A stretch of DNA of 64,000 bases, taken from NCBI GenBank assembly GCA_016185345.1, contig JACPNS010000008.1, forward strand, positions 1-64,000. Reading direction: 5' to 3'. This stretch comes from Solirubrobacterales bacterium (lineage in GTDB: Bacteria; Actinomycetota; Thermoleophilia; Solirubrobacterales; JACPNS01). Made by a program: the position numbers and the translations under genes. Every line of letters starts with the position of its first letter. Position 1 is the first letter of the stretch. This document shows positions 1 through 64,000 of the stretch, one piece after another. The notes under the pieces are model-generated. The model searched no databases, was not told the DNA's origin, and was given only the letters and a program-made list of their open reading frames with translations.

Positions 1-61
1 GGGAAGCGACGCTCACACCTTCAGTCAGGTGAGCTTCAACCAGATAACGCGCCTTGTCCAA
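1..61 (-). mobile_element. 5' end of IS481/integrase-type transposase (partial)
   Basis: Read leftward from a TTG at 61-59, the frame gives LDKARYLVEAHLTEGVSVAS and runs off the window edge. This matches the N-terminal helix-turn-helix opening I know from IS481-like integrase-catalytic-region transposases (a KARYLVEAHL-type start followed by a Val/Ser-rich HTH). An in-frame stop lies about 10 codons upstream, so the N-terminus is near here. The leader at roughly 62-140 may contain the element end, but no target duplication or terminal repeat can be verified. Only 20 residues are visible, so the family call is tentative. Confidence 0.5.
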
Positions 62-339
62 GGAGACCGCCTTCTCGAAAGGGGATGTCTCCTATGTCCT
101 GACACATCTGTGGACGATGTGGTGAAATCACACACCTCCCTCTCCGTTCTCCGCGCGTGACCGCGCGAGCTGCGCGCGACGAGACAGCCTGTACCGGGTC
201 ACTGCTTCGGATTGGAAAGAAGCTGCATACGCTCTCTTCGTTCTGAAGGTTCAGCGATTCTGAGGGCGGCTTTTAGCGATGCCTAGAACCAGAATCCGAC
301 GCGCTCCCAATGCGGAGAAGACCCAACCGGAGACTGAAA

Positions 340-648
340 ATGAATGATGCAACTGGATTGCAGTGCCCAAACTGCGCAACTACGATGCTTGAGGTCGACC
401 GGTCGGGGGTGTCAATCGATGCCTGCCCGACCTGCCGCGGCGTATGGCTCGACCGTGGTGAGCTCGACAAGATCCTCGCCCTTGAAAGCCAAGCAGCTGG
501 CGACGATGATTTTCTCAGCGAAGTGCAGGGAAAGCGCGAGGACCACTCAGGCCGGGGTGGCGGTCGCGAGAGCGGCAGCCACGGCGGCAAACAGTCGGGC
601 AAGCGTCGCAAGCGCGGGATGCTGGAAGACCTGTTCGATTTCGGCTAG
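340..648 (+). CDS. zf-TFIIB-type Zn-ribbon protein
   Basis: Small soluble protein of 102 residues. Four cysteines sit in two pairs (CPNC near residues 9-12 and CPTC near 33-36), followed by RGVWLDRGEL, the hallmark of the zf-TFIIB (PF13453) family, whose role is unknown. The C-terminal half is a Gly/Ser/Lys/Arg-rich linker ending in MLEDLFDFG, a tail often seen in this family. The ATG at 340 is chosen because a CGGAGAC ribosome site precedes it; an in-frame ATG at 310 would add ten basic residues. The inverted repeat GATTCTG/CAGAATC (256-262/290-296) lies upstream. Confidence 0.85.
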   Translation: MNDATGLQCPNCATTMLEVDRSGVSIDACPTCRGVWLDRGELDKILALESQAAGDDDFLSEVQGKREDHSGRGGGRESGSHGGKQSGKRRKRGMLEDLFDFG

Positions 649-694
649 GGAATTAGGCAGATCTCGAGCCTGCGCTTACTAGGGTTCCGAGCCG

Positions 695-994
695 ATGACG
701 GTTCGCAACTTCCGCTATCTCGCCATTGCCGAGGCAATCAGTTTTCTGGTGCTGCTTGTCGGCTCGGGCCTGAAGCGAGCCGAAGTCACTGAACTGGGCG
801 TGCAGATCATCGGTCCGGTGCACGGATTGCTCTTCGTGGCGTACGTGACCTTCGCAATCAACCTTCGCAAGCCTGCGGGCTGGAGCTACCAGGCGACTTT
901 CTGGATCCTCGTCGGCGCGATGGTGCCGTTCGGCGGGTTCGTTGTGGACTGGTTGCTCGCACGAAATCACGCGGACGAGCTCGCCGCCACCTAG
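695..994 (+). CDS. DUF3817 small integral membrane protein
   Basis: 99-residue protein with three hydrophobic segments (about residues 8-25, 38-58 and 68-90). The sequence around GPVHGLLFVAYV and the WSYQATFW...PFGGFVVDWLL end match the DUF3817 family, small inner-membrane proteins common in Actinobacteria with no known function. The ATG at 695 follows the previous gene by 46 bp. A conserved family His lies in GPVHG. No functional partner is evident next to it. Confidence 0.85.
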   Translation: MTVRNFRYLAIAEAISFLVLLVGSGLKRAEVTELGVQIIGPVHGLLFVAYVTFAINLRKPAGWSYQATFWILVGAMVPFGGFVVDWLLARNHADELAAT

Positions 995-1080
995 CGAGAA
1001 TTGCGCAGCTCAGTCAGCGAGAACTGACTTCCGTTCGCCGTCTCTGCGGCGAGATAATTAGGTTGCTTGGTTACCCGTAC

Positions 1081-1094
1081 GTACCGATCGGTGA
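1081..1094. promoter_or_regulatory. Palindromic ACCGATCGGT operator-like site
   Basis: GTACCGATCGGTGA contains the perfect 10 bp palindrome ACCGATCGGT (1083-1092). The same core occurs inside the 14 bp palindrome at 52581-52594, just before a membrane-protein gene. Such short GC-rich dyads are typical of TetR-family operators, but no regulator is assigned. Confidence 0.35.
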
Positions 1095-1373
1095 GTCGAC
1101 GGCAAGATTTGGTTCAAAAATGGCCCCTTTTTGACCCCCTCTGAAAATTTATTTTCGGCATCTGGGAACACAATTGTTCGTGTTTGGCCAGACGGCCAGC
1201 GACCACTACCGCAATCCGGCTCTGGCACCGGGAATGGCCCATTTGGGGCAGGGGTCTCAATAGGGAGCAAACTGGCTGACTGTACAGTTACTTAGCGTCC
1301 CTTATTGAACGCGTAGTCGATAGTGACCGCTACAAACCGCCTGTTACCGCCTTACAATCACGTTTAAGTGGTA

Positions 1374-1402
1374 TTGACAAAAACTCGAACGGAATTTAGC
1401 TT
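1374..1402 (+). promoter_or_regulatory. Candidate sigma70-type promoter
   Basis: TTGACA at 1374-1379 matches the -35 consensus exactly. With a 17 bp spacer it is followed by TAGCTT at 1397-1402, which keeps the key TA...T positions of a -10 box. It lies about 260 bp upstream of the first acyltransferase-like gene and would serve the 1665-11664 block. Predicted only from sequence. Confidence 0.35.
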
Positions 1403-1664
1403 TCGGTCGAGATAGTCAGCTTGCGGCGAGGTATCGGCTAACCCGCAAGATCAAATCGCAGCTCTGACAATTAGGAAATGTTCAGAGACGCGGGCCGCAA
1501 AAACTGAAAATCGAATTCACGGATCTGAGTTTTAGGGGGGTCTGAATTCCGCCAGCGAGTGCTCTTTCGCACCCGACGGCGCTCGGCACCCTTTCTGGCT
1601 CCTTGCGAGTGCTCCGCCCCATGGCAATCGCGTGCACCCCGGTCCACGAATACAGCGCCAAACG

Positions 1665-3116
1665 ATGAGGATCAAGTTGAGTAGCACCGACATCACCAAG
1701 TCTGAATTGCAGCACGAACCTTCGCCGACCGAAGGCGTCCCGCTGGTGGACCTTGGGTCGCTGATGCTTTACGCAACGCGGAACACGACCGTGCTTCCGA
1801 ACGTCGCGACCATCCGACTCTTCAAGGGCCACCTCACCGCCGACGAACTCCAGCGCGAGGCGCTGCGCATCTCATCCAACCCGTTCGGGCTGGGGCGCAA
1901 GCTCGAGATGCCGCGCGTTCCAGGCGCCCGCCCACTCTGGCGCGCGAACCCGATCCCGCCTGAGGTCCCGATCAATCCGGCGCTGCACACTCCAGAAGAA
2001 GTCGCCGCTTACTTCGAGGACGAGATGAGCGTCCGCCTCGACCCGCTCGAGGGCCGCGGTTGGCGCCTGGCCGCGGCGCCCTACGGCGAGGACACGCTCG
2101 TCACTCTTGGGATCAACCACCTTTACGGCAGCGGCCGCGACATCGTCATGTCGGTCTGGGGCGACGAGTCCTTCGTGCTCGACGAAGAGGGCCGCACTCA
2201 GTACCACGGCCAGATGGCCAACGGCAACTTCAGGCACAGCATTCGCGGCGAGGCCAAGGATCTTGCTTCGCGCATCCGTACCGGCGTGACCGGAATCGCC
2301 CGCCTCGGCAGCCAGGCCTTCACCAGCCCCGGCGAGCGCGAGCCGAACGGCGACGCGGCTACTGCGCGCCGCCCGCTCGACGCGCTGCTCGACAAGGACA
2401 AGAGCCGCGGCAAGCCGTCGCGCCAGCGCGTGCTTGCGCTTGCACGCGTAAACCTGAACGACTTTCGCGATGTCGCCAAAGAGCGTTCGGGCAGCGTGCT
2501 GGCTCTGCAGATCGCTGTCACGGCGAACCTCTTGCGCGAGGCGCGCAGGGCTCGTGGTGGACCGACGCACCGCCCTCTGCGCATCCTGATTCCGGTTGAT
2601 CTTTCTGACCACGCGGACTCGCACGACCCGGCTGCAGGCCTTGGGCCAGTTGAACTGACCTCGGCCGGCGTCACGCTGCCCGGAGGCGGATCGACCCACG
2701 AGAACCTCTCGTTGGTTCGCGAGACCTGCGACCATGCCGTCGCCGAGGCTCGCGCCGAAGTTGCAGCGACTGGCCGCGTGCCGGTCGCCCCGGGGATGGT
2801 TGACGCGATGCGTCTGCTGCCCGACGCCTTGACCACTCGCGCAGTAGTGCACGTGCACTCGCGCTTTGACGGTGCCGCCTCAAACCTCGGCATCCAACAC
2901 CCGAACGCAGCCGTGATTGGATCCCACACAGCGTTCGAGAGCTACATGGTCGCCTTCCCGCTCGGCAGCGACCTCGTGCTCACCATGACCAGCGTCGGCG
3001 ACGAATTGGCAATCGGGGTCGTCGCAGACCCGAGCCGACTCGGTGCCGGTGCCCCGCTGCGCGAGCGTCTCGCAGAGGAACTCGCGGCCTGGGGCCTGGA
3101 GGCAAAGGTCCGGTGA
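1665..3116 (+). CDS. WS/DGAT-like acyltransferase homologue 1
   Basis: 483-residue protein from the ATG at 1665; a GTG at 1632 is in frame but would extend past the paralogue N-termini. Overall length, the N-terminal strand pattern and the C-terminal FDGAASNLG segment match the wax ester synthase/diacylglycerol acyltransferase fold (condensation-like, CoA-dependent acyl transfer). The catalytic HHxxxDG motif is replaced by NHLYGSGR (residues 151-158): the second His is kept, the first His is Asn and the Asp is Ser. First of three tandem paralogues; its stop overlaps the next start by 4 bp. It may transfer acyl groups to an unusual acceptor or be non-catalytic. Confidence 0.75.
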   Translation: MRIKLSSTDITKSELQHEPSPTEGVPLVDLGSLMLYATRNTTVLPNVATIRLFKGHLTADELQREALRISSNPFGLGRKLEMPRVPGARPLWRANPIPPEVPINPALHTPEEVAAYFEDEMSVRLDPLEGRGWRLAAAPYGEDTLVTLGINHLYGSGRDIVMSVWGDESFVLDEEGRTQYHGQMANGNFRHSIRGEAKDLASRIRTGVTGIARLGSQAFTSPGEREPNGDAATARRPLDALLDKDKSRGKPSRQRVLALARVNLNDFRDVAKERSGSVLALQIAVTANLLREARRARGGPTHRPLRILIPVDLSDHADSHDPAAGLGPVELTSAGVTLPGGGSTHENLSLVRETCDHAVAEARAEVAATGRVPVAPGMVDAMRLLPDALTTRAVVHVHSRFDGAASNLGIQHPNAAVIGSHTAFESYMVAFPLGSDLVLTMTSVGDELAIGVVADPSRLGAGAPLRERLAEELAAWGLEAKVR

Positions 3117-4537
3117 CTCCGCCGATCACGACAGACGCGGGGCTCCGCACCGCATCGTCGCCGCCGGTCATTCCGGGGGTCGAGCTGCCGCTGATCGAGT
3201 GGGGCAACCTGGCGCTGCGCGCAGGCCGGGTCGGCACCAACTATCCGCACATGGCCTGGCTGCAGCGCTTCGAGGGCAGCATTTCGATCGACGACCTGCA
3301 GGCCGAGGCCCGCCGCATCGGAACGAACCCGTATGCCTTCGGCCGCAGGCTGAAGAAGTCGCGCTACCCGGGCGGTCGCATGCGCTGGACCCAGTGCGAG
3401 AACGTCCCGCCCGTCGAGTTCAGCTCCGAGCCCATTGACGATTGGCGCGCCTGGGTTGACAGCGTGCTCGGCCGCCGCCTCGATCCCGAACGCGAGTACG
3501 GCTGGACGATGCTCGCCTGCGAGACCACTGACGGCGACACGATCGTGCTCGTGCTGATGCACCATCTCTTCGGCACTGCCCGCGGGATCATGGACGCCTG
3601 CTTCAACCCCGAGGTCCACGACCCATTGATGGGCTCGACGGGCTACACCTTCACCAAGGAGTACGACTACTCCCCGCGCGCAGAGCTACGTGGGATCCTC
3701 GATCGCATTCGGCTCGGGTTCGTCGGGCTCGGGATGGCATTGCGCGCGATCCCGCTCGCGATCAAGAAGGCGCGCACGGCGCCCAAGGCCGCAGCGCCCG
3801 GACTACCGACGCCACTTCGCGCAGCCCGCGGCGCCGATCCGACGCGGAAGGACCTCTCCCCCGATCGCGTTTACGCGTATTACCGCGCGCCCGCGGAACA
3901 GCTTGAAGCGGTCGCGGCCGAGTTCGGCGGGAGCTCCAACTCGCTGCTCACCGCGATCACGGCGAACATGATCCGTCGCGCGCGCATCGCGCGTGGTGGG
4001 CAGACCGACCGCAACATCCAGCTGGTGATCCCGATGGACATCCCGGACGAGCAGAAGCGCGAGAAGCTCGCAAACGTCGGGAAAGACCCCGGCGCCGAGG
4101 ATCTGCTGATCACTGCGGCACTGGTGCTGCCCGGAGGCACGCCGGCGCACACCGAGCTCGGCCAGACCAAGGCACGCACCAAAGAGGCCTTCATCGCCGA
4201 CTCGCAGACGCCGACCGCGATGCGCGGAGCGGCCGATGTCGCCCGTTTCTTTCCCGAGCGGCTCACTTACTTCTTCGCCGCGAAGGCGGCTACGGCGTTT
4301 GATGGTTGCGCCTCAAACGTCGGCGAGCTCCCGGAGAACTTTCGTTTTCTCGGCGAGCACGAGGCAGTCGAAACACAAATGATCGGGTTCCCGATCGGCA
4401 ATGAGCTGATGAGTGCGCTGACGCGCAGTGGAGGCGACATTGCCATGACGTTCATGACCGATCCGGCCCGGATGGGCGAAAACAAGGACCTGCGCCAGTG
4501 GCTTGCTGAAGAGCTCGCCGCGTGGGGCATCAGCTAA
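3113..4537 (+). CDS. WS/DGAT-like acyltransferase homologue 2
   Basis: 474 residues from a GTG that overlaps the preceding stop (GTGA), implying coupled translation. Aligns along its length with its neighbours: N-terminal LIEWGNLALRAG strand region, central motif HHLFGTAR at 150-157, and C-terminal FDGCASNVGEL. Of the three paralogues it alone keeps both histidines of HHxxxDG, but the D-G pair is T-A. The SNVGEL segment replaces the SNVPGP-type motif of canonical wax ester synthases. Predicted cytosolic or peripheral. Activity on acyl-CoA is inferred only from fold. Confidence 0.75.
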   Translation: MTPPITTDAGLRTASSPPVIPGVELPLIEWGNLALRAGRVGTNYPHMAWLQRFEGSISIDDLQAEARRIGTNPYAFGRRLKKSRYPGGRMRWTQCENVPPVEFSSEPIDDWRAWVDSVLGRRLDPEREYGWTMLACETTDGDTIVLVLMHHLFGTARGIMDACFNPEVHDPLMGSTGYTFTKEYDYSPRAELRGILDRIRLGFVGLGMALRAIPLAIKKARTAPKAAAPGLPTPLRAARGADPTRKDLSPDRVYAYYRAPAEQLEAVAAEFGGSSNSLLTAITANMIRRARIARGGQTDRNIQLVIPMDIPDEQKREKLANVGKDPGAEDLLITAALVLPGGTPAHTELGQTKARTKEAFIADSQTPTAMRGAADVARFFPERLTYFFAAKAATAFDGCASNVGELPENFRFLGEHEAVETQMIGFPIGNELMSALTRSGGDIAMTFMTDPARMGENKDLRQWLAEELAAWGIS

Positions 4538-4555
4538 GCCGGGGGGCAAAGCAAA

Positions 4556-5971
4556 ATGAGCAAGAACACACTGGTCAAGCCGCTTGACGATCACTCGGAG
4601 ATGTACGTGAGGGTCAGCCGTTCGAAGATCCACCCGCCTTGTTACGGCCTGGTGCGTTTCTTCGACGAGGAGATCACCGCGGACGAATTCGCCGAGCACA
4701 CGCTCGCCCTTGCCCACAACCCGCACGGTCTCGGCCGCCGCGTCGAGAAGCCGCGCATCCCCGGCGCCCGCGCCCGTTGGGTGCCCTCCACAATCCCGCC
4801 ATCGATCCGCATGGAGACCGAGCCGCACAGCCCGGAGCAGCTCTCAAGGCTGATCGACGCCGTCGCAAGCCAGCGCCCGGACCCGGCGCGCGACAGCGGA
4901 TGGCGTCACGTCGCAGCCAGGACAGAAGACGGCGGAACGATGGTCATCACGTGGATGAACCACGCGTTCGGCGACGCCCGCAGCCTCTTCGAGACGATCC
5001 TCGGCGACCACACAGACGTGCGTGGCATGAACGATCTGATCGAGCAGATGGGCGCGCCGTCTGAGCAGGTGTCCAGGCCGCTCCTGTCTTCAACTCGTGA
5101 TGAGCTTGGCGACGTCGCCAGCCGCGTCCGTCGCGGCATCAGCGGCAGCGCCCGGCTCAGCCGCGACGCGATGCTCTCGCCGCTCGGCGCCGGCCGTCGC
5201 GAAGAGCTAGCGCTGCTCGGCCCGGCAGTCGCCGCCATGCGCCGCCGCCCACGCACGGTCGGCACCCTGACCAGCCGCCGCACGGCCGCGATGGCGCGTA
5301 TCGACCACGACCTCTGGCGCCGCACCTCGCGCGCGCACGGCGGATCGAGCAACACGCTGTTCATCGCGATCCTCGCGAACCTGATGCGCCAGGCGCGCCG
5401 CGCGCGTGGAGAGGCCCCGCTTGACCGCTTGCGCATCCTCATGCCGGTGGACATCGGGATGGCGCTCGACGCCATGAACGTGCCGATCGAGGAGCGCCCT
5501 ACCGCGACAGTGATCGCTTCGCTGATCGATCTGCCGGGAGACCTCTACTACGGCGACCTCGGTGTTGTCAAAGACGCGATCAAGCAGGCGATTGACACCG
5601 CGCTTGCAGATGCGAACACAACCGGCGGATCAACGCGCCCAGCTGGCATCGTCGATGCGATGAGCCTGATGCCCAACGCAATCACCCACCGCATCGCCGC
5701 GCGCGTGCAGACTGGTTTCGACGGTGTTGCTTCGAATGTTGGCGAGATGCACATTCAGCAGAAGGCCGGCATCGCCGAGCACACCCCGACCGAGATGTAC
5801 ATGCTCGCCGCACCGATGCGCACGGACATTTCCGGAGTGTTCGCCTTCTACGACGGCACCTTGACGCTGTCGTTCATGGCCGACCCTTCAAAGCTTGGAC
5901 CGGGCGGCGCCTTCGCCGACCGTGTGGCAACTGAACTCGAGAGATGGGACGTGACCGGCGATGTCTGGTGA
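4556..5971 (+). CDS. WS/DGAT-like acyltransferase homologue 3
   Basis: 471 residues; a GGGGGG-rich ribosome site sits 8-10 bp before the ATG. Same architecture as the two preceding genes with the motif NHAFGDAR at 135-142: second His and Asp kept, first His is Asn, Gly is Ala. C-terminal FDGVASNVGEM matches paralogue 2. Its last 11 bp overlap the start of the ABC ATPase gene, tying the acyltransferase-like set physically to a transporter. The N-terminus is about 15 residues shorter than in the paralogues. Confidence 0.75.
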   Translation: MSKNTLVKPLDDHSEMYVRVSRSKIHPPCYGLVRFFDEEITADEFAEHTLALAHNPHGLGRRVEKPRIPGARARWVPSTIPPSIRMETEPHSPEQLSRLIDAVASQRPDPARDSGWRHVAARTEDGGTMVITWMNHAFGDARSLFETILGDHTDVRGMNDLIEQMGAPSEQVSRPLLSSTRDELGDVASRVRRGISGSARLSRDAMLSPLGAGRREELALLGPAVAAMRRRPRTVGTLTSRRTAAMARIDHDLWRRTSRAHGGSSNTLFIAILANLMRQARRARGEAPLDRLRILMPVDIGMALDAMNVPIEERPTATVIASLIDLPGDLYYGDLGVVKDAIKQAIDTALADANTTGGSTRPAGIVDAMSLMPNAITHRIAARVQTGFDGVASNVGEMHIQQKAGIAEHTPTEMYMLAAPMRTDISGVFAFYDGTLTLSFMADPSKLGPGGAFADRVATELERWDVTGDVW

Positions 5972-7061
5972 TCACCTGACCAACGCCTACGACCCCGCGC
6001 CCCCGCGCGGCGTCACCAAGGCGGACATAACGTTCGACACGCTCGACTGCACCGAGCAGATGACCGACCAGCTGCTCGGCGCGATGCACCGTGTGCTCGC
6101 GGCGCAGCGCCGTGTCACCTTCACGATCAAGACCGATGGCGCAGAGCTCGAAGGCGACGCCGAGTCGATCTTCACGCTCGCGACGCACCTGCACGCGCTG
6201 CCCGCCGACATCGGCATGCCGCGCGTGACGATGCAGCTGAAGATGCGCGACGAGGACCAGATTGGCCAGGTCCTGCCCGGCCCCGCTTCTTGGATCCCGC
6301 ATCAGCCAAAGGCAAATGCGCCGCTCGCAGTTGAAGTCCGCGGCCTCACAAAGGTCTACGACAACGGCGAAGTCAAGGTTCGCGCTCTGCAGTGGATCGA
6401 CCTCGAGATCCAGAAAGGCGAGTTCGTTGCCGTGATGGGGCCGTCGGGCTCGGGCAAGAGCACGCTGATGCACATTCTCGGCGCGCTCGAGACCCCGTCC
6501 TCGGGAGTGCTGCGCATTGGCAACACCGACTACGACTCACTTACAGACGCCGAGCAGACGCGCTTCCGCCGCGACCACATCGGCTTCGTCTTCCAGTTCT
6601 TCAACCTCTTCGGCACGCTGACCGCCGAAGAGAACGTGATGCTGCCCTCGCTGATCGCCGGCGAGAATGCAGATTCGCTGCGCGGCCGCGCACGCGAGCT
6701 TCTCTCGATGGTCAACCTCGACGAGCGCGCAGACCACCTGCCGTCGCAGCTTTCCGGCGGCGAGCAGCAGCGCGTTTCGGTCGCGCGTTCGTTGATGCGC
6801 GAACCCGAGCTGATCCTTGCCGACGAGCCGACCGGAAACCTCGACTCCAAGAACAGCGCCGCAGTGCTTGATCTTCTGACCCAACTGCAGCGCGAACAGG
6901 ACCGCACGATCTTGATGGTCACTCACGATCCGGTCGCGGCCAGCCGCGCCTCGCGCGTCGTTTTCCTGCGCGACGGTAAGTTCGACGAGCAGGTCACCGG
7001 CGGCGACCCGAACCTGATCCTCGAGTACTTCGCCAAGCTCGGCACCAACCCGGACGAGTAG
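5961..7061 (+). CDS. MacB/LolD-type ABC ATPase with extra N-terminal domain
   Basis: 366 residues. The ABC domain starts near residue 122: Walker A GPSGSGKST (160-168), Q-loop in FVFQFFNLF, signature LSGGEQQR (264-271), Walker B LILADEP (284-290) and switch His in MVTHD. This pattern is the MacB/LolD/FtsE class that works with FtsX-like permeases, and such a permease follows 9 bp downstream. Usual ATPases of the class are 220-250 residues; here about 120 residues precede the domain, with alternating charged strands (TFDTLDC..., VTFTIKTDG, PRVTMQLKMR) that I do not recognise. The start overlaps the third acyltransferase-like gene by 11 bp. Confidence 0.9.
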   Translation: MSGDHLTNAYDPAPPRGVTKADITFDTLDCTEQMTDQLLGAMHRVLAAQRRVTFTIKTDGAELEGDAESIFTLATHLHALPADIGMPRVTMQLKMRDEDQIGQVLPGPASWIPHQPKANAPLAVEVRGLTKVYDNGEVKVRALQWIDLEIQKGEFVAVMGPSGSGKSTLMHILGALETPSSGVLRIGNTDYDSLTDAEQTRFRRDHIGFVFQFFNLFGTLTAEENVMLPSLIAGENADSLRGRARELLSMVNLDERADHLPSQLSGGEQQRVSVARSLMREPELILADEPTGNLDSKNSAAVLDLLTQLQREQDRTILMVTHDPVAASRASRVVFLRDGKFDEQVTGGDPNLILEYFAKLGTNPDE

Positions 7062-7070
7062 ATCAGCCCG

Positions 7071-9623
7071 ATGATCCTCGCCATGTCATGGCGGAGCGTG
7101 AAGGCCCACAAGCTCCGCAGTCTGCTCAACGCGCTCGGCATCGTGCTCGGCGTGGGGTTGATTTTCGCGGTCATCTCGCTTTCGACGACTTTGGTGAACA
7201 CATTCGACAGCCTTTATTCATCGGTCTATGGCGAGACCGACTTGCTGGTCACGCCGCCGACGCTCGATGGCACGATCAAGCGCGACAAGCTCGCGGTCGT
7301 GCTGAAGGAACCGGCCGTGAAAGAGGCGAGCGCGAGCGTCGTGAGCGTTCTTTCCGTCATGCGCGACGGCAAGGCAGGCGTAAAGCAGACCGACCAGATC
7401 AACACTTCTGGCGTCGATCCGACCGCGCCCGACCTGACAGGCGCGAAGATCATCGAGGGCCGCAACATCCGCGCCGGCAACGACCTCACGATCGACAGCG
7501 AGTTCGCGCGGCGCAAGAAACTTGAGCCCGGTGACACGCTCCGGCTCGCAACCCCGGACGGCAAGAAGAAGTTCCGCGTCGTCGGGGTTCTCGAGTTCGG
7601 CAGCGGCGTGCAGTTCGGCGGCCAAGGCTTCGCGAACATCCCGATCAAGCGCGCCCGCAGCGTCTTTGACATCGACTCCGGATACAGCCAGATCGCCGTG
7701 AAGCTCGACCGCGACGCGAACGCAGCCGCGGTGCAGAAGCGGCTCGATCGCAGGCTCGGCAACAAGGTTGACGTGAAGACGCCGTCCGAGAAAGGCGACG
7801 AGGCCGCCTCGCAGATGCGCGCCTTCAACGTGATCCTCTACTTCTTCGCCGCGATGAGCCTGTTTGTCGGCGGCTATCTGATCCTCAACTCATTCAACAT
7901 GACTGTCGCTCAGCGCATGCGCGAGATCGGCATGCTGCGCACGATCGGCGCTTCGCAGAGACAGATCGTTTCGATGATCCTCTTCGAGGCCGTACTGCTT
8001 GGACTGATCGGCTGCGCAGTGGGTCTGTTTGCGGGCATCGGCCTGACCAAGTTGATGACCGAGCTCGTCCAGGCCGTGAACGTGCCGATCGGTGACGTCA
8101 CCTACCCGCCGCTCGCCTTCTTCCTTGCGCCGCTGATCGGCATGATCGCGACTGTGGTTGGCGCGCTGCGTCCGGCGATCAAGGCTGGCCGCGTTCCGGC
8201 AATTCGCGCGGTGGTTTCTGATCACCGAGCAGACAAGATCGAAAAACTCCCGCGCGTCGGCCTCGCCGCGATTGCCATCCCGATCGGACTGTGGGGCGTT
8301 TTCAAGCTGGCCTCCGCGAGCACGATTCCGGCGAGTACCGCCGCGATCGGAATCATCGGCATCATGCTGCTGCTCGCCGGCGTGATCGCGCTCGCGCCCG
8401 TGGTCATCCCACTCATCGTCAATGCTCTTTCTTCTGCGATCAAACTGGTCACGCCGATCGAGGGGCGCCTCGCTGCCGACCAGTCGCGCGCAAACCCCAC
8501 GCGTTCTGCCGCAACTGCGTCGGGCCTGATGATCGGCGTCGCACTCGTCGCCGCGATCGGTAGCCTTGGCGCGAGTCTGATCGGCAGCATCTCCGACCAG
8601 CTCGACAAGCGCCTGCTCAACGACTTCACCGTTCAGCCCAACGACTTCCGTCAGGGCGGGATCGGCACGCGCACATCTATCTCGTCGAAGGCCCTCGATC
8701 GCATCGGCCAGATCGACGGCGTGAAGACCGCGACCGGCGTGCGCCTGCTGTACGTGCCGGGCGGGTTCAAGGGAAGCGACTTCCAGGCCTTCGGCTACGA
8801 CCCCGACAAGCGCCGCCAGATCGTGCGCCAGGAATACAACGGCGTCTCAGCGGCAACGGTCATGCGCCGCCTCGATCGCGGGCAGGTCACCGTCGGCGGT
8901 CAGCTCAAGCGCGGGCGCAACCTCGAGGCCGGCGACAAGATCACTTTGACCGGTCAGGACGGCGATCAGAAGTACAAGGTCGCCGCAACCCTTGCGACGG
9001 CGTCCTTCGAAGACCAGGCGATCAGCATGTCCAACAAGACCTTCCGGGATCTCTACGGAATCAAGGGCTATTCGCAGGTGAACATCGTGGCCGAGGGCAA
9101 CACGCCGGCGGCTCGCGCGTTGGTCGGCAAGCGCATCCGAAGTCTCTTGAAGGACGACTACCCCAACCTCGACTCGCTCTCGAATGCCGCGGTCAAGGAC
9201 CAGGTCAAGGCCCAGACCAATCAAATCTTCTCGATCTTCTACGTGATCATGATGGTCGCGATTGCGGTGAGCCTGCTCGGCGTGGTGAACACGTTGTTGA
9301 TCAGCGTGATCGAGCGAACACGCGAAACCGGTGTGCTCCGCGCGATCGGATCGGGCCAGTGGCAGGTTCGGCGAATTATCGGCGACGAGAGTGTGCTGCT
9401 CACGGTCGCCGGCGCGGTGCTCGGGCTGACGGTCGGGATGGCGATCGGTTGGGCATTCGTGCAGGGCGTGAGCCAAGGTCTTGACGGCGTGGTCTTCACG
9501 CCTCCGACTGGCGTGATCATCGCCGTCGCGCTCTCGAGCGTCATCCTTGGGCTGATCGCGGCGATTCTTCCTGCGCTGAAGGCCACGCGCATGAACATCA
9601 TCGACGCGATCGGCTACGAGTAG
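7071..9623 (+). CDS. FtsX/MacB-like ABC permease, two FtsX domains
   Basis: 850-residue membrane protein with two FtsX-type units. Unit one has an N-terminal helix (about 13-35), an extracytoplasmic MacB-like region and three helices ending near 385 (includes REIGMLRTIGAS). A hydrophobic linker around 395-460 leads to unit two, with another periplasmic-like region and three C-terminal helices (includes RETGVLRAIGSG). This matches permeases that use mechanotransmission to extract or export lipids, lipoproteins or small molecules. Encoded directly after its ATPase. A role in moving an acylated product of the three upstream proteins is inferred from position. Confidence 0.88.
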   Translation: MILAMSWRSVKAHKLRSLLNALGIVLGVGLIFAVISLSTTLVNTFDSLYSSVYGETDLLVTPPTLDGTIKRDKLAVVLKEPAVKEASASVVSVLSVMRDGKAGVKQTDQINTSGVDPTAPDLTGAKIIEGRNIRAGNDLTIDSEFARRKKLEPGDTLRLATPDGKKKFRVVGVLEFGSGVQFGGQGFANIPIKRARSVFDIDSGYSQIAVKLDRDANAAAVQKRLDRRLGNKVDVKTPSEKGDEAASQMRAFNVILYFFAAMSLFVGGYLILNSFNMTVAQRMREIGMLRTIGASQRQIVSMILFEAVLLGLIGCAVGLFAGIGLTKLMTELVQAVNVPIGDVTYPPLAFFLAPLIGMIATVVGALRPAIKAGRVPAIRAVVSDHRADKIEKLPRVGLAAIAIPIGLWGVFKLASASTIPASTAAIGIIGIMLLLAGVIALAPVVIPLIVNALSSAIKLVTPIEGRLAADQSRANPTRSAATASGLMIGVALVAAIGSLGASLIGSISDQLDKRLLNDFTVQPNDFRQGGIGTRTSISSKALDRIGQIDGVKTATGVRLLYVPGGFKGSDFQAFGYDPDKRRQIVRQEYNGVSAATVMRRLDRGQVTVGGQLKRGRNLEAGDKITLTGQDGDQKYKVAATLATASFEDQAISMSNKTFRDLYGIKGYSQVNIVAEGNTPAARALVGKRIRSLLKDDYPNLDSLSNAAVKDQVKAQTNQIFSIFYVIMMVAIAVSLLGVVNTLLISVIERTRETGVLRAIGSGQWQVRRIIGDESVLLTVAGAVLGLTVGMAIGWAFVQGVSQGLDGVVFTPPTGVIIAVALSSVILGLIAAILPALKATRMNIIDAIGYE

Positions 9624-9628
9624 AGCTG

Positions 9629-10327
9629 ATGTCCGCGCTGCATGCGCAGGGCCTGACGCGGCGCTTCGGCGAGCGGACGGCCGTCGATGGCGTGAGCTTC
9701 TCGGTCGAGGCCGGAGAGTCTGTGGCGATCGTCGGTCCGAATGGCGCCGGCAAGACGACGCTGCTCTCGATGATCGCCGGGGTCCAGGATCCCGATGACG
9801 GTTCGCTCGAGACTCCGCCCGGTGGCGTCGGTTGGGTTCCCCAGCGCGCGGCCGTCTACGGAAAGCTGAGCGTGCGCGAAAACCTGGAGTTGTTTGCGAC
9901 GTTCGAAGAAGTGCCCGATCGGGCCGCCGCCGTGGATCGCACGTTGGAGCGGATCGGCCTGACCGAACGCGCCGACGATCGAACCGAGGGCCTCTCGGGC
10001 GGCATGCGCCAGCGCGTGAGCATCGGGATAGGATTGATCGCCGATCCTCCAGTTCTGCTGCTGGACGAGCCGACCGCCGCGCTCGACCCGCTCCAGCGTG
10101 ATCGACTCTGGAGATTGCTGAACGGGCTCGCCGCTGACGGGATTGCGGTCGTCTACTCCAGTCACTCGGCGAGCGAAGTGCAGAACCACGCCGACCGTGT
10201 GCTCGTGATGGACGGCGGCGAACTCGTCTACGACGGCCTCCCGTCTGAGATCGGCGAGGCCGCAGACTTCGAAGAGGCGTTTGTTGACTTCCTACGCGCG
10301 AGCCGAGCAGCCGGAGGCATCGAATGA
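9629..10327 (+). CDS. ABC exporter ATPase (CcmA/NatA type)
   Basis: 232 residues with Walker A GPNGAGKTT near residue 36, signature LSGGMRQR near 128, Walker B LLLDEPTAALDP and switch region SSHSASE. Belongs to the ATPases that pair with ABC-2 permeases for export. Begins 5 bp after the FtsX permease stop and overlaps the next gene by 4 bp (ATGA), so all seven genes from 1665 are likely co-transcribed. The substrate cannot be told from sequence. Confidence 0.9.
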   Translation: MSALHAQGLTRRFGERTAVDGVSFSVEAGESVAIVGPNGAGKTTLLSMIAGVQDPDDGSLETPPGGVGWVPQRAAVYGKLSVRENLELFATFEEVPDRAAAVDRTLERIGLTERADDRTEGLSGGMRQRVSIGIGLIADPPVLLLDEPTAALDPLQRDRLWRLLNGLAADGIAVVYSSHSASEVQNHADRVLVMDGGELVYDGLPSEIGEAADFEEAFVDFLRASRAAGGIE

Positions 10328-11664
10328 AGTTTCGCGCGCTGCTTCGAAAAGACTTTCGCATGCTGCAGCGCTCGCCGTCGCTGACGATTCTGTTGGTGCT
10401 CTATCCCATCGTCGTGGCCGTCCTGATGGGCCTTGCGATCGGGCGTCCGCAGACCAAACCGACGATCGTCATTTCAAACCAGGTGCCCAAGGAAGAGCGC
10501 GTGGTCAAGCTCGGTGGATCGACCTTCAACCTCGACGAGCTGACCGGCGCGCTGTACGAGAATGTCGACGCGAAGACCGTTGACACCACGAACGAGGCAA
10601 TCTCGGCGGTGAGGCGCGGTGACGCCGTGGCCGCGATCGTGATCCCGACGGACATCGTCGATCAGCTCACCTCTGGCACGAGTCAGGGCGAGATCAAGGT
10701 TATTTACGACTCGTCCAACGCGGTGCGCAAGTCCGCAGTTGAAACCACGATCAACGGCGTGCTCGCGGGAATCAACCGCGAGCTGACCAGCACGTTCCGA
10801 GATCAGACCTTGGAGATTCTCAACGCGCTCGTGAAGGGCGGCAAGTTCGATGGCCTGGGGCAGGGCGGATCGATTCTTGGCTTCGCGGACGGTAAGACTC
10901 TGCTTGACCGGATCGTCTCCTCGGCCCCGCCCAGGGATCGCGCTGACGTGCGCAGGCTTGCAACGACGATGGAGCTGTCCCAAGTCGGGATTGGCTTTGC
11001 CGACACGCTGCTCAAACGTATTGGCGAACCGATCAAGCTCGATCGCGAACCGATCGGGACGGTCTCTTCGATTCCCGCTCTCGCCGTGGCGGTGGCGGCA
11101 TGCGTGTCGATGATGTTCGTCGCATTGCTGCTCGGGGCCGGCACGCTTGCGCTTGAGCAGGAGGACCGGATGCTCTCGCGGCTGCTGCGCGGATTGCTCT
11201 CGCGCACGACGGTTGTCGTCGAGAAGGTGACGCTCTCCGCAATCTGCGCGTCGCTGGTTGGATTGTTGATGCTTGCGGGATTCTCGATCTTCCTGAACAT
11301 CCAATGGGACAGGTCCTTCATCTGGATCCCGGCGGTCGTGGCTGGCGCGGTTGGATTGTCGGCGGCCGGCGTCGCGATCGGTGCGCTGATGCGTGACGTG
11401 CGGGCTGCGTCGCTCGTCGCCTTCATGGTCGGGCTGCCGCTCGCCGCGGCCGCGCTCGTACCCAGCGATTCGGTGGGTACTGTGCTTGGCGCTGCGATCG
11501 CCGGCGTGTCTGCGCTCTTCCCATTCAAGCCTGCGTTCGACCTGCTGAGCGCGGGGCTGACGCCTGACGGCGAGCCGTTGCTACCGCTTCTGCACCTCGC
11601 CGTGCTCAGCGTCGTGTACGGCGCGATCGCCGTTGCAGCAGTGCGGCGCTACCAGTACGCGTAG
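10324..11664 (+). CDS. ABC-2 type permease with large extracytoplasmic region
   Basis: 446 residues: one N-terminal helix (about 17-40), a soluble region of roughly 200 residues predicted outside the membrane (about 45-250), then five to six helices to the C-terminus. This layout is the ABC2_membrane_3/YhgE-like class of exporters. The NQVPKEE... start of the loop and the DVVDQLTSG-like AIVIPTDIVDQL stretch are typical. Last gene of the block; after its stop comes the upstream region of the sulfate operon. Confidence 0.85.
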   Translation: MKFRALLRKDFRMLQRSPSLTILLVLYPIVVAVLMGLAIGRPQTKPTIVISNQVPKEERVVKLGGSTFNLDELTGALYENVDAKTVDTTNEAISAVRRGDAVAAIVIPTDIVDQLTSGTSQGEIKVIYDSSNAVRKSAVETTINGVLAGINRELTSTFRDQTLEILNALVKGGKFDGLGQGGSILGFADGKTLLDRIVSSAPPRDRADVRRLATTMELSQVGIGFADTLLKRIGEPIKLDREPIGTVSSIPALAVAVAACVSMMFVALLLGAGTLALEQEDRMLSRLLRGLLSRTTVVVEKVTLSAICASLVGLLMLAGFSIFLNIQWDRSFIWIPAVVAGAVGLSAAGVAIGALMRDVRAASLVAFMVGLPLAAAALVPSDSVGTVLGAAIAGVSALFPFKPAFDLLSAGLTPDGEPLLPLLHLAVLSVVYGAIAVAAVRRYQYA

Positions 11665-11690
11665 CGCCCTCAGCCGCCCCGCACCTAACC

Positions 11691-11718
11691 TTGATCTAAC
11701 TGATCCGGTTTTTATGGT
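11691..11718 (+). promoter_or_regulatory. Candidate promoter of the sulfate uptake operon
   Basis: TTGATC (11691-11696) and TATGGT (11713-11718) are separated by 16 bp in an AT-rich island between the ABC-2 permease and sbp. A start of transcription near 11725 would give a leader of about 90 nt. Prediction by eye only. Confidence 0.35.
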
Positions 11719-11737
11719 ATGTTCGTATTCTGGACTG

Positions 11738-11758
11738 AATCGATTGTCTAGATTGATT
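11738..11758. promoter_or_regulatory. Imperfect dyad upstream of sbp, candidate Rrf2/CymR site
   Basis: The 21 bp segment has AATC.AT at its left end and AT.GATT at its right end (AATCGATTGTCTAGATTGATT read with its complement). It lies just downstream of the candidate promoter, where a repressor would block transcription. The Rrf2-family gene at the end of the operon is the obvious candidate regulator. Confidence 0.3.
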
Positions 11759-11813
11759 TGATCGGTTTACTTGTTTTCACCCATCACAGATAGAAATTCA
11801 GGAGGCGCGACTC

Positions 11814-12809
11814 ATGTCGAGAACGCTCAAAATCATCATCAGTTCCATCGTCGCGTTTGTTGCAGCCGTCTCGGTCGCCGGTTGCGGTGGCGGAAGCGAC
11901 GCTGGAACCAAGCTCGCGCTCGTCGCCTACTCAACCCCGCAAGAGGCCTACAAGAAACTCATCCCCGCCTTCCAAGCAACTACCGCGGGAACCGACGTTG
12001 ATTTCAGCGAGTCGTACGGCGCGAGCGGCGAACAGTCGCGAGCGGTCGCCAACGGCCTGCCCGCTGACGTCGTCGAATTCAGCCACGTCGGCGACATGGA
12101 GCGTCTTGTAGAGAAGGGCACCGTCGCCAAGGACTGGGACACGGGCGAGTACAGGGGCATCGTCTCAGACAGTGTTGTGGTCTTCGCCGTCCGCAAGGGC
12201 AACCCGAAGAAGATCAAGAATTGGTCTGACCTGACCAGGCCCGGAGTCGAAGTGATCACCGCCAACGCAGTGGTCAGCGGCGGCGCGCGCTGGAACCTCA
12301 TCGCAGCCTACGGCCAGGCAATCAAGTCCGGTGCCAGCCAGCGAGATGCACTCGGCTACGTCTCTGATCTGCTGAAGAATGTCCCGGTTCAGGACAAGTC
12401 AGCGCGTGAGGCGTTGCAGACCTTCTCAGGCGGCAAAGGCGACGTTCTGCTCACGTACGAGAACGAGGCGATCACAGCGAAGAACGCTGGACAGGATGTC
12501 GACTACGTGATCCCGCCCACGACAATCCTGATCGAGAACCCCGTCGCGGCAACCGCCAAGGCACCGAAACAGGCGCAGGCATTCGTGGATTATCTCTTCA
12601 CCGATGAGGCGCAGAAGATCTTCGCCGAGGCCGGCTATCGCCCGGTCAACCAAGCGTTGCTCGACGAGACGAAGTTCCCGCAGCCCGACACTCTCCTGAA
12701 CGTCGATGAGTTCGGCGGCTGGAGTCAGATCTCCGACTTCCTGTTCGATGAGAAGACCGGAAAAGTCACCGAGATAAACGAGAGTCTGGGCGTTGAGAAC
12801 TCCGACTGA
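11814..12809 (+). CDS. sbp: Sulfate-binding lipoprotein of ABC importer
   Basis: 331 residues. Signal peptide ends in the lipobox VAGC (Cys24), so the protein is lipid-anchored outside the membrane. The mature part has sulfate/thiosulfate-binding-protein landmarks: SYGASGEQSRAVANGLPADVV, the VVSGGARWN segment, and DVLLTYENEA. It captures sulfate and delivers it to CysT/CysW. The ATG is preceded by a strong CAGGAGG site. The gene overlaps cysT by 17 bp. Operon order sbp-cysT-cysW-cysA is standard for assimilatory sulfate uptake. Confidence 0.93.
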   Translation: MSRTLKIIISSIVAFVAAVSVAGCGGGSDAGTKLALVAYSTPQEAYKKLIPAFQATTAGTDVDFSESYGASGEQSRAVANGLPADVVEFSHVGDMERLVEKGTVAKDWDTGEYRGIVSDSVVVFAVRKGNPKKIKNWSDLTRPGVEVITANAVVSGGARWNLIAAYGQAIKSGASQRDALGYVSDLLKNVPVQDKSAREALQTFSGGKGDVLLTYENEAITAKNAGQDVDYVIPPTTILIENPVAATAKAPKQAQAFVDYLFTDEAQKIFAEAGYRPVNQALLDETKFPQPDTLLNVDEFGGWSQISDFLFDEKTGKVTEINESLGVENSD

Positions 12810-13656
12810 TCAGTCGATCGTTTCGACGCAGGACCCGGCGGCGGGTAGCCTCGAGCGCGCCCGGCGTCGGCCGCTGCCTTCACCAGGAGCACTCGCCGGA
12901 TTGGCGTTCGGCGGCGTGTTCCTGGCGGCAGTCATATTGCTGCCGCTGGCCGCGGTGGCGGCCGCTGCGTTTGAAGATGGCTTCGCGGAGTTCTTCCGGG
13001 CGATCACCAAGCCGCAATCGTGGGCGGCGCTTCGATTCACCTTGATTGCGTCTGCGGCGGTGACCCTGATCAATGCCGTGACCGGCACGCTGATGGCCTG
13101 GGTGCTCGTTCGCGACGATTTCCGCGGGAAGCGCCTTGTTAATGCCGCGATCGACCTTCCGTTTGCGCTGCCGACGATCGTTGCCGGCTTGACTCTGCTG
13201 GCGCTTTATGGCCCCAACGGGCCAACCCCGATCAACGTCGGCTTCACCCAGGCCGGCGTGGTGCTCGCGCTGCTCTTCGTGACGATGCCGTTCGTGGTGC
13301 GGTCAGTACAGCCTGTGCTGCTCGCTTTCGACCGGGAGATGGAGGACGCAGCCGCATCGCTCGGAGCCGGTGGCTGGATGACCTTCCGCCGAGTGATCTT
13401 CCCCAACCTGCGTGGCGCGATGTTCGCCGGCTGTGCGCTCAGCTTTGGCCGTGCGCTCGGCGAGTTCGGCAGCATCGTCCTGATCTCCGGCAACCTGCCG
13501 TTCAAGACCGAAGTCTCGAGCGTTTACATCTTCGGCCAGATCGAGAACGACAACCTTCAGGGGGCCGCAGCGGTTTCCGTCTTGCTGCTGCTCGCCGCCC
13601 TTCTCGTGATCGCGTCGATCGGGTTCATCTCGCGGATCGGAGATCACCGTGCCTGA
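12793..13656 (+). CDS. cysT: Sulfate ABC transporter permease CysT
   Basis: 287 residues from a TTG inside the end of sbp; six membrane helices after a polar, 30-residue N-terminal tail. The EAA-like loop is visible as MEDAAASLGAGGWMTFRRV, which contacts the ATPase, and the GRALGEFGSIVLISGN segment is the CysT/CysW signature. Forms the heterodimeric pore with CysW. The stop overlaps the cysW start by 8 bp. The first start is uncertain because no clear ribosome site is seen; coupling to sbp translation is likely. Confidence 0.92.
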   Translation: MRTPTDQSIVSTQDPAAGSLERARRRPLPSPGALAGLAFGGVFLAAVILLPLAAVAAAAFEDGFAEFFRAITKPQSWAALRFTLIASAAVTLINAVTGTLMAWVLVRDDFRGKRLVNAAIDLPFALPTIVAGLTLLALYGPNGPTPINVGFTQAGVVLALLFVTMPFVVRSVQPVLLAFDREMEDAAASLGAGGWMTFRRVIFPNLRGAMFAGCALSFGRALGEFGSIVLISGNLPFKTEVSSVYIFGQIENDNLQGAAAVSVLLLLAALLVIASIGFISRIGDHRA

Positions 13657-14539
13657 TCCGATCGAGTTCGAGCCACATGTCGACCTGCCATTCCGGGCAG
13701 CGCATCGCGGCGCCGTCGGAACTGGGCGCTCGGGCTTCGCGCTTCGCGCACTCGCGCTGCTCTACATCGCGCTGCTTCTAGGCGCACCAGTGGCCATGGT
13801 TTTCTACCGCGCGTTCGAGCCGGGCCTCGCCGCAATGTGGGAGAGCATCACCGAGCCGAACGCCCTGCGCGCCTTTTGGCTGACGATCATCTGCGTTGGC
13901 GTGGCGGTCCCCCTGAACACGATATTCGGCGTCACCACAGCGCTCTACATCGTGCGCGGTCGTGGTCGCCTGCGCCGCGTGCTTGACTCGATCATCGACC
14001 TACCGTTCGCGATCTCGCCGGTCGTCGTCGGTTTGGCGCTGATCCTCGTCTATGGCCAGAACGGCTGGTTCGGTGAGCAGCTCACGAGCGTCGGCCTCCA
14101 GGTGATCTTTTCGTTGCCAGGGATGATTCTCGCGACCACTTTCGTCAGCCTGCCGTTCGTCGCGCGTGAGGTCATTCCCGTTCTGCGCGAGATCGGCGAC
14201 GAGCAGGAACAGGCCGCGCGCGTGCTCGGCGCGGGCGACTGGCAGACCTTCTGGCGCGTGACCCTGCCATCAATCCGATGGGGTGTCGGCTACGGAATCG
14301 TCCTCACCACCGCACGCGCACTCGGTGAGTTTGGCGCAGTTGCAGTGGTCAGCGGAAAGATCATCGGCGAGACCGAGACGGCGACACTGCTCGTTGAGAA
14401 TCGATTCACCCAGTTCGACGTTGCTGGCGCTTATGCCGCATCCGTGGTGCTGGCAGTCGCCGCACTGATCGTGATTCTGTCGATGACGCTGCTGCAGCGT
14501 CGCACCAACACCGAAGAGCAGCTCGAACATGGCGATTGA
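13649..14539 (+). CDS. cysW: Sulfate ABC transporter permease CysW
   Basis: 296 residues from a GTG overlapping cysT. Six predicted helices, the EAA loop [17 protein letters not shown], and the family segment [17 protein letters not shown] followed by [14 protein letters not shown], which is characteristic of CysW. A polar N-terminus of about 35 residues precedes the first helix. Overlaps cysA by 11 bp. Works with CysT in the membrane to pass sulfate inward. Confidence 0.93.
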
Positions 14540-15491
14540 AGTCAACCACGTGACCAAGCGATTCGGCGATTTCCACGCGCTGGATGACGTCAGCGTCTCT
14601 GTGCCCGACGGCTCTCTGACCGCGCTGCTCGGACCCAGCGGCGGCGGAAAGAGCACGCTTCTCCGCGTAATCGCCGGCCTGGAGATTCCCGATTCAGGGA
14701 TCGTGCGGATCGCCGACGACGACGTCACGAACGTGGTGCCGCAGGATCGCGATGTCGGGTTCGTTTTCCAGCACTACGCGGCCTTCAAGCACTTGACAGT
14801 GCGCGACAACGTCGGCTTCGGGCTCACCATTCGCAAGCGCCCCAAGAAGCAGATCAGCGAGACCGTCGATGAGCTTCTGGACCTGGTGCAGCTCGATGGA
14901 TTCGCCGGTCGCTACCCAGACCAGCTCTCGGGCGGACAGCGCCAGCGCATGGCATTGGCTCGTGCCCTCGCGGTGGAACCGCGGGTGCTCCTGCTCGACG
15001 AACCGTTCGGCGCTCTGGACGTGAAGGTGCGTCAGGACCTTCGTGACTGGTTGTTGCGCCTTCACGATGAGCGCCCGGTCACGACGATCATCGTCACGCA
15101 CGATCGCGAAGAGGCGATGGAACTGGCGTCCCAGATCGTCGTCATCAACGGCGGCAGGGTCGAACAGACCGGATCGCCGGATGAGCTGTATGACGCCCCT
15201 GCGACTGAGTTTGTTGCTGGCTTCGTCGGTCCAGTCGTGGAGCTCAACGGCAATCTTGTCAGGCCACACGACATCGTCGTCAGCCACGACGCTGAACCTG
15301 GTTCGTCAGAGGCGCTGGTCGAACGCGTCGCGCGAGTTGGGTTTGAGGTACGCGTCAGTCTGGTACTCGATCACGTTGGTCCGCTGAGCGTTCTGCTCAC
15401 TCGGCGCGAAGCCGACCATCTCGAATTGTCCGACGGCCAGATCGTCCACGTTCGCGCTGATCGCGACGAGTCACTCGTCAAGGCCCGGTGA
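14529..15491 (+). CDS. cysA: Sulfate/thiosulfate ABC importer ATPase CysA
   Basis: 320 residues. ABC domain at about 1-235: Walker [10 protein letters not shown] (residues 37-45), Q-loop FVFQHYAAF, signature LSGGQRQR, Walker [13 protein letters not shown], switch [13 protein letters not shown]-like region follows (about 240-310, [16 protein letters not shown]...), as in CysA. The [16 protein letters not shown] segment is typical of the sulfate subfamily. It energises the CysTW permease. Closes the transporter operon; the Rrf2 gene starts 75 bp downstream. Confidence 0.94.
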
Positions 15492-15566
15492 TCGAACCCG
15501 TAAACTGAACCTCTTCGACCGATCTGGTCGGCAAGGTGTTGAATAGGAAACGGCAAAGGGTCTTTC

Positions 15567-16028
15567 GTGAGGGTTTCGGCAAAGGTTGACTACGCGCTAC
15601 GCGCATCCGTAGAGCTGGCCGCGCACGAGGGCGACGAGAGGCTCGTCACCTCTGAAGAGATCGCTGAGCGCCAAGGCATCCCGCACGCTTTTCTGACCAA
15701 CATCCTTCAGTCGCTACGTCAGGCAGGGCTTGTGACGAGCAAACGCGGTCCGGTGGGCGGACACAAGCTCGCCAAGCCTGCAAGTGCGATCGTCGTGGCC
15801 GACGTGATCCGCGCGATCGACGGACCACTGGCAGGCGTTCAGGGCCAGCACCCTGAGGAGCTCGACTTCATCGGCTCAGCAAAGCCACTCCAGTCGGTCT
15901 GGATTGCCGTGCGCGCCAACCTTCGCGAGATCCTTGAGCACGTCACGCTGGAGGACGTTGCAAGCGACGACCTCCCGAAGATCGTCGACAAGCGTGCCGC
16001 GAACGAAGACGCCTGGGTCAGTCGCTGA
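15567..16028 (+). CDS. Rrf2-family transcriptional regulator without Fe-S cysteines (CymR-like)
   Basis: 153 residues from a GTG with AAAGGG upstream. The winged helix matches Rrf2 proteins: start VSAKVDYALRA, recognition segment IPHAFLTNILQSLRQAGLVTSKRGPVGG, then a dimer helix. Iron-sulfur Rrf2 members (IscR, NsrR) carry three cysteines near residues 90-110; this protein has no cysteine at all. That fits the CymR branch, which controls sulfate and cysteine genes through O-acetylserine or protein partners rather than a cluster. Position after cysA supports local control of sulfate uptake. Confidence 0.85.
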   Translation: MRVSAKVDYALRASVELAAHEGDERLVTSEEIAERQGIPHAFLTNILQSLRQAGLVTSKRGPVGGHKLAKPASAIVVADVIRAIDGPLAGVQGQHPEELDFIGSAKPLQSVWIAVRANLREILEHVTLEDVASDDLPKIVDKRAANEDAWVSR

Positions 16029-16086
16029 TCTTCTTCAGCCCGAGGCGCTTCGTCTGGCCAGCGTGAAGGAACTCGTTGTGCCGTTC

Positions 16087-16989
16087 TTATTGGCGCTGAT
16101 CGGGTGAGATCGCCGAGATCACGTGAAAGGCGATCCCCCACGGATCGCTTGCCGCAAAGCCTCTTGTGACATCGACCGTCTCGACGCCAGTGTTATCGAG
16201 CCGGTCGCGTACTGCCGACACATCGTCTGAGGTCGGTAGCTCGATCGTCCAATACAGAAGCCCGGCAGCTTCCGGCGGAGCCGGTGGCGCGCCCTTTCCC
16301 TGCCAGATGTTGAAGGCGAGGTGATGGTGGTATCCGCCGGCGCTGACGAATGCGGCACTGGCCATGTAGGTGACGAGGTCAAACCCGAGCAGGTCGCGAT
16401 AGAAGCCGAGGCCCTCGGCGATGTCGCCGACGTGCAGGTGGACGTGGCCGACCGTCGTTCCGGGGTCGGCGTCTGGCTCTGGCTCGCGGCCCGAGACAAG
16501 GTTGAAGAGCCTGCCCATGTCGAGCGGGTTTGGCGCAATCGACTCGACGTTTGAGAGATCGGGCCAGGTGTCCGTGGGATAATCCGAGGCGAGCTCAATG
16601 CCGTTGCCGTCTGGATCTGGCAGATAGATCGCCTCGGATATTCCGTGATCGGACGCGCCTTGGATCGGGGTCTCGCTGACCATGATGCGCTGCGCCGCGC
16701 GGGCAAGTTCGAGCTGGCTCGGGTAGAGCAGAGCCACGTGGTACAAGCCCGCGTGGCGGCTGACACTGCGCGCACCGGGAGTCTCGTGTAGGACGACCAG
16801 CTCATCGCCGCCGGCGGAGAGGCCGGCCTCGGCCTCGTCGCGGCGGGCGAGCTGGAGCCCGAGCACGTCGGTGTAGAACGCGATTGAGCGGTCGAGCTCG
16901 GAGACCTTCAGGTGGGCAGCGCCCAGCCTGAGGCCGTCCGGTAGCTCGCCGCGCCGCTCGCCCTGAAGGCCAGAGAAGCCTTCAGCCAT
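16087..16989 (-). CDS. Two-domain VOC (glyoxalase/extradiol dioxygenase-like) protein, CatE-like
   Basis: 300 residues with two vicinal-oxygen-chelate modules (about 20-140 and 175-295). Module one keeps likely metal ligands: His in AAHLKV, His in GLYHVALL and Glu in DPDGNGIEL. Module two has HVHLHV and HHHLAFN but ends DPWGIAFHV, where the ligand Glu is absent. This matches the CatE/BphC-related group of Bacillus and Actinobacteria, which may cleave catechols or bind Fe/Mn; substrate unknown. Its ATG abuts the stop of the osmC gene with no gap, so the two are co-transcribed. Confidence 0.8.
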   Translation of the reverse strand: MAEGFSGLQGERRGELPDGLRLGAAHLKVSELDRSIAFYTDVLGLQLARRDEAEAGLSAGGDELVVLHETPGARSVSRHAGLYHVALLYPSQLELARAAQRIMVSETPIQGASDHGISEAIYLPDPDGNGIELASDYPTDTWPDLSNVESIAPNPLDMGRLFNLVSGREPEPDADPGTTVGHVHLHVGDIAEGLGFYRDLLGFDLVTYMASAAFVSAGGYHHHLAFNIWQGKGAPPAPPEAAGLLYWTIELPTSDDVSAVRDRLDNTGVETVDVTRGFAASDPWGIAFHVISAISPDQRQ

Positions 16990-17424
16990 TTACGAAACCA
17001 GCTTCGCGCTGAGCGTTATCTCGGGGACATTGGCTAGCGCGCGCGAGATGATGCAGTTCTGCTTTGCGTTCTCGGCGTGCTCGATGAAGTGCGCCTCGTC
17101 GATGTCTGGGATCGTGGCTTCGGTCTCGATCTCAAGCTTGGCGACCGTCGGCAATCCGTCGATCTGACGGATCGAGGCGCTCACGGTGGTCGCGACGCCG
17201 ACCGGCTCGTGGTCGTGCTGGAAGAGTTCGTTGTTCAAAGCCATCGTGAAGCAGGCAGCGTGCGCGGCGGCGATCAGCTCTTCGGGATTTGTGCCGCCCG
17301 CTTCTTCTTCGAAGCGGGAGGAGAATGAGTACGGACCGCTGAGTCCGTTCTCACCGACCGTGACCTTGCCGACGCCTTCTTTGAGCGTGCCATTCCATTG
17401 CGCCTTGCCAATACGTGCTGCCAT
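16990..17424 (-). CDS. osmC: OsmC-family peroxiredoxin
   Basis: 144 residues. The reactive cysteines are seen in HAACFTMAL (near residue 58) and AKQNCIISRAL (near 125), and the preceding TNPEELIAAAHAAC is the OsmC hallmark. Such proteins reduce organic hydroperoxides using thiols. The start MAARIGKAQWNGTLKEG is typical, and a CTTTTCAAATGG context precedes the ATG without a strong ribosome site. Upstream of the VOC gene on the same strand. Detoxification of peroxides is the likely role. Confidence 0.92.
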   Translation of the reverse strand: MAARIGKAQWNGTLKEGVGKVTVGENGLSGPYSFSSRFEEEAGGTNPEELIAAAHAACFTMALNNELFQHDHEPVGVATTVSASIRQIDGLPTVAKLEIETEATIPDIDEAHFIEHAENAKQNCIISRALANVPEITLSAKLVS

Positions 17425-17758
17425 TTGAAAAGTTCCTTTGAAAGAGGTTCGTTGCGTTTGAGCATTCTTCCAAAGCGACGCGCGCGGCAGTCCGGGCGGT
17501 GGGGGGTAAACATTTGCGCCCAGGGTCTTAACGCCCTACGACTTGGTCCACTTCACGGTTCGTGGACATCGCCGCCGCCCGCATCTTCCTCAGCCAAGCC
17601 GACCACGACGAGTTTCTGGACGAGCTATCGAAGCCACCTTCGCCTGGCGGACCCTCGGCGGCCGCGAGGGATACATCGACTTCTTCAACGATTCTGTTCG
17701 AATCCGCGAAGCGCGCCGAGCTGCCCGAGGCCGCCTTGGCGAGTGACAGACTGGTCGC
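17425..17758. other. Intergenic stretch with possible frameshifted gene remnant
   Basis: No intact gene. On the plus strand one frame from the GTG at 17562 reads VDIAAARIFLSQADHDEFLD and then degrades into low-complexity Ser/Pro residues. A second frame ending at the TGA of 17744-17746 reads TFAWRTLGGREGYIDFFNDS then VRIREARRAA. Together they look like two halves of one small protein joined by a frameshift near 17620-17640. I do not recognise the family. It ends 12 bp before the CoA-transferase gene. Promoters for osmC (leftward) and the next gene must also lie here. Confidence 0.3.
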
Positions 17759-19033
17759 ATGCTGCGAACCAGCCCCGTCCCCGCCGAAACACTGCTCGAC
17801 CACGTGCAGCCCAGCGCCGATCTGATCGTTCCCCTCGCCTGCGGTGAGCCGACGGCACTGATCGATGCGCTCGAAGCTGGAAACGAACGCCTCGCTGGCG
17901 TGCGGATCCACCAGATGCACGCGTTGCATGACCGCCGCTACCTCGCCGGCGAATATGGCGACCGGCTACGCCACGTCAGCTACTTCCTTTCGCCGGTCAC
18001 GCGCAAGCATTACTGGGAGGGCAATGTCGATCTCGTCCCGGCGAACTTCTCGGAGATGCCGCAGACACTGCGCCGCACGGCCTCAAACCCAATTGTGCTC
18101 GCGGCCGCAAGCACGCCGGATGATCGTGGCTTCTTCACGCTTGGAACCAACGCCGACTACGTCGCCCCGCTGATCGGAAAGGTGCCGTTCTTCCTCGAGG
18201 TCACTCCCCACATGCCGCGTACGTTCGGGCTGAACGAGATCCACGAATCACAGCTGATCGGTTGGTGTGAGTCCGACCGACCGCTTCCGGAGGTTCAGGG
18301 CGCCGCGCAGAGCTCACTCGATGAGAAGATCGCCGAACTCATCGCGCCTGAGATCCCCGACGGTGCCACGCTGCAGGTCGGAATCGGCGGTGTACCCAAC
18401 GCGTTAATGTCGACTCTGAAAGATCACCGCGAGCTGGGGATCCACACGGAGCTGATCTCAGACGGCATCGTCGAGCTCGTAAAATGCGGGGTGATTACCG
18501 GCACGCAGAAACAATGGCGGCCAAACAAGCTCGTCGGAACCTTCTGCATGGGCACTCGCGATCTTTACGACTGGCTCGACAGGAATCACGCTGTGGACAT
18601 GATTCCGGTGCACATGGTCAACGACCCCAGGATGATCGCCAGGGAGCCAGACTTCGCTGCGATCAACGCGACGGCCGAAGTGGATCTTTTCGGGCAGTGC
18701 GCTTCAGAGACGATCGGCGGAAAGTACTGGTCATCGAGCGGCGGCCAGGCCGATTTTTCGCGCGGCGCGATGTTCGCCGAGCGCGGCAAGGCGTTCATGG
18801 TGCTGCATTCAACCACGAAAGACGGCCAGAGCAAAATCCGGGCGCGACTGACCGAGGGGGCAGTTGTCACCACCGGCAAGAACACCGTCGACCACATCGT
18901 CACCGAGTACGGCATCGCCCGCATGCGCGGGCGCACGATCGCCGAGCGGGCCTACGCCCTGATCGAGATCGCTCACCCGGACCACCGCGAACAGCTCGAA
19001 CGCGAAGCATTCGCCAACGGGCTGCTGCACTGA
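17759..19033 (+). CDS. Acetyl-CoA hydrolase/4-hydroxybutyrate CoA-transferase family protein
   Basis: 424 residues, the usual length. Landmarks are GIGGVPNALM (about 211-220), the GTFCMGTRDLYDWLDRN region and a likely catalytic Glu in CASETIGGKYWSSSGGQADFSRG, where family I CoA-transferases form the glutamyl-CoA intermediate. The C-terminal TTGKNTVDHIVTEYGIARMRGRT is strongly conserved in the family. It moves CoA between short-chain acids (acetate, butyrate, 4-hydroxybutyrate) or hydrolyses acetyl-CoA; the exact substrate is not visible. Single gene between a possible pseudogene and a tRNA. Confidence 0.88.
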   Translation: MLRTSPVPAETLLDHVQPSADLIVPLACGEPTALIDALEAGNERLAGVRIHQMHALHDRRYLAGEYGDRLRHVSYFLSPVTRKHYWEGNVDLVPANFSEMPQTLRRTASNPIVLAAASTPDDRGFFTLGTNADYVAPLIGKVPFFLEVTPHMPRTFGLNEIHESQLIGWCESDRPLPEVQGAAQSSLDEKIAELIAPEIPDGATLQVGIGGVPNALMSTLKDHRELGIHTELISDGIVELVKCGVITGTQKQWRPNKLVGTFCMGTRDLYDWLDRNHAVDMIPVHMVNDPRMIAREPDFAAINATAEVDLFGQCASETIGGKYWSSSGGQADFSRGAMFAERGKAFMVLHSTTKDGQSKIRARLTEGAVVTTGKNTVDHIVTEYGIARMRGRTIAERAYALIEIAHPDHREQLEREAFANGLLH

Positions 19034-19060
19034 TCTTCCTGCACTAACCTATGCCGCTGC

Positions 19061-19134
<74 letters not shown>

Positions 19135-19199
19135 CTTATCTCCAACGCTTGATCCCAGCCAGCACGAGACCGTCAAGATCAAGTAGTACAAATGTCGCC

Positions 19200-19844
19200 A
19201 TGGACATCGTTATCGCAGGCGGTCACGGGCAGATCGCACTCAAGCTGGAGCAGCTCCTAACTGACGCTGGGCATCAGGTTCGCGGGCTGATCAGAAACCC
19301 TGACCACGTTGCCGACGTGGAGGCCACAGGTGCCGAAGCCCTCATTGCAGACCTTGAAGCGCAAAGCACGTTCGCGCTCGCGGACCTCATCGCAGACGCC
19401 GACGCGATCGTATTCGCTGCCGGAGCTGGTCCCGGAAGCGGACCTGAACGCAAAACGACCGTGGATTACGAGGGGGCGGCGAAGCTGATCGATGTCGCGG
19501 TAGCGAACTCGATCCCTCGTTTCGTGATGATCTCAACTGTCGGGGCGGACCGCGAGGCCGAGGACGATGGAGGCTTTGGGACTTACCTGCGCGCCAAGGG
19601 CCAGGCCGACTCCGACCTCACTCAGAGCGAGCTCGATTACACGATCGTCCGCCCTGGGCCCTTGACGGACGACCCAGGAACGGCCGAGATCACGCTCGGC
19701 GGGGATATTGAGCCCGGTCCAGTCACACGAGATGACGTCGCGGCAACGATTGCCGCCGTCCTTGACGCAGACAGCACTATTGGTCTGACCGTGGATCTCC
19801 GCGGCGGCGGCCTTCCGATCGCCGAAGCGATCTCCCAGCTCTGA
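19200..19844 (+). CDS. NAD(P)-binding atypical SDR protein (YwnB/NmrA-like)
   Basis: 214 residues starting MDIVIAGGHGQIA, a glycine-rich dinucleotide-binding loop (GGHGQI) right at the N-terminus. Further landmarks are LIADADAIVFAAGAG, RFVMISTVGAD and YTIVRPGPLTDDPG, typical of the atypical short-chain dehydrogenase group that acts as NADP sensors or flavin-type reductases. The ATG at 19200 is preferred because the glycine loop begins there; an upstream TTG at 19149 would add 17 unrelated residues. Convergent with the DUF2007 gene, 6 bp apart. Confidence 0.88.
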   Translation: MDIVIAGGHGQIALKLEQLLTDAGHQVRGLIRNPDHVADVEATGAEALIADLEAQSTFALADLIADADAIVFAAGAGPGSGPERKTTVDYEGAAKLIDVAVANSIPRFVMISTVGADREAEDDGGFGTYLRAKGQADSDLTQSELDYTIVRPGPLTDDPGTAEITLGGDIEPGPVTRDDVAATIAAVLDADSTIGLTVDLRGGGLPIAEAISQL

Positions 19845-19850
19845 GCGTGC

Positions 19851-20084
19851 CTACGACCCGGCTTCGGGCTCTCTCAGCAGTTCGCGCGCAGCCTCTGCGT
19901 CACGCGGGTGCACCAGGACTTCTTGCGGCCCCCAATTGCTGATTCCATCTCCGATGCCGGCCGCTCGGCTACTCGCGCGTGAGATGCATTTGATCCCCTC
20001 GGAGCGCAACACCGAGAGCGGCAGCTCGACCGCTGCCTGATTCGGGGCGACCTGCACCACAACCAATTCGTTTGAATCGCTCAT
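19851..20084 (-). CDS. DUF2007 putative signal-transducing protein
   Basis: 77 residues. LVVVQVAPNQAAVELPLSVL...GIKCISR followed by GPQEVLVHPRDAEAARELL is the DUF2007 pattern, a small fold related to the PII-like/ACT group with unknown ligands. The ATG lies just 23 bp from a strong hairpin that separates it from the lipase gene. Role not known. Confidence 0.8.
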   Translation of the reverse strand: MSDSNELVVVQVAPNQAAVELPLSVLRSEGIKCISRASSRAAGIGDGISNWGPQEVLVHPRDAEAARELLREPEAGS

Positions 20085-20104
20085 ACTCGCCCACTCTAAT
20101 GGTT

Positions 20105-20145
20105 AAACGCGAAGGGCCGGCGTCGCTGCCAGCCCTTCGCGTTTT
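20105..20145. terminator. Bidirectional intrinsic terminator
   Basis: Perfect 10 bp arms CGCGAAGGGC (20108-20117) and GCCCTTCGCG (20132-20141) with a 14 nt loop, flanked by AAA on the left (20105-20107) and TTTT on the right (20142-20145). It would stop leftward transcription from the lipase gene ending at 20172 and can act in both directions. The best hairpin terminator in the window. Confidence 0.8.
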
Positions 20146-20171
20146 CGGCGGGGAACCGAAGACTCCGTCGT

Positions 20172-20933
20172 TCAGCCTCCGACGAGCGGAGTCACGGCCG
20201 TGCATGGAGGCCAAGGGACCCTCACGTACCACGGCGTTCCGAGCGCTTCACGCACGTACCAGATCGCGCGCTGGTCGTACGAGATCGAGAGGTGTTCACT
20301 GAGGTCGATCGCGCAACCATCCTGGACTTCGATGTTCGTGACGTTCGGTCCGGATAGGTAGCCGTTGGTGTACGGGGTGACGACTTCGTCGTATTTGGTG
20401 ACGATGTTTGTGTACTTGACTGCCGGGGACGTTCCGCCGCCGGCATTGAGCTGCGTGAGCGCCGCAGAACCGACGACCTGGTCCTGACAAGACGCGCACC
20501 ACGAGTACACGAACGTGTTCGCGAGGCCAGGGACGATGTCAGCGAGCCCGGCGATGCCGGAAAGCGTCGTGCCCTTGTTGGTTGCCGCGAGCGCGACGAG
20601 TTTGTTGACCTTGCTGGCGCCACCGAGGAACTGGATGTACCAGCGCGGCATCATTCCGCCCTGCGAGTGGCCGACGAGATCGACCTTGGACTTGCAAGTG
20701 GATGCCAGAACCTTGTCCACGAACGCGCTTAACTCGGCCGCCGAGGAACTCACCTTTGCGAGGCCGTCGAACTGGCCCGCGGTGAACGACCCGGCTCCGT
20801 AATTGAATGTGTAAACGCAATAACCGTCGTTCTTCAACTGCGGTGAGATCGCGTTGAAGTTGCTGCGTTGATTCGAGCGAATGCTCAAGGCAACGGCCGA
20901 AGTCATCACTGATGCCGGAATCGAAGGGCTCAC
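20172..20933 (-). pseudogene. 5'-truncated secreted lipase (alpha/beta hydrolase)
   Basis: The frame encodes the body of a class-2/EstA-like triacylglycerol lipase: ISPQLKNDGYCVYTFNYG, nucleophile elbow GHSQGG, a later Asp in VTKYDEVVTPY and His in LSEHLSI for the triad, plus paired Cys residues. The family normally begins with a signal peptide and a VHG oxyanion motif 15-25 residues before this point. Here that part is missing: lipase similarity begins near codon 25 and the preceding residues are antisense to the adjacent TetR gene. With no signal peptide and no oxyanion motif it is probably inactive, unless a metagenome assembly join created the break. Confidence 0.65.
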
Positions 20934-21522
20934 GATGACGGCAGTCGCTGAGCGTGCTGACGTCTCGATCGCGACCGTATATCGCTACTTCGCAGATCGC
21001 GACGAGCTGGCAGCGGAATTCCTTGATGGTGAGATGGAGACGATGAACCAGTCAGTTGCGCAAGCTCTTTTTGCGCTTGAGGTGGTATCGATCCGGGCGA
21101 TCGTCGAGACCGCGATGTTCGCGCACCTGCGGCACCACCAGGCTCACCCCGAGGCCGCCAGAGCCTGGTTTCTTACCCCGCGCGCCAAGGTCGTTCATGA
21201 GCATGTCAAGCGTCAGGATGACCAATTGGGCCAGTGGCTTCGAGACTTGACGCGGGCCGCAAACATGGTTGTTGAAGATGCGCCGGCAAACGGCGAGGTT
21301 CTGCTGACCGAGCTCGGCGACCGTACTTTTGAATGGATCTTCAATCAGCAGTTGAGCAAGCAGGAACAGGACGAGTTCGTAGGCCGATTCGTCGACATGG
21401 TCGCCTCCTACCTCGAACGCTTCGCCACACCTGCCGGGCTGGATGGGATAAGCGCCGCAGAATTCGCCGCGGCGGTAACCGCTGCAGCCGAGCGGGCGGC
21501 CGCAAACGGCTCTAAAAGCTGA
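20881..21522 (+). CDS. TetR-family regulator, possibly N-terminally shortened
   Basis: 213 residues. The HTH region reads GLTMTAVAERADVSIATVYRYFADRDELA, a clear TetR_N domain, followed by an all-helical ligand domain. The first residues MLKATAEVITDAGIEG start directly inside helix 1; most TetR proteins have 8-20 basic residues before this. An in-frame stop lies at 20869-20871 and lipase-like sequence begins on the other strand, so its natural upstream region seems lost. The end overlaps the convergent DsrE-like gene by 11 bp. Target genes are unknown. Confidence 0.8.
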   Translation: MLKATAEVITDAGIEGLTMTAVAERADVSIATVYRYFADRDELAAEFLDGEMETMNQSVAQALFALEVVSIRAIVETAMFAHLRHHQAHPEAARAWFLTPRAKVVHEHVKRQDDQLGQWLRDLTRAANMVVEDAPANGEVLLTELGDRTFEWIFNQQLSKQEQDEFVGRFVDMVASYLERFATPAGLDGISAAEFAAAVTAAAERAAANGSKS

Positions 21523-21937
21523 ACACCGTCGCGTCCTGCTCGCCGATCCATTCCATCATCTGTGCCGTTCCGGCGGGGACTGCGGCATCAACCAGTTCAT
21601 CTGAATCCAGATGCCGCGCACGCAGGCACATCGGACAGACGTAGATCTCGATGCCAGCGCGAGTGAGTTGCTTGAACAGCTTGTCCAACGAGGGGCAGCC
21701 CTCGCAGGGGATCTCGCCCTCGAGCGCGCCCGGGTACATCGTGAGCACCGCCTCGAGTGAGACGAAGAGCAGGGTGCGCTTGCCGCTGGCGAGCGCCGAC
21801 TCTGCCGCGAACATCGCAAGCATGACGCGCTCGGGGTTCTCTTCGATGCCGGTCGCAAGATTGACCACCACTGGACGACGAGTGTCGGACTTGTCGGATT
21901 GCTCGATGGCGCATTCCGTTGCAGCTGCAGTGCTCAT
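21512..21937 (-). CDS. DsrE/DsrF-like small protein
   Basis: 141 residues from the ATG at 21937 (a GTG three codons upstream is possible). The start of the domain, PVVVNLATGIEENPERVMLAMFAAESALASG, followed by VSLEAVL and a Cys-containing IYVCPMCLRAR segment, fits the DsrE superfamily of sulfur-relay or peroxiredoxin-like proteins. Cysteines also occur in IPCEGCPSL, so several redox-active thiols are possible. It stands alone and may handle sulfane sulfur; the function is inferred from fold only. A perfect dyad at 21952-21969 sits just upstream of the start. Confidence 0.75.
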   Translation of the reverse strand: MSTAAATECAIEQSDKSDTRRPVVVNLATGIEENPERVMLAMFAAESALASGKRTLLFVSLEAVLTMYPGALEGEIPCEGCPSLDKLFKQLTRAGIEIYVCPMCLRARHLDSDELVDAAVPAGTAQMMEWIGEQDATVFSF

Positions 21938-21951
21938 GCGAATCACCGTAT

Positions 21952-21969
21952 CACAACTTTACAGTTGTG
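21952..21969. promoter_or_regulatory. Dyad-symmetric operator candidate CACAACT-N4-AGTTGTG
   Basis: Two 7 bp arms in perfect inversion separated by TTAC, 15 bp upstream of the DsrE-like start codon and about 145 bp before the phosphoketolase gene. On the minus strand it overlaps where -10/-35 elements would lie. The arm sequence suggests a dimeric HTH repressor; which one is not known. Confidence 0.5.
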
Positions 21970-22114
21970 TAGCTGTTTATGAAGTTCGGGGTTCGTCTCC
22001 CCGCCTCGTGGCGTTCCATCAGAATGCCCTGGCGCCTTCGGTCTCTCACGTGATCATGCATACTCAGACATTCGTAAAGGTCCGCCTCCGAGACCACGTA
22101 AGGAGCCACCAAGG

Positions 22115-24559
22115 ATGCCCGCGACCAACAAGGCCACACATTCCGAGCCCGAGCTGACACCCAAGCCGCTCGATCCCGAGTCCCTGAGGCTTTTGGACGC
22201 CTACTGGCGCGCGGCGAATTACCTCTCGGTCGGGCAGATATATCTGCTCGACAATCCGCTGCTTCGTGAGCCGCTGCGCATCGAGCACGTCAAGCCGCGC
22301 CTGCTCGGTCACTGGGGCACGACCCCGGGACTGAACTTCATCTACGCCCACATGAATCGGGTGATCCGCGCCGGTGACTTGAACGCCATGTACGTCACCG
22401 GGCCGGGCCACGGCGGGCCGGGCCTGGTGGCCAACACCTACCTCGAGGGCACGTACTCGGAGGTCTACCCGGGCATAGGGCAGGATGAAGAGGGGCTGCG
22501 CCGACTGTTCAGGCAGTTCTCCTTCCCCGGCGGAATCCCCAGTCACGTCGCACCCGAGACGCCGGGCTCTATTCACGAGGGCGGCGAGTTGGGCTACGCA
22601 CTCGCGCACGCCTATGGGGCCGCGTTTGACAACCCCGACCTCCTGGTGTGCTGCGTCATCGGTGATGGCGAGGCCGAGACGGGGCCACTCGCCGCGAGCT
22701 GGCACTCAAACAAGTTCCTCGATCCAGCGCGCGACGGCGCGGTGCTTCCAGTGCTGCATCTCAACGGCTACAAGATCGCCAGCCCGACCGTGCTCGCCCG
22801 GATCCCGCAGGAAGAGCTGCAATCTTTGCTCGAGGGCTACGGGCACAGGCCGTATTTTGTCGAGGGCGAGAACCCCGAAGAGGTGCATCAGCGTATGGCA
22901 TCCGTAATGGACGCAGTCATCGAGGAGATCTCTGAGATCCAACGCGGCGCCCGCAACGGCGTTGCAGACCGACCGCGCTGGCCGATGATCGTGCTGCGGA
23001 CACCCAAGGGCTGGACAGGCCCCAAGGAGGTCGACGGTAAGCCGGCGGAGGGCTCTTTCCGCTCTCACCAGGTGCCGCTGACCGACCTGGCGAACAACCC
23101 GGAGCACCTCGCTCAGCTGGAAGCGTGGTTGCGCTCATACGCACCCGACGAGCTCTTCGATGAGGCGGGCACGCTGCGCCCGGAAATCGCGGCGATCGCT
23201 CCTCGCGGAAATGCGCGGATGGGCGCCAATCCCCACGCCAACGGGGGCACCCTGTTGCGCGATCTGGAACTGCCCGACTACCGCGACAACGCGGTCGACG
23301 TGCCGTCGCCGGCGACCTCGAGCAGCGAGGCAACGCGAGTGTTGGGCACATGGCTGCGCGACATCATCAAGGCCAACCCCGACAGCTTTCGGCTCGTCGG
23401 GCCCGACGAGACGGCATCCAACCGTCTGGGGTCGGTCTTCGAGGTCACGAATCGTGCCTGGAACGCGGAGACCCGCGACGATGACGACCACCTCGCGCCA
23501 GATGGACGGGTGATGGAGGTCTTGAGCGAGCACATGTGCCAGGGGTGGCTGGAGGGGTATCTGCTCACGGGCCGCCACGGGCTCTTCAGTTGCTACGAGG
23601 CCTTCATTCACATCATCGATTCGATGTTCAATCAACACGCCAAGTGGCTGAAGGTCACCCGCGAGATCCCGTGGCGGCAGCCGGTCGCGTCACTGAATTA
23701 TCTGTTGACCTCGCACGTGTGGCGACAGGATCACAACGGCTTCTCCCACCAGGATCCGGGCTTCATCGACCATGTGGTCAACAAGAAGGCCGAGGTGATC
23801 CGCATATACCTGCCGCCGGACGCGAACTGCCTGTTGTCGGTGGCCGACCATTGCCTGCGCAGCCGCCACTACGTCAACGTGATCGTGGCCGGCAAACAGC
23901 CGGCGCTTGACTACCTCACAATCGAGGAGGCGGCCGCGCACTGCGCCCGTGGCCTGGGGATCTGGGAGTGGGCCAGCAACGATGACGGCGGCGAGCCGGA
24001 CATCGTGATGGCTTGCGCCGGAGATATCCCCACGCTCGAAACGGTCGCCGCCACCGCACTGCTGCGCCAGCACCTGCCGAAGCTGCGAATCAGGGTTGTC
24101 AACGTCGTGGACCTGATGCGCCTACAGCCCGAAAGCCAACATCCGCATGGCCTTTCAGACCGCGATTTCGACGCGCTGTTCACCGCGAGCAGTCCGGTGA
24201 TCTTCGCCTACCACGGCTACGCCTCCCTGATCCATCGCCTCACGTACCAGCGAACCAACCATCACAACATACACGTGCGCGGCTACAAGGAGGAGGGGAC
24301 AACCACCACGCCGTTCGACATCCTGATGCTGAACGACGTGGACCGCTTTCGTCTCGTGATCGACGTGATCGACCGGGTGCCCGGACTTGGCGAGCAAGCG
24401 GCCGGGTTGCGGCAGGCAATGGTCGACGAGCGACTGCGCCACCGCGCGTACACACGCGAGGTCGGCGACGACATGCCCGACGTACGCGACTGGACGTGGC
24501 CCACCGACGACAAGCACCCGGCGCACGACGCAGGCCACGGACACGGCAGCGCTGTCTGA
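22115..24559 (+). CDS. xfp: Phosphoketolase (xylulose-5-P/fructose-6-P)
   Basis: 814 residues, normal length. Recognisable features are [18 protein letters not shown] near residue 64, GPGHGGPG (TPP/phosphate contacts), the TPP-binding [19 protein letters not shown], and PxxGYxxHG-type C-terminal segment [13 protein letters not shown]. The enzyme splits xylulose-5-P or fructose-6-P with phosphate to acetyl-phosphate plus a sugar phosphate, using TPP and Mg. An AAGGAGCCACCAAGG site precedes the ATG. Acetate kinase follows after 3 bp, so acetyl-phosphate is turned into ATP and acetate. Confidence 0.96.
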
Positions 24560-24562
24560 CCG

Positions 24563-25675
24563 ATGCGGGTCCTTACCGTCAACGTGGGCTCCAGCAGCCT
24601 CAAGCTACGCCTCCTCGACCAGGCAGACGCCACCCAGGTAGAGCGAGAGCTGGCGGCGCCAGACTCGCGGATCGATGAGGACGAACTGCGATCCGCCCTC
24701 GTGGACGGGCTCGAACAAGCTGATGCAGTGGGCCATCGCATCGTCCATGGCGGCGAGCGCTTCCGCTCCGCGGTTCGTGTCGATGCCGAAGTCGTCGACG
24801 CCCTCTATGAACTCGTCGATCTCGCGCCGTTGCACCAGCCAATGGCACTCACTACCCTGGAGCTCGTCTCGAGGCTGCTCCCTGACCTGCCAGCGGTCGC
24901 CTGCTTTGACACCGCCTTCCACTCCACGCTGCCGGCGAGCGCGTCGACGTACGCCGTGCCCCGGGCATGGCGCGAGCGCTGGGGCGTGCGTCGCTACGGC
25001 TTTCACGGGCTCTCGCATGCCTACGCATCACGTCGTGCATGCGAGCTGCTCGACTTGCCAATCGAGGAGCAACGGGTCGTCACCTGCCATCTCGGCTCGG
25101 GGGCGTCGCTTGCCGCCGTGCAGGGCGGTCGCTCAGTCGATACCACGATGGGATTCACGCCGCTCGACGGCCTGGTGATGGCGACGCGCTGCGGGAGCAT
25201 CGATCCCGGGCTGTTGTTGTGGCTGCTGAACAGCGACCGGATCGGCGTGAGTGAGCTCGGCGACGCGCTTGAACACGAGGCCGGCCTGATGGGGCTCGCC
25301 GGCACCGCGGACATGCGCGAGATTGTCACCAGGGCCCAACGAAATGCAGGCGACGCGCGCCTGGCGCTGGATGTCTACGTCCACCGCCTGCGTGCTGGCA
25401 TCGCCGCTATGGCCGCCGCACTGAGCGGCCTCGACGTTCTTGTCTTCACTGGCGGCGTGGGCGCGAACGCCCCCGACGTACGCGCGGCAGCAGTCAAGGG
25501 CCTGGAGATGCTTGGTGTCACAATCGACCCGGCGATCAACGCGGCCGCGTACGACGACAGCATCGTCAGCCCGCAAGGCGCGACGGTTGCGACGGTCGTC
25601 GTCAACGCGCGCGAGGATCTGGAGATTGCCCGCCAGGTTCGCTGCGCGTTGAGTGTGATCGAGCCGGCCGGATGA
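24563..25675 (+). CDS. ackA: Acetate kinase
   Basis: 370 residues, slightly short for the family (about 395-400). N-terminal VLTVNVGSSSLKLRLLD phosphate loop, GHRIVHGGERF, CFDTAFHSTLP, GFHGLSHAYASRRA, HLGSGASLAAVQGGRSVDT and the C-terminal FTGGVGANAPDVR are all present. Converts acetyl-phosphate and ADP to acetate and ATP in the cytosol. The missing length lies mostly in the N-terminal lobe between the phosphate loop and GHRIVHGG. Directly downstream of xfp. Confidence 0.96.
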   Translation: MRVLTVNVGSSSLKLRLLDQADATQVERELAAPDSRIDEDELRSALVDGLEQADAVGHRIVHGGERFRSAVRVDAEVVDALYELVDLAPLHQPMALTTLELVSRLLPDLPAVACFDTAFHSTLPASASTYAVPRAWRERWGVRRYGFHGLSHAYASRRACELLDLPIEEQRVVTCHLGSGASLAAVQGGRSVDTTMGFTPLDGLVMATRCGSIDPGLLLWLLNSDRIGVSELGDALEHEAGLMGLAGTADMREIVTRAQRNAGDARLALDVYVHRLRAGIAAMAAALSGLDVLVFTGGVGANAPDVRAAAVKGLEMLGVTIDPAINAAAYDDSIVSPQGATVATVVVNAREDLEIARQVRCALSVIEPAG

Positions 25676-25751
25676 CCCGCCGGTTGCGACTCCCCAGCGC
25701 GACCCTCGACAGGGACGAGCATGCATCAGGACTCATAAGGAAGCTTGAGCC

Positions 25752-28115
25752 ATGACGGCGCAGCACGATCCCTGGGCGCACAGCGAGACGGTCTGGTCCT
25801 CCGACTTCGCCGCAACGTCAGAGTCCTTGCTCGCACTGAGCAACGGCTACCTGGGTGTGCGCGGGACTCTCGACGAGGGCTCCCCGGCGGCAGTTCCGGG
25901 CACTTATCTCAACGGATGTTTCGAGTCATTCAAGATCCCCTACGCCGAGCGCGGGTATGCAGATCCCGAGTTCGACCAGAGGCTCATCGATGTGACCGAC
26001 GGCACCCGTATCCGGCTCATCGTCGAGGGCGAACCCCTGGATGTGCGGACCGGGACGGTGCTCGAGCACAGGCGCGATCTTGACCTGCGCTCCGGACAAC
26101 TTGTGCGCTCGCTGCGGTGGCAGTCGCCGGCCGGACACGAGATCGTGCTGCGCACCCGTCGGATCGTTTCGCTGAAGTTTCGAGAGCTGGCCGCGATCGA
26201 ATACGAACTTGAGGCTGCGGGCCCGCTGCGCGTCACCGTGCACTCTGAGTTGACCACCGAGGTCGTCGGTCCCGGGGACTCAGCCGACCCGCGCGCAGGC
26301 GGCGGGCTGTCTGCAGACGCGCTCGTCAGCCGGCTGGCAACCCATGACGGCAGCCGCGCGTTGCTTGTGCACGAAACACGAGCCAGCGGGCAGGTCGTTG
26401 CGGTGGGCATGGACAACGTTCTGGCCGCCGCGCCAGCTCACGAAACGACGGTTCAAGCAGCGGGATCGCTCGCGCGCTGGACGCTGAGCACAACGGTCAA
26501 GCCGGGCGAGCCCCTGCGCTTTGTGAAGATGCTTGCCTACCACTGGGCCCCCGGAGGAGATCCCGCCCACTTGGCCGCTGACACGCAAACGAGCTTGGAT
26601 CACGCGTGTGCGTTGGGCTTCGAGGCCCTGGTCAGAGGCCAGCGCGAAGCCCTCGACGAAGTCTGGGCACACGCAGACATCGAGCTCGACGGCGACCCGG
26701 AGATCCAGCACGCGCTGCGATACGCGCTCTTTCAGCTGCACCAGAACACGGCCCGGGCGAGAGGCCATGCGATCCCCGCCAAGGGACTGACCGGCGCTGG
26801 CTACAACGGCCACACGTTCTGGGACACCGAGATATTCCTGCTGCCCGTGCTGACCTACTGCACACCGCATCACGTCGAGGCAGCTCTTCGTTGGCGCGCC
26901 TCTACGCTGCCCGCGGCCCAGGCGAAGGCTCGGCGGCTCGGATTGCGAGGTGCAGCGTTTCCGTGGCGCACGATCACGGGTGAAGAGTGCTCGGGTTACA
27001 TGCCGGCCGGCATCGCGGCCTTTCATGTCAACGCCGATATCGCCCACGCCGTCACGCGTTACGTGGCTTGCACGGGCGACGAGCAGTTCGATCGCGAGAT
27101 TTGCGCGCCGGTGCTTGTGGAGACCGCGCGGCTCTGGGCCAGCCTCGGGTATCACGACACGCGGCGCGGCGGGCGTTTCTCCATCGATGGAGTGACCGGG
27201 CCCGACGAGTACTCCGTGCTCGTGGACAACAACCTCTACACCAACCTCATGGCCCAGGCCAATCTGCGAGCCGCCATCGACGCCGTCGAACGCTACGGAC
27301 GCGAGGCGCTCGAAGTCTCGCCCGATGAAGTTGCGGCTTGGCGACAGGCCGCCGACTTGATGACGTTCCCCCGCGATGCCGAACTGGGCGTCGACCTGCA
27401 GGATGAGGACTTCGCGCGCCGGGAACCGTTTGACTTCGAGGCCGCGCTGCCCGAGGAGTATCCGCTGCTGCTGAGCGTTCCCTACTTCCAGATCTACCGC
27501 CACCAGGTCGTGAAACAGCCCGACCTCGTGCTGGCGATGGTCATGTACCCCGATGCTTTCACGGCCGAGCAAAAGCGCCGCAACTTCGCCTATTACGAAG
27601 CGCTGACGGTACGTGACTCCTCCCTGGCCGCCGGCACTCAGGCGGTCATCGCCGCCGAACTCGGCGACGTTCAACTCGCCTACGACTATTTGGCGGAGGC
27701 AGCACTGCTGGACCACCACGACCTTGCCCGCAACACCGGCCACGGCCTCCACCTCGCGGCCCTGGCCGGCGGCATCACGGCCGTCATTGCAGGGCTTGGC
27801 GGAGCCCGCGAGCGCGATGGGCGGCTGTCGTTTTGTCCCCGGCTTCCCGATCAGCTGAGTCGAATCGCGTTCCCGTTTGCCTTCCAAGGACGAGTCCTGC
27901 GCGTCGAGATCGCGTCCAGCCATGCCAGCTACGAGCTGCTGGACGGCGCTCCGCTACAGATCGAGCACTGGGGCGTTCCGCTGCTTCTCGACTCGAAACA
28001 GTGCGCCGTCGAACCGATACCACCTGCCCCTACGGCCGCACCGTTCCGTCAGCCGACAGGCAGGGCGCCAGGCCGCAGGCAACGGCACGGACAGGCGGCG
28101 GCACGCCAGCTGTGA
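25752..28115 (+). CDS. Glycoside hydrolase family 65 phosphorylase
   Basis: 787 residues with the GH65 order: N-terminal beta-sandwich (about 1-270), linker, (alpha/alpha)6 barrel and small C-terminal domain. GYNGHTFWDTEIFLLP and GVTGPDEYSVLVDNNLYTN are family landmarks; the Glu of GPDEY is the general acid in maltose/trehalose/kojibiose phosphorylases. The NTGHGLHLAALAGG region forms the phosphate site. It would split an alpha-glucosidic disaccharide with phosphate to beta-glucose-1-P plus a sugar. Which disaccharide is not clear. It follows ackA by 76 bp. A Pro/Arg-rich tail of about 30 residues ends the protein. Confidence 0.9.
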   Translation: MTAQHDPWAHSETVWSSDFAATSESLLALSNGYLGVRGTLDEGSPAAVPGTYLNGCFESFKIPYAERGYADPEFDQRLIDVTDGTRIRLIVEGEPLDVRTGTVLEHRRDLDLRSGQLVRSLRWQSPAGHEIVLRTRRIVSLKFRELAAIEYELEAAGPLRVTVHSELTTEVVGPGDSADPRAGGGLSADALVSRLATHDGSRALLVHETRASGQVVAVGMDNVLAAAPAHETTVQAAGSLARWTLSTTVKPGEPLRFVKMLAYHWAPGGDPAHLAADTQTSLDHACALGFEALVRGQREALDEVWAHADIELDGDPEIQHALRYALFQLHQNTARARGHAIPAKGLTGAGYNGHTFWDTEIFLLPVLTYCTPHHVEAALRWRASTLPAAQAKARRLGLRGAAFPWRTITGEECSGYMPAGIAAFHVNADIAHAVTRYVACTGDEQFDREICAPVLVETARLWASLGYHDTRRGGRFSIDGVTGPDEYSVLVDNNLYTNLMAQANLRAAIDAVERYGREALEVSPDEVAAWRQAADLMTFPRDAELGVDLQDEDFARREPFDFEAALPEEYPLLLSVPYFQIYRHQVVKQPDLVLAMVMYPDAFTAEQKRRNFAYYEALTVRDSSLAAGTQAVIAAELGDVQLAYDYLAEAALLDHHDLARNTGHGLHLAALAGGITAVIAGLGGARERDGRLSFCPRLPDQLSRIAFPFAFQGRVLRVEIASSHASYELLDGAPLQIEHWGVPLLLDSKQCAVEPIPPAPTAAPFRQPTGRAPGRRQRHGQAAARQL

Positions 28116-28135
28116 CCGATTCGCGGCGCTCGCAG

Positions 28136-28348
28136 CTACGCGACTTCGTAGCCAGCGGCGTCGATGGCGGCGCGAATTGCATCGTCATCCAACTGCTCTC
28201 CGGCAACGCTGACGCGCTTGGTGTCGAGGTCAACCTCGACGGCGGTGACACCGGTCACCTTTTCGACTGCGGTCGTGACGGAGGCACGGCAATGGCCGCA
28301 GGACATGCCGGGAACGGTATAGGTCTTCTGGTCGGCGATCTCACTCAT
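28136..28348 (-). CDS. Heavy-metal-associated domain protein (CopZ-like)
   Basis: 70 residues, a single HMA ferredoxin-like fold. The metal site is GMSCGHCRASV (CxxC with both cysteines), and the end DDDAIRAAIDAAGYEV is canonical. Such proteins carry Cu(I) or another soft metal to P-type ATPases or regulators. An AAAGGAAAACCC ribosome site precedes the ATG at 28348. It is the last gene of a minus-strand cluster encoding MFS and ABC exporters, which is an unusual place for a copper chaperone and hints at metal efflux. Confidence 0.9.
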   Translation of the reverse strand: MSEIADQKTYTVPGMSCGHCRASVTTAVEKVTGVTAVEVDLDTKRVSVAGEQLDDDAIRAAIDAAGYEVA

Positions 28349-28422
28349 GGGTTTTCCTTTTTTGGATTGTTGGGCATTGGTCGGAACGACGGTTTTCGCC
28401 TCAGGTGGCTGGGGCAGGGCGA

Positions 28423-29202
28423 TCATGTCAGCGTCGGCGCCCCGTCGTGACCGTCCCGGGAGCTCACGGCTCGACGGAGGACGAGTCCGACTGTGGCGGC
28501 GAGCGCGACGACCCACACGATCGATATAGCCAGAGCGCCAGCGGCGTGGAAACTGGGCGAGAACCCGCCGTCGACCATCATCCGGCCGGGCCCGTAACCG
28601 GGCAGAAACGTGGCCCATGTGCGCGGTGTTCCGCTCCCGAACATGGGATTCTGGGATATGCCTAAATCTGCCATGACCAAAAAGAGCATCAGGTAAGTCG
28701 CGCTGAGCTTGTCGAGCAGCGCACCGGCGAGCGCGCCGAGCGCTGCAAAGATGAGACCCACGAACAGTGCACCCAGCGCGAAGGGTATCCAGGATGCGGG
28801 TGTGAAGTTCGCGGCGGTGATCCCCATCGAGACGACGACCACGAGGGCCGTGGCGGCAGCCAGCACGTTGAGCCGGGCGATCACTGTCTCGCCCGGGCGG
28901 AAGCCGGCGACGACCAGCCGTCGATCGCCCTGCAGCGCTGACTGCATCACGAAGACACCGCACAACGAGGCGACGAAGGCGATGGCGTCGCCTGCCATCA
29001 CCGCGCCGTGAAGCTCCTTCAAGGTGACTGTTACCGAGATCTCGCCGGGGAGTCCGATTCGCCGCGGTGTCTCCAAGGTCGTGGCGATCGCGAAGGTGAT
29101 GACGTAGGACGGGACGATGACGAGCAGCAGCAACAGCAGCGGCCGGCGGCGCTGGTCGGTGAACGCCATCGCGGTCGCCATCGATGTGCGCGCCGCCATC
29201 AT
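28423..29202 (-). CDS. ABC-2 type permease B
   Basis: 259 residues with six predicted helices: an early one (LLLLLLVIVPSYVITFAIAT), a pair near 75-130, two around 140-185 and a last one near the C-terminus. The start is taken at the ATG 29202, which overlaps the stop of the upstream permease gene by one base; a longer start is possible but unneeded. The ordered neighbours ATPase-permease-permease suggest a heterodimeric exporter. The substrate is unknown. The heavy-metal protein 74 bp downstream is a possible clue. Confidence 0.8.
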   Translation of the reverse strand: MMAARTSMATAMAFTDQRRRPLLLLLLVIVPSYVITFAIATTLETPRRIGLPGEISVTVTLKELHGAVMAGDAIAFVASLCGVFVMQSALQGDRRLVVAGFRPGETVIARLNVLAAATALVVVVSMGITAANFTPASWIPFALGALFVGLIFAALGALAGALLDKLSATYLMLFLVMADLGISQNPMFGSGTPRTWATFLPGYGPGRMMVDGGFSPSFHAAGALAISIVWVVALAATVGLVLRRAVSSRDGHDGAPTLT

Positions 29203-29918
29203 CAGATCCTCGCACGGGCGGTGAACCAAAAAGCCGTGAGCGCCACGCCCAGGGCTCCGAACCCGATCAGCGCGACCGCGATCCAGTCGCCGGCCGGCGA
29301 GCCCTGTCCGCCCCCGGCTGCGATCAGCAGCTCGGCCGACTTGCGTGAAGGAGTCAGAGCGGCAAACAACCCGCTGCCATCGGTCATCGCCGGACCGGCA
29401 AACGTGTCCACGCTGAAGACGAGGATCACCAGGAGCGATCCTTCCAGCGGGCCAGCGACGAACGCACCGACCAGTGCACCGACACCGATGTAGATCATCG
29501 CGAAGCCGAGGATCGCCACTGCTGCGTGAAAGGGGTGAGCGATGCCTGCGCGTAACGCCAGGGTCAGGAATGCCATCGCACTGACGACGATCGCGAGGCT
29601 CAGCGCGGCGACGATGCGGGCGAGCGCCACTCGGGCCGCTCCTAGCCCTGCGAGGGCCAGGCGGCGGTCCGCCCCGCGGGAGGAGACCACTTCGAAGAAG
29701 GCAAGCGACCCGGACAGGAACGCGGCGCCCCAGCCCGCGCTGATCGAAATAGCTGCCTGTCCGGCGAGCTTTCCGCCCAGGGCTGCCGAAAAGTCGCCGA
29801 GCACGCTCGCGAAGATCAGCACGAAGAACACGGGGATCGCGACCAGCAGGATAAGCGTCAGCCGTGTCCGCAGGTGTTCGAGGACAAAGCTCGGCCCAAG
29901 CACAGTCAGGGCGCTCAT
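29202..29918 (-). CDS. ABC-2 type permease A
   Basis: 238 residues from the ATG at 29918, which overlaps the ATPase stop by 4 bp (ATGA). About six helices, the first at residues 19-40 (TLILLVAIPVFFVLIFASVL). GADRRLALAGLGAARVALARI is the cytoplasmic coupling loop region. Weakly similar in layout to permease B, so the two are probably paralogous half-transporters. The frame continues upstream into the ATPase gene but that part is antiparallel noise. Confidence 0.8.
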   Translation of the reverse strand: MSALTVLGPSFVLEHLRTRLTLILLVAIPVFFVLIFASVLGDFSAALGGKLAGQAAISISAGWGAAFLSGSLAFFEVVSSRGADRRLALAGLGAARVALARIVAALSLAIVVSAMAFLTLALRAGIAHPFHAAVAILGFAMIYIGVGALVGAFVAGPLEGSLLVILVFSVDTFAGPAMTDGSGLFAALTPSRKSAELLIAAGGGQGSPAGDWIAVALIGFGALGVALTAFWFTARARI

Positions 29919-30616
29919 TCCTGCGCCGTCCTGCCTTCGCGCAGCGTGTAAATGCGATCGAGGCGCTCGCGCTCGGCCAGCAGGTGGGAGACGATCAGAA
30001 TGCCCATCCCGGCGTCGCGGCGCCGTTCGGACATCTCCCAGAACCGCAAGTAGGTCTCCCAATCAAAACCCGAGTAGGGCTCGTCGAGCAGCAGGAGCTG
30101 CGGGTCGTGCATCAACGCCAGGCCAAGGTTGAGTTTTTGGCGAGTACCGCCCGAAAGCCGCTCGACGCGATAGTCGCGATAGCGCTCGAACTGCAACTCC
30201 TGCAGCATCTCGCCGACGGCGCGCCTTCGAGCGGCGTCGTCCATTCCGTACGCTCGGGCGAACAGCGCAAAATGCTCGTCGACGGTCAATTTGTCCCACA
30301 GCATTGGCAGTTGCGGGCAGTAGCCAAGGCGATTTGGGACTTCCACGTTCCCGCTGTCCCGACCCAGTAGCCCGACGATGATCTGCAACAAAGTGCTCTT
30401 TCCCGAGCCGTTCTCGCCGACCAAACCGACCAACTCGCCCGCCTTCACGTCCAGCGTCGCCCCATTGAGAACCGGGACCGGGTGGCGCCGCGGCCAGATC
30501 CCACGGTGGAAAGCCTTGGACACGCCAGCGACACGTAAAACCGAAGTATCGATCGGCTGCGGGACTTCCTTGGGCGAACCGGCGTCAGGTGTTGGGGTAT
30601 CGGAGTTCGGATTCAT
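29915..30616 (-). CDS. ABC exporter ATPase
   Basis: 233 residues. A 25-residue Pro/Asp-rich N-terminus precedes the ABC domain: Walker A GENGSGKST, Q-loop YCPQLPMLW, signature LSGGTRQK, Walker B LLLLDEPYSGFD and switch VSHLLAE. The signature is LSGGT rather than LSGGQ, seen in several ABC-2 exporters, including NosF/CcmA-like ones. Its ATG overlaps the MFS stop by 4 bp, so all five genes from 32028 to 28136 are probably one transcript. Confidence 0.88.
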   Translation of the reverse strand: MNPNSDTPTPDAGSPKEVPQPIDTSVLRVAGVSKAFHRGIWPRRHPVPVLNGATLDVKAGELVGLVGENGSGKSTLLQIIVGLLGRDSGNVEVPNRLGYCPQLPMLWDKLTVDEHFALFARAYGMDDAARRRAVGEMLQELQFERYRDYRVERLSGGTRQKLNLGLALMHDPQLLLLDEPYSGFDWETYLRFWEMSERRRDAGMGILIVSHLLAERERLDRIYTLREGRTAQE

Positions 30617-32028
30617 CTGGCGTTCGCAGCGGTCGGCTCCGGTCGGCTCGGTCTCATAGCTTCAACGTGGCGATGCGGACGGTGGTGGGCGCCAAAGGTT
30701 AGTGCCGCGATAGCCGCAGCGACCATCGCGATCACGGCGTTGATCGTGACGGCAGTGGACATGCCGTCGACGAAGGCTTCCGGTCGGTCAGCGGCGCCTC
30801 CGCCGGACGCTGCGAGCACAGCGCCCATGAGCGCAACGCCAAGCGCAAGACCGGTAGCACGAGACGTGTTCAACACCCCGGCCGCCATCCCGTACTGGTC
30901 GGAGCCGGGGTTGGACATTGCGGCGGCCGTTGTGGGCGTGGTGGACAGGCCGATGCCGATGCCCGCGAGCGCGAACCACGGCATCAGCGACCACACGTTG
31001 GAGTCGACGCGCAAGCCCGAAACGCCATAAAGCGCCACGGCGAGAAGAAGCATCCCGATCGCTGTCGGCAGACGAGCCCCGATCTGATCGCACAGCCATC
31101 CAGCCAACGGCGCAACAACCACGATCGTCACGGTGGGCGGGAGCAGTTGCAGGCCGACGATCAGCGCCGAGAAGCCCAGCACGCTCTGCAGATACAGGGC
31201 AATGAAAAAGACCAGGCTGCACATAACCGCACTCGACAGGAGGCTCACGACGTTCGGTCCAACAAAAGTTTTGCGGCGCATCACCGTCAGGTCCACCAGC
31301 GGGTCGCTGGCACGCCGCTCTATCGACACGAACGCGGCCAGTCCCACGACAACCAGGGTGGCAAGCCCGAGCTCGCGCGCTGATCCCCAGCCGTAGTTGT
31401 TGCCTTCAGTCAGGGCGAGCACGAGCGCCGTCAATGCGACCCCTGAACTCACGACGCCCAGCACGTCAAGGTGCTCGGCAGGACGCGCGGCGCGCGATTC
31501 GGACAACAGCGCATGCGCCACCAGCCATGCGCCGGCTCCGAGCGGGACGTTGAGCAGGAAGATCCATGCCCAGCCGAGACGGTCGTTGACCAGTGCCCCG
31601 AGCAGCGGCCCGATTCCCAAGGCGGTGGTCGTGATCCCTGCCCAGACGCCCAGCGCCCACCCACGCTCCCTCTCCGGGAAGGTGGAGACGATGATCGAAA
31701 GTGATGCTGGTGCGATCAGCGCCGCGCCGACACCTTGCGTCACGCGAGCAACGACCAGGAGCGTGGTGGAGCCGGCGAGCCCGGCAATCAACGATGCGAC
31801 CACGAAGACCGCCAGGCCGGTCAAGAAGATGCGTCGCCGGCCGTACCGGTCTGCCAGCCGGCCGCCGAGAAGCATGAAGGCGGCGAGCGGCAAGGTATAG
31901 CCGTTGATCACCCACCCCAGTCCAGACAGTCCAAACCCGAATTGCTCCCGGATCGCAGGTAGCGCCAGTGCGACCGCGGTGTCGTCGAGCAGCAGAAGGA
32001 ACGAGACGAGCGTCAAGCTCGCAAGCAC
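30613..32028 (-). CDS. MFS drug-type exporter (DHA2, 14 helices)
   Basis: 471 residues with the DHA2/QacA pattern: LLLDDTAVALALPAI (motif D1) in helix 1, GRLADRYGRRRIF (motif A) after helix 2, and GPLLGALVNDRLGWAWIFLLNVP (motif C) in helix 5. Such proteins expel drugs or other hydrophobic cations by proton antiport. The GTG at 32028 is the only start, yet the frame is open for about 30 codons upstream and reads ...GRARWAVLAS, which resembles the usual N-terminus. The original start may be lost or non-standard. Confidence 0.85.
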   Translation of the reverse strand: MLASLTLVSFLLLLDDTAVALALPAIREQFGFGLSGLGWVINGYTLPLAAFMLLGGRLADRYGRRRIFLTGLAVFVVASLIAGLAGSTTLLVVARVTQGVGAALIAPASLSIIVSTFPERERGWALGVWAGITTTALGIGPLLGALVNDRLGWAWIFLLNVPLGAGAWLVAHALLSESRAARPAEHLDVLGVVSSGVALTALVLALTEGNNYGWGSARELGLATLVVVGLAAFVSIERRASDPLVDLTVMRRKTFVGPNVVSLLSSAVMCSLVFFIALYLQSVLGFSALIVGLQLLPPTVTIVVVAPLAGWLCDQIGARLPTAIGMLLLAVALYGVSGLRVDSNVWSLMPWFALAGIGIGLSTTPTTAAAMSNPGSDQYGMAAGVLNTSRATGLALGVALMGAVLAASGGGAADRPEAFVDGMSTAVTINAVIAMVAAAIAALTFGAHHRPHRHVEAMRPSRPEPTAANAR

Positions 32029-32275
32029 GGCCCAGCGCGCCCGGCCATCACTCCGTGCTGCAGATGATCGGTAGATGGGCTCGACTCCTCTCGCTCGACG
32101 TTCTGACGCGAACCGCTGAGGTCTCGCGGGCTCCGTCCAAGTCTTGGCGCCGGAAGATCAGGGCCATCGGGTTTTGAGGCGAAGCGAATCCTCACCGTAA
32201 CAACCGTTGGGAGCAAACGGGGCGTATCGGTATCCCCAACGCTCACTTCACGCGCGGCGCTACGGTCACCTTCCG
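32029..32275. other. Region between MFS gene and ABC remnant
   Basis: No intact gene seen. The left part continues the open frame of the MFS gene. From about 32258 the sequence CGGCGCTACGGTCACC resembles the leader CGACGCTACGGTGACC directly upstream of the intact ABC ATPase start at 34471. This shows that duplicated material begins before the remnant's ATG. Confidence 0.55.
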
Positions 32276-32411
32276 ATGACCCGCAACGCACTCCAGATCA
32301 CGGATTTGAAGAAAAGCTGTCGAGGGTGAGGAACCAATCGAGGTTCAGGTCCTGCGGCGACGGTGGCTACTTCGGGATGCCCAAGAAGGAGCGCAAGGAG
32401 CGCACGGCCGA
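32276..32411 (+). pseudogene. Scrambled remnant of the ABC ATPase gene at 34471
   Basis: Three blocks match the intact gene. Block 1 (32276-32317) corresponds to 34471-34512 in direct order at about 76% identity and encodes MTRNALQITDLKKS versus MSDSALKITDLKKS, ending soon after in TGA. Block 2 (32328-32359) is the reverse complement of 34721-34752, 31 of 32 bases. Block 3 (32360-32411) matches 34778-34829 in direct order, 50 of 52 bases. Blocks 2 and 3 are neighbours in the source, so the remnant contains a tiny inversion with a 25 bp loss. No function is possible. Confidence 0.9.
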
Positions 32412-32419
32412 CTTCGTCT

Positions 32420-34069
32420 TTACGCCGGAGCGACCACCAATGATTCTCTGTCGCGTTCGCTGTGGAATCGCTTGGCCCACTTGATCGCCTCATCGATGCT
32501 CGGGACAATTCGATCCTCGTGTTCGAGTGCACCGAGCACGCCGACGTCCTCGATCAACCTGCGGTGTTCGGGCCGCAAGCACGCGAGCAGTACAGAGATT
32601 CCACGATCCTGAAGTTGCGTGACCATCTCCCCGATCGCCTGGGCGCCCGATGCGTCAAGCACGCGAAGCGTCCCGCACCGCAGGATCACGACATCCACAT
32701 CGCTCACCTCTGCGAGTTCAAGCAGGAACCTTCGCGTCGCGCCGAAGAAGAGCGCGCCGTCGAGCCGGTAGGCGACGACGTGCTCGCCGAGCAACTCGTG
32801 CTCCATCTGCGTGTCGATGCTCTCGCCGCTCAGATCGTCGCGGCGGAAGTTGCTGGTGTCAACCACGGAGCGCAGTGCGATCAGCCCCGCAAGCACGACA
32901 CCGATCTCAATCGCCGCAATCAGATCGAGTGCGACCGTCGCGGTGGCCGTCACGCCGAAGACGAGTGCGTCGCCGCGAGTCGAGCGCAGCATTCGCGTTG
33001 CCGTTCCGAACTCGACCATGTGAAACGCCGTGACCATCAACACACCCGCGAGCGCGGCGAGCGGGATCATCGCGATCAGCGGTGAGAACGCCGCGACCGC
33101 GACCAGGATGATCACACCGTGCAGAGCGGCGCTGACGCGGGTTCGCGCACCGGCACGCACGTTCACGGCGGTGCGAGCGATCGCGCCGGTGGCGGGCATG
33201 CCGCCGAAGAATGACACGGCAACGTTCGCGACGCCTTGTCCAAACAGCTCGCGATCCGGATCGTGGGGCGTGTTGTCCGAAAGGCCGTCGGCCACGCGCG
33301 CAGACAGAAGGCTCTCGACCCCTGCCAGAGCCGCGATCGCCAGTACGGCAGTGAACAGCTGTGGCACCTCGCCGAGCGGAATCCCAGGAATGCCGGGCGC
33401 AGAAAGAGCACTGGGAAGCGCGCCCACCGAGGCAATGCCCCAGCCGAACGCCTGCGCGGCGAGGGTTGCGGCGAGCACCGCCGTCAATGACGCCGGTAGA
33501 GATCGGTGCACTCGCGGGGCCAGAAGCATGACGAGAGCAACGAACAACGCCGTGACAACGGCCTCCCACTGCGTACTTCCGATGTCCAGAAGGGATTGAA
33601 GCGCGCGCAGCGCGACGTTCTCGGCGTCGCCAGCCGGCACCCCGAGCATCGCGGGCACCTGCTGCAGAAAGATGATCAGGCCAATACCGACGGTGAATCC
33701 TTCGATCACGGGCCAGGGCAGGAAACCGACCAAGCGACCGAGTCGTCCGGCGCCGGCGGCGACCAGCACGAGTCCGGCGGCAAGCGTGACAAACGCGACT
33801 GCGCCGACACCGGAGTGCGCGACGACGGGCGCGAGCACGACTGCCATCGCGCCGGTCGGACCGGACACCTGCACGCTTGACCCGCCGAAAACGGCAGCAA
33901 CGATGCCCGCAACGATTGCGGTGACGATTCCGGCCTCCGGGCCGAGCCCCGCGGCGATGCTGAAAGCAAGGGCCAACGGCAGGGCGACGATTCCAACGGT
34001 GGCCCCGGCCAGGAGGTCAGAGCGCCAGAATCCTCTCAGCCCCTCGTAGTCCGAACCGCTCGGCAGCAA
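32420..34069 (-). CDS. SulP-family anion transporter with STAS domain
   Basis: 549 residues from a TTG at 34069. The membrane part (about residues 12-400) has GLRGFWRSDLLAGATVGIVALPLALAF and GPTGAMAVVLAP, hallmarks of SulP/SLC26 carriers for sulfate, bicarbonate or other anions. The cytosolic STAS domain (about 435-540) contains DASGAQAIGEMV. Upstream codons in this frame lie inside arsR and are not SulP-like, so the start must be near here; TTG is the only in-frame start before the conserved segment. Directly after arsR in the same direction. No carbonic anhydrase is nearby. Confidence 0.88.
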   Translation of the reverse strand: MLPSGSDYEGLRGFWRSDLLAGATVGIVALPLALAFSIAAGLGPEAGIVTAIVAGIVAAVFGGSSVQVSGPTGAMAVVLAPVVAHSGVGAVAFVTLAAGLVLVAAGAGRLGRLVGFLPWPVIEGFTVGIGLIIFLQQVPAMLGVPAGDAENVALRALQSLLDIGSTQWEAVVTALFVALVMLLAPRVHRSLPASLTAVLAATLAAQAFGWGIASVGALPSALSAPGIPGIPLGEVPQLFTAVLAIAALAGVESLLSARVADGLSDNTPHDPDRELFGQGVANVAVSFFGGMPATGAIARTAVNVRAGARTRVSAALHGVIILVAVAAFSPLIAMIPLAALAGVLMVTAFHMVEFGTATRMLRSTRGDALVFGVTATATVALDLIAAIEIGVVLAGLIALRSVVDTSNFRRDDLSGESIDTQMEHELLGEHVVAYRLDGALFFGATRRFLLELAEVSDVDVVILRCGTLRVLDASGAQAIGEMVTQLQDRGISVLLACLRPEHRRLIEDVGVLGALEHEDRIVPSIDEAIKWAKRFHSERDRESLVVAPA

Positions 34070-34092
34070 GGACCGCCATCTCGACTCCCCAG

Positions 34093-34407
34093 CTATGACT
34101 GGAGCTCCGATTGAGAGATTGCCAGCGAATCGAGCAAGAGGTCGCGCGCGATCCTCAGCAGCTCTTCGACCCGCGGGTCGGCCAACGCGTAATAGACCGA
34201 AGTTCCCTCGCGGCGCGACTCGACCAGGCCGGCGCGACGAAGAATGCCCAGCTGCTGTGAAAGATGAGACTGCTCGGTGCCGAGGCGCACCCTCAACTCT
34301 GAGACGGACTGCTCGGCCGCGGACAGCTGCTCGAGAATTCGGATTCGCACGGGATTGCCGAGCGCCTTGAAGAGTTCTGCTTTGAGTTGGGGCACACGCT
34401 GTGTCAT
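34093..34407 (-). CDS. ArsR-family winged-helix repressor
   Basis: 104 residues from the ATG at 34407 (ATGs at 34413 and 34419 also fit). KALGNPVRIRILEQLSAAEQSVSELRVRLGTEQSHLSQQLGILRRAGLVESRREGTSVYY is the ArsR/SmtB winged helix with recognition helix SHLSQQL. No cysteine pairs or clear metal ligands are seen, so it may sense something other than metal. Encoded immediately before sulP and divergent from the ABC exporter at 34471; it could control both from the AT-rich 63 bp gap. Confidence 0.88.
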   Translation of the reverse strand: MTQRVPQLKAELFKALGNPVRIRILEQLSAAEQSVSELRVRLGTEQSHLSQQLGILRRAGLVESRREGTSVYYALADPRVEELLRIARDLLLDSLAISQSELQS

Positions 34408-34410
34408 AAA

Positions 34411-34429
34411 CATGATCATATCGCAATAT
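34411..34429. promoter_or_regulatory. AT-rich imperfect dyad between arsR and ABC exporter
   Basis: CATGATCATATCGCAATATCACG contains TGAT.ATAT and ATAT(C)A halves in inverted order around CGC with one unpaired base. It lies between two divergent starts, where an ArsR dimer would bind. Weak evidence. Confidence 0.3.
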
Positions 34430-34470
34430 CACGTTGTTATCTACATAAGCGACGCTACGGTGACCACGCG

Positions 34471-35244
34471 ATGAGCGACAGCGCCCTCAAGATCACCGAC
34501 CTGAAGAAGAGCTACGACACTGGAGTCGAAGCACTCAAGGGCGTCTCCCTCGAGATCGAGCCGGGCGAATTCTTCGGCCTGCTCGGCCCCAACGGCGCCG
34601 GCAAGTCAACGCTGATCCACTGCAGCACAGGGCTCGCGCAGCCGACCTCCGGCCAGATCGAGATCTTCGGACACGACGCGATCGATCACTACAAGGAAGC
34701 GCGCATGGCCGTCGGCCTGGCGCCGCAGGACCTGAACCTCGACTGGTTCCTCACGCTCGAAGAGTCGCTTGACTACCACGGCGGCTACTTCGGGATGCCC
34801 AAGAAGGAGCGCGAGGAGCGCACGGCCGAACTGCTCGAGACCTTCTCGCTGAGCGAGAAGCGCCACGAACGCACGCGCACGCTCTCGGGCGGAATGAAGC
34901 GCAGACTGATCCTCGCTCGCGCTCTGATGCATCGCCCGCCGCTGCTGATCCTCGACGAGCCGACTGCTGGCGTTGACGTGGAATTGCGATTGGAGCTCTG
35001 GCACTATTGCCAGAAGATCAACGAAGAAGGCACGACGATCCTGCTGACGACCCACTATCTTGAAGAAGCCGAGCAGCTCTGCAGCCGCATCGCCTTCATC
35101 AATGAGGGCGAGATCGTGGCCTCCGGCACTAACGCGGAAGTCGCGGAGCGCTTCGGCACGTCGTCGCTTGAGGATGCGTACCTCGCGCTCGTCGGGCGCA
35201 AGGAGCTCTCACGCGCCAAGGTCGAGGACGAGGACGAGCTTTGA
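34471..35244 (+). CDS. ABC exporter ATPase (intact copy)
   Basis: 257 residues, start MSDSALKITDLKKSY. Walker A GPNGAGKST near 40, Q-loop LAPQDLNLDW, signature LSGGMKRR, Walker B LLILDEPTAGVD and switch TTHYLEEAEQL. DrrA/CcmA-like export ATPase. The adjoining permease overlaps by 4 bp. A rearranged fragment of this gene lies at 32276-32411, which shows local duplication. The acidic tail EDEDEL is unusual. Confidence 0.92.
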   Translation: MSDSALKITDLKKSYDTGVEALKGVSLEIEPGEFFGLLGPNGAGKSTLIHCSTGLAQPTSGQIEIFGHDAIDHYKEARMAVGLAPQDLNLDWFLTLEESLDYHGGYFGMPKKEREERTAELLETFSLSEKRHERTRTLSGGMKRRLILARALMHRPPLLILDEPTAGVDVELRLELWHYCQKINEEGTTILLTTHYLEEAEQLCSRIAFINEGEIVASGTNAEVAERFGTSSLEDAYLALVGRKELSRAKVEDEDEL

Positions 35245-36008
35245 CCGCCGATCAGATCCGCTTCTTCTCGCTGATCCGGCGCGAGGTCAACCGCTTCATG
35301 AAGATCAAGCGGCAGACCCTTGGCGCGCCGCTGCTCGAAACGTTCCTCTACATCTCGGTCTTCGGCGCGGCGCTCGGTTCGCGCATCGACAAGCTGCAGG
35401 GCGTGGACTACGTCGTCTACATCATCCCCGGCCTGATCATGATGGCCTGGGTCACGAATGCCTTTGCGAACAGCTCCTCGTCGTTGATGCAGCAGAAGTT
35501 CCAGCGCTCGATCGACGATCAGCTCTCTTCGCCGGCCTCACCGATGGAGCTTCTGCTCGGATTCTCGCTCGGCGGATTCCTGCGCGGCGGGATCGTCGCG
35601 ACGATCACGTTCATCGTCTCGTCGTTCCTTGTTGACCTGCCGGTCGAGCATCCGTTCTTGCTGATCGTCACCTTCATCTTGATCGGTTTCTTCTTCTCGC
35701 AGCTGGGCGTGCTGATCGGCCTTCGCGCTGAGCAGTTCGATGACGTCGCCTTCGCGCAGACCTTCATCCTTCAGCCGCTGATCTTTCTGGGCGGGATCTT
35801 CTACTCGGTCGCGCTGCTTCCCGAGCCCTTCCGCACGCTCAGCCAGTTCAACCCGATCTACTACATGATCAGCCTCGTGCGATACGGGTTCCTCGGGTTC
35901 TCAGACACAAATATCGCGCTGTCGTTCGGCGTGTTGTTCGCGGTGGCCGGGGCGCTCTTTGCGTTCAACTACCGGTTGTTCAAGCGCGGATACAAGCTGC
36001 GCGCCTAG
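35241..36008 (+). CDS. ABC-2 type permease
   Basis: 255 residues from a TTG that overlaps the ATPase stop (TTGA). Six helices, with VTNAFANSSSSLMQQKFQRSIDDQLSSPASPMELLLGF and FILQPLIFLGGIFYSVALLPEPFRTLSQFNPIYYM, the classic ABC2_membrane (DrrB/NodJ) signature. Forms the exporter with the upstream ATPase. The stop codon shares the bases CTAG (36005-36008) with the stop of the convergent acyl-CoA ligase gene, so there is no spacer. Confidence 0.9.
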   Translation: MTADQIRFFSLIRREVNRFMKIKRQTLGAPLLETFLYISVFGAALGSRIDKLQGVDYVVYIIPGLIMMAWVTNAFANSSSSLMQQKFQRSIDDQLSSPASPMELLLGFSLGGFLRGGIVATITFIVSSFLVDLPVEHPFLLIVTFILIGFFFSQLGVLIGLRAEQFDDVAFAQTFILQPLIFLGGIFYSVALLPEPFRTLSQFNPIYYMISLVRYGFLGFSDTNIALSFGVLFAVAGALFAFNYRLFKRGYKLRA

Positions 36009-37840
36009 GCGTAAAAGCCCTCAAGCACGTCGCTGTTGTGCTCCTCGATCACCTTGCGCTTCATCTTCATGCTCGGGGTGATCTCGCCTTCCTCGATCGT
36101 CAGGTCGCGTTCGAGGATGTGGAACTGCTTGACCTGCTCCCAGGGGTTGAGCTTCTTGTTGAGCTCCTTGATCTGGCCTTCGATCACTGCGTGGATCTCT
36201 GGTGACGTGACGACCTCGGTGTAGGACTTGCCGGCCATGCCGTTGCCCTCTGCCCAGAGCGCAATGGAGTCCGGATCCAGGCTGATCAGGGCGGAGACAA
36301 ACTTGCGCTGAGCGCCGTGGACCATGATCTGGCTGACCAGCGGGCTGATGCCCTTGAAGAGACCTTCGATGTGAGTCGGCGCGACGTACTTGCCGCCGGA
36401 GGTCTTGAAGAGGTCCTTCTTGCGGTCGGTGATGCGAACGAAGCCCTCTGCATCGACCTCGCCGATGTCGCCGGTGGCCATCCAACCGTCGCCGACGAGC
36501 GCCTCGGCAGTTTCGGCAGGGAGTCCGTGGTAGCCCTTCATCACGCCGGGGCTGCGCATCAGGATCTCGCCGTCGCCGGCAATCTTCAGCTCGGTGCCGG
36601 AGACCGGGCGACCGACCGAACCCAACTTGAAGCCGTCGGGAGTGTTGACCACCGAGGCCGCTGAGGTCTCGGTCATGCCGTAGCCCTCGAGGATCAGGAG
36701 TCCGGCGGCGTGGAACCACTCGGCAATATCGACCGACAGCGGCGCTGAGCCGGATACGAAGAAGCGGATGCGGCCACCGAAGCGCTCGCGCACCTTGGAA
36801 AACACGAGCTTGTCGGCGAGGGCGTTCTGGATCGCGAGCTGCGGCGGCACCGTCTTGCCTTCGCGCTTGAGCCGCGAGACCTTGATGCCGACTCCGAAGG
36901 CCCATTTGAAGAGCTTCTCTTTGGCCCCACCCTCTTCCTCGATCATTGCCACCACGTTTCCGTGGGCCTTCTCGAAGATGCGCGGTGCTGCGCCCATGAA
37001 GGTCGGGCGGATGATCGCGAGGTTCGGGACGATGTTCGGCACGCGCCCATCCACGTAGGTGGTGAAACCGATCTCCAGCTGGGCGACGATCAGGAACTTT
37101 CCGAAGGCGTGCGCAAGCGGGAGCCAGAGAAACTGGACGTCTGCGTCGCTGAGGATGCCTGCGCAGCCGAGTGCCGCGCCGGTGTAGCTCCATCCGTCGT
37201 GACTGAGGCGAACACCCTTCGGGCGGCCGGTCGTGCCAGAGGTGTAGATAAGCGTTGCGATCGACTCCGGCGTCAGCTCGGCGATGCGTTCGTCGATCAC
37301 GGTCGGATCGGTGGCGATGCGTTCCGCGCCGAGGCGTTCGAGTTCCTCGAGCGAGATCACCCAGTCGCCGTCGGTCTCACCGGTGAATGCGATGACCTTC
37401 GTCACCTGCGGCAGGTTGTCCCGTTGCTCGCGCAGTTTCGCGATCTGCTCGTCGTCTTCGGCGAAGGCAACTACCGAGGCCGAGTCGGAGAGGATGTAGG
37501 CGACGTCGTCAGGGATCGTGGACGGGTAGACCGTGGTGGTCGTGCCGCCGGCCATGTTGATTGCGAAGTCGGCGAGGACCCACTCGTAGCGCGTGCCGGA
37601 GATGATCGCAACGCACTGCTCAAGTCCGACGCCCAGAGCGATCAGGCCCGCGGCGAGGTTGTTTGTGCGCTCGCCTACTTCAGCCCAGGTGAGCGACTGC
37701 CAGTTTTCGTCGACATCGGGGAATTTGAAGGCGACCTTGTCGGGCGTGTTCTCGACTCGGCGCTGGAACATCGCGGCGACCGTCGGGGGCCGACTGTCGA
37801 GTTTCATTTGCTGATGGCGGGTCAGTTCCGGGGCAGTCAT
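36005..37840 (-). CDS. Long-chain acyl-CoA synthetase (AMP-forming, FadD15-like)
   Basis: 611 residues from the ATG at 37840. AMP-binding motif YTSGTTGRPKGVRLSH (near residue 185), A5 region EGYGMTET, and A8 region GDIGEVDAEGFVRITDRKKDLFKTSGGKYV are all clear. Activates a fatty acid to acyl-AMP and then to acyl-CoA. The length and the C-terminal LTIEEGEITPSMKMKRKVIEEH fit the FadD15-type ligases of Actinobacteria. Could feed acyl-CoA to the WS/DGAT-like proteins, though it is 30 kb away. The long in-frame upstream part is not family-like. Confidence 0.93.
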   Translation of the reverse strand: MTAPELTRHQQMKLDSRPPTVAAMFQRRVENTPDKVAFKFPDVDENWQSLTWAEVGERTNNLAAGLIALGVGLEQCVAIISGTRYEWVLADFAINMAGGTTTTVYPSTIPDDVAYILSDSASVVAFAEDDEQIAKLREQRDNLPQVTKVIAFTGETDGDWVISLEELERLGAERIATDPTVIDERIAELTPESIATLIYTSGTTGRPKGVRLSHDGWSYTGAALGCAGILSDADVQFLWLPLAHAFGKFLIVAQLEIGFTTYVDGRVPNIVPNLAIIRPTFMGAAPRIFEKAHGNVVAMIEEEGGAKEKLFKWAFGVGIKVSRLKREGKTVPPQLAIQNALADKLVFSKVRERFGGRIRFFVSGSAPLSVDIAEWFHAAGLLILEGYGMTETSAASVVNTPDGFKLGSVGRPVSGTELKIAGDGEILMRSPGVMKGYHGLPAETAEALVGDGWMATGDIGEVDAEGFVRITDRKKDLFKTSGGKYVAPTHIEGLFKGISPLVSQIMVHGAQRKFVSALISLDPDSIALWAEGNGMAGKSYTEVVTSPEIHAVIEGQIKELNKKLNPWEQVKQFHILERDLTIEEGEITPSMKMKRKVIEEHNSDVLEGFYA

Positions 37841-37938
37841 TGGGGATATGCACTTTCGGTCCGGTGGGAGTAGAAGATGGACGCGGAAATTTAGTGGAGA
37901 AAAGCCACAGGGCGCCCATTTGAAGTAGTTTCTGCCGG

Positions 37939-39408
37939 ATGGAGACACGGATGTTGATCGGCGGCGAGTTGGTCCCCGGTGAGGGGGCTGTACTCGCGGT
38001 CGAGAACCCCTTCACCGAGCAGGAGTTCACGCAGCTTGCCGTCGCGTCTACCGAGCAGATCAACGCGGCGATTTCGGCTGCGCGCGAGGCAAGTGTTGGC
38101 TGGGGAGGTATGCCCGCCGGCGAGCGCGGCGAGCTGCTGAAAGAAGTGGCCGCGGGACTGCGCGAGCGCACCGACGAACTGGCCGAACTGATGACCCACG
38201 AGGGCGGCAAGCCGCTGGTCGAGAACCGCGACGAGGTCGGCTGGACTGCCGCAGCATTTGATTACTACGCCGAGATCGGTCGATCAAGCGCAGGCACGGT
38301 GATCCCGCCGATCGAATCAACGCAACTGGCGCTTGTTCTGAAGGAGCCGCTCGGCGTCGTCGCCTGCATCGTGCCGTGGAACTATCCCCTGCTACTGCTT
38401 GCCTGGAAGCTGGCGCCGGCGCTCGCTGCCGGCAACGCGATCGTTGCCAAGCCGAGCGAGTTGACTCCGCTCTCCACTTTGGCGCTCGCACCATTGTTCG
38501 AGAGCTTCCCGCCCGGCGTGATGAACATCCTCGCCGGCGCTGGCGATGTCGGCCAGGCAATGGTCTCAGACGAGCGTGTCGATGGCGTCGCATTCACTGG
38601 TTCGGTCGCGACGGGGATCCGCATCAACGAGATCTGCGCCAAGCGCGTCGCGCGCGTCAACCTGGAGCTCGGGGGCAAGGACCCGTTCATCGTCTGCTCA
38701 GACATCGGCGCCGACGTGGAGATCGCTGCTCGCGGCGGCGCGTGGGCGGCTTACCTGAACTCGGGACAGGTCTGCACGAGCGCCGAGCGTTTCTACGTAA
38801 TGGAGGACGTCTACGACGACTTCGTCAACGCTTTTGTTGAACACACAGGCACGCTGAAGCTCGGCGACCCGATGGTCTCTGACACGGACCTTGGGCCAAT
38901 GGCAAATGCAGTCCAGCGCGACAAGGTTGTCGCGCAACTCGAACAGGCAGTCGGCGCTGGCGCAGAAGTTCTGCGCGGCGGCGAGGCCGTCGGCCATCCG
39001 ACTGGATACTTCTTGACTCCCGCGGTCGTCACCGGCGCGGCAGCGCAGACCGAGCTGCTCAGCGAAGAGACCTTCGGCCCCGTGGCCCCGATCGTTCGGG
39101 TCAAATCGCTCGACGAGGCGATCCAGCTGGCCAACTCAACGCGCTTCGGCCTCGGCGCAAACGTCTACACGCGCGACCTGCGCACCGCGATGCGATGCGT
39201 GCGCGAGATCCGATCGGGCACCGTGTGGATCAACGACCCGCTGACCGACAACGACGCCGGGCCGTTCGGAGGGTTCAAGCAGTCAGGCCTCGGCCGCGAG
39301 CTCGGCCGCGAAGGTCTCGAGGCTTTTCAGGAGACCAAGCACGCGCACATCGAGAGCGTGATCGAGCGCAAGGAGTGGTGGTACCCGTACTCGGAGTACA
39401 GCGGCTGA
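37939..39408 (+). CDS. NAD(P)-dependent aldehyde dehydrogenase
   Basis: 489 residues. VPWNYPLLLLAWKLAPALAAGN (cofactor region), GSVATG Rossmann turn, catalytic Glu in LELGGKDPF, catalytic Cys in NSGQVCTSAERFYV and EETFGPVAPI are present. Similar to betaine/4-aminobutyraldehyde-type ALDHs; the actual aldehyde is unknown. Divergent from the acyl-CoA ligase across a 98 bp gap. Two starts (residues 1 and 5) are possible. Probably cytosolic. Confidence 0.92.
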   Translation: METRMLIGGELVPGEGAVLAVENPFTEQEFTQLAVASTEQINAAISAAREASVGWGGMPAGERGELLKEVAAGLRERTDELAELMTHEGGKPLVENRDEVGWTAAAFDYYAEIGRSSAGTVIPPIESTQLALVLKEPLGVVACIVPWNYPLLLLAWKLAPALAAGNAIVAKPSELTPLSTLALAPLFESFPPGVMNILAGAGDVGQAMVSDERVDGVAFTGSVATGIRINEICAKRVARVNLELGGKDPFIVCSDIGADVEIAARGGAWAAYLNSGQVCTSAERFYVMEDVYDDFVNAFVEHTGTLKLGDPMVSDTDLGPMANAVQRDKVVAQLEQAVGAGAEVLRGGEAVGHPTGYFLTPAVVTGAAAQTELLSEETFGPVAPIVRVKSLDEAIQLANSTRFGLGANVYTRDLRTAMRCVREIRSGTVWINDPLTDNDAGPFGGFKQSGLGRELGREGLEAFQETKHAHIESVIERKEWWYPYSEYSG

Positions 39409-39420
39409 CCGTCGGCCGAG

Positions 39421-39897
39421 CTACTTCACCTTGTACTTCACGTTGACGGCGCCGTTGTCAAATCGGCGTTCGCTCACCAGGTCGAGGGCGAGCACGAGGT
39501 TGATCGGAAGTGCCGGCTTGCCGGCGCCGATGACAACCGGTGCGAGCGTGATCGAGACTTCGTCGATCAATCCCGCCGCAAAGGCCGACGCGGCAAGATT
39601 CGCGCCGCCGATGATGACGTCGGAATCTGCCGACTCCACGAACGCCCGGATTGCTTCAACGTCAAACGACGACCTCAGCTCTGTGCGGGAAGTCCAGACT
39701 TCTTCTAGCGTCGTCGAGTAGACGATCTTGTCCGCACCGCGCCAGATCTGCTGGAAGTCGCGTCCTACTTCAACGAGGTCCGCCATCTCTGGCGGACCCT
39801 CCCCGTCGAGATCCATCGTCTCCCAGACGGCCATCGTCTCGTAGAGCTTGCGGCCGTAGATGTGCGTGCCGACGTCGCGAAAAATGAGTTTCGCCAT
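39421..39897 (-). CDS. RibD/DHFR-like reductase lacking an N-terminal segment
   Basis: 158 residues. Downstream of residue 7 it follows the RibD C-terminal/DHFR-like family: GRKLYETMAVWE, DVIIGGANLAASAFAAGLIDEVSITLAPVVIGAG. Family members have about 35 residues between the MxKLI start and the TYLYGRRMYETM motif, including the substrate/cofactor contacting S-x-DG segment. Here MAKLIF is directly followed by RDVGTHIYGRKLYETM. The reading frame is intact, so a clean in-frame deletion is likely. Activity is doubtful. Confidence 0.75.
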   Translation of the reverse strand: MAKLIFRDVGTHIYGRKLYETMAVWETMDLDGEGPPEMADLVEVGRDFQQIWRGADKIVYSTTLEEVWTSRTELRSSFDVEAIRAFVESADSDVIIGGANLAASAFAAGLIDEVSITLAPVVIGAGKPALPINLVLALDLVSERRFDNGAVNVKYKVK

Positions 39898-39908
39898 GCC
39901 CCGAAGTG

Positions 39909-40133
39909 TTACGAGTCGATCGGCGCGATGAGGATCTGAACCTCATCCCCGTCATCAAGGCCCTCGGCGCTTCGAACCGTCGCCTTCGCTGGGAGCAGAT
40001 ACGTCCCCCGCTTGCGATCGAAGAAGACCGAGGTCACCCACTCGGTCTCGCCGATCCGCGTGCGAACGGCGAGCGCGTGAATGTGTGTGCTTGCTCGCTC
40101 ATTGATCGTCTCTGTACCGTTGAACGATGGCAA
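39909..40133 (-). pseudogene. DUF1905 C-terminal part, probably 5'-truncated
   Basis: About 50 residues match DUF1905: TEWVTSVFFDRKRGTYLLPAKATVRSAEGLDDGDEV. The N-terminal half (a small beta-barrel with a Trp-rich start) is missing and the 5' end runs into the divergent HhH-GPD gene. The only in-frame start is a TTG that overlaps the first 7 bases of that gene. Either a truncated gene or a shortened variant; it sits next to another gene with missing N-terminal sequence. Confidence 0.5.
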
Positions 40134-40696
40134 AGCCCAAGCAGCTCTACTTCACAGACGACGCCGCGGCCAACGCGTTGAACGCGAAAGACCCGATGGC
40201 TCTGCTGATCGGTTTCGTGCTCGACCAACAGGTGACGGTCCCGAAGGCATTTGCGGGACCGCTCGCGATCGAGCAGCGCCTCGGCTCGCTCGACGCCGAC
40301 ACGCTCGCAAGCACCGACCTCGAGCCGATCTTTCGCGAGAAGCCGGCGATCCACCGTTATCCGGGCAACATGGCCAAGCGCGTCCGCGAGCTCGCCGCCC
40401 ATGTGGTCGAGTCCTACGACGGAGATGCCGCGAAGGTCTGGAAAAGCGCAAAGACGCCAGAAGCGCTGCAAGAGAACCTCGAAGCATTGCCCGGCTTTGG
40501 CGAGATGAAGGTGCGATCGATCGCGTCGGTGCTCGCCAAGCAGTACGGAGTGAAGAACGCCGAACCGCTGATTCCCGATCACCCGACGCTCGGCGACATC
40601 GGGTCGTTTGACGAACTACACGAGTACCAAGCGGCAAAGAAGCTGCACAAGAAGGACTGGTACTCGGTCTATGGCAAGGGAAAGAAGAAGGGCTGA
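40127..40696 (+). CDS. HhH-GPD superfamily base-excision repair-like protein
   Basis: 189 residues. PMALLIGFVLDQQVTVPKAFAGP followed by an LPGFGEMKVRSIASVLAKQY helix-hairpin-helix places it in the HhH-GPD glycosylase fold, as annotated in many Actinobacteria. The hairpin GFGEMK replaces the usual GxGxxTA, and a catalytic Asp is not obvious; the end is Lys-rich (KGKKKG). May bind damaged DNA or be a divergent glycosylase. Its start overlaps the DUF1905 remnant on the other strand. Confidence 0.8.
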   Translation: MAKPKQLYFTDDAAANALNAKDPMALLIGFVLDQQVTVPKAFAGPLAIEQRLGSLDADTLASTDLEPIFREKPAIHRYPGNMAKRVRELAAHVVESYDGDAAKVWKSAKTPEALQENLEALPGFGEMKVRSIASVLAKQYGVKNAEPLIPDHPTLGDIGSFDELHEYQAAKKLHKKDWYSVYGKGKKKG

Positions 40697-40699
40697 GCT

Positions 40700-41338
40700 G
40701 TGGGTCTCTACGACAGGTTGTTTGCGAGTCAGTACGACCGCTTCCTCGCACTCGCCGAGCGCGACGGTCTTGCCGCGCGGCGCGCGGAGCTTCTGGGCGA
40801 CGCGCGCGGTCGCGTGCTTGAGGTCGGCGCCGGCACCGGCCTGAACCTCGACTACTACCCGGCGACGCTCGACCGCCTGGTGATGACTGAACCGAGCGAG
40901 CCGATGGCCAGGCGAATGAAGGAGCGCGCCGCGCAGAGTCCACTGAATCCGGAAATCGTGATCGCCCCCGCCGAGAAGCTTCCCTTCGAGGACGACAGCT
41001 TCGACACTGTGATCGGCACGCTTGTGCTCTGCACAGTGCCCGATCCCGAAGCGACGCTCGCTGAACTCAGGCGCGTGCTCGCTCCAGGCGGCCAGCTTCT
41101 GCTGATGGAACACGTTCGCTCTGAGTCGCCGGATCGCGCCAAGTGGCAGGACCGACTTGAGACGCCTTGGCGCTTGTACGGGAACGGTTGCTACTGCAAC
41201 CGCGACACGGTTTCGATCGTCGAAGCCGCCGGGTTTTCCTGGGAGGATCTGCAGCACGGAACGGTCCCACACGCGCCGCCGATCGTCAGACCGCTGATCC
41301 AGGGCCGCGCCGTTATGATGATTCAGAATGAATCATGA
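40700..41338 (+). CDS. Class I SAM-dependent methyltransferase
   Basis: 212 residues from a GTG 3 bp after the previous stop. Motif I VLEVGAGTGLNLDYY (near 38), an acidic motif II region (MTEPSEPMARR), motif III PFEDDSFDTVIGTLVLCTVPDPE and PGGQLLLMEHV are standard for Methyltransf_11 proteins (UbiE/Arsenite-type methylase-like). Substrate unknown. Its end overlaps the next start by 11 bp. Confidence 0.9.
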   Translation: MGLYDRLFASQYDRFLALAERDGLAARRAELLGDARGRVLEVGAGTGLNLDYYPATLDRLVMTEPSEPMARRMKERAAQSPLNPEIVIAPAEKLPFEDDSFDTVIGTLVLCTVPDPEATLAELRRVLAPGGQLLLMEHVRSESPDRAKWQDRLETPWRLYGNGCYCNRDTVSIVEAAGFSWEDLQHGTVPHAPPIVRPLIQGRAVMMIQNES

Positions 41339-42107
41339 GGTGAAATTTTACGGCTTCAGCGGGTCTCACCCCTGCGAAGCCGTCTGCACCGCCGCCGCCT
41401 ACAAGGGTCTCGACTTTCAGAAGGTCGAGGTGCCGCCAGCGCTGCACCGAATCATCATGCGCGTGATGTTCGGCGGTGACCGCGTTCCGGCGGCGAAGCT
41501 CGACGGGCGCAAGGTGCAGGGCACGAGTCAGATATTTCAGGCGCTCGACGAGCTCGTTTCCGAACGGCCGCTGTTTCCAGCCGATCCGGCCGAGCGCGAA
41601 CGGGTGGTCGCGGCGGAGCAGTGGGGCGAGGGGGAGTTTCAAGACATCGGCCGACGGCTGATCTGGGCGCACCTCTCGCGCAGCCCGGGAACCGTCAAGG
41701 CCTGGATTGGAAGTTCGAACCGCAAGGGCTTGATGCGCACGATCAAAGTCGCTCTCGCGCCGTCCGTTTCGCATGTCGCGAAGTTCGCCAACGGCGCGAC
41801 CGACGAACAGGTGCAGAAGGACCTGAACGCCCTGCCGGGCCTGCTCGATCAGGTGGATGCGCTGATCGCCGAAGGCGTGATCGGAGGCGAAGAGCCCAAC
41901 GCCGCCGACTTCCAGATCTTCTCCTCGGTCGCGATGTGGGCGAACATGCGTGACATTCGCCCGGCGATCAAGGATCGGCCCTGCGGCATCGCCGCCGCGA
42001 GACTCTTCCCGCAGTACAAGGGCGTCGTCCCCACTGGACTATTGCCCGAGTCCTGGTTCGCGAACCTCAAAGCCGCCAGAGAGAACGACCTAGTCTCCCC
42101 CGCATGA
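41328..42107 (+). CDS. Glutathione S-transferase-like protein
   Basis: 259 residues. N-terminal thioredoxin-like region with FSGSHPCEAVCTAAAYKGLDFQKVEVP, followed by VPAAKLDGRKVQGTSQIFQALDE (the cis-Pro and the Ser of the GST thiol-binding site), then an alpha-helical C-terminal domain. Actinobacteria usually lack glutathione, so another thiol or a binding role is likely. Overlaps the SDR gene by 4 bp (ATGA). Confidence 0.8.
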   Translation: MNHEVKFYGFSGSHPCEAVCTAAAYKGLDFQKVEVPPALHRIIMRVMFGGDRVPAAKLDGRKVQGTSQIFQALDELVSERPLFPADPAERERVVAAEQWGEGEFQDIGRRLIWAHLSRSPGTVKAWIGSSNRKGLMRTIKVALAPSVSHVAKFANGATDEQVQKDLNALPGLLDQVDALIAEGVIGGEEPNAADFQIFSSVAMWANMRDIRPAIKDRPCGIAAARLFPQYKGVVPTGLLPESWFANLKAARENDLVSPA

Positions 42108-42886
42108 TTGCACTCGTAACTGGAGCCGGAAGCGGCATTGGAAATCGTCTCGCTGAACTGATGCTCACCCGTGGGGATCAGGTGATTGCGCTCGACGTGA
42201 AGTTCACCGACGCCGCCCGCGAAGGCCTGCAGAAGATCGGCCCGGCCGTTCACTTCGAAGAAGTTGACGTGCGCGACGGAGCCGCCGTGAACGCAGCCGT
42301 CGAGGCCGGCATTGCCGCCATTGGCGCGCCGAGGCTTGTCGTCAACAGCGCGGGCGTCGTGATCGCGGTGCCCTTTGAAGAAACTGACGAAGAGGCATTC
42401 CGCCGCGTCGTGGACATCAACCTCTACGGCTCGCGCAACGTCGCCGCCGCGACGCTCCCGCACCTGAAGAACGGCGGCCACCTCGTGCTGATCGCCTCGC
42501 TCGCTGGTTTTGTCGCCAACTACGGCTACTCGGCGTACTGCTCGAGCAAGTTCGGCGTGGTCGGGCTCGCAGAAGTGCTGCGTCTTGAGCAGAAGCCGAG
42601 CGGCGTTGCGGTTTCAGTCGTTGCGCCGCCTGAGGTGATGACGCCAATGGTCGATGAGGAGCGCCGCAGCGGTTCAAGGATCACGGGCGAGCTGAAACAA
42701 TTCGCAGGCAGCATGGAGCTGGAGCCTGCCGCCAAGGCCATTCTCGACGGGATCGACGGCGGCGGCTTCCTGATCATCCCGACCGTGCGCGGCCGATCGA
42801 CCCGCTTGCTCAACCGACTCACACCCCTGAAGGTCACCCACCTGATCAGCGACCGCATGCTGAGCAAAGCTTCAAAGAACGGCTGA
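42104..42886 (+). CDS. Short-chain dehydrogenase/reductase
   Basis: 260 residues, classical SDR. Cofactor loop TGAGSGIG at 6-13, NSAGV, and the catalytic Ser...Tyr...Lys as ASLAGFVANYGYSAYCSSKFG. Probably NAD(P)-dependent oxidation of an alcohol; substrate unknown. Coupled to the GST-like gene by overlapping start and stop codons, so they may share a pathway. Confidence 0.9.
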   Translation: MIALVTGAGSGIGNRLAELMLTRGDQVIALDVKFTDAAREGLQKIGPAVHFEEVDVRDGAAVNAAVEAGIAAIGAPRLVVNSAGVVIAVPFEETDEEAFRRVVDINLYGSRNVAAATLPHLKNGGHLVLIASLAGFVANYGYSAYCSSKFGVVGLAEVLRLEQKPSGVAVSVVAPPEVMTPMVDEERRSGSRITGELKQFAGSMELEPAAKAILDGIDGGGFLIIPTVRGRSTRLLNRLTPLKVTHLISDRMLSKASKNG

Positions 42887-42923
42887 CCTAAAGCCTGCGT
42901 GCAGTCGCGCCGAAAACTGACGT

Positions 42924-43274
42924 ATGAACCAGCCGCAGTTCATCGCACCAACGGGCGTTCAGACGCCGCAGGAAAAGATCGAGGCGCGCACCGTCGTGGT
43001 CGCGTTCTTCTCGCCGCTTGTCTTCGCGTTCGTTTACTTCTTCTGGCTGGCGCTTGACGATCCGCCGCTGCCGATCCTTGCGCTGCTCATCTGCATCTCG
43101 AGCTTCGTGGTCGGCGTCGCCGCAGCCACATCAATCCTTCGCACCCAGGGCGTGCCGCTGATCGTCGCGGTGCTTGTCGGGATCGTCGCCGTGCCGATCA
43201 TGTTGATCGCCGCGAGCTTTGTGGTGATCGCCTTCGCCTTCATGCTCGGCGGGCTGATCGACTCGATCTTCTGA
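42924..43274 (+). CDS. Small membrane protein of unknown function
   Basis: 116 residues with a polar 20-residue N-terminus and three hydrophobic segments (about 24-43, 48-68 and 74-110, the last perhaps two). No motif recognised. The ATG is 37 bp after the SDR stop. Convergent with dinB 7 bp downstream. Confidence 0.7.
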   Translation: MNQPQFIAPTGVQTPQEKIEARTVVVAFFSPLVFAFVYFFWLALDDPPLPILALLICISSFVVGVAAATSILRTQGVPLIVAVLVGIVAVPIMLIAASFVVIAFAFMLGGLIDSIF

Positions 43275-43281
43275 GGCCGCG

Positions 43282-44481
43282 TCAGTCCTCGACCTGCGGC
43301 GCCGCGAACCCCTGTTCTTTGCCGACCATCGCGCCGCGACGGATCGCGTGCTTGCCGAAGCGCTCTTTCACGGCGTCAACGGTGGCGTCGATCTCGTGTC
43401 CGCCCGGTCCGTCGAAGGCAAGCTCGAGCTGAGCGCCGTCGTCCAGGTTGGCGAGGGCGATGCCGATCAGCGTGATCCCGAGTTCGTGGATCTGATCGAT
43501 CTCGGGCGCGAGCAGCGAGTGCAGCGCTGATCTGAACTCGTCTGAAGAAGTCGTCGGCGCGGGCAGAGTGCGCGAGCGGGTGATGCGCGCGAAGTTGCCG
43601 AAGCGAATGCTCAGCACGACGGTTCGCGCCGAGCGACCGGAGCGACGCAGTCGCGGGGTGACGCGATCCACGAGCGAGTCAACGACCGTCTCCAGTTCGG
43701 CCTGGGTTCGCGGCTGTTTGCTGATCGCGCGCTGCGCACCGATCGACTTGCGCGTCTGTCGCGGCGCGACGCTGCGCTCATCGATGTTGTTCGAGAGCGC
43801 GTGCAGGCGCTTGCCCTGAGCTTTCCCGAGGATCGTGCAGAGCGTGTCAACGTCGAGCGCGGCGATATCGCCAACGGTTTTCACCCCGCGCGTGCGCAGC
43901 TTCTTCGACGTGACCTTGCCCACGCCCCAGACCGCTTCGATCGGAAGCGGGTGCAAGAAATCAAGTTCGCCATCTTCCTCAACCACCAACAGCCCGTCTG
44001 GCTTTGCCGCACCACTCGCGACCTTCGCGAGGAACTTAGTGCGCGCCACGCCGATCGTGATCTTCAGTCCCGTCTTCTCGAGCACAGCCGCGCGAATCTT
44101 CTCGGCGATCTCGCGCGGCGTGCCATGGATGTGCTCCATGCCGGATCCGTCCAGGAACGCCTCGTCGATCGAGATCTTCTCGACCGTCGGCGAGAACTCT
44201 TCGAGCACCGCCATCACCTGCTTGCTCGCCGCCGAGTAGGCATCTCCGCGCGGCGAGATCACGACGGCATCCGGGCAGATCGCACGGGCCTGGTTGAGGT
44301 TCATCGGTGTGCTGACGCCGCGGGCCTTCGCCTCGTAGCTGGCGGCCGTGACGATTCCGCCGCCGACGAGCACGGGCTTGCCCCGCAGCTCGGGATTGTC
44401 GCGCTGCTCGACCGACGCGAAGAAGGCGTCGAGGTCGGCATGCAGCACCGTCGCCGACGAGGTTTTGCCAGATCCTTCCAC
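43282..44481 (-). CDS. dinB: DNA polymerase IV (Y-family)
   Basis: 399 residues from a GTG. Palm residues VLHADLDAFFASVEQR, fingers KPVLVGG, and catalytic SIDEAFLDGSG are conserved, followed by GVARTKFLAKVASGAAKPDG and the HhH/little-finger region. Low-fidelity translesion polymerase. The C-terminus lacks an obvious beta-clamp-binding motif of the QLxLF type; the last residues are AAPQVED with GAQLELAF internally. No LexA box was identified upstream. Confidence 0.93.
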   Translation of the reverse strand: MEGSGKTSSATVLHADLDAFFASVEQRDNPELRGKPVLVGGGIVTAASYEAKARGVSTPMNLNQARAICPDAVVISPRGDAYSAASKQVMAVLEEFSPTVEKISIDEAFLDGSGMEHIHGTPREIAEKIRAAVLEKTGLKITIGVARTKFLAKVASGAAKPDGLLVVEEDGELDFLHPLPIEAVWGVGKVTSKKLRTRGVKTVGDIAALDVDTLCTILGKAQGKRLHALSNNIDERSVAPRQTRKSIGAQRAISKQPRTQAELETVVDSLVDRVTPRLRRSGRSARTVVLSIRFGNFARITRSRTLPAPTTSSDEFRSALHSLLAPEIDQIHELGITLIGIALANLDDGAQLELAFDGPGGHEIDATVDAVKERFGKHAIRRGAMVGKEQGFAAPQVED

Positions 44482-44528
44482 GAACAGATGTTCGCAGTTG
44501 GGGCCGATGTCAGTCCAGCGCCAGCCTC

Positions 44529-44642
44529 TTGGGTAGATTGGCCAAATGGAATGGCCGTCTCAGCGTCGGAAGCGCAAACATCAAGAAGCTTCGGATCGAC
44601 GATCTCGAAGTCGGCGAGCTGATCGAGCTCGAGAAGGAGTAG
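44529..44642 (+). CDS. Candidate small protein with periodic hydrophobic repeat
   Basis: A short frame from TTG (44529, or 44538) to TAG (44640-44642) reads ...NGRLSVGSANIKKLRIDDLEVGELIELEKE (shown in parts). Residues alternate as in LxIDDLEVGELIEL, similar to the beta-helical small proteins seen in some Actinobacteria. No strong ribosome site; 37 codons at most. The gap to the downstream gene is about 100 bp. Listed because this frame looks more protein-like than its alternatives. Confidence 0.35.
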   Translation: MGRLAKWNGRLSVGSANIKKLRIDDLEVGELIELEKE

Positions 44643-44743
44643 TCGAGAAGGGTTTTTCGGGCGATGTCGAAATCGCGCAACCCCGTTCGTCGCCCTTTAC
44701 GAAAGCGCGAAAAGTTCGCGCAAACAACTCAAGGAGAAGTCCC

Positions 44744-45160
44744 ATGAAGTTCATCGTTTTCGTTCCGGGCAACGCCGACACAGAGGCTGGCGTCATGCCG
44801 ACGGAGGCCGAGCTGGCCGAGATGACCGCGTTCAACGAGCGGCTGTCTGAGGCAGGTGTGTTGCTCGGCGGCGAAGGCCTGCACCCAACCGCGAAGGGTG
44901 CCCGGATCTACTACGGCGACGACAACCCGACCATCACCGACGGCCCGTTCGCCGAGTCAAAAGAGATCGTCGCCGGCTTCTGGCTGCTGCAGGCCAAGTC
45001 AATGGACGAGGTCAAGGAATGGATGCGTCAGGCGCCATTCAAAGAGGCCTACGTCGAGATCCGCCAGATCTTTGGCGTCGAAGACTTCGGCGACGAGCTC
45101 ACGCCCGAGCTGCGCGAGCGCGAAGAAGCGATGCGCGCCAAGGCCGAGGACCTGGCCTGA
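44744..45160 (+). CDS. YCII/DGPF-domain protein
   Basis: 138 residues from the ATG at 44744 with AAGGAGAAG upstream. DGPFAESKEIVAGFWLLQAKS contains the DGPF motif, and MKFIVFVPGNADTEAG plus EVRQIFGVEDFG frame the YCII-like fold. Such proteins are genomic partners of ECF42 sigma factors and may be their regulated targets or sensors. The sigma gene follows immediately. Other in-frame upstream codons are not family-like. Confidence 0.9.
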   Translation: MKFIVFVPGNADTEAGVMPTEAELAEMTAFNERLSEAGVLLGGEGLHPTAKGARIYYGDDNPTITDGPFAESKEIVAGFWLLQAKSMDEVKEWMRQAPFKEAYVEIRQIFGVEDFGDELTPELREREEAMRAKAEDLA

Positions 45161-46407
45161 CCAACGCAGACGTAACGCGCACGATCGACGCCGTCTGGCG
45201 GATCGAAGCCCCGCGACTGATTGCGGGGCTTGCGCGTTTCTGCAATGGCGACGTCGGCCGCGCGGAGGAGCTGGCGCAGGATGCGCTGGTCTCCGCGCTC
45301 GAGACGTGGCCGCGCGAGGGCGTGCCGCGCAATCCCGGCGCTTGGCTGATGGCCACGGCGAAGAACCGCCAGATTGACCTGGCGCGCCGGGCTCGCGTGT
45401 TTCAGCTCAAAACGGAAGAACTTGGACGTGAGTTGTCGGTCGCCGCGCCCGTGCCCGATCCCGAGGCGATCGAGGACGACTTGCTCAGTCTTGTCTTCAC
45501 AACCTGTCACCCCGTACTGACTCAGGACTCGCAGGTCGCTCTCACCCTGCGAATGCTCGGCGGGCTCAAGACCGAGGAGATCGCCCGAGCCTTCCTCGTT
45601 TCTGAGTCAACGATCGGTCAGCGCATCTCCCGCGCCAAGCGCACGCTTGCGGATGCCGAGGTTCCATTCGAGGTGCCGCCGCCGGACGAACGCGCCGAGC
45701 GAGTCGCCGCGGTCCTCGGAGCCGTGTATCTGATCTTCAACGAGGGCTATTCGGCGACGGCTGGGAAGAATTGGATGCGGCTCGACCTTTGCGAGGACGC
45801 CTTGCGGCTCGGGCGAATGCTCCAGCAGTTGATGCCCAACGATCCCGAGGTGCACGGCTTGGCGGCGCTGATGGAACTGCACTCCTCGCGCATGCACTCC
45901 CGCACCGCGCCCGACGGATCGGCAATCCTGTTGCTTGATCAGGACCGACACTCGTGGGACTGGCTGATGATCGATCGCGGTCTCGCGGCGATCGAGCGTG
46001 CGAAGGCCGCGCCCGGTCGGGCCGGCTCGTACACGCTCCAGGCCGAGATCGCGGCCTGTCACGCAACTGCGCGCAAGCCCGAGGACACCGACTGGTTCCG
46101 CGTCGCGGCGCTGTACCGCGATCTCTCAAAACTGACTGGATCGCCGATCGTCGAGATCAATCGCGCCGTCGCGGTGGGGATGTCCAGCGGGCCAGAGGCA
46201 GGGCTGCGCGTGCTCGATGCGATCGCCGACGACCCGGCGCTGGCGAACTACCACCTGCTCCCGAGCGTGCGGGGCGACTTACTGGAGAAGGCCGGGCGCG
46301 GCGCCGAGGCAGCCGAGCATTTCGATCTGGCTGCCTCTATGACCAAGAATGAGCGCGAACGCGAAGCCCTGGCGCGGCGCCGCGAGGCGCTCAGAACAAA
46401 CTCTTGA
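45157..46407 (+). CDS. ECF42-type sigma factor with C-terminal TPR-like domain
   Basis: 416 residues. Sigma region 2 (LAGLARFCNGDVGRAEELAQDALVSALETW) and region 4 (LTLRMLGGLKTEEIARAFLVSESTIGQRISRAKR) are followed by a large helical C-terminal domain (YLIFNEGYSAT..., GRAGSYTLQAEIAACHA), as in ECF42 members that lack an anti-sigma factor. The best start is a CTG at 45157 overlapping the YCII stop (CTGA); no ATG/GTG/TTG exists between an ATG at 45019 in the YCII gene and the conserved region. A reading frame 17 bp into the convergent exoD gene. Confidence 0.88.
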   Translation: MTNADVTRTIDAVWRIEAPRLIAGLARFCNGDVGRAEELAQDALVSALETWPREGVPRNPGAWLMATAKNRQIDLARRARVFQLKTEELGRELSVAAPVPDPEAIEDDLLSLVFTTCHPVLTQDSQVALTLRMLGGLKTEEIARAFLVSESTIGQRISRAKRTLADAEVPFEVPPPDERAERVAAVLGAVYLIFNEGYSATAGKNWMRLDLCEDALRLGRMLQQLMPNDPEVHGLAALMELHSSRMHSRTAPDGSAILLLDQDRHSWDWLMIDRGLAAIERAKAAPGRAGSYTLQAEIAACHATARKPEDTDWFRVAALYRDLSKLTGSPIVEINRAVAVGMSSGPEAGLRVLDAIADDPALANYHLLPSVRGDLLEKAGRGAEAAEHFDLAASMTKNEREREALARRREALRTNS

Positions 46408-46996
46408 CGCCGCGGTAGATCGCGTCGCCGATCGTGATCTCGAGAATCACTCCGACGGCGATCAAGATTGCGCCGCCGACCACGAAGGCGAAGTCCTCCA
46501 TGATCACGCCGACCGAGAGGATCACCACACCAAGTGCGGGGAGCGTGTCGAGTCCCGTGAAGGGCGGAGCGAGAAAGGCCGCAATCGTTCCCACGAGCAC
46601 GACGACTCCGTAGCCGACGTCACTCCACCAATGGCCGAACAGCCAAGTCAGCCTGGGCTTTGAATAGCGCTCAAGCCTGGTCGTTGTATTGATCAGGCCG
46701 TCGATGAATTTGGCACTTCTGTCGCCCTCGAACTCGGTCGCCCGCCAGCGCTCAGGAATCCAGACGGTTTTGCGGCCGACGATCAACTGCAGCGCGAGCA
46801 GCATCGCCACGATTTCCAGCACGTGGGTGATCCCGCCGGTCGGGAGCGGCAGCGCGGGCAGGCCGAGCAGGATGATGAAGATCAGGGCGAAGCTTCTGAG
46901 GCCGACCGTGTCGATCAGCCCGCCGAGCGTCTTCTCGCCCGGCGCGGCGCGCCAGTCTTTGAGCAGCTGAGAGGCGCGCTGGGGTTCCATCCCCAA
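46391..46996 (-). CDS. ExoD-family membrane protein
   Basis: 201 residues. GGLIDTVGLRSFALIFIILLGLPALPLPTGGITHVLEIVAMLLALQLIVGRKTVWIPERW is the ExoD hallmark, then four hydrophobic segments in the C-terminal half. ExoD was named for exopolysaccharide phenotypes in rhizobia; the molecular activity is unknown. Convergent overlap of 17 bp with the sigma factor gene. Confidence 0.88.
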   Translation of the reverse strand: MGMEPQRASQLLKDWRAAPGEKTLGGLIDTVGLRSFALIFIILLGLPALPLPTGGITHVLEIVAMLLALQLIVGRKTVWIPERWRATEFEGDRSAKFIDGLINTTTRLERYSKPRLTWLFGHWWSDVGYGVVVLVGTIAAFLAPPFTGLDTLPALGVVILSVGVIMEDFAFVVGGAILIAVGVILEITIGDAIYRGVKSLF

Positions 46997-47000
46997 GAAG

Positions 47001-47828
47001 CTACCGGCGAATCAGCTTCTCGTTCTTCTTGATCAGGTCGAAGTAGCGCACCGGAGCCAGGCGGGTGAGAATCGAAGTTCCGACGGCATCTGGTCCTACG
47101 AGGATGCGTGCTTTGTTCTTGTCGACGCCGGTCTGGATGATCTTGGCCGCCTTGCGCGGCGTCGTGATCGTGACTTTGTCGAAGTCCTTCTCAAGCACCG
47201 TGCGATCGGTATTTCCGAGGTCGTCCTTGTGAAAGCGCGCGTTGCGCACGATGTTTGTCTTGACGCCACCCGGGTGCACGGTGCAGACGCGAATGTCCGT
47301 GTCGCGCAGCTCGTGGCGCAGCGACTCGGTGTAGCCACGAACGGCGTGCTTTGACGCGCAGTACATGCTCTGCGCCGGCCAGCCCATCAGGCCGAAGACG
47401 CTCGAAACGTTGACGATCGCGCCATCGCCCTGCTCCATGAGCAGCGGCAGGTAGGCCCGCGTGCCGTGGACGACGCCCCAGAAGTTGACGTTCATGACCC
47501 ACTCGTCGTCCTCGGTCGCGGCCTCTGCGGCGAGCTGGCTCACCGTGACTCCGGCGTTGTTCAAGAACATGCCGAACTTCGACGGCGCCCAGTCGTTGAC
47601 GTCGCTGGCGAAGGCCATCGTGGCCAGGCGATCCGAGACGTCGAGCTTGCGGGTGAAGACTGGGCCGGAAAGCATCGCTGCGGTCTCTTCGAGTCCCTCT
47701 TCGTTCCAGTCACAGATAGCGACAGGACAGCCCATCTCACTCATGCGCTCGGCGACGGCGCGGCCGATGCCCGATCCGGCGCCGGTGATGACACACGTGC
47801 GTCCTGCGAGAAAAGGCTTGGCTGACAC
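47001..47828 (-). CDS. Short-chain dehydrogenase/reductase
   Basis: 275 residues from a GTG with CGGAGGTAAG upstream. TGAGSGIGRAV cofactor loop, NNAGVTVSQ, NVSSVFGLMGWPAQSMYCASKHAVRGYTESLR (Ser/Tyr/Lys) and PGGVKTNI. Similar to acyl-type SDRs (SDR26-like) of Actinobacteria. A 15 bp palindrome is 24 bp upstream of the start, so regulation is probable. It may act on fatty-acid or aromatic alcohols; unknown. Confidence 0.9.
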   Translation of the reverse strand: MSAKPFLAGRTCVITGAGSGIGRAVAERMSEMGCPVAICDWNEEGLEETAAMLSGPVFTRKLDVSDRLATMAFASDVNDWAPSKFGMFLNNAGVTVSQLAAEAATEDDEWVMNVNFWGVVHGTRAYLPLLMEQGDGAIVNVSSVFGLMGWPAQSMYCASKHAVRGYTESLRHELRDTDIRVCTVHPGGVKTNIVRNARFHKDDLGNTDRTVLEKDFDKVTITTPRKAAKIIQTGVDKNKARILVGPDAVGTSILTRLAPVRYFDLIKKNEKLIRR

Positions 47829-47851
47829 GTTTTCTTACCTCCGGGAAACGA

Positions 47852-47866
47852 TTGAACTTCGTTCAA
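47852..47866. promoter_or_regulatory. Perfect palindrome TTGAAC-TTC-GTTCAA in a divergent promoter
   Basis: Six-base arms with a 3 bp spacer lie 24 bp upstream of the SDR start and 60 bp before the secreted protein gene. It is the size of a TetR or FadR-like operator and is related in layout to lipid-metabolism operators with AAC..GTT halves. Regulator not identified. Confidence 0.5.
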
Positions 47867-47926
47867 ACTGCGTTCCGGAATGTATCACCAAATGATGTAA
47901 TGGTCAAGATCGGTAACTTAATTGGC

Positions 47927-48418
47927 ATGACACGATCACTGAAGCTTCTCGCCCTCGTACTCCTCGCCCTTGCGGTTGTCGCAGTGCCCGCGGGTGCCAA
48001 GAAGGCCACCTACAAGACCGGCACCTACAAGGCGACCGGCGACGTGTCATTCAAGTTCAAGATCTACAAGGGCACGTGTTACGACGCCAAGTTCAAGAAG
48101 AAGTCTGGGTACTGCTTCTCGGGCTTCGGCGGCCCGCCGAAGATCAAGCTCAAGTGCCCAGTGGTCGAGGACGGCGTCAAGGACTTCGAGGACTTCGCGT
48201 TCATTCCGAACCAGAAGCTCATCTCATCAACCGGCAAGATTCGGATGAAGGGAACCAACCCGGTTCGCACCGACGAATTCGACTCCTGGACCTTCAACCT
48301 CGACCTCGGCAAGAACGGCAAGGCAAGCGGGTCGTTGTCACAGACATCTCAGGTGAAGTCAATCTCGGTCATCTCCACCTGCGCCAGCGGGAAGTTGAAG
48401 TTCACCGCTAAGAAGTAG
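47927..48418 (+). CDS. Small secreted protein, four cysteines
   Basis: 163 residues from the ATG at 47927. A standard signal peptide (KLLALVLLALAVVAVPAGA, cleavage near residue 24) is followed by a Lys-rich beta-like domain beginning KKATYKTGTYKATGD. Cysteines near 45, 56, 77 and 154 could form two disulfides. No family recognised; pattern is like small exported beta-sandwich proteins of Solirubrobacter-like genomes. No lipobox. Confidence 0.7.
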   Translation: MTRSLKLLALVLLALAVVAVPAGAKKATYKTGTYKATGDVSFKFKIYKGTCYDAKFKKKSGYCFSGFGGPPKIKLKCPVVEDGVKDFEDFAFIPNQKLISSTGKIRMKGTNPVRTDEFDSWTFNLDLGKNGKASGSLSQTSQVKSISVISTCASGKLKFTAKK

Positions 48419-48444
48419 GCAGTTTTTGGCAGTAGTATGAAGTT

Positions 48445-48693
48445 ATGCACCGCCTAACTATCAGCCTTCCAGAAGAAATGGCTGCGTCGCTCGCCCGCGA
48501 AGCGCGCCGGCGCGATGTATCTGTTTCCGCCGTCGCGCGCGAAGCCCTCGGAAGCCACCTGCACCTGGTCGTCTCCACCGAGGGCCGTAGAAAGCTGCCC
48601 TTTGCTGCGATCGGTTCGAGCGGCGAGAGCGACGTCGCCAGCAACATGGAATCCCTGCTCTCCGAGGAGTGGGATCCTGATCGCGATCGTTGA
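48445..48693 (+). CDS. vapB: Antitoxin, ribbon-helix-helix type (VapB-like)
   Basis: 82 residues. The N-terminal MHRLTISLPEEMAASLAREARRRDVSVSAVAREAL matches the RHH_1/CopG DNA-binding fold; the remaining acidic tail (MESLLSEEWDPDRDR) would cover the toxin. It overlaps the PIN toxin gene by 17 bp, as expected for a co-translated pair. The gene begins 26 bp after the secreted protein stop. Confidence 0.88.
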   Translation: MHRLTISLPEEMAASLAREARRRDVSVSAVAREALGSHLHLVVSTEGRRKLPFAAIGSSGESDVASNMESLLSEEWDPDRDR

Positions 48694-49090
48694 TAGCGGC
48701 CCGCTCTTCGCCGTGGCGGACTCCGGCGATCGCGATCACGAGGCGTCACTTGAGGTTCTCGAGCGCCCCGACCTCACGCTTGTTGTCCCGACAATGGTGG
48801 TCGCCGAGGTGACCTACATCGTCGCGACGCGGTTGGGTCCCAAGGCCGAGGCGACTTTCTTGCGCGGCATTTCATCCCTCGAAATCGAAGCTCCTGAACC
48901 CGACGAATGGGCTCGGATCGCAGAGCTCGTAGAGACGTATTCAGACCTGCCGCTGGGCGGCACCGACGCGGCCGTCGTTTCGCTTGCCGAACGACTCGGC
49001 GCTACAACAATCGTGACGCTCGACCGCCGGCACTTCTCGGTAGTTCGGCCGAGCCACGTGGACGCGTTCGATTTGCTCCCTGCGGCCTGA
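48677..49090 (+). CDS. vapC: PIN-domain toxin (VapC-like)
   Basis: 137 residues. Acidic active-site residues: Asp in AIVDSGPL, Glu in VVAEVTYI, Asp in GGTDAAVVSLAERL and Asp in TLDRRHF, as in PIN ribonucleases. The conserved first strand begins at the CTG (48677) and no ATG/GTG/TTG lies in frame between it and the antitoxin interior; an AGGAG site is 6-8 bp upstream. It thus seems to start with CTG. Degrades RNA when freed from VapB. Confidence 0.85.
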   Translation: MIAIVDSGPLFAVADSGDRDHEASLEVLERPDLTLVVPTMVVAEVTYIVATRLGPKAEATFLRGISSLEIEAPEPDEWARIAELVETYSDLPLGGTDAAVVSLAERLGATTIVTLDRRHFSVVRPSHVDAFDLLPAA

Positions 49091-49096
49091 GCCGCG

Positions 49097-49903
49097 TTAG
49101 TCGATCAACCGCTGCGTCATCAAGCGGATCGCGACGCGCCAGAGCACGAGTGAGAAGGCGACAAGCGCGAAGAAGCGCAGGATGTCCACGGTCTCAAAGC
49201 CGAACGCCGCACCGCGCACCAGTTCGACCAGTTGGTAGAGCGGGTTGAACTGCGCGATCACTTGCGCTGCCTGCGGGAGGCCCTCGATCGGGAAAAAAGT
49301 TCCCGCCACGAGAAACAGCGGCGTGATGCAGGTCGTGGTCACGTAGTTGAACTGGTCGATCTTCTGCGCCTTCGCGGCGACGCCGATTCCGAACGACGCA
49401 AAGCCGAAGGCCGTGACGAAGCAGAAGATCGGAATCAGCAGCATTCCCGGCGTGGGCTCCAGACCGAAGAAGAAGGTCACGATGATCGGGAACATGCCGA
49501 AGAAGCCCGAGCGGATCGCGATCCAGAGTGCCTCGGCGGTGACGAGTTCCTCGGTATCAACTGGCGTGGCGAGGATGGCGTCGTAGGTTCGCTGGAAGTG
49601 GTACTTCACGAAGGTGCCGAACATTGCCGGCAGGGCGCTGCTGAAGATGACTGAGGTGGCGACCATGCCGGTGCCGACGAACTGCACGTACGGGATTCCA
49701 TTGACGTCGCCGACGATCGTCGAGCCGAGGCCGAGGCCGAACGCCAGCAGGTAGATCGTCGGGTCGAGGATGCTGTTGAAGGCCGTGCCCTTCCAGAAAG
49801 TGCGGAAGTTGGCGGCCTCGCGGCTCATCACGGCGGTGATTGCGGCCGGGTCGAAGCGGCGGATGCGGATCACGCGGCCGCGGGTTGTGACGACCTCGTT
49901 CAT
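49097..49903 (-). CDS. ABC-2 permease (DrrB-like)
   Basis: 268 residues with six helices. YHFQRTYDAILATPVDTEELVTAEALW and TCITPLFLVAGTFFPIEGLPQAAQVIAQFNPLYQLVELVRG are DrrB/NodJ-type features. Overlaps the ATPase stop by 4 bp. Forms an exporter; likely substrates are drugs or lipid-like molecules. Confidence 0.9.
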   Translation of the reverse strand: MNEVVTTRGRVIRIRRFDPAAITAVMSREAANFRTFWKGTAFNSILDPTIYLLAFGLGLGSTIVGDVNGIPYVQFVGTGMVATSVIFSSALPAMFGTFVKYHFQRTYDAILATPVDTEELVTAEALWIAIRSGFFGMFPIIVTFFFGLEPTPGMLLIPIFCFVTAFGFASFGIGVAAKAQKIDQFNYVTTTCITPLFLVAGTFFPIEGLPQAAQVIAQFNPLYQLVELVRGAAFGFETVDILRFFALVAFSLVLWRVAIRLMTQRLID

Positions 49904-50802
49904 TCCGCGTGCTCCCCGGTGAGCTTCACGAAGACATCCTCAAGCGAAGCCGCACGCTCGATCGCGTGATCGGGGATCAGCTCACGCGGGGCGTCTTCGG
50001 CTTGGAGCACAGCGATCGCGGGTCCGGCAGCGCGAACGCTGATGCCGGCGGTGTTGAAGCGGTCGCGGTGTTCTTCGAGTTCGTGCGGCGGGCCGTAGAT
50101 CTCGACGGTGTGCGTGCCGGCGTGTTCCTTGATCAGGTCGCTCGGCTTGCCGCGGGCAATCACGGCACCTTCAGTCATCACGGCAACCTCGTCGGCCAGG
50201 CGCTCGGCCTCTTCGATGTAGTGGGTGGACATCAGGATCGTCGAGCCGGCGGTGCGCAGGCCGTCGATCAGCGTCCAGAGCTGCGTGCGGATCTGCGGGT
50301 CGAGTCCCACGGTCGGCTCGTCCAGCAGGACGAGCTCGGGGTCGTGAACCAGGCCACGAGCGAGCAGCAACCTGCGGCGCATTCCGCCGGAGAGCTCGCC
50401 GACGGAGTCCTTGCGGCGGTCGGTCAGGCGCGCGATCTCGAGCGCGCGGTCAACTGCTTCGGGAACGCTCGGCGCGCGGTAGAGCCGGGCGAAGACTGCG
50501 AGGTTCTGCTCGACGGTGACGTCAACGTCGAGGTTGTCGAGCTGAGGCACGACGCCCATCCTCGCGCGGGCGAACTTCGCCTGCTTGGGCAGCTCCATGT
50601 CGAGGACTTTGATCGATCCTTCGTCGGCGATCGTCTGGCCGGTGAGGATGCGCATCGTGGTGGACTTGCCTGCGCCATTGGGCCCGAGCAGGCCGAGGCA
50701 GATTCCGGCTGGGACCTCGAGATCCAGCCCGTTCACGGCTTGGATATCGCCAAACGCCTTCTTGACACCTTTGAGTTCGATCGCGGCCACGCGGCGATTC
50801 AA
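49900..50802 (-). CDS. ABC exporter ATPase (DrrA-like)
   Basis: 300 residues. Walker A GPNGAGKST, signature LSGGMRRR, Walker B LVLLDEPTVGLDP, and a C-terminal regulatory region with HTVEIYG typical of DrrA. Start is either TTG at 50802 or GTG at 50790; no clear ribosome site. A TetR gene is divergent 56 bp away, so ligand-induced efflux control is likely. Confidence 0.9.
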   Translation of the reverse strand: MNRRVAAIELKGVKKAFGDIQAVNGLDLEVPAGICLGLLGPNGAGKSTTMRILTGQTIADEGSIKVLDMELPKQAKFARARMGVVPQLDNLDVDVTVEQNLAVFARLYRAPSVPEAVDRALEIARLTDRRKDSVGELSGGMRRRLLLARGLVHDPELVLLDEPTVGLDPQIRTQLWTLIDGLRTAGSTILMSTHYIEEAERLADEVAVMTEGAVIARGKPSDLIKEHAGTHTVEIYGPPHELEEHRDRFNTAGISVRAAGPAIAVLQAEDAPRELIPDHAIERAASLEDVFVKLTGEHAE

Positions 50803-50858
50803 GCAGGCCCGATGGATGTGCCACCCGATCAGGTTTCTACGGCAGGTAGGGTGCCGCC

Positions 50859-51470
50859 ATGAACCAGTCGTTACCGCCTACCTCGAAGGGTGTACGCCAG
50901 TCGCAGGAGATCCTCGACGCGGCGCTTCGGTGCCTTGGGCGCGACGGTTACGCGAGCACTTCGCTGCAGCGCGTTGCCGAAGAAGCCGGCGTCAGCAAGC
51001 GCATGGTTCTGTACTACTTCGACTCTCGCGAGACGCTCTTTGTTCAGTTGACGAAGTCGATCGGCGAGCGGCTGCTCGCGACGCTCGAGCAGGCAGTCGC
51101 GGGAATCCACGATCCGGGCGAGGTCACGCAAGTCGCTTTTGAGCGCATGTGGTCGGCCGTCACCGCAGACCGCGCGCTGCTGATCGCCTTGTTCGGCGTG
51201 ACGATCGAATCGGTCACAGACGAACGCCTGGCCGAGACCGTCGCCGACTTCAAGGAAGGCTTCCGCGAGATCCTGCGCAAGCAGCTCGCAGACGCCCGCG
51301 CCCACGGCCGACGCATCATCGTGGACGACGAGATGGCCGTCACCGCGACGATGACCGGCTTCTTCGGTTTGGCTTTCGAATGGCTTGAGACCGGCGACAC
51401 CCCGGAGCTCGCGCAGACGATCGCCGGCTACCAGCAGATGGTCGCCGCGATGGCGCCTGCGGCCAAGTAA
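50859..51470 (+). CDS. TetR-family regulator of the DrrAB-like exporter
   Basis: 203 residues. The HTH segment EILDAALRCLGRDGYASTSLQRVAEEAGVSKRMVLYYFDSRETLFVQL is typical TetR_N, followed by a helical ligand-binding domain. Position back-to-back with the ABC exporter suggests it represses that operon and its own gene from the 56 bp gap. Ligand unknown. Confidence 0.9.
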   Translation: MNQSLPPTSKGVRQSQEILDAALRCLGRDGYASTSLQRVAEEAGVSKRMVLYYFDSRETLFVQLTKSIGERLLATLEQAVAGIHDPGEVTQVAFERMWSAVTADRALLIALFGVTIESVTDERLAETVADFKEGFREILRKQLADARAHGRRIIVDDEMAVTATMTGFFGLAFEWLETGDTPELAQTIAGYQQMVAAMAPAAK

Positions 51471-51515
51471 TCGCAGCAAAGCACCAGCCGCAAAGCCAGT
51501 GAGTGCAGCGAAGTC

Positions 51516-51677
51516 CTAAGCCGCTTTTTTTGAGGCTGGCTTCACTGCGCGTGACCGAACTCGGCCGGACGAAGCGGAACGCTTGACGTCCTTCTTGGCT
51601 GCAGGACGAGCGACTTGGTAGCCCGACGACTGCGCGAACCGACGTGAGTCGTAAGAACTGTTGGCAGACAGATACAT
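51516..51677 (-). CDS. Small basic Ala/Lys/Arg-rich protein
   Basis: 53 residues from the ATG at 51677, supported by GGAGG 6 bp upstream. N-terminus MYLSANSSYDSRRFAQSSGYQ is polar and aromatic, the rest is rich in Lys, Arg, Ser and Ala and ends KPASKKAA, like histone-H1-type tails or a ribosomal extension. It begins 11 bp after the Ntn-hydrolase stop on the same strand. No family is recognised. The poly-T at 51527-51533 is coding sequence (Lys codons), not a terminator. Confidence 0.6.
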   Translation of the reverse strand: MYLSANSSYDSRRFAQSSGYQVARPAAKKDVKRSASSGRVRSRAVKPASKKAA

Positions 51678-51688
51678 GCGCGCCTCCA

Positions 51689-52462
51689 TTAAAGCACCTT
51701 GACCGTTGGTTGTAAGACCCATGTAAAACCTTTGTCCGGAAGGATTGTTGCCACTTGTAGCGGGCCTCCACAGGGTGGATTCCCAATCTCGAACGCGGAG
51801 TAACCAATTGTCGTATTCAAGACGTATACGCCGTAGTTGACCGCATCCTGAATCGGCATTCCGTCATACACGACCGGCATCTGCAGATCCTGAACGATTG
51901 CTTCAACATCCGCGTTAGACATTCCTTTTGCGAGAAGTCTCTCCACAATTCGTGCGTCATAACCCATACACAGCCGTGTGAACGGTCGCTCGATACCGCG
52001 CCAACTAACTCCGAACTCTTCTTTTGGTCGCGATGCGATTGGCGACGTGACGTGCGGAAGCAAGAACTCGTGCTCCTCCGGAAAAACCTGGCCACGTGAA
52101 TAGCCAGCGAGATAGAAACCAAGAACTGGTCGCTCTAGCTCTGGGATGCCAGCGAACTGCGTTTCGTACTTCTCCTTCACGAATTTGAGCAACTCGGTGG
52201 CGATTGACTTCACAGCAACTTGGCCCCCAAGACTCCTTCCGAACTCAAACATCAAGCTCTCAATTGAGCGCTGGCCGATGTTTCCCAGCCCATAACTCAT
52301 CACACCGATGGGCAGATCGCCCACCTGAAACAGCTTGCGCGCGTCTTCATATGCCTTAATGAATTGCGGCTGTCCCTGCGGATCAGAGATCTGCACTTGG
52401 GACATGCTGTCCGTTCCCAAGATGAGGCCGTCACGGACTTTTACGCTGGTCACGATCGTCAT
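51689..52462 (-). CDS. Stand-alone proteasome-beta-like Ntn hydrolase
   Basis: 257 residues. MTIVTSVKVRDGLILGTDS matches the start of a proteasome-beta/HslV fold: if Met1 is removed, Thr becomes residue 1 and Asp in GTDS falls at position 17, as in proteasomes; a Lys lies at 35, near the usual 33. GLGNIGQRSIESL is the SGxxxxxQ-type strand. No alpha subunit, ATPase or Pup genes lie nearby, so it is unlikely to be the core proteasome. It may be an amidohydrolase. A basic peptide gene follows in the same operon. Confidence 0.75.
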   Translation of the reverse strand: MTIVTSVKVRDGLILGTDSMSQVQISDPQGQPQFIKAYEDARKLFQVGDLPIGVMSYGLGNIGQRSIESLMFEFGRSLGGQVAVKSIATELLKFVKEKYETQFAGIPELERPVLGFYLAGYSRGQVFPEEHEFLLPHVTSPIASRPKEEFGVSWRGIERPFTRLCMGYDARIVERLLAKGMSNADVEAIVQDLQMPVVYDGMPIQDAVNYGVYVLNTTIGYSAFEIGNPPCGGPLQVATILPDKGFTWVLQPTVKVL

Positions 52463-52580
52463 AGTGCGCGGACACTACGCCACTCTCCAATTTTGGTCCA
52501 GTCAGATACCCATTCTTGGCAGAATTTTTCGCCGAGTCGGTCGCATTCGTAGCAGTGCGCAATCTCACGCAACAGATAAC

Positions 52581-52594
52581 GTACCGATCGGTAC
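52581..52594. promoter_or_regulatory. Perfect palindrome GTACCGATCGGTAC before a membrane-protein gene
   Basis: A 14 bp perfect inverted repeat ends 10 bp before the ATG at 52605, where it would overlap the promoter or leader. The core ACCGATCGGT is shared with 1083-1092. Operator of a TetR-like dimer is the likely reading; the cognate regulator is not identified. Confidence 0.6.
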
Positions 52595-52604
52595 ACTCCG
52601 CGGC

Positions 52605-54533
52605 ATGTCAAACATCGCCGTCATCACAGCCGCCGTTGAAAGTGCCCCCGCCGCAGGCGCGGAGATCAAGCAGATCGCCATTGGTGGCGTTGTCATCTCG
52701 AGCTGGATGACGTTCATCCTCGTGCTGGGGCTGCGGCACCGCGCCGGATCAACCGACCTTCTCGATCGCGCCGACGCTGCAATCGAGAAGCGCACCGGGC
52801 TTCCAGGCTGGGCGGTGCTCCCATACGGCGTCGCGGTGATCGCGCTCGCAATTGCCGGCGTCGGCTTCGTCTGGGACGTCTCGCTGCACCTCAATTCCGG
52901 CCGCGACGCAGGCCCGTTCGCCAACCCCTCGCACTACATGCTGATCGTCGGCACCGTTCTCTTCGTCACCGCGGGCTGGCTCGCGATCGTCATGCCCAAG
53001 GGCCGCGCCGCTGGACCGGCCGCAGCCAAGATCGGCCACGACTGGTATGCGCCCGCCGGCGGCGTCGCGATGCTCGCGTGCGGAACGCTTTCGCTCACCG
53101 GCTTCGCCGCAGACGACGTCTGGCACCGCCTCTTCGGCCAGGACGTGACCCTCTGGGGCCCGACTCACCTGATGATGATCACCGGCGGACTGCTGGTGCT
53201 CTTCAGCTCATTTGTTCTTATGCGCGAGGGAATGCGCACCAAGCGCGCGCCTCGCACTCGCGAGGAGAAGCGCGCAGCCGTTGCCTCTGGGGAGGGCAAG
53301 GGACCGGTCGCGCTGCTCAGCACAGCCCTCCTACTGGGCGGCGCGCTCACCGGTCTGACGATCGCCTACCAACAGGAGTTCAGCTACGGCTTCCCGCAGT
53401 TCCGGCTGCTCTTCCACCCCATTCTGATCGCGTTCTCTGCCGCGCTTGTTCTGACGGCGGCGCGCACGCTCTATGGCCGCGGCGGCGCGCTCATCGCCTG
53501 CGCCGGATCACTGATCATCAACGTCATCCTCACGCTGATCGTCAGCTACGGGTTCGATCAGATCACTCTGCACTTCCCGCTCTACATCGCCGCCGCGCTG
53601 CTCGTGGAAGTGGCCGCGATGATCGCGCTCCCGAGGGGCCGCTACTGGTTCGCCGCGCTCGCCGCGTTCCTGGTCGCCACCCTCGGCACGCTCGCCGAGT
53701 TCGGCTGGAGCCAGGTCTGGATGCCGCTCCCGTGGCCCGGGCACATCCTGCCTGCGGCGATCGGCACTTCGCTGGTTGCGGCCGCATGCGGCGCGATCCT
53801 CGGAACGTTCTTCGGCACCACGCTCACCGCGCAATCGGGCAGCAGCCTGCTCGGGCGCAAAGCGGCCTGGGCACCGATCGGAGCGATCGCGGTCTTCGCT
53901 GCGCTGGCCGCGATTTTGATCCCGCAGTATTCACCCGCCGGGCTCACGGCAGCGGTAAAGCTGACTGAAGTCACCCCCGCGCCGGGCCGCACGGTCAACG
54001 CAACCGTGACCTACAGCGATCCCACCTTCGGTAACGACGCAGACTGGATTCAGGGCATGGCCTGGCAGGGCGACGATCAAGCCTTCACCGAACCTTTGAA
54101 GCGCGTCGGCCCGGGCGTCTGGACGACGACCAAGCCGCTCCCGGTTGACGGGACCTGGAAGTCAACGCTGCGGGTACACCGTGGCGACATCATGGGTTCG
54201 GTCCCGGTCTACATGCCGGCAGACTCCGCACTGCAGTTGCCAGAGACTCCGGCCACCGCGCAGTTCACGCGCCCGGTCGTGATGGATCGCGTGATGATGC
54301 AGCGCGAGCGCCGCACTGACGTGCCGGGATATCTCTTTGGGGTCGGCAGCGTGATCGTTGCGCTGATGACCGTCGCGCTCGTGCTGCTGCTCGGCTGGGC
54401 GCTGCTGCGAGTAGCCCGCGGCGGACCGCTAACCCGTGTTACGCAGACCGCCGGCGATGCCGTTGACGGTCAGCAGGCTGAGCCTGCGCAGGAGCTCGTC
54501 GCCGGGGCCTCCGGCGGCGCGCAGCTGGCGTAG
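52605..54533 (+). CDS. Polytopic membrane protein with repeated His/Asp motif and extracytoplasmic C-terminal domain
   Basis: 642 residues. At least ten helices in the first 460 residues; then a soluble region (about 450-585, with GTWKSTLRVHRGDIMGSVPV) resembling FixH/YtkA-like beta domains; then one helix. Two segments repeat: 87-113 (GFVWDVSLHLNSGRD...PSHYMLI) and 166-192 (GFAADDVWHRLFGQD...PTHLMMI), sharing D, H, G-x-D and P-[ST]-H-x-M at nearly the same spacing (79/78 residues). Weaker versions are at YGFDQITLH and FGWSQVWMPLPWPGH. Metal or heme ligation is plausible. The 3' end overlaps ppc by 105 bp on the other strand. Unknown function. Confidence 0.75.
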   Translation: MSNIAVITAAVESAPAAGAEIKQIAIGGVVISSWMTFILVLGLRHRAGSTDLLDRADAAIEKRTGLPGWAVLPYGVAVIALAIAGVGFVWDVSLHLNSGRDAGPFANPSHYMLIVGTVLFVTAGWLAIVMPKGRAAGPAAAKIGHDWYAPAGGVAMLACGTLSLTGFAADDVWHRLFGQDVTLWGPTHLMMITGGLLVLFSSFVLMREGMRTKRAPRTREEKRAAVASGEGKGPVALLSTALLLGGALTGLTIAYQQEFSYGFPQFRLLFHPILIAFSAALVLTAARTLYGRGGALIACAGSLIINVILTLIVSYGFDQITLHFPLYIAAALLVEVAAMIALPRGRYWFAALAAFLVATLGTLAEFGWSQVWMPLPWPGHILPAAIGTSLVAAACGAILGTFFGTTLTAQSGSSLLGRKAAWAPIGAIAVFAALAAILIPQYSPAGLTAAVKLTEVTPAPGRTVNATVTYSDPTFGNDADWIQGMAWQGDDQAFTEPLKRVGPGVWTTTKPLPVDGTWKSTLRVHRGDIMGSVPVYMPADSALQLPETPATAQFTRPVVMDRVMMQRERRTDVPGYLFGVGSVIVALMTVALVLLLGWALLRVARGGPLTRVTQTAGDAVDGQQAEPAQELVAGASGGAQLA

Positions 54534-57185
54534 AAGCTCGATCTGCACATAGGAGAGCGGGTCCACATACGGATTGCGGCGGTCGATCGAGGCCTGAAGG
54601 ATCGGCGCGCCGTCAAGCAGGCGATCGTTTCCGCGCAGGCGCGCAAGCTCTGATTCGGTGCGATCGAACTCGGTCTTCACGGCCGTCCAGATCCGCTCGC
54701 GCGGCTCGGCGTTCTCCCAGAGGTCGAAGTAACGCCTGGCGATGCCGAGGTCTGCCTTGGCGCAGGCCATCTCGGCATTGCTGATCAGCGCGTCGAAGAA
54801 CGGCCACTCGGCGGTCATCCGCGCGAGCTCGTCTTCGCCGAACTTCTCGCGCGCGGCGGCCAGCGCAGTGCCGAGGCCGTACCAAGCCGGGAGGATCACG
54901 CGCGCCTGCGTCCAGGAGAACACCCAGGGAATCGCGCGCAGATCGCCGATGCCGCTCGCCGCTCCGCGCCGCGCAGGGCGCGAGCCAAGCTGGAGCTGCG
55001 AGATCTGATCGACCGGCGTGACGTTCATGAAGCATTCGACGAAGTCGGGATCGTCATACACAAGCGAGCGGTAGGCGCATGCGGATTCTGCGGCCATCAG
55101 ATCGAGGATCTCGTTCGCGAGAGCGACAGTCTCAGCTGAAACGTTCAACTCACGCTGCGTCATCGAGACCAGCGTGGCGCCGGTCGATAGCTCGAGCTCG
55201 CGATGGGCGATGTCCTCGACGGCGTACTTGGCCGCCATCACTTCGCCCTGTTCAGTCGTTTTCAAGCGGCCGTCAACCGCACCAGGCGGCAGCGACAGGA
55301 TCGCGCGCCTCGTGGGTCCGCCTCCTCGCCCAACAACACCACCGCGGCCATGGAAGAAGAGCCAACTCACGTCGCTGCTGCGGAACACCTCGACCATCCG
55401 CAGCTGCGCGCGATACGCCGCCCAGCTCGACGCGACGTAACCGACGTCCTTGTTCGAATCCGAGTACCCGACCATCACTTCCTGGACGTTTTCCATCGAG
55501 GCAAGCGCCGTGCGGTAACAAGGCGTGTCCATCAGCGTCTGCATGATCTCGGGCGCGGCCTCGAGGCTCGCGCCGCTCTCGAACAACGGCGCAATTCTCA
55601 GTTCGGCCTCGGCGCCGCCTGCGCGACTCATCGTCGACTCCTTCATCAGCAGTAGGACCTCGAGCACATCCTCGGGCCCTTCGACGCCACTGATGATGTA
55701 GGTCAGGATCGCGCCGCGGTGGCGACCTTCGATCGCCTGCTCGACCATGCGGAAGGTCTCGATCACCTCCTGCGTCTCGGGCGCAAAGCCCGTCACGTCC
55801 TGCGGAATCAACGGACGGTGGTTCTCGATCTCGGTAGCCAGCAGCGCGCAACGCGCCTCGCTAGAAAGCGAGCTGTAGTCGGCCTCGATGCCGAGCGCGG
55901 CGAAGACTTCGTGCAGCGCTTCCTTGTGGCGGCGCGCGTGCTGACGAACGTCAACCTTCGCGAAGTGAAAACCGAAGACCTCGACCTGGCGCATCACGTC
56001 GTGGATGTCGCCGCCGGCGGCAAGCTCACCGCGGTCTTCAAGCAGGCACTGCCGCGCGACGATCAAGTCGTCGAGCAGCTCGTTTGAGTGCTCGTAGCCC
56101 GTCGGCTCATCGGCGCGGGTTGCCTCGATGCGGCGGCGGAGCAGCGAGTAGAGACGGCGGTACGGCTCGCGCGGGTTGCGCGCGGCGAGGTCTGCGGCAA
56201 GTTCGGGAAAGCGCTCGGCGTTGGCTGCGAGCAACTCTGCGAGACCGGTCGCTCGGTGACCCTGTTGCTCAGCAAACGACGAACGCTCGGCCAGTAGTTC
56301 GACGCGCCGCTCCAGGAAGTGCAGGCATTGGTCCCGCATGAGTTCGAGCGCGGCCACGGTCACGTCCGGGGTGACGAAGGGGTTTCCGTCGCGGTCGCCA
56401 CCGATCCATGAGCCCATGCGCAGGACGCGCGGAACTTCCGCGGCTCCGCCCTCGGAGTCGGCGTCCGGGAACACCTCGGTGACGGCCGCCTCGAGGTCGC
56501 GGTAGATCATCGGGATCACATCGCCGAGCGTGGAGTTGAAGTAGGCGAGACCAGAGCGGACCTCGTCGAGAACGGTCGGGAAGACCGCGCGGATCTCATC
56601 CGAACCCCAGAGCTCATGGACGGTCGCTGCGAGGCGCCGGCGCACGTCGGCGTCGTCGCCGCCAAGACCCGGCTGCTCATCGAGGTCGCGCAGAAGATGA
56701 AAGATGCGCGCCTGCTTGGCGATGATCGTGCGACGGCGCGCCTCGGTCGGGTGCGCGGTCATCACTAGGTCGATCTTCACGCTGTCAAGCAATTCTGAAA
56801 GCCGCTCCGCAGATCCCGCGTACTCGGCGAGCTGACCGACGGCTTCGCGGATCGAGCCGCCACGCGGCAACGGGGCGATCGCCTTCTCGCGCGCCCGCAG
56901 GCGGCGCACGCGCTCATTGTCCTCGGCCAGGTTGATCAGCTGGAACCAGCGCGTGAGCGAGCGCACGAGCAGCTCGGTTGTGCGCGGCGAGAGGCCGTGC
57001 ACCAGCGCCTGGAGTTCCTCCGGCGCGCCCGGGTCGTTCTCGCGCGCGCGTCGCGCAAAGGCCACTGCGCTGCGATGCAGATCAATCGCAGCCTCGCCCT
57101 CGCTGCTGACGACGACCTCGGCGAGGATCTCGGTCAGAAGTTCGGCGTCCTGCTCGAACGTTCTGCTGTTGACGCTCTCAGCCAT
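54429..57185 (-). CDS. ppc: Phosphoenolpyruvate carboxylase
   Basis: 918 residues, normal length. Catalytic His in VMTAHPTEARRRTI, GSWIGGDRDGNPFV, FHGRGGVVGRGGGPTRRAI, GYSDSNKDVGYVAS, and the C-terminal GIAGGLRNTG allosteric/active-site tail are all present. Fixes bicarbonate onto PEP to give oxaloacetate. Because the C-terminal GLRNTG is needed for activity, the 105 bp tail-to-tail overlap with the membrane-protein gene is real coding on this strand. Confidence 0.97.
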   Translation of the reverse strand: MAESVNSRTFEQDAELLTEILAEVVVSSEGEAAIDLHRSAVAFARRARENDPGAPEELQALVHGLSPRTTELLVRSLTRWFQLINLAEDNERVRRLRAREKAIAPLPRGGSIREAVGQLAEYAGSAERLSELLDSVKIDLVMTAHPTEARRRTIIAKQARIFHLLRDLDEQPGLGGDDADVRRRLAATVHELWGSDEIRAVFPTVLDEVRSGLAYFNSTLGDVIPMIYRDLEAAVTEVFPDADSEGGAAEVPRVLRMGSWIGGDRDGNPFVTPDVTVAALELMRDQCLHFLERRVELLAERSSFAEQQGHRATGLAELLAANAERFPELAADLAARNPREPYRRLYSLLRRRIEATRADEPTGYEHSNELLDDLIVARQCLLEDRGELAAGGDIHDVMRQVEVFGFHFAKVDVRQHARRHKEALHEVFAALGIEADYSSLSSEARCALLATEIENHRPLIPQDVTGFAPETQEVIETFRMVEQAIEGRHRGAILTYIISGVEGPEDVLEVLLLMKESTMSRAGGAEAELRIAPLFESGASLEAAPEIMQTLMDTPCYRTALASMENVQEVMVGYSDSNKDVGYVASSWAAYRAQLRMVEVFRSSDVSWLFFHGRGGVVGRGGGPTRRAILSLPPGAVDGRLKTTEQGEVMAAKYAVEDIAHRELELSTGATLVSMTQRELNVSAETVALANEILDLMAAESACAYRSLVYDDPDFVECFMNVTPVDQISQLQLGSRPARRGAASGIGDLRAIPWVFSWTQARVILPAWYGLGTALAAAREKFGEDELARMTAEWPFFDALISNAEMACAKADLGIARRYFDLWENAEPRERIWTAVKTEFDRTESELARLRGNDRLLDGAPILQASIDRRNPYVDPLSYVQIELLRQLRAAGGPGDELLRRLSLLTVNGIAGGLRNTG

Positions 57186-57238
57186 TCCGGCGAAAGCTTG
57201 TCACAGATCGGCCCGTCGCCTCTTATCCGGATGGTGAA

Positions 57239-58297
57239 TCAGGCAGGTGCAGATTGCGCCGAACCGGCTTCGCTCCGAGCGACTTCTTCGCGTACGAGCG
57301 GTGCAACCTTGGTGCCGAACAGCTCGATCGATTTCAAGGCCACATCATGCGGCATGCGGCCCATGCTGCCCTGCGCCAGAAAGCGTGTGTTGCCAAAGAG
57401 CTCGTGTTCGCGGAGGATCTTCTCTGCGATGGCCTCGGGCTCGCCGATCCAGGGGATGCCGTCCCCGGCGATGCGCGCGTCAAAGCCCGCGCGGTCCATC
57501 GGTGGCCAGCCGCGCTCGCGGCCGATCTTGTTCATCGTTGCCGAGTAGTACTCGTAGTAGTCATCGCGCATCGTCGGGGATTCGCTGACGAATACGTGTG
57601 AATTGATCGCCAGCGGGAGCTTCTCGTGGCCGGCCTGCTCGGTGGCGCGACGGTAGAGCTTGACCAGTGGGATAAAGCGGTCGGGGGTTCCGCCGATGAT
57701 TGCGATCGTCAGCGGCAGGCCCATCAGACCGGCGCGCGCGACCGACTCGGGCGATCCGCCCACAGCGATCCAGACGGGCAGCGGTTCCTGGACGGCGCGG
57801 GGGAAGACGCCGCGGTTGTCGATGCTCGGGCGGTGCTTGCCCTGCCAGGTGACATACTCGTTCTCGCGAATCTTCAGCAGCAGTTCGAGGTGCTCGACGA
57901 ACAGCTCGTCGTAGTCGTCGAGGGACTGACCGAAGAGCGGGAAGGTCTCGGTGAAGGATCCGCGTCCGGCCATGATCTCGGCGCGGCCGCCGCTGATCAG
58001 GTCGAGCGTTGCGAACTCTTCGTAGACGCGCACGGGGTCGGCGCTGCTGAGCACGGTTACGGCACTGGTCAGGCGGATGTTTTTGGTGCGCGCGGCGATC
58101 GCGGCCAGCGCTACCGTGGGCGATGAGACGGTGAAGTCAGGGCGGTGATGCTCACCGACGCCAAAGACGTCGAGCCCGACCTGGTCGGCGAGTTCGGCCT
58201 CTTCGATCAGGTTCTTCATGCGCTCCTGACCACTGAAGAGCGCGTTCCCCTCGTAGTCGGAGCCGTTGTCGGCGAAGGTGACTACTCCTAGTTCCAT
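57239..58297 (-). CDS. LLM-class flavin-dependent oxidoreductase
   Basis: 352 residues from the ATG at 58297. Luciferase-like TIM barrel: [61 protein letters not shown] and [21 protein letters not shown]. Probably uses FMNH2 or F420. The segment [13 protein letters not shown] is a typical monooxygenase variant. The leader includes two palindromes shared with the divergent HAD gene. Confidence 0.9.
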
Positions 58298-58316
58298 GAG
58301 GTCACTGTAACACAAT

Positions 58317-58347
58317 CGGACTGTAGTCCGCTTATGCCCACGTGGGC
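58317..58347. promoter_or_regulatory. Two adjacent palindromes in a divergent promoter
   Basis: CGGACTGTAGTCCG (58317-58330) has perfect 6 bp arms around GT; GCCCACGTGGGC (58336-58347) is a perfect 12 bp palindrome. They lie between the LLM gene (leftward) and the HAD gene (rightward). Each could be an operator half-site pair, or the first could be a hairpin. No regulator is linked. Confidence 0.45.
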
Positions 58348-58380
58348 GATCGAGCCCGGCAATGGCTTACCGTCACTCGC

Positions 58381-59043
58381 ATGCCCGTAGACGCAGTGAT
58401 TTTCGACATGGACGGCGTGATCGTCGACTCCGAGGCGCTTTGGGACGAGGCGCGGGAGGACCTGGTCAAGGAGACCGGTGGTCGCTGGGGCACGAACTCC
58501 CAGGAGGCGATGATGGGCATGGCCTCGCATGAATGGTCGGTGTATGTGCGCGACGAACTGCAAGTTCCGATGAGTGCCGAAGACATCTCGCGAGAGGTGG
58601 TCGCGCGCCTGGAGGCCTTGTACCGCGCGGATCTCCCGCTGATCGAAGGATCGGCCGAAGCAGTGCGCGCGGCCGCCGAACGCTGGCCCGTCGCCATCGC
58701 CTCATCAAGCAACCGCGAACTGATCGACCTGATCGCAGAACTCGCCGGCATCGCCGACATGCTGAGCACCACAGTTTCTTCTGAGGAAGCCGGCCGGGGC
58801 AAGCCGGCACCTGACGTCTTCCTGATGGCCGCCGAGCAGCTCGGCGTCGATCCGGCCAACTGCGTCGTGATCGAGGACAGCGCCAACGGCATCCGCGCCG
58901 GCGTTGCCGCTGGCATGAAGGTGATCGCGGCGCCGAACAAAGACTTTCCACCCTCACAGGACGCGCTCGATCTCGCCACGCTGGTGCTCGACCGCGTCGC
59001 CGACATCACCAACCAGACAATCGAACACGCTGGGAACTCATGA
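58381..59043 (+). CDS. HAD-superfamily hydrolase (beta-phosphoglucomutase-like)
   Basis: 220 residues. Motif I DMDGVIVDSE (nucleophile Asp near residue 9), Ser in ASSSNRELI, Lys in GRGKPAPDVFLMAAE and VIEDSANGIRAG. The cap domain lies between. Acts on phosphosugars or other small phosphates; exact substrate unknown. Overlaps the esterase gene by 4 bp, and the LLM gene follows, so these three likely form one operon. Confidence 0.9.
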   Translation: MPVDAVIFDMDGVIVDSEALWDEAREDLVKETGGRWGTNSQEAMMGMASHEWSVYVRDELQVPMSAEDISREVVARLEALYRADLPLIEGSAEAVRAAAERWPVAIASSSNRELIDLIAELAGIADMLSTTVSSEEAGRGKPAPDVFLMAAEQLGVDPANCVVIEDSANGIRAGVAAGMKVIAAPNKDFPPSQDALDLATLVLDRVADITNQTIEHAGNS

Positions 59044-59687
59044 CGACACTCGAATTCATGGAGCGCCCCGCAGAAGGGCAGGCGACAGGCGCTCTTTTCC
59101 TGCATCACGGACGTGGTTCCTGGGAGGGCGATCTTCTTCCACTTGCGGACCAGTTCGACCCAGAGCGCCGGCTCCACGTGATTGCCCCGCGCGCTCCGAT
59201 CCAGATCGGTGACGCGCAGGGGTTCCACTGGTACACGGTCCCCAGAGTCGGCTATCCCGACCCCGCGACTTTCCATGCCGCGCGCAAGGCGCTGGCGGAG
59301 TTTCAGGACGATCAGCTCGAGCGCATCGCCGTGAGCGCGGATCGCGCGGTGCTCGGCGGATTCTCAATGGGCTCCGTCATGAGCTTCACACTCGGGCTCT
59401 CGGCCGATCGACCGCAGCCGGCGGGGATCCTCGCGTTGTCGGGCTTTATCCCGGTGCTCGACGACAACAGCTGGCAGCCGGACTTTTCCTCGCGCACCGA
59501 CCTGCCCGTCTTCCTTGCCCACGGCAGACTTGACCCGGTGATCGACTTCGGCTTCGCCGAGATCGCGCAGGCCAAACTTGAAAGGGATGGCCTGCCGACC
59601 GAGTTCTTCCCGTTCGACGGTGGCCACGAAATCAGCATGTCTGAGATCGCGCCGATCGCCGACTGGCTCACCCGGATCATCCCGTGA
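59040..59687 (+). CDS. Alpha/beta hydrolase (carboxylesterase/phospholipase type)
   Basis: 215 residues. FLHHGRGSWEGDLLPLAD (oxyanion), nucleophile GGFSMGSVMS, Asp in HGRLDPVID and His in FDGGHEISM form the triad. Similar to YpfH/dienelactone-type small esterases. No signal peptide; cytosolic. Overlaps its neighbours at both ends by 4 bp. Confidence 0.92.
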   Translation: MTTLEFMERPAEGQATGALFLHHGRGSWEGDLLPLADQFDPERRLHVIAPRAPIQIGDAQGFHWYTVPRVGYPDPATFHAARKALAEFQDDQLERIAVSADRAVLGGFSMGSVMSFTLGLSADRPQPAGILALSGFIPVLDDNSWQPDFSSRTDLPVFLAHGRLDPVIDFGFAEIAQAKLERDGLPTEFFPFDGGHEISMSEIAPIADWLTRIIP

Positions 59688-60688
59688 GCGATTTCAAGAT
59701 CAGCGTGCTCGATCAGACCCCGGTGCCCGAGGGGCTGACCGGCGGAGACGCGCTGCGCAACACAATCGACCTTGCGAAGACCGCGGACAAGCTCGGTTAC
59801 CACCGCTACTGGCTCGCCGAGCACCACGGTCTGTCACTGGCCGGACCAGCGCCAGAGGTACTCGCGGGCCCAGTTGCCGCCGCAACCACTCGGATCCGCG
59901 TGGGCAGCGGCGGCGTGATGCTCCCCCACTATTCGCCCTTCAAGGTCGCCGAGAGCTTCAGCCTGCTCGCGGGGCTCTTCCCCGGCCGCATTGACCTCGC
60001 AATCGGCCGCGCCAGCGGCACCGAGCCGATCACGCAGTTCGCGCTCCAGCGCGATCGCCGCCAGGCCGCCGCCGACGATTTCCCGCAGCAGATGCTCGAA
60101 CTGCTCGCTTACTTTCGCGAAGAGCTGCCCAAGGATCATCCGTTCTGGAAACTGCAGTTCGCACTCCCCGGCGGCGACCAGAAGCCGGAGATCTGGTTGC
60201 TGGGCTCATCGCAGCAGTCGGCGATCTGGGCCAAGGAGCTCGGCCTCCCGTACGCCTTTGCCGATTTCATCAATAGCGACGGCGCGCCGATTGCGCTGTC
60301 CTATCGGGGCGGGTTTGAGCCCTCGAAGGAACTGACCGCGCCGCATTCGATGGTCGGTCTTTGGGTGCTTGCCGCGGAGACGACGGAAGAGGCACGCGAG
60401 CTCGCGGCCTCGATCCAGATGTCGATGCTGATGCTTCGTCGCGGCACACCGATCAAGATCCCGCCGATGGCCGAGGCAGTTGAGTTCCTGCGATCACAGG
60501 GGCGTGAGCCGGGCGTCAGCAACTCAAGGCGGATCATCCTTGGCGACCCCGAGTCCGTGCGAACCGGGATCGAACAGGCAGTCGAGGAGTACCGCGCCGA
60601 CGAGGCGATTCTTGTGACGATCACCCACGACCACGATGCGCGCAAGCGCTCGTATGAGCTGGTCGCGAAAGAGTTCGGGCTGGCCTAA
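59684..60688 (+). CDS. LLM-class flavin-dependent oxidoreductase (MsnO8-like)
   Basis: 334 residues from a GTG overlapping the esterase stop. ISVLDQTPVPEG, YWLAEHHGLSLAGPAPEVL, RVGSGGVMLPHYSPFKVAESFSLLAGLFPGRIDLAIGR are characteristic of the group annotated MsnO8/YceB-type. Uses flavin, possibly FMN. The third gene of HAD-esterase-LLM. The stop overlaps the convergent permease stop. Confidence 0.92.
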   Translation: MSDFKISVLDQTPVPEGLTGGDALRNTIDLAKTADKLGYHRYWLAEHHGLSLAGPAPEVLAGPVAAATTRIRVGSGGVMLPHYSPFKVAESFSLLAGLFPGRIDLAIGRASGTEPITQFALQRDRRQAAADDFPQQMLELLAYFREELPKDHPFWKLQFALPGGDQKPEIWLLGSSQQSAIWAKELGLPYAFADFINSDGAPIALSYRGGFEPSKELTAPHSMVGLWVLAAETTEEARELAASIQMSMLMLRRGTPIKIPPMAEAVEFLRSQGREPGVSNSRRIILGDPESVRTGIEQAVEEYRADEAILVTITHDHDARKRSYELVAKEFGLA

Positions 60689-61425
60689 TACTCGGAGCGC
60701 TCAACGCGAGCCCAGGCAGCGCCGATCAGCGCGACAAGCCAGAGCGCAAGCAGGACAGACGAGACAGCGAGGGAGAGTGTCGGATCGGCCGAGGAGCCCG
60801 CCTCACGGTCGATAACCACACCGGCAACCACCGGAAAGAAGCCCTTCGCCAGATCTTTCGAGACGTATTCAGAGATCAAGCCGGTGATCAAAAGACTCGA
60901 CAGGTTGAGCACGATCGAAACCGCGATGGCCACGCCGTTGGAGTTGAGGAATGTTCCAATTGCGAGGCTGAGGACGCCAAAAACCCACGCTCCCACCCAG
61001 ATCATCCAAAAGAGGTCAAACCACATCGCTCCGTCAATCGGAGCGCCATCGGGCGCAATCAGGACGGTGATCAGAGTGAGGACTATCGCGGGAAGCGTGA
61101 ACATCACGATCGTCGCGAAAAGCGCGATTGGACGAACGACGACGAGCTGCCAGCGCGGTCGACCGGTAAGGACGAGATAGCGCATCGTTCCCTGGCTGGA
61201 GTCGTATGAGCCGGCGGTGGCGCCAACGACGATCGCCGCAAGGAGGGCAACGAAAAACGTCAGGCCGGTGCCTGTCTCAAGCACTCCGAACTTGGTGTCG
61301 TTCTCGCTCAGGATCGCCCAGACGAAGTGCCCCGCGGCAAATAACGTCACAAACGCCATCGCGCCGAAAAACGATCCCCTGCGTCCGACCTGGCGGCGGA
61401 GCTCTGCCGGAAGAAGGCCGATCAC
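60685..61425 (-). CDS. ABC-2 family permease (six helices)
   Basis: 246 residues with six hydrophobic segments and a SYDSSQGTMRYLVLTGRPRWQLVVVRPIAL loop seen in ABC-2 exporters of the bacitracin/NatB type. Overlaps its ATPase by 4 bp (ATGA). Last gene of a two-gene operon that is convergent with the LLM gene. Substrate unknown. Confidence 0.85.
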   Translation of the reverse strand: MIGLLPAELRRQVGRRGSFFGAMAFVTLFAAGHFVWAILSENDTKFGVLETGTGLTFFVALLAAIVVGATAGSYDSSQGTMRYLVLTGRPRWQLVVVRPIALFATIVMFTLPAIVLTLITVLIAPDGAPIDGAMWFDLFWMIWVGAWVFGVLSLAIGTFLNSNGVAIAVSIVLNLSSLLITGLISEYVSKDLAKGFFPVVAGVVIDREAGSSADPTLSLAVSSVLLALWLVALIGAAWARVERSEY

Positions 61426-62351
61426 AACACAGCCTCCCCGCCGGTGATGTCGAGAAAGCGTTGCTCGAGCGATTCCTGAAGCGGGTACAGCGAGACGACT
61501 GCGATGCCGGCACCGAAGAGGGTCTCGCCGGTCTTCATCAACGTCGCGTCATCTGCCTGCTGGACGGTGAGCGTCAGGCCGCCGTGCTCATCAGTTGCAA
61601 CTGTCCCGACGAACTGGCTGCCGTGAAGCAGCGCGGCGGCGGCTTCCACGTCTGTGGTGCGCACATAGATCTTCTGCGATCCGCCGCTGACCAACTCGTC
61701 GACGGATCCGAATGCGACCATCTTTCCCTTCTGGATGATCGCCACGTCGTCGGCCATTTTCTGAACCTCGCTGAGAATGTGCGAGGAGATGAAGACGCTG
61801 CGGCCTTCATCCACAAACGATCGGATCAGCTCGCGGAACTCTGCGAGTCCTGCGGGGTCGAGGCCGTTGGTCGGCTCATCGAGGATCAGAAGCTTTGGAT
61901 CGTTGAGCAGCGCGCGGGCGACGCCGAGGCGCTGGCGCATGCCCAGCGAATAGGTCTTTACGGCCTCGTCGGCGCGGTCGAGCAGGCGCACGCGGTCGAG
62001 CGCGCCGTCGATTCGCTCTGCGGCGCCGTCGCCATAGTGCGCGGCCCAGACCTGAAGGTTCTTGCGCCCGGACAGGTAAGGGTAAAAGCGCGGCTCCTCG
62101 ACGATCCCGCCAACCTCTGCGAGCGCCGCGGCAGTCTGATGCGGCACGTCGTAGCCGCAGACCTCGATTTTGCCGCCGCTCGATCGCGCGAGCCCCAGCA
62201 TCATTCGGATAAGCGTGGTCTTGCCACAGCCATTGGGGCCAAGCCATGCGAAGCAACGACCGGGCGCGACATCGACCGTGACGTCGTCTACGGCGGTCAG
62301 CTGTCCAAAGCGCTTGGTGACGCCTTCGAGGTGAATCACGTGTTCGGACAC
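61422..62351 (-). CDS. ABC exporter ATPase
   Basis: 309 residues. Walker A GPNGCGKTT, signature YSLGMRQR, Walker B LLILDEPTNGLDP and switch SSHILSEVQKM. The YSLGMRQRLG signature (no LSGGQ) and C-terminal 70-residue extension match bacitracin/lantibiotic-type exporters. Encoded with the permease at 60685. Confidence 0.92.
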   Translation of the reverse strand: MSEHVIHLEGVTKRFGQLTAVDDVTVDVAPGRCFAWLGPNGCGKTTLIRMMLGLARSSGGKIEVCGYDVPHQTAAALAEVGGIVEEPRFYPYLSGRKNLQVWAAHYGDGAAERIDGALDRVRLLDRADEAVKTYSLGMRQRLGVARALLNDPKLLILDEPTNGLDPAGLAEFRELIRSFVDEGRSVFISSHILSEVQKMADDVAIIQKGKMVAFGSVDELVSGGSQKIYVRTTDVEAAAALLHGSQFVGTVATDEHGGLTLTVQQADDATLMKTGETLFGAGIAVVSLYPLQESLEQRFLDITGGEAVL

Positions 62352-62403
62352 GGCGCCACCTTATCGGCGCGATCGGTGGATCAGATCGGTAAGAATCCTC
62401 GCC

Positions 62404-62838
62404 ATGGATGACATCGACCGCACGCCGCCGCACACAGACAACATCGGCGGCCTCTCGGATCGCGAGTTCGATGAGCTCGAGGACTACAGCGAGGAACTCG
62501 CCAAGTCACACGGCACGGATGTGACGCCCGACGCCTTCGACCAGTTGGTCCAGGCGGCGATCGACCGCCTGCCCGAGGAGTTCCAGATCCACCTCGAAGC
62601 CGTTCCGGTGATCGTCTCGGATCTCGGCAGGCAGCACCAGGCTTACGGGCTCTACCAGGGCGACACGGTCGCCCACGACAATTACCCCGACCGCATCCTG
62701 ATCTTCCGCGACACACTTCTTCGCGACTTCGGACATCACCCAGACCTCCTCACCGCGCAGGTCGAGCGCACGCTGCGCCACGAGCTCGCCCACCACCTCG
62801 GCTGGGACGAGCAGGGCGTCGCCGGGCTTGGTCTTTAG
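62404..62838 (+). CDS. Minimal zincin-type metalloprotease domain protein
   Basis: 144 residues. The C-terminal TLRHELAHHLGWDEQG holds HExxHxxGxxD-like Zn ligands. The family (PF06262, actinobacterial-type zincins of about 120 residues) has a compact fold with unknown substrates. The first 30 residues are acidic. Overlaps the convergent CDGSH gene by 4 bp. Confidence 0.88.
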   Translation: MDDIDRTPPHTDNIGGLSDREFDELEDYSEELAKSHGTDVTPDAFDQLVQAAIDRLPEEFQIHLEAVPVIVSDLGRQHQAYGLYQGDTVAHDNYPDRILIFRDTLLRDFGHHPDLLTAQVERTLRHELAHHLGWDEQGVAGLGL

Positions 62839-63524
62839 TCAGCTTTCCACTTGGTCTTGACGTGGGTGCCGTCGCAGAACGGCTTGTTGGCTGACTGCCC
62901 GCAACGACAGAGCGTGACCCGGTTGCGCAGTTCGTACGGCTCGCCGTCGGAGCTGAGGATTTCGGCTTCGCCCTGGACCCAGAGCGGCCCGCTGCATTCT
63001 GCCGCCGGGTCCTCGATCAGGCCGATCTTCGGCTCGGAGTAGTCGGGCTCGAGCGCAAGCGGCTCGCCCGTGGATTTGTCGATCGCCACGAGCCGCCCGC
63101 TCGGGCACATCATCGACTCGCTGCCGACGATGTCGCGGCTTTCCTCGGTGTCGGTGCGCTTGACGTTGCTCCAGGCCTTGCCGCGCGCGTCACAGAATCG
63201 CGCGACGGAACAAAGCGCCGGGTTGTCGGTCATGTCCATCGTCGGACCGGAGTAGAGCTTGGCGCCGTCCTCGTAGCGATCGTGGGGCGCAAGCTCAGCG
63301 CCGTCGAACCCGACCTTGTTGTGCGATCCGTCGCAGAAGGGCTTGTTGCCCGAGTGGCCGCAGCGGCAGAGCGCGTAGCTCTCTTTTGCGGGGATCGACT
63401 CGCCGTGCTCCCAGGCCAGTGACTCCTCGTCGGATTCGGCGACGATCGTTTCGCGCTGGATCGGCAGGCCGCCGGTCACCAGATACGGGCCGTCTTCAGT
63501 GACTTCGATCTGCGGTTTGCCCAT
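62835..63524 (-). CDS. Double-CDGSH iron-sulfur protein
   Basis: 229 residues. Two CDGSH-type [2Fe-2S] sites: CRCGHSGNKPFCDGSH (near residues 53-68) and CRCGQSANKPFCDGTH (near 205-220), each Cys3His. Between them lie CSVARFCDARGKAW and SMMCPSGRLVA, a further cysteine set that resembles the divergent 4Fe-4S mono-cluster family. Function unknown, possibly redox sensing. Confidence 0.92.
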   Translation of the reverse strand: MGKPQIEVTEDGPYLVTGGLPIQRETIVAESDEESLAWEHGESIPAKESYALCRCGHSGNKPFCDGSHNKVGFDGAELAPHDRYEDGAKLYSGPTMDMTDNPALCSVARFCDARGKAWSNVKRTDTEESRDIVGSESMMCPSGRLVAIDKSTGEPLALEPDYSEPKIGLIEDPAAECSGPLWVQGEAEILSSDGEPYELRNRVTLCRCGQSANKPFCDGTHVKTKWKAD

Positions 63525-63543
63525 GGCCGCAGACTACGACGAG

Positions 63544-64000
63544 TTACGAGCGCTTGCGCCGAACCCCATTGATGCCGTCTCGCACCAACGCGTGGCCGAT
63601 CGACTCCCAGCCGGTGAGCCCGCGGCGCGGCTGCTTGCCGGCGCCGAGCCTGCGCAGCTGGATGTTGCTCCACCAGAGATCTGCCGGCGAGTCGAGCTTT
63701 GAGATGCCCGTGCGAATCGGCTTCAGGCGCGCGACAGTGCTCGGATCATTGATCAGGCGACGCGGCAGGTCTGTCTCTAGGCACACCGGGCGGGCGACGC
63801 CGACGATGTCGATGCCGTCCTCGATCGCCTCGGTCATCGCGGCGCTTGAACGCAGGCCGCCGGTGATCATCAGCGGCATCGCAGTGACCTGCTTTGCCTT
63901 TTCGGCGAAGTCAAGGAAGTAGGCCTCGCGGGCTGCAGAGCGTTCTGACATCTTCTTCGACGTCGCGCCCATCATGGCTGGCTTTTCATACGTGCCACCG
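63544..64000 (-). CDS. Old Yellow Enzyme-like NADH:flavin oxidoreductase, C-terminal part
   Basis: The frame continues off the right edge: codons before the ATG at 63975 read GTYEKPAMMG, the conserved SGGTYExPAM segment of OYE/FMN reductases. ITGGLRSSAAMTEAIEDGIDIVGVARPV is the phosphate/FMN region. 151 or more residues are visible; the N-terminal barrel and catalytic Tyr/His lie outside the window. Confidence 0.85.
   Translation of the reverse strand, partial: GGTYEKPAMMGATSKKMSERSAAREAYFLDFAEKAKQVTAMPLMITGGLRSSAAMTEAIEDGIDIVGVARPVCLETDLPRRLINDPSTVARLKPIRTGISKLDSPADLWWSNIQLRRLGAGKQPRRGLTGWESIGHALVRDGINGVRRKRS

What the first reader, a model, noticed from the sequence alone, without database searches (positions are those of the whole stretch)
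1665..11664. Tandem WS/DGAT-like trio wired to two ABC exporters
Three paralogues with altered motifs (NHLYGSGR, HHLFGTAR, NHAFGDAR) share the pattern [NH]H[LA][FY]G[STD][GA]R instead of HHxxxDG. They overlap each other and an ABC ATPase, followed by an FtsX permease and a second ABC pair, all in one direction. Invariant second His, Gly and Arg suggest a distinct subfamily. A system that makes and exports an acylated surface lipid is a reasonable guess, but no substrate is known.
Basis: partly seen in the sequence, partly recalled or inferred. Interest (0 to 1): 0.7.

Follow-up and report, generated by a model that had tools for sequence, protein, structure and literature searches.

The report
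Three-enzyme lipid acylation unit with exporters
Three ancient sister enzymes of the wax-synthase fold, inherited together with one sugar-adding enzyme and, in this genus, with two duplicated export pumps, probably attach fatty chains to a sugar lipid that is sent to the cell surface of some soil and groundwater bacteria; the product is unknown.

Summary
In detail: three tandem paralogues (1665-5971) followed by two ABC exporter pairs (5961-11664), one strand. They are a distinct subfamily, not ordinary WS/DGAT. They miss the curated cut-offs (33-38 bits against 310 for TIGR02946), and the tree puts A1, A2 and A3 in three clades (each 100% bootstrap) inside one trio clade, apart from ordinary WS/DGAT. 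The models have the WS/DGAT/PapA5 fold. The order A1-A2-A3 is kept in seven genomes (five of 151 Solirubrobacterales genomes searched, plus Solirubrobacter and Goekera). The second His is invariant; the Arg is not. The Asp of HxxxD is kept only in A3. The ABC genes adjoin the trio only in this genus, as extra copies of widespread modules; two trio-less congeners lack them. Distant mycobacterial-type relatives sit beside the same kind of GT, PapA, Pks and MmpL. Best reading: the GT makes a glycoside, A1-A3 esterify it, the ABC pairs export it. Chemistry is inferred; no product is known.

The parts
1665..3116 (+). A1: WS/DGAT-fold acyltransferase-like protein, motif NHLYGSGRD (catalytic His kept, Asp of HxxxD replaced by Ser)
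   Evidence: TIGR02946 E 2e-8, 33.6 bits, cut-off 310; A1 clade 100/95; model pLDDT 80.7; best PDB match WS/DGAT 6chj E 5.9e-20
3113..4537 (+). A2: paralogue, motif HHLFGTARG (Asp replaced by Thr; Ile in some orthologues; Arg not conserved)
   Evidence: 38.1 bits; A2 clade 100/100
4556..5971 (+). A3: paralogue, motif NHAFGDAR; the only one with the HxxxD core intact in all orthologues
   Evidence: 33.3 bits; A3 clade 100/98; model; best matches 8s6l E 6.3e-19, WS/DGAT 6chj, MEL acyltransferase 8jos E 2.4e-15
5961..7061 (+). MacB/LolD-type ABC ATPase with a PF01910 (MTH1187/YkoF-like) domain fused at its N terminus (about residues 1-118)
   Evidence: in the second, genus-wide module the PF01910 protein is a separate ORF in three of four loci read
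7071..9623 (+). FtsX/MacB-type permease (850 aa), trio-linked duplicate of a genus-wide permease
   Evidence: trio-linked copies 100/100
9629..10327 (+). ABC ATPase of an ABC-2 exporter
   Evidence: 65% identity in G003
10324..11664 (+). ABC-2 permease, trio-linked duplicate of an order-wide permease

Best explanation
The trio is a three-step acyltransferase unit for a polyacylated glycolipid. A cytosolic GT-B glycosyltransferase (encoded elsewhere in this genome, G000 contig C21:252366-253619) glycosylates an acceptor. A1, A2 and A3, each specialised for one position or one acyl chain, then move acyl groups from acyl-CoA to hydroxyls with the conserved second His as base. The Asp of HxxxD, thought to be structural in related enzymes, is kept in A3 and dispensed with in A1 and A2. 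In this genus the product is exported by two ABC systems recruited by duplication: an FtsX/MacB-type pair and an ABC-2 pair, perhaps also by the MFS protein beside the GT. Shown: the genes, their subfamily, their co-inheritance, the fold (by model), the invariant His. Inferred: acyl transfer, the glycolipid product, the direction of transport.
For: Subfamily and unit: A1, A2 and A3 each monophyletic, trio clade 100/99, subtrees congruent; mean orthologue identity 52%, within-genome paralogue identity 38%. Glycosyltransferase: at E<=1e-40 in 6 of 151 order genomes, including all 5 that carry the trio (hypergeometric 1e-8, phylogeny ignored); adjacent to the trio in G003, Patulibacter americanus, G077 and Solirubrobacter in three arrangements; no close copy in congeners G002 and G004, which also lack the trio. 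Exporters: trio-bearing genus members carry an extra FtsX and an extra ABC-2 permease, trio-linked; G002 and G004 have only the other copy. Distant relatives: in 7 of 9 loci read they lie near PapA-like condensation proteins, in 4 near the same GT family, in others near MmpL and a Pks; a Tsukamurella locus has WSD-like + GT + condensation protein, and L079 has WSD-like + GT + PapA-like + ABC-2 pair. Fold: WS/DGAT, PapA5, and the mannosylerythritol-lipid acyltransferase PtMAC2p. PtMAC2p works with D replaced by G in HxxxD while its His is essential (PMC10619693); WS/DGATs with the first His replaced are active (PMC5513132).
Against: No enzyme here or close by has a tested activity. In the window's own genome the GT is unlinked, and Goekera has the trio but no close GT. 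The ABC link rests on one genus (three species). D-to-A changes in ordinary BAHD enzymes nearly abolish activity (quoted in PMC10619693), so A1 and A2 could be inactive. The ABC families also include lipoprotein, peptide and drug exporters. The mycobacterial-type relatives are distant (E about 1e-14 to 1e-36).
Confidence: 0.55

Rival explanations
1. The trio acylates a glycosylated secondary metabolite (an exported small molecule such as a polyacylated glycoside or polyketide) rather than a structural surface lipid.
For: The GT belongs to the EryCIII/GT28 group, which includes enzymes of antibiotic biosynthesis; patchy distribution, 5 of 151 genomes, and a likely transfer to Goekera; a related gene in a Streptomyces plasmid lies near a cyclase, a P450 and an ABC pair.
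Against: No core scaffold gene (PKS, NRPS, terpene cyclase) was recognised near the trio in the loci read; the closer relatives sit in PapA/MmpL lipid clusters.
Confidence: 0.2
2. Only A3 (HxxxD intact) is catalytic; A1 and A2 are non-catalytic partners that shape or hold the acceptor.
For: Asp is kept in all A3 orthologues and lost in all A1 and A2 orthologues; fixed gene order.
Against: The second His is invariant in A1 and A2 as well, across the aligned orthologues, which a pseudoenzyme would not need; PtMAC2p is active without the Asp.
Confidence: 0.15
3. The trio makes ordinary neutral storage lipid (wax ester or triacylglycerol), and the ABC genes are chance neighbours.
For: Same fold and distant WS/DGAT homology.
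Against: The genome has a separate ordinary WS/DGAT with HHAVIDG; the trio is outside the sampled WS/DGAT clades; GT and duplicated exporters co-occur with it.
Confidence: 0.05
4. The ABC genes are an unrelated resistance or lipoprotein-handling operon that merely follows the trio in one genus; the trio and GT are the only real system.
For: No ABC genes beside the trio outside the genus; both ABC families are widespread in the order.
Against: Trio-linked copies form their own clades (FtsX 100/100, ABC-2 93/95), the first ATPase overlaps the A3 reading frame, and the copies are missing from the trio-less congeners.
Confidence: 0.25

Closest known systems
WS/DGAT family (TIGR02946, PF03007/PF06974), e.g. 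Marinobacter 6chj and Acinetobacter 7nxg
   Same: Fold (Foldseek E 5.9e-20 and 1e-16 for A1), length, position of the catalytic second His, C-terminal SNV region
   Different: Far below the curated cut-offs; HHxxxDG broken; separate clade; tandem triplet with GT and exporters
PapA5 (phthiocerol/phthiodiolone dimycocerosyl transferase, sequence of 8s6l_A)
   Same: Best PDB sequence match to the trio profile (E 5e-4); PapA enzymes put acyl chains on exported lipids (general knowledge)
   Different: No PF00668 condensation match in the trio; PapA-like proteins occur as separate genes next to the mycobacterial-type relatives
Mannosylerythritol lipid pathway of smut fungi (EMT1, MAC1, MAC2, MAT1, exporter Mmf1)
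   Same: One GT plus several acyltransferases plus an exporter; one acyltransferase keeps HxxxD and another lacks the Asp yet is active (PMC10619693); fold match to PtMAC2p (8jos)
   Different: Fungal, not the same genes by descent; two acyltransferases and an acetyltransferase, MFS exporter (PMC9600162); product known
Mycobacterial acyltrehalose and lipooligosaccharide clusters (PapA, Pks, GT, MmpL)
   Same: The sister clade of the trio lies in clusters of this make-up
   Different: No MmpL or Pks recognised beside the trio; ABC exporters instead; three fixed paralogues
MacB/LolCDE-type and DrrAB-type ABC exporters
   Same: Domain make-up (PF00005 + FtsX + MacB_PCD; PF00005 + ABC2_membrane)
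   Different: Below the LolD and MacB equivalog cut-offs; ATPase fused to a PF01910 domain

Membership tests
WS/DGAT (TIGR02946) | Score above curated cut-off of 309.95 bits | tested here: not met
   33.6, 38.1 and 33.3 bits
WS/DGAT (PF03007 / PF06974) | Pfam gathering score | tested here: not met
   A2 13.3 bits against 23.6 for PF03007, A1 14.7 against 20.7 for PF06974, A3 none
WS/DGAT | HHxxxDG active-site motif | tested here: not met
   second His kept in all; DG altered: SG/TG/HG in A1, TA/IA/TV/TG in A2, DA/DG in A3
WS/DGAT | Falls inside the clade of ordinary WS/DGAT proteins | tested here: not met
   separated at 100/99 from 22 ordinary proteins taken from five genomes
HxxxD / CoA-dependent acyltransferase superfamily (WS/DGAT, PapA, BAHD, condensation) | Two-lobed fold with the catalytic His after a central strand | tested here: met
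   by predicted models only: pLDDT 80.7 and 80.9, Foldseek E down to 5.9e-20; strand 143-151 followed by His152 in A1
HxxxD / CoA-dependent acyltransferase superfamily | Acyl transfer activity | not testable with these tools
   needs purified protein
PapA / condensation (PF00668) | PF00668 match | tested here: not met
   no PF00668 match in A1-A3 up to E 1, while the PapA-like neighbours of relatives match it
MacB/LolCDE-type ABC exporter | PF00005 ATPase with FtsX and MacB_PCD permease | tested here: met
LolD or MacB equivalog | NCBIfam equivalog cut-off | tested here: not met
   ATPase 236.6 against 307.75 (LolD) and 229.4 against 966 (MacB)

The most novel reading that the evidence does not exclude
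A previously undescribed class of multiply acylated glycolipid, built by a three-paralogue acyltransferase unit and one GT, coats the surface of some Thermoleophilia, a deep actinobacterial lineage; in one genus its exporters were recruited by parallel duplication of two widespread ABC modules.
Probability: 0.35. Interest if true: 0.65.

Novelty: new variant of a known kind. Interest (0 to 1): 0.5.

Why it matters
The envelope lipids of Solirubrobacterales are little known; a paper search on Solirubrobacter, Patulibacter and glycolipids gave no report of such a system. A rare unit with a clear genetic signature in named strains (Patulibacter americanus, Solirubrobacter) makes a lipid hunt by knock-out or heterologous expression feasible. 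The family also gives a natural series on one question of enzyme mechanism: how acyltransferases of the HxxxD fold work, or are repurposed, after losing the Asp.

Tried and rejected
Degenerate-pattern search with all 14 proteins at once failed; the A1 group alone worked. No relative in viral contigs. Plasmid search with A1 gave only one distant Streptomyces hit. Considered and rejected: ordinary storage-lipid synthesis; the Arg as a defining residue. The MFS transporter beside the GT was tested as a further member and left as weak: related MFS proteins also occur in trio-less genomes of the Patulibacter group. Promoter and terminator scans gave nothing above chance. Some scripts failed and were redone: the first alignments because the HMMER table was cut off (redone); (GT start not found, replaced); the first set of ordinary WS/DGATs held reversed loci (corrected). 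Paper searches found no description of such a trio in the open-access library.

Full report
What is there. The window (contig C8 of a 2.43-Mb genome of 22 contigs, G000; its order holds Patulibacter americanus, hence Solirubrobacterales or kin) carries seven consecutive + strand genes, 1665-11664, with overlaps or gaps of 4 to 18 bp. The first three are paralogues of 483, 474 and 471 aa, 32-34% identical to the first over full length. They resemble the WS/DGAT family only weakly: TIGR02946 at E 2e-8, 8.5e-10 and 2.4e-8 with 33-38 bits where the curated cut-off is 310, and no Pfam model above its cut-off. The next four are an ATPase and FtsX/MacB-type permease, and an ATPase and ABC-2 permease. 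The genome has one ordinary WS/DGAT elsewhere, with HHAVIDG, so the trio does not stand in for it.

The motif. HHxxxDG is broken in a way that is specific to each gene and conserved among orthologues. A1 reads xHL[YF]G[STH]GRD, A2 reads HHL[YF]G[TI]xxG, A3 reads xHA[FY]GD[AG]R. The second His and the following Gly are invariant in the proteins aligned. The Asp survives only in A3. Two papers bear on activity: PtMAC2p, which acylates mannosylerythritol lipid, works with Gly in place of the Asp and loses more than 1000-fold activity when its His is changed (PMC10619693); and two Thraustochytrium WS/DGATs with the first His replaced are active (PMC5513132). The altered motifs therefore do not by themselves argue for dead enzymes. 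The first paper also quotes strong losses on Asp-to-Ala in ordinary BAHD enzymes, so A1 and A2 need testing.

Subfamily. A tree of 59 proteins places A1, A2 and A3 each in its own clade (100/95, 100/100, 100/98), all three in one clade (100/99), next to a group of mycobacterial-type proteins with a single His (HxxxDG), and both apart from ordinary WS/DGATs (100/99). The within-clade order of genomes is nearly the same in A1, A2 and A3, and Goekera (another actinobacterial class) falls inside the Patulibacter branch in all three, which suggests transfer of the whole trio. Orthologues average 52% identity, paralogues within a genome 38%. The sample of ordinary proteins comes from five genomes and the relatives were chosen with the trio profile, so the tree shows separation, not the full history. 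Models of A1 and A3 (pLDDT 80.7 and 80.9) match WS/DGAT 6chj, the chain 8s6l (the sequence library names it PapA5; the fold library labels the entry otherwise), condensation domains and PtMAC2p.

Distribution and neighbours. Of 151 genomes of the order, five carry the trio: the window's genome, two of four congeners, and two of genus g22. In G001 the A1 gene is cut by the contig end. Named genomes with it are Patulibacter americanus (its contig has the same length as that of G071), Candidatus Solirubrobacter pratensis and Goekera deserti. The ABC genes follow the trio only in the window's genus (in G001 part of the set lies on a second contig). Outside it they are not there.

The glycosyltransferase. 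A GT-B protein (EryCIII-like C-terminal and GT28 N-terminal domains) lies next to the trio in Patulibacter americanus, in G077 (where a stretch of about 15 kb now splits the gene), in Solirubrobacter upstream on the other strand, and in G003 just after the ABC genes. At E<=1e-40 it is found in 6 of 151 genomes, and those include all five with the trio. Taken at face value the chance of that is 1e-8; shared ancestry makes the true figure larger, but the two trio-less congeners lack a close copy too. In the window's own genome it is on another contig (C21:252366-253619), beside a divergent MFS gene; the same GT-MFS pair is in G001 and G003. Goekera lacks a close GT.

The exporters as duplicates. 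All five genus members have one FtsX-type permease and one ABC-2 permease at about 49-53% identity to the window's; the three with the trio have a second, trio-linked copy of each. The trio-linked FtsX copies form a clade (100/100) beside the other copies (99/98), so one duplication in or before the genus ancestor fits, followed by loss (or by spread of the block as a unit) to give the present pattern; for the ABC-2 permease support is lower (93/95) and fewer rows were used. G002 is 86% and G004 93% complete, so a single absence could be a gap, but the absence of trio, both extra ABC copies and GT together in both is unlikely to be one. In three of the four second-module loci read in the genus (own genome, G002, G004) a separate 101-104-aa PF01910-like protein lies near the ATPase; in the trio-linked ATPases this domain is the N terminus. 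Its role is unknown.

Distant relatives. In the nine loci read, seven have PapA-like condensation proteins nearby and four the same GT family; MmpL proteins and a Pks of 2095 aa are in some. A named Tsukamurella record shows a WSD-like protein with a GT and a condensation protein, and L079 has an ABC-2 pair.

How it probably works. GT first, then three acylations by A1-A3 with acyl-CoA, then export. What is shown is co-inheritance, predicted fold and an intact catalytic His. What is inferred is the reaction, the sugar, the acceptor and the cargo of the exporters. The closest working parallel is the mannosylerythritol lipid pathway: one GT, two acyltransferases of which one lacks the Asp, an acetyltransferase (PMC10619693), and an MFS exporter (PMC9600162, abstract). 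This is likeness of function, not membership.

Verdict. It is a new subfamily and a new arrangement of known kinds of parts, of moderate interest, with a product that could be sought in named strains.

Noticed in passing
window 5961-6314 (N-terminal ~118 codons of the ATPase); L151:9885-10190, L152:5468-5773, L155:603-917: A PF01910 (MTH1187/YkoF-like, 'thiamine-binding') protein is a separate ORF near the widespread ATPase-FtsX module of the genus and is fused to the ATPase in the trio-linked copy. A ligand-sensing role is a guess.
   Followed up: partly
L021:8815-9300 and G077:C2:540837-541730: In G077 the trio-adjacent GT gene is split: its N-terminal 150 codons and the remainder lie about 15 kb apart, with an inserted stretch between. 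The insert was not identified.
   Followed up: partly
L053-L055 (tree): The trio of Goekera deserti falls inside the Patulibacter branch in all three gene clades, which suggests horizontal transfer of the whole trio between actinobacterial classes.
   Followed up: partly
window 11814-15491 and 15567-16028: Directly downstream on the same strand lies a set that looks like a sulfate-type ABC importer (binding protein, two permeases, ATPase; by eye) followed by an Rrf2 regulator; it does not follow the ABC genes in G003.
   Followed up: no
window 22115-28115: Phosphoketolase (XFP), acetate kinase and a GH65 enzyme in a row on one strand: possibly a sugar phosphorylase feeding a phosphoketolase-acetate route.
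   Followed up: no
window 34387-36008, 49097-50802, 60685-62351: Three more ATPase plus ABC-2-type permease pairs besides the one at 9629-11664, four in 64 kb.
   Followed up: no
L150:7983-9191 (Streptomyces camelliae plasmid): A distant relative of the trio, annotated as hypothetical, lies between an F420-dependent oxidoreductase and an FAD oxidoreductase, with a polyketide cyclase, P450 and ABC pair nearby; the family may also serve in polyketide pathways.
   Followed up: no
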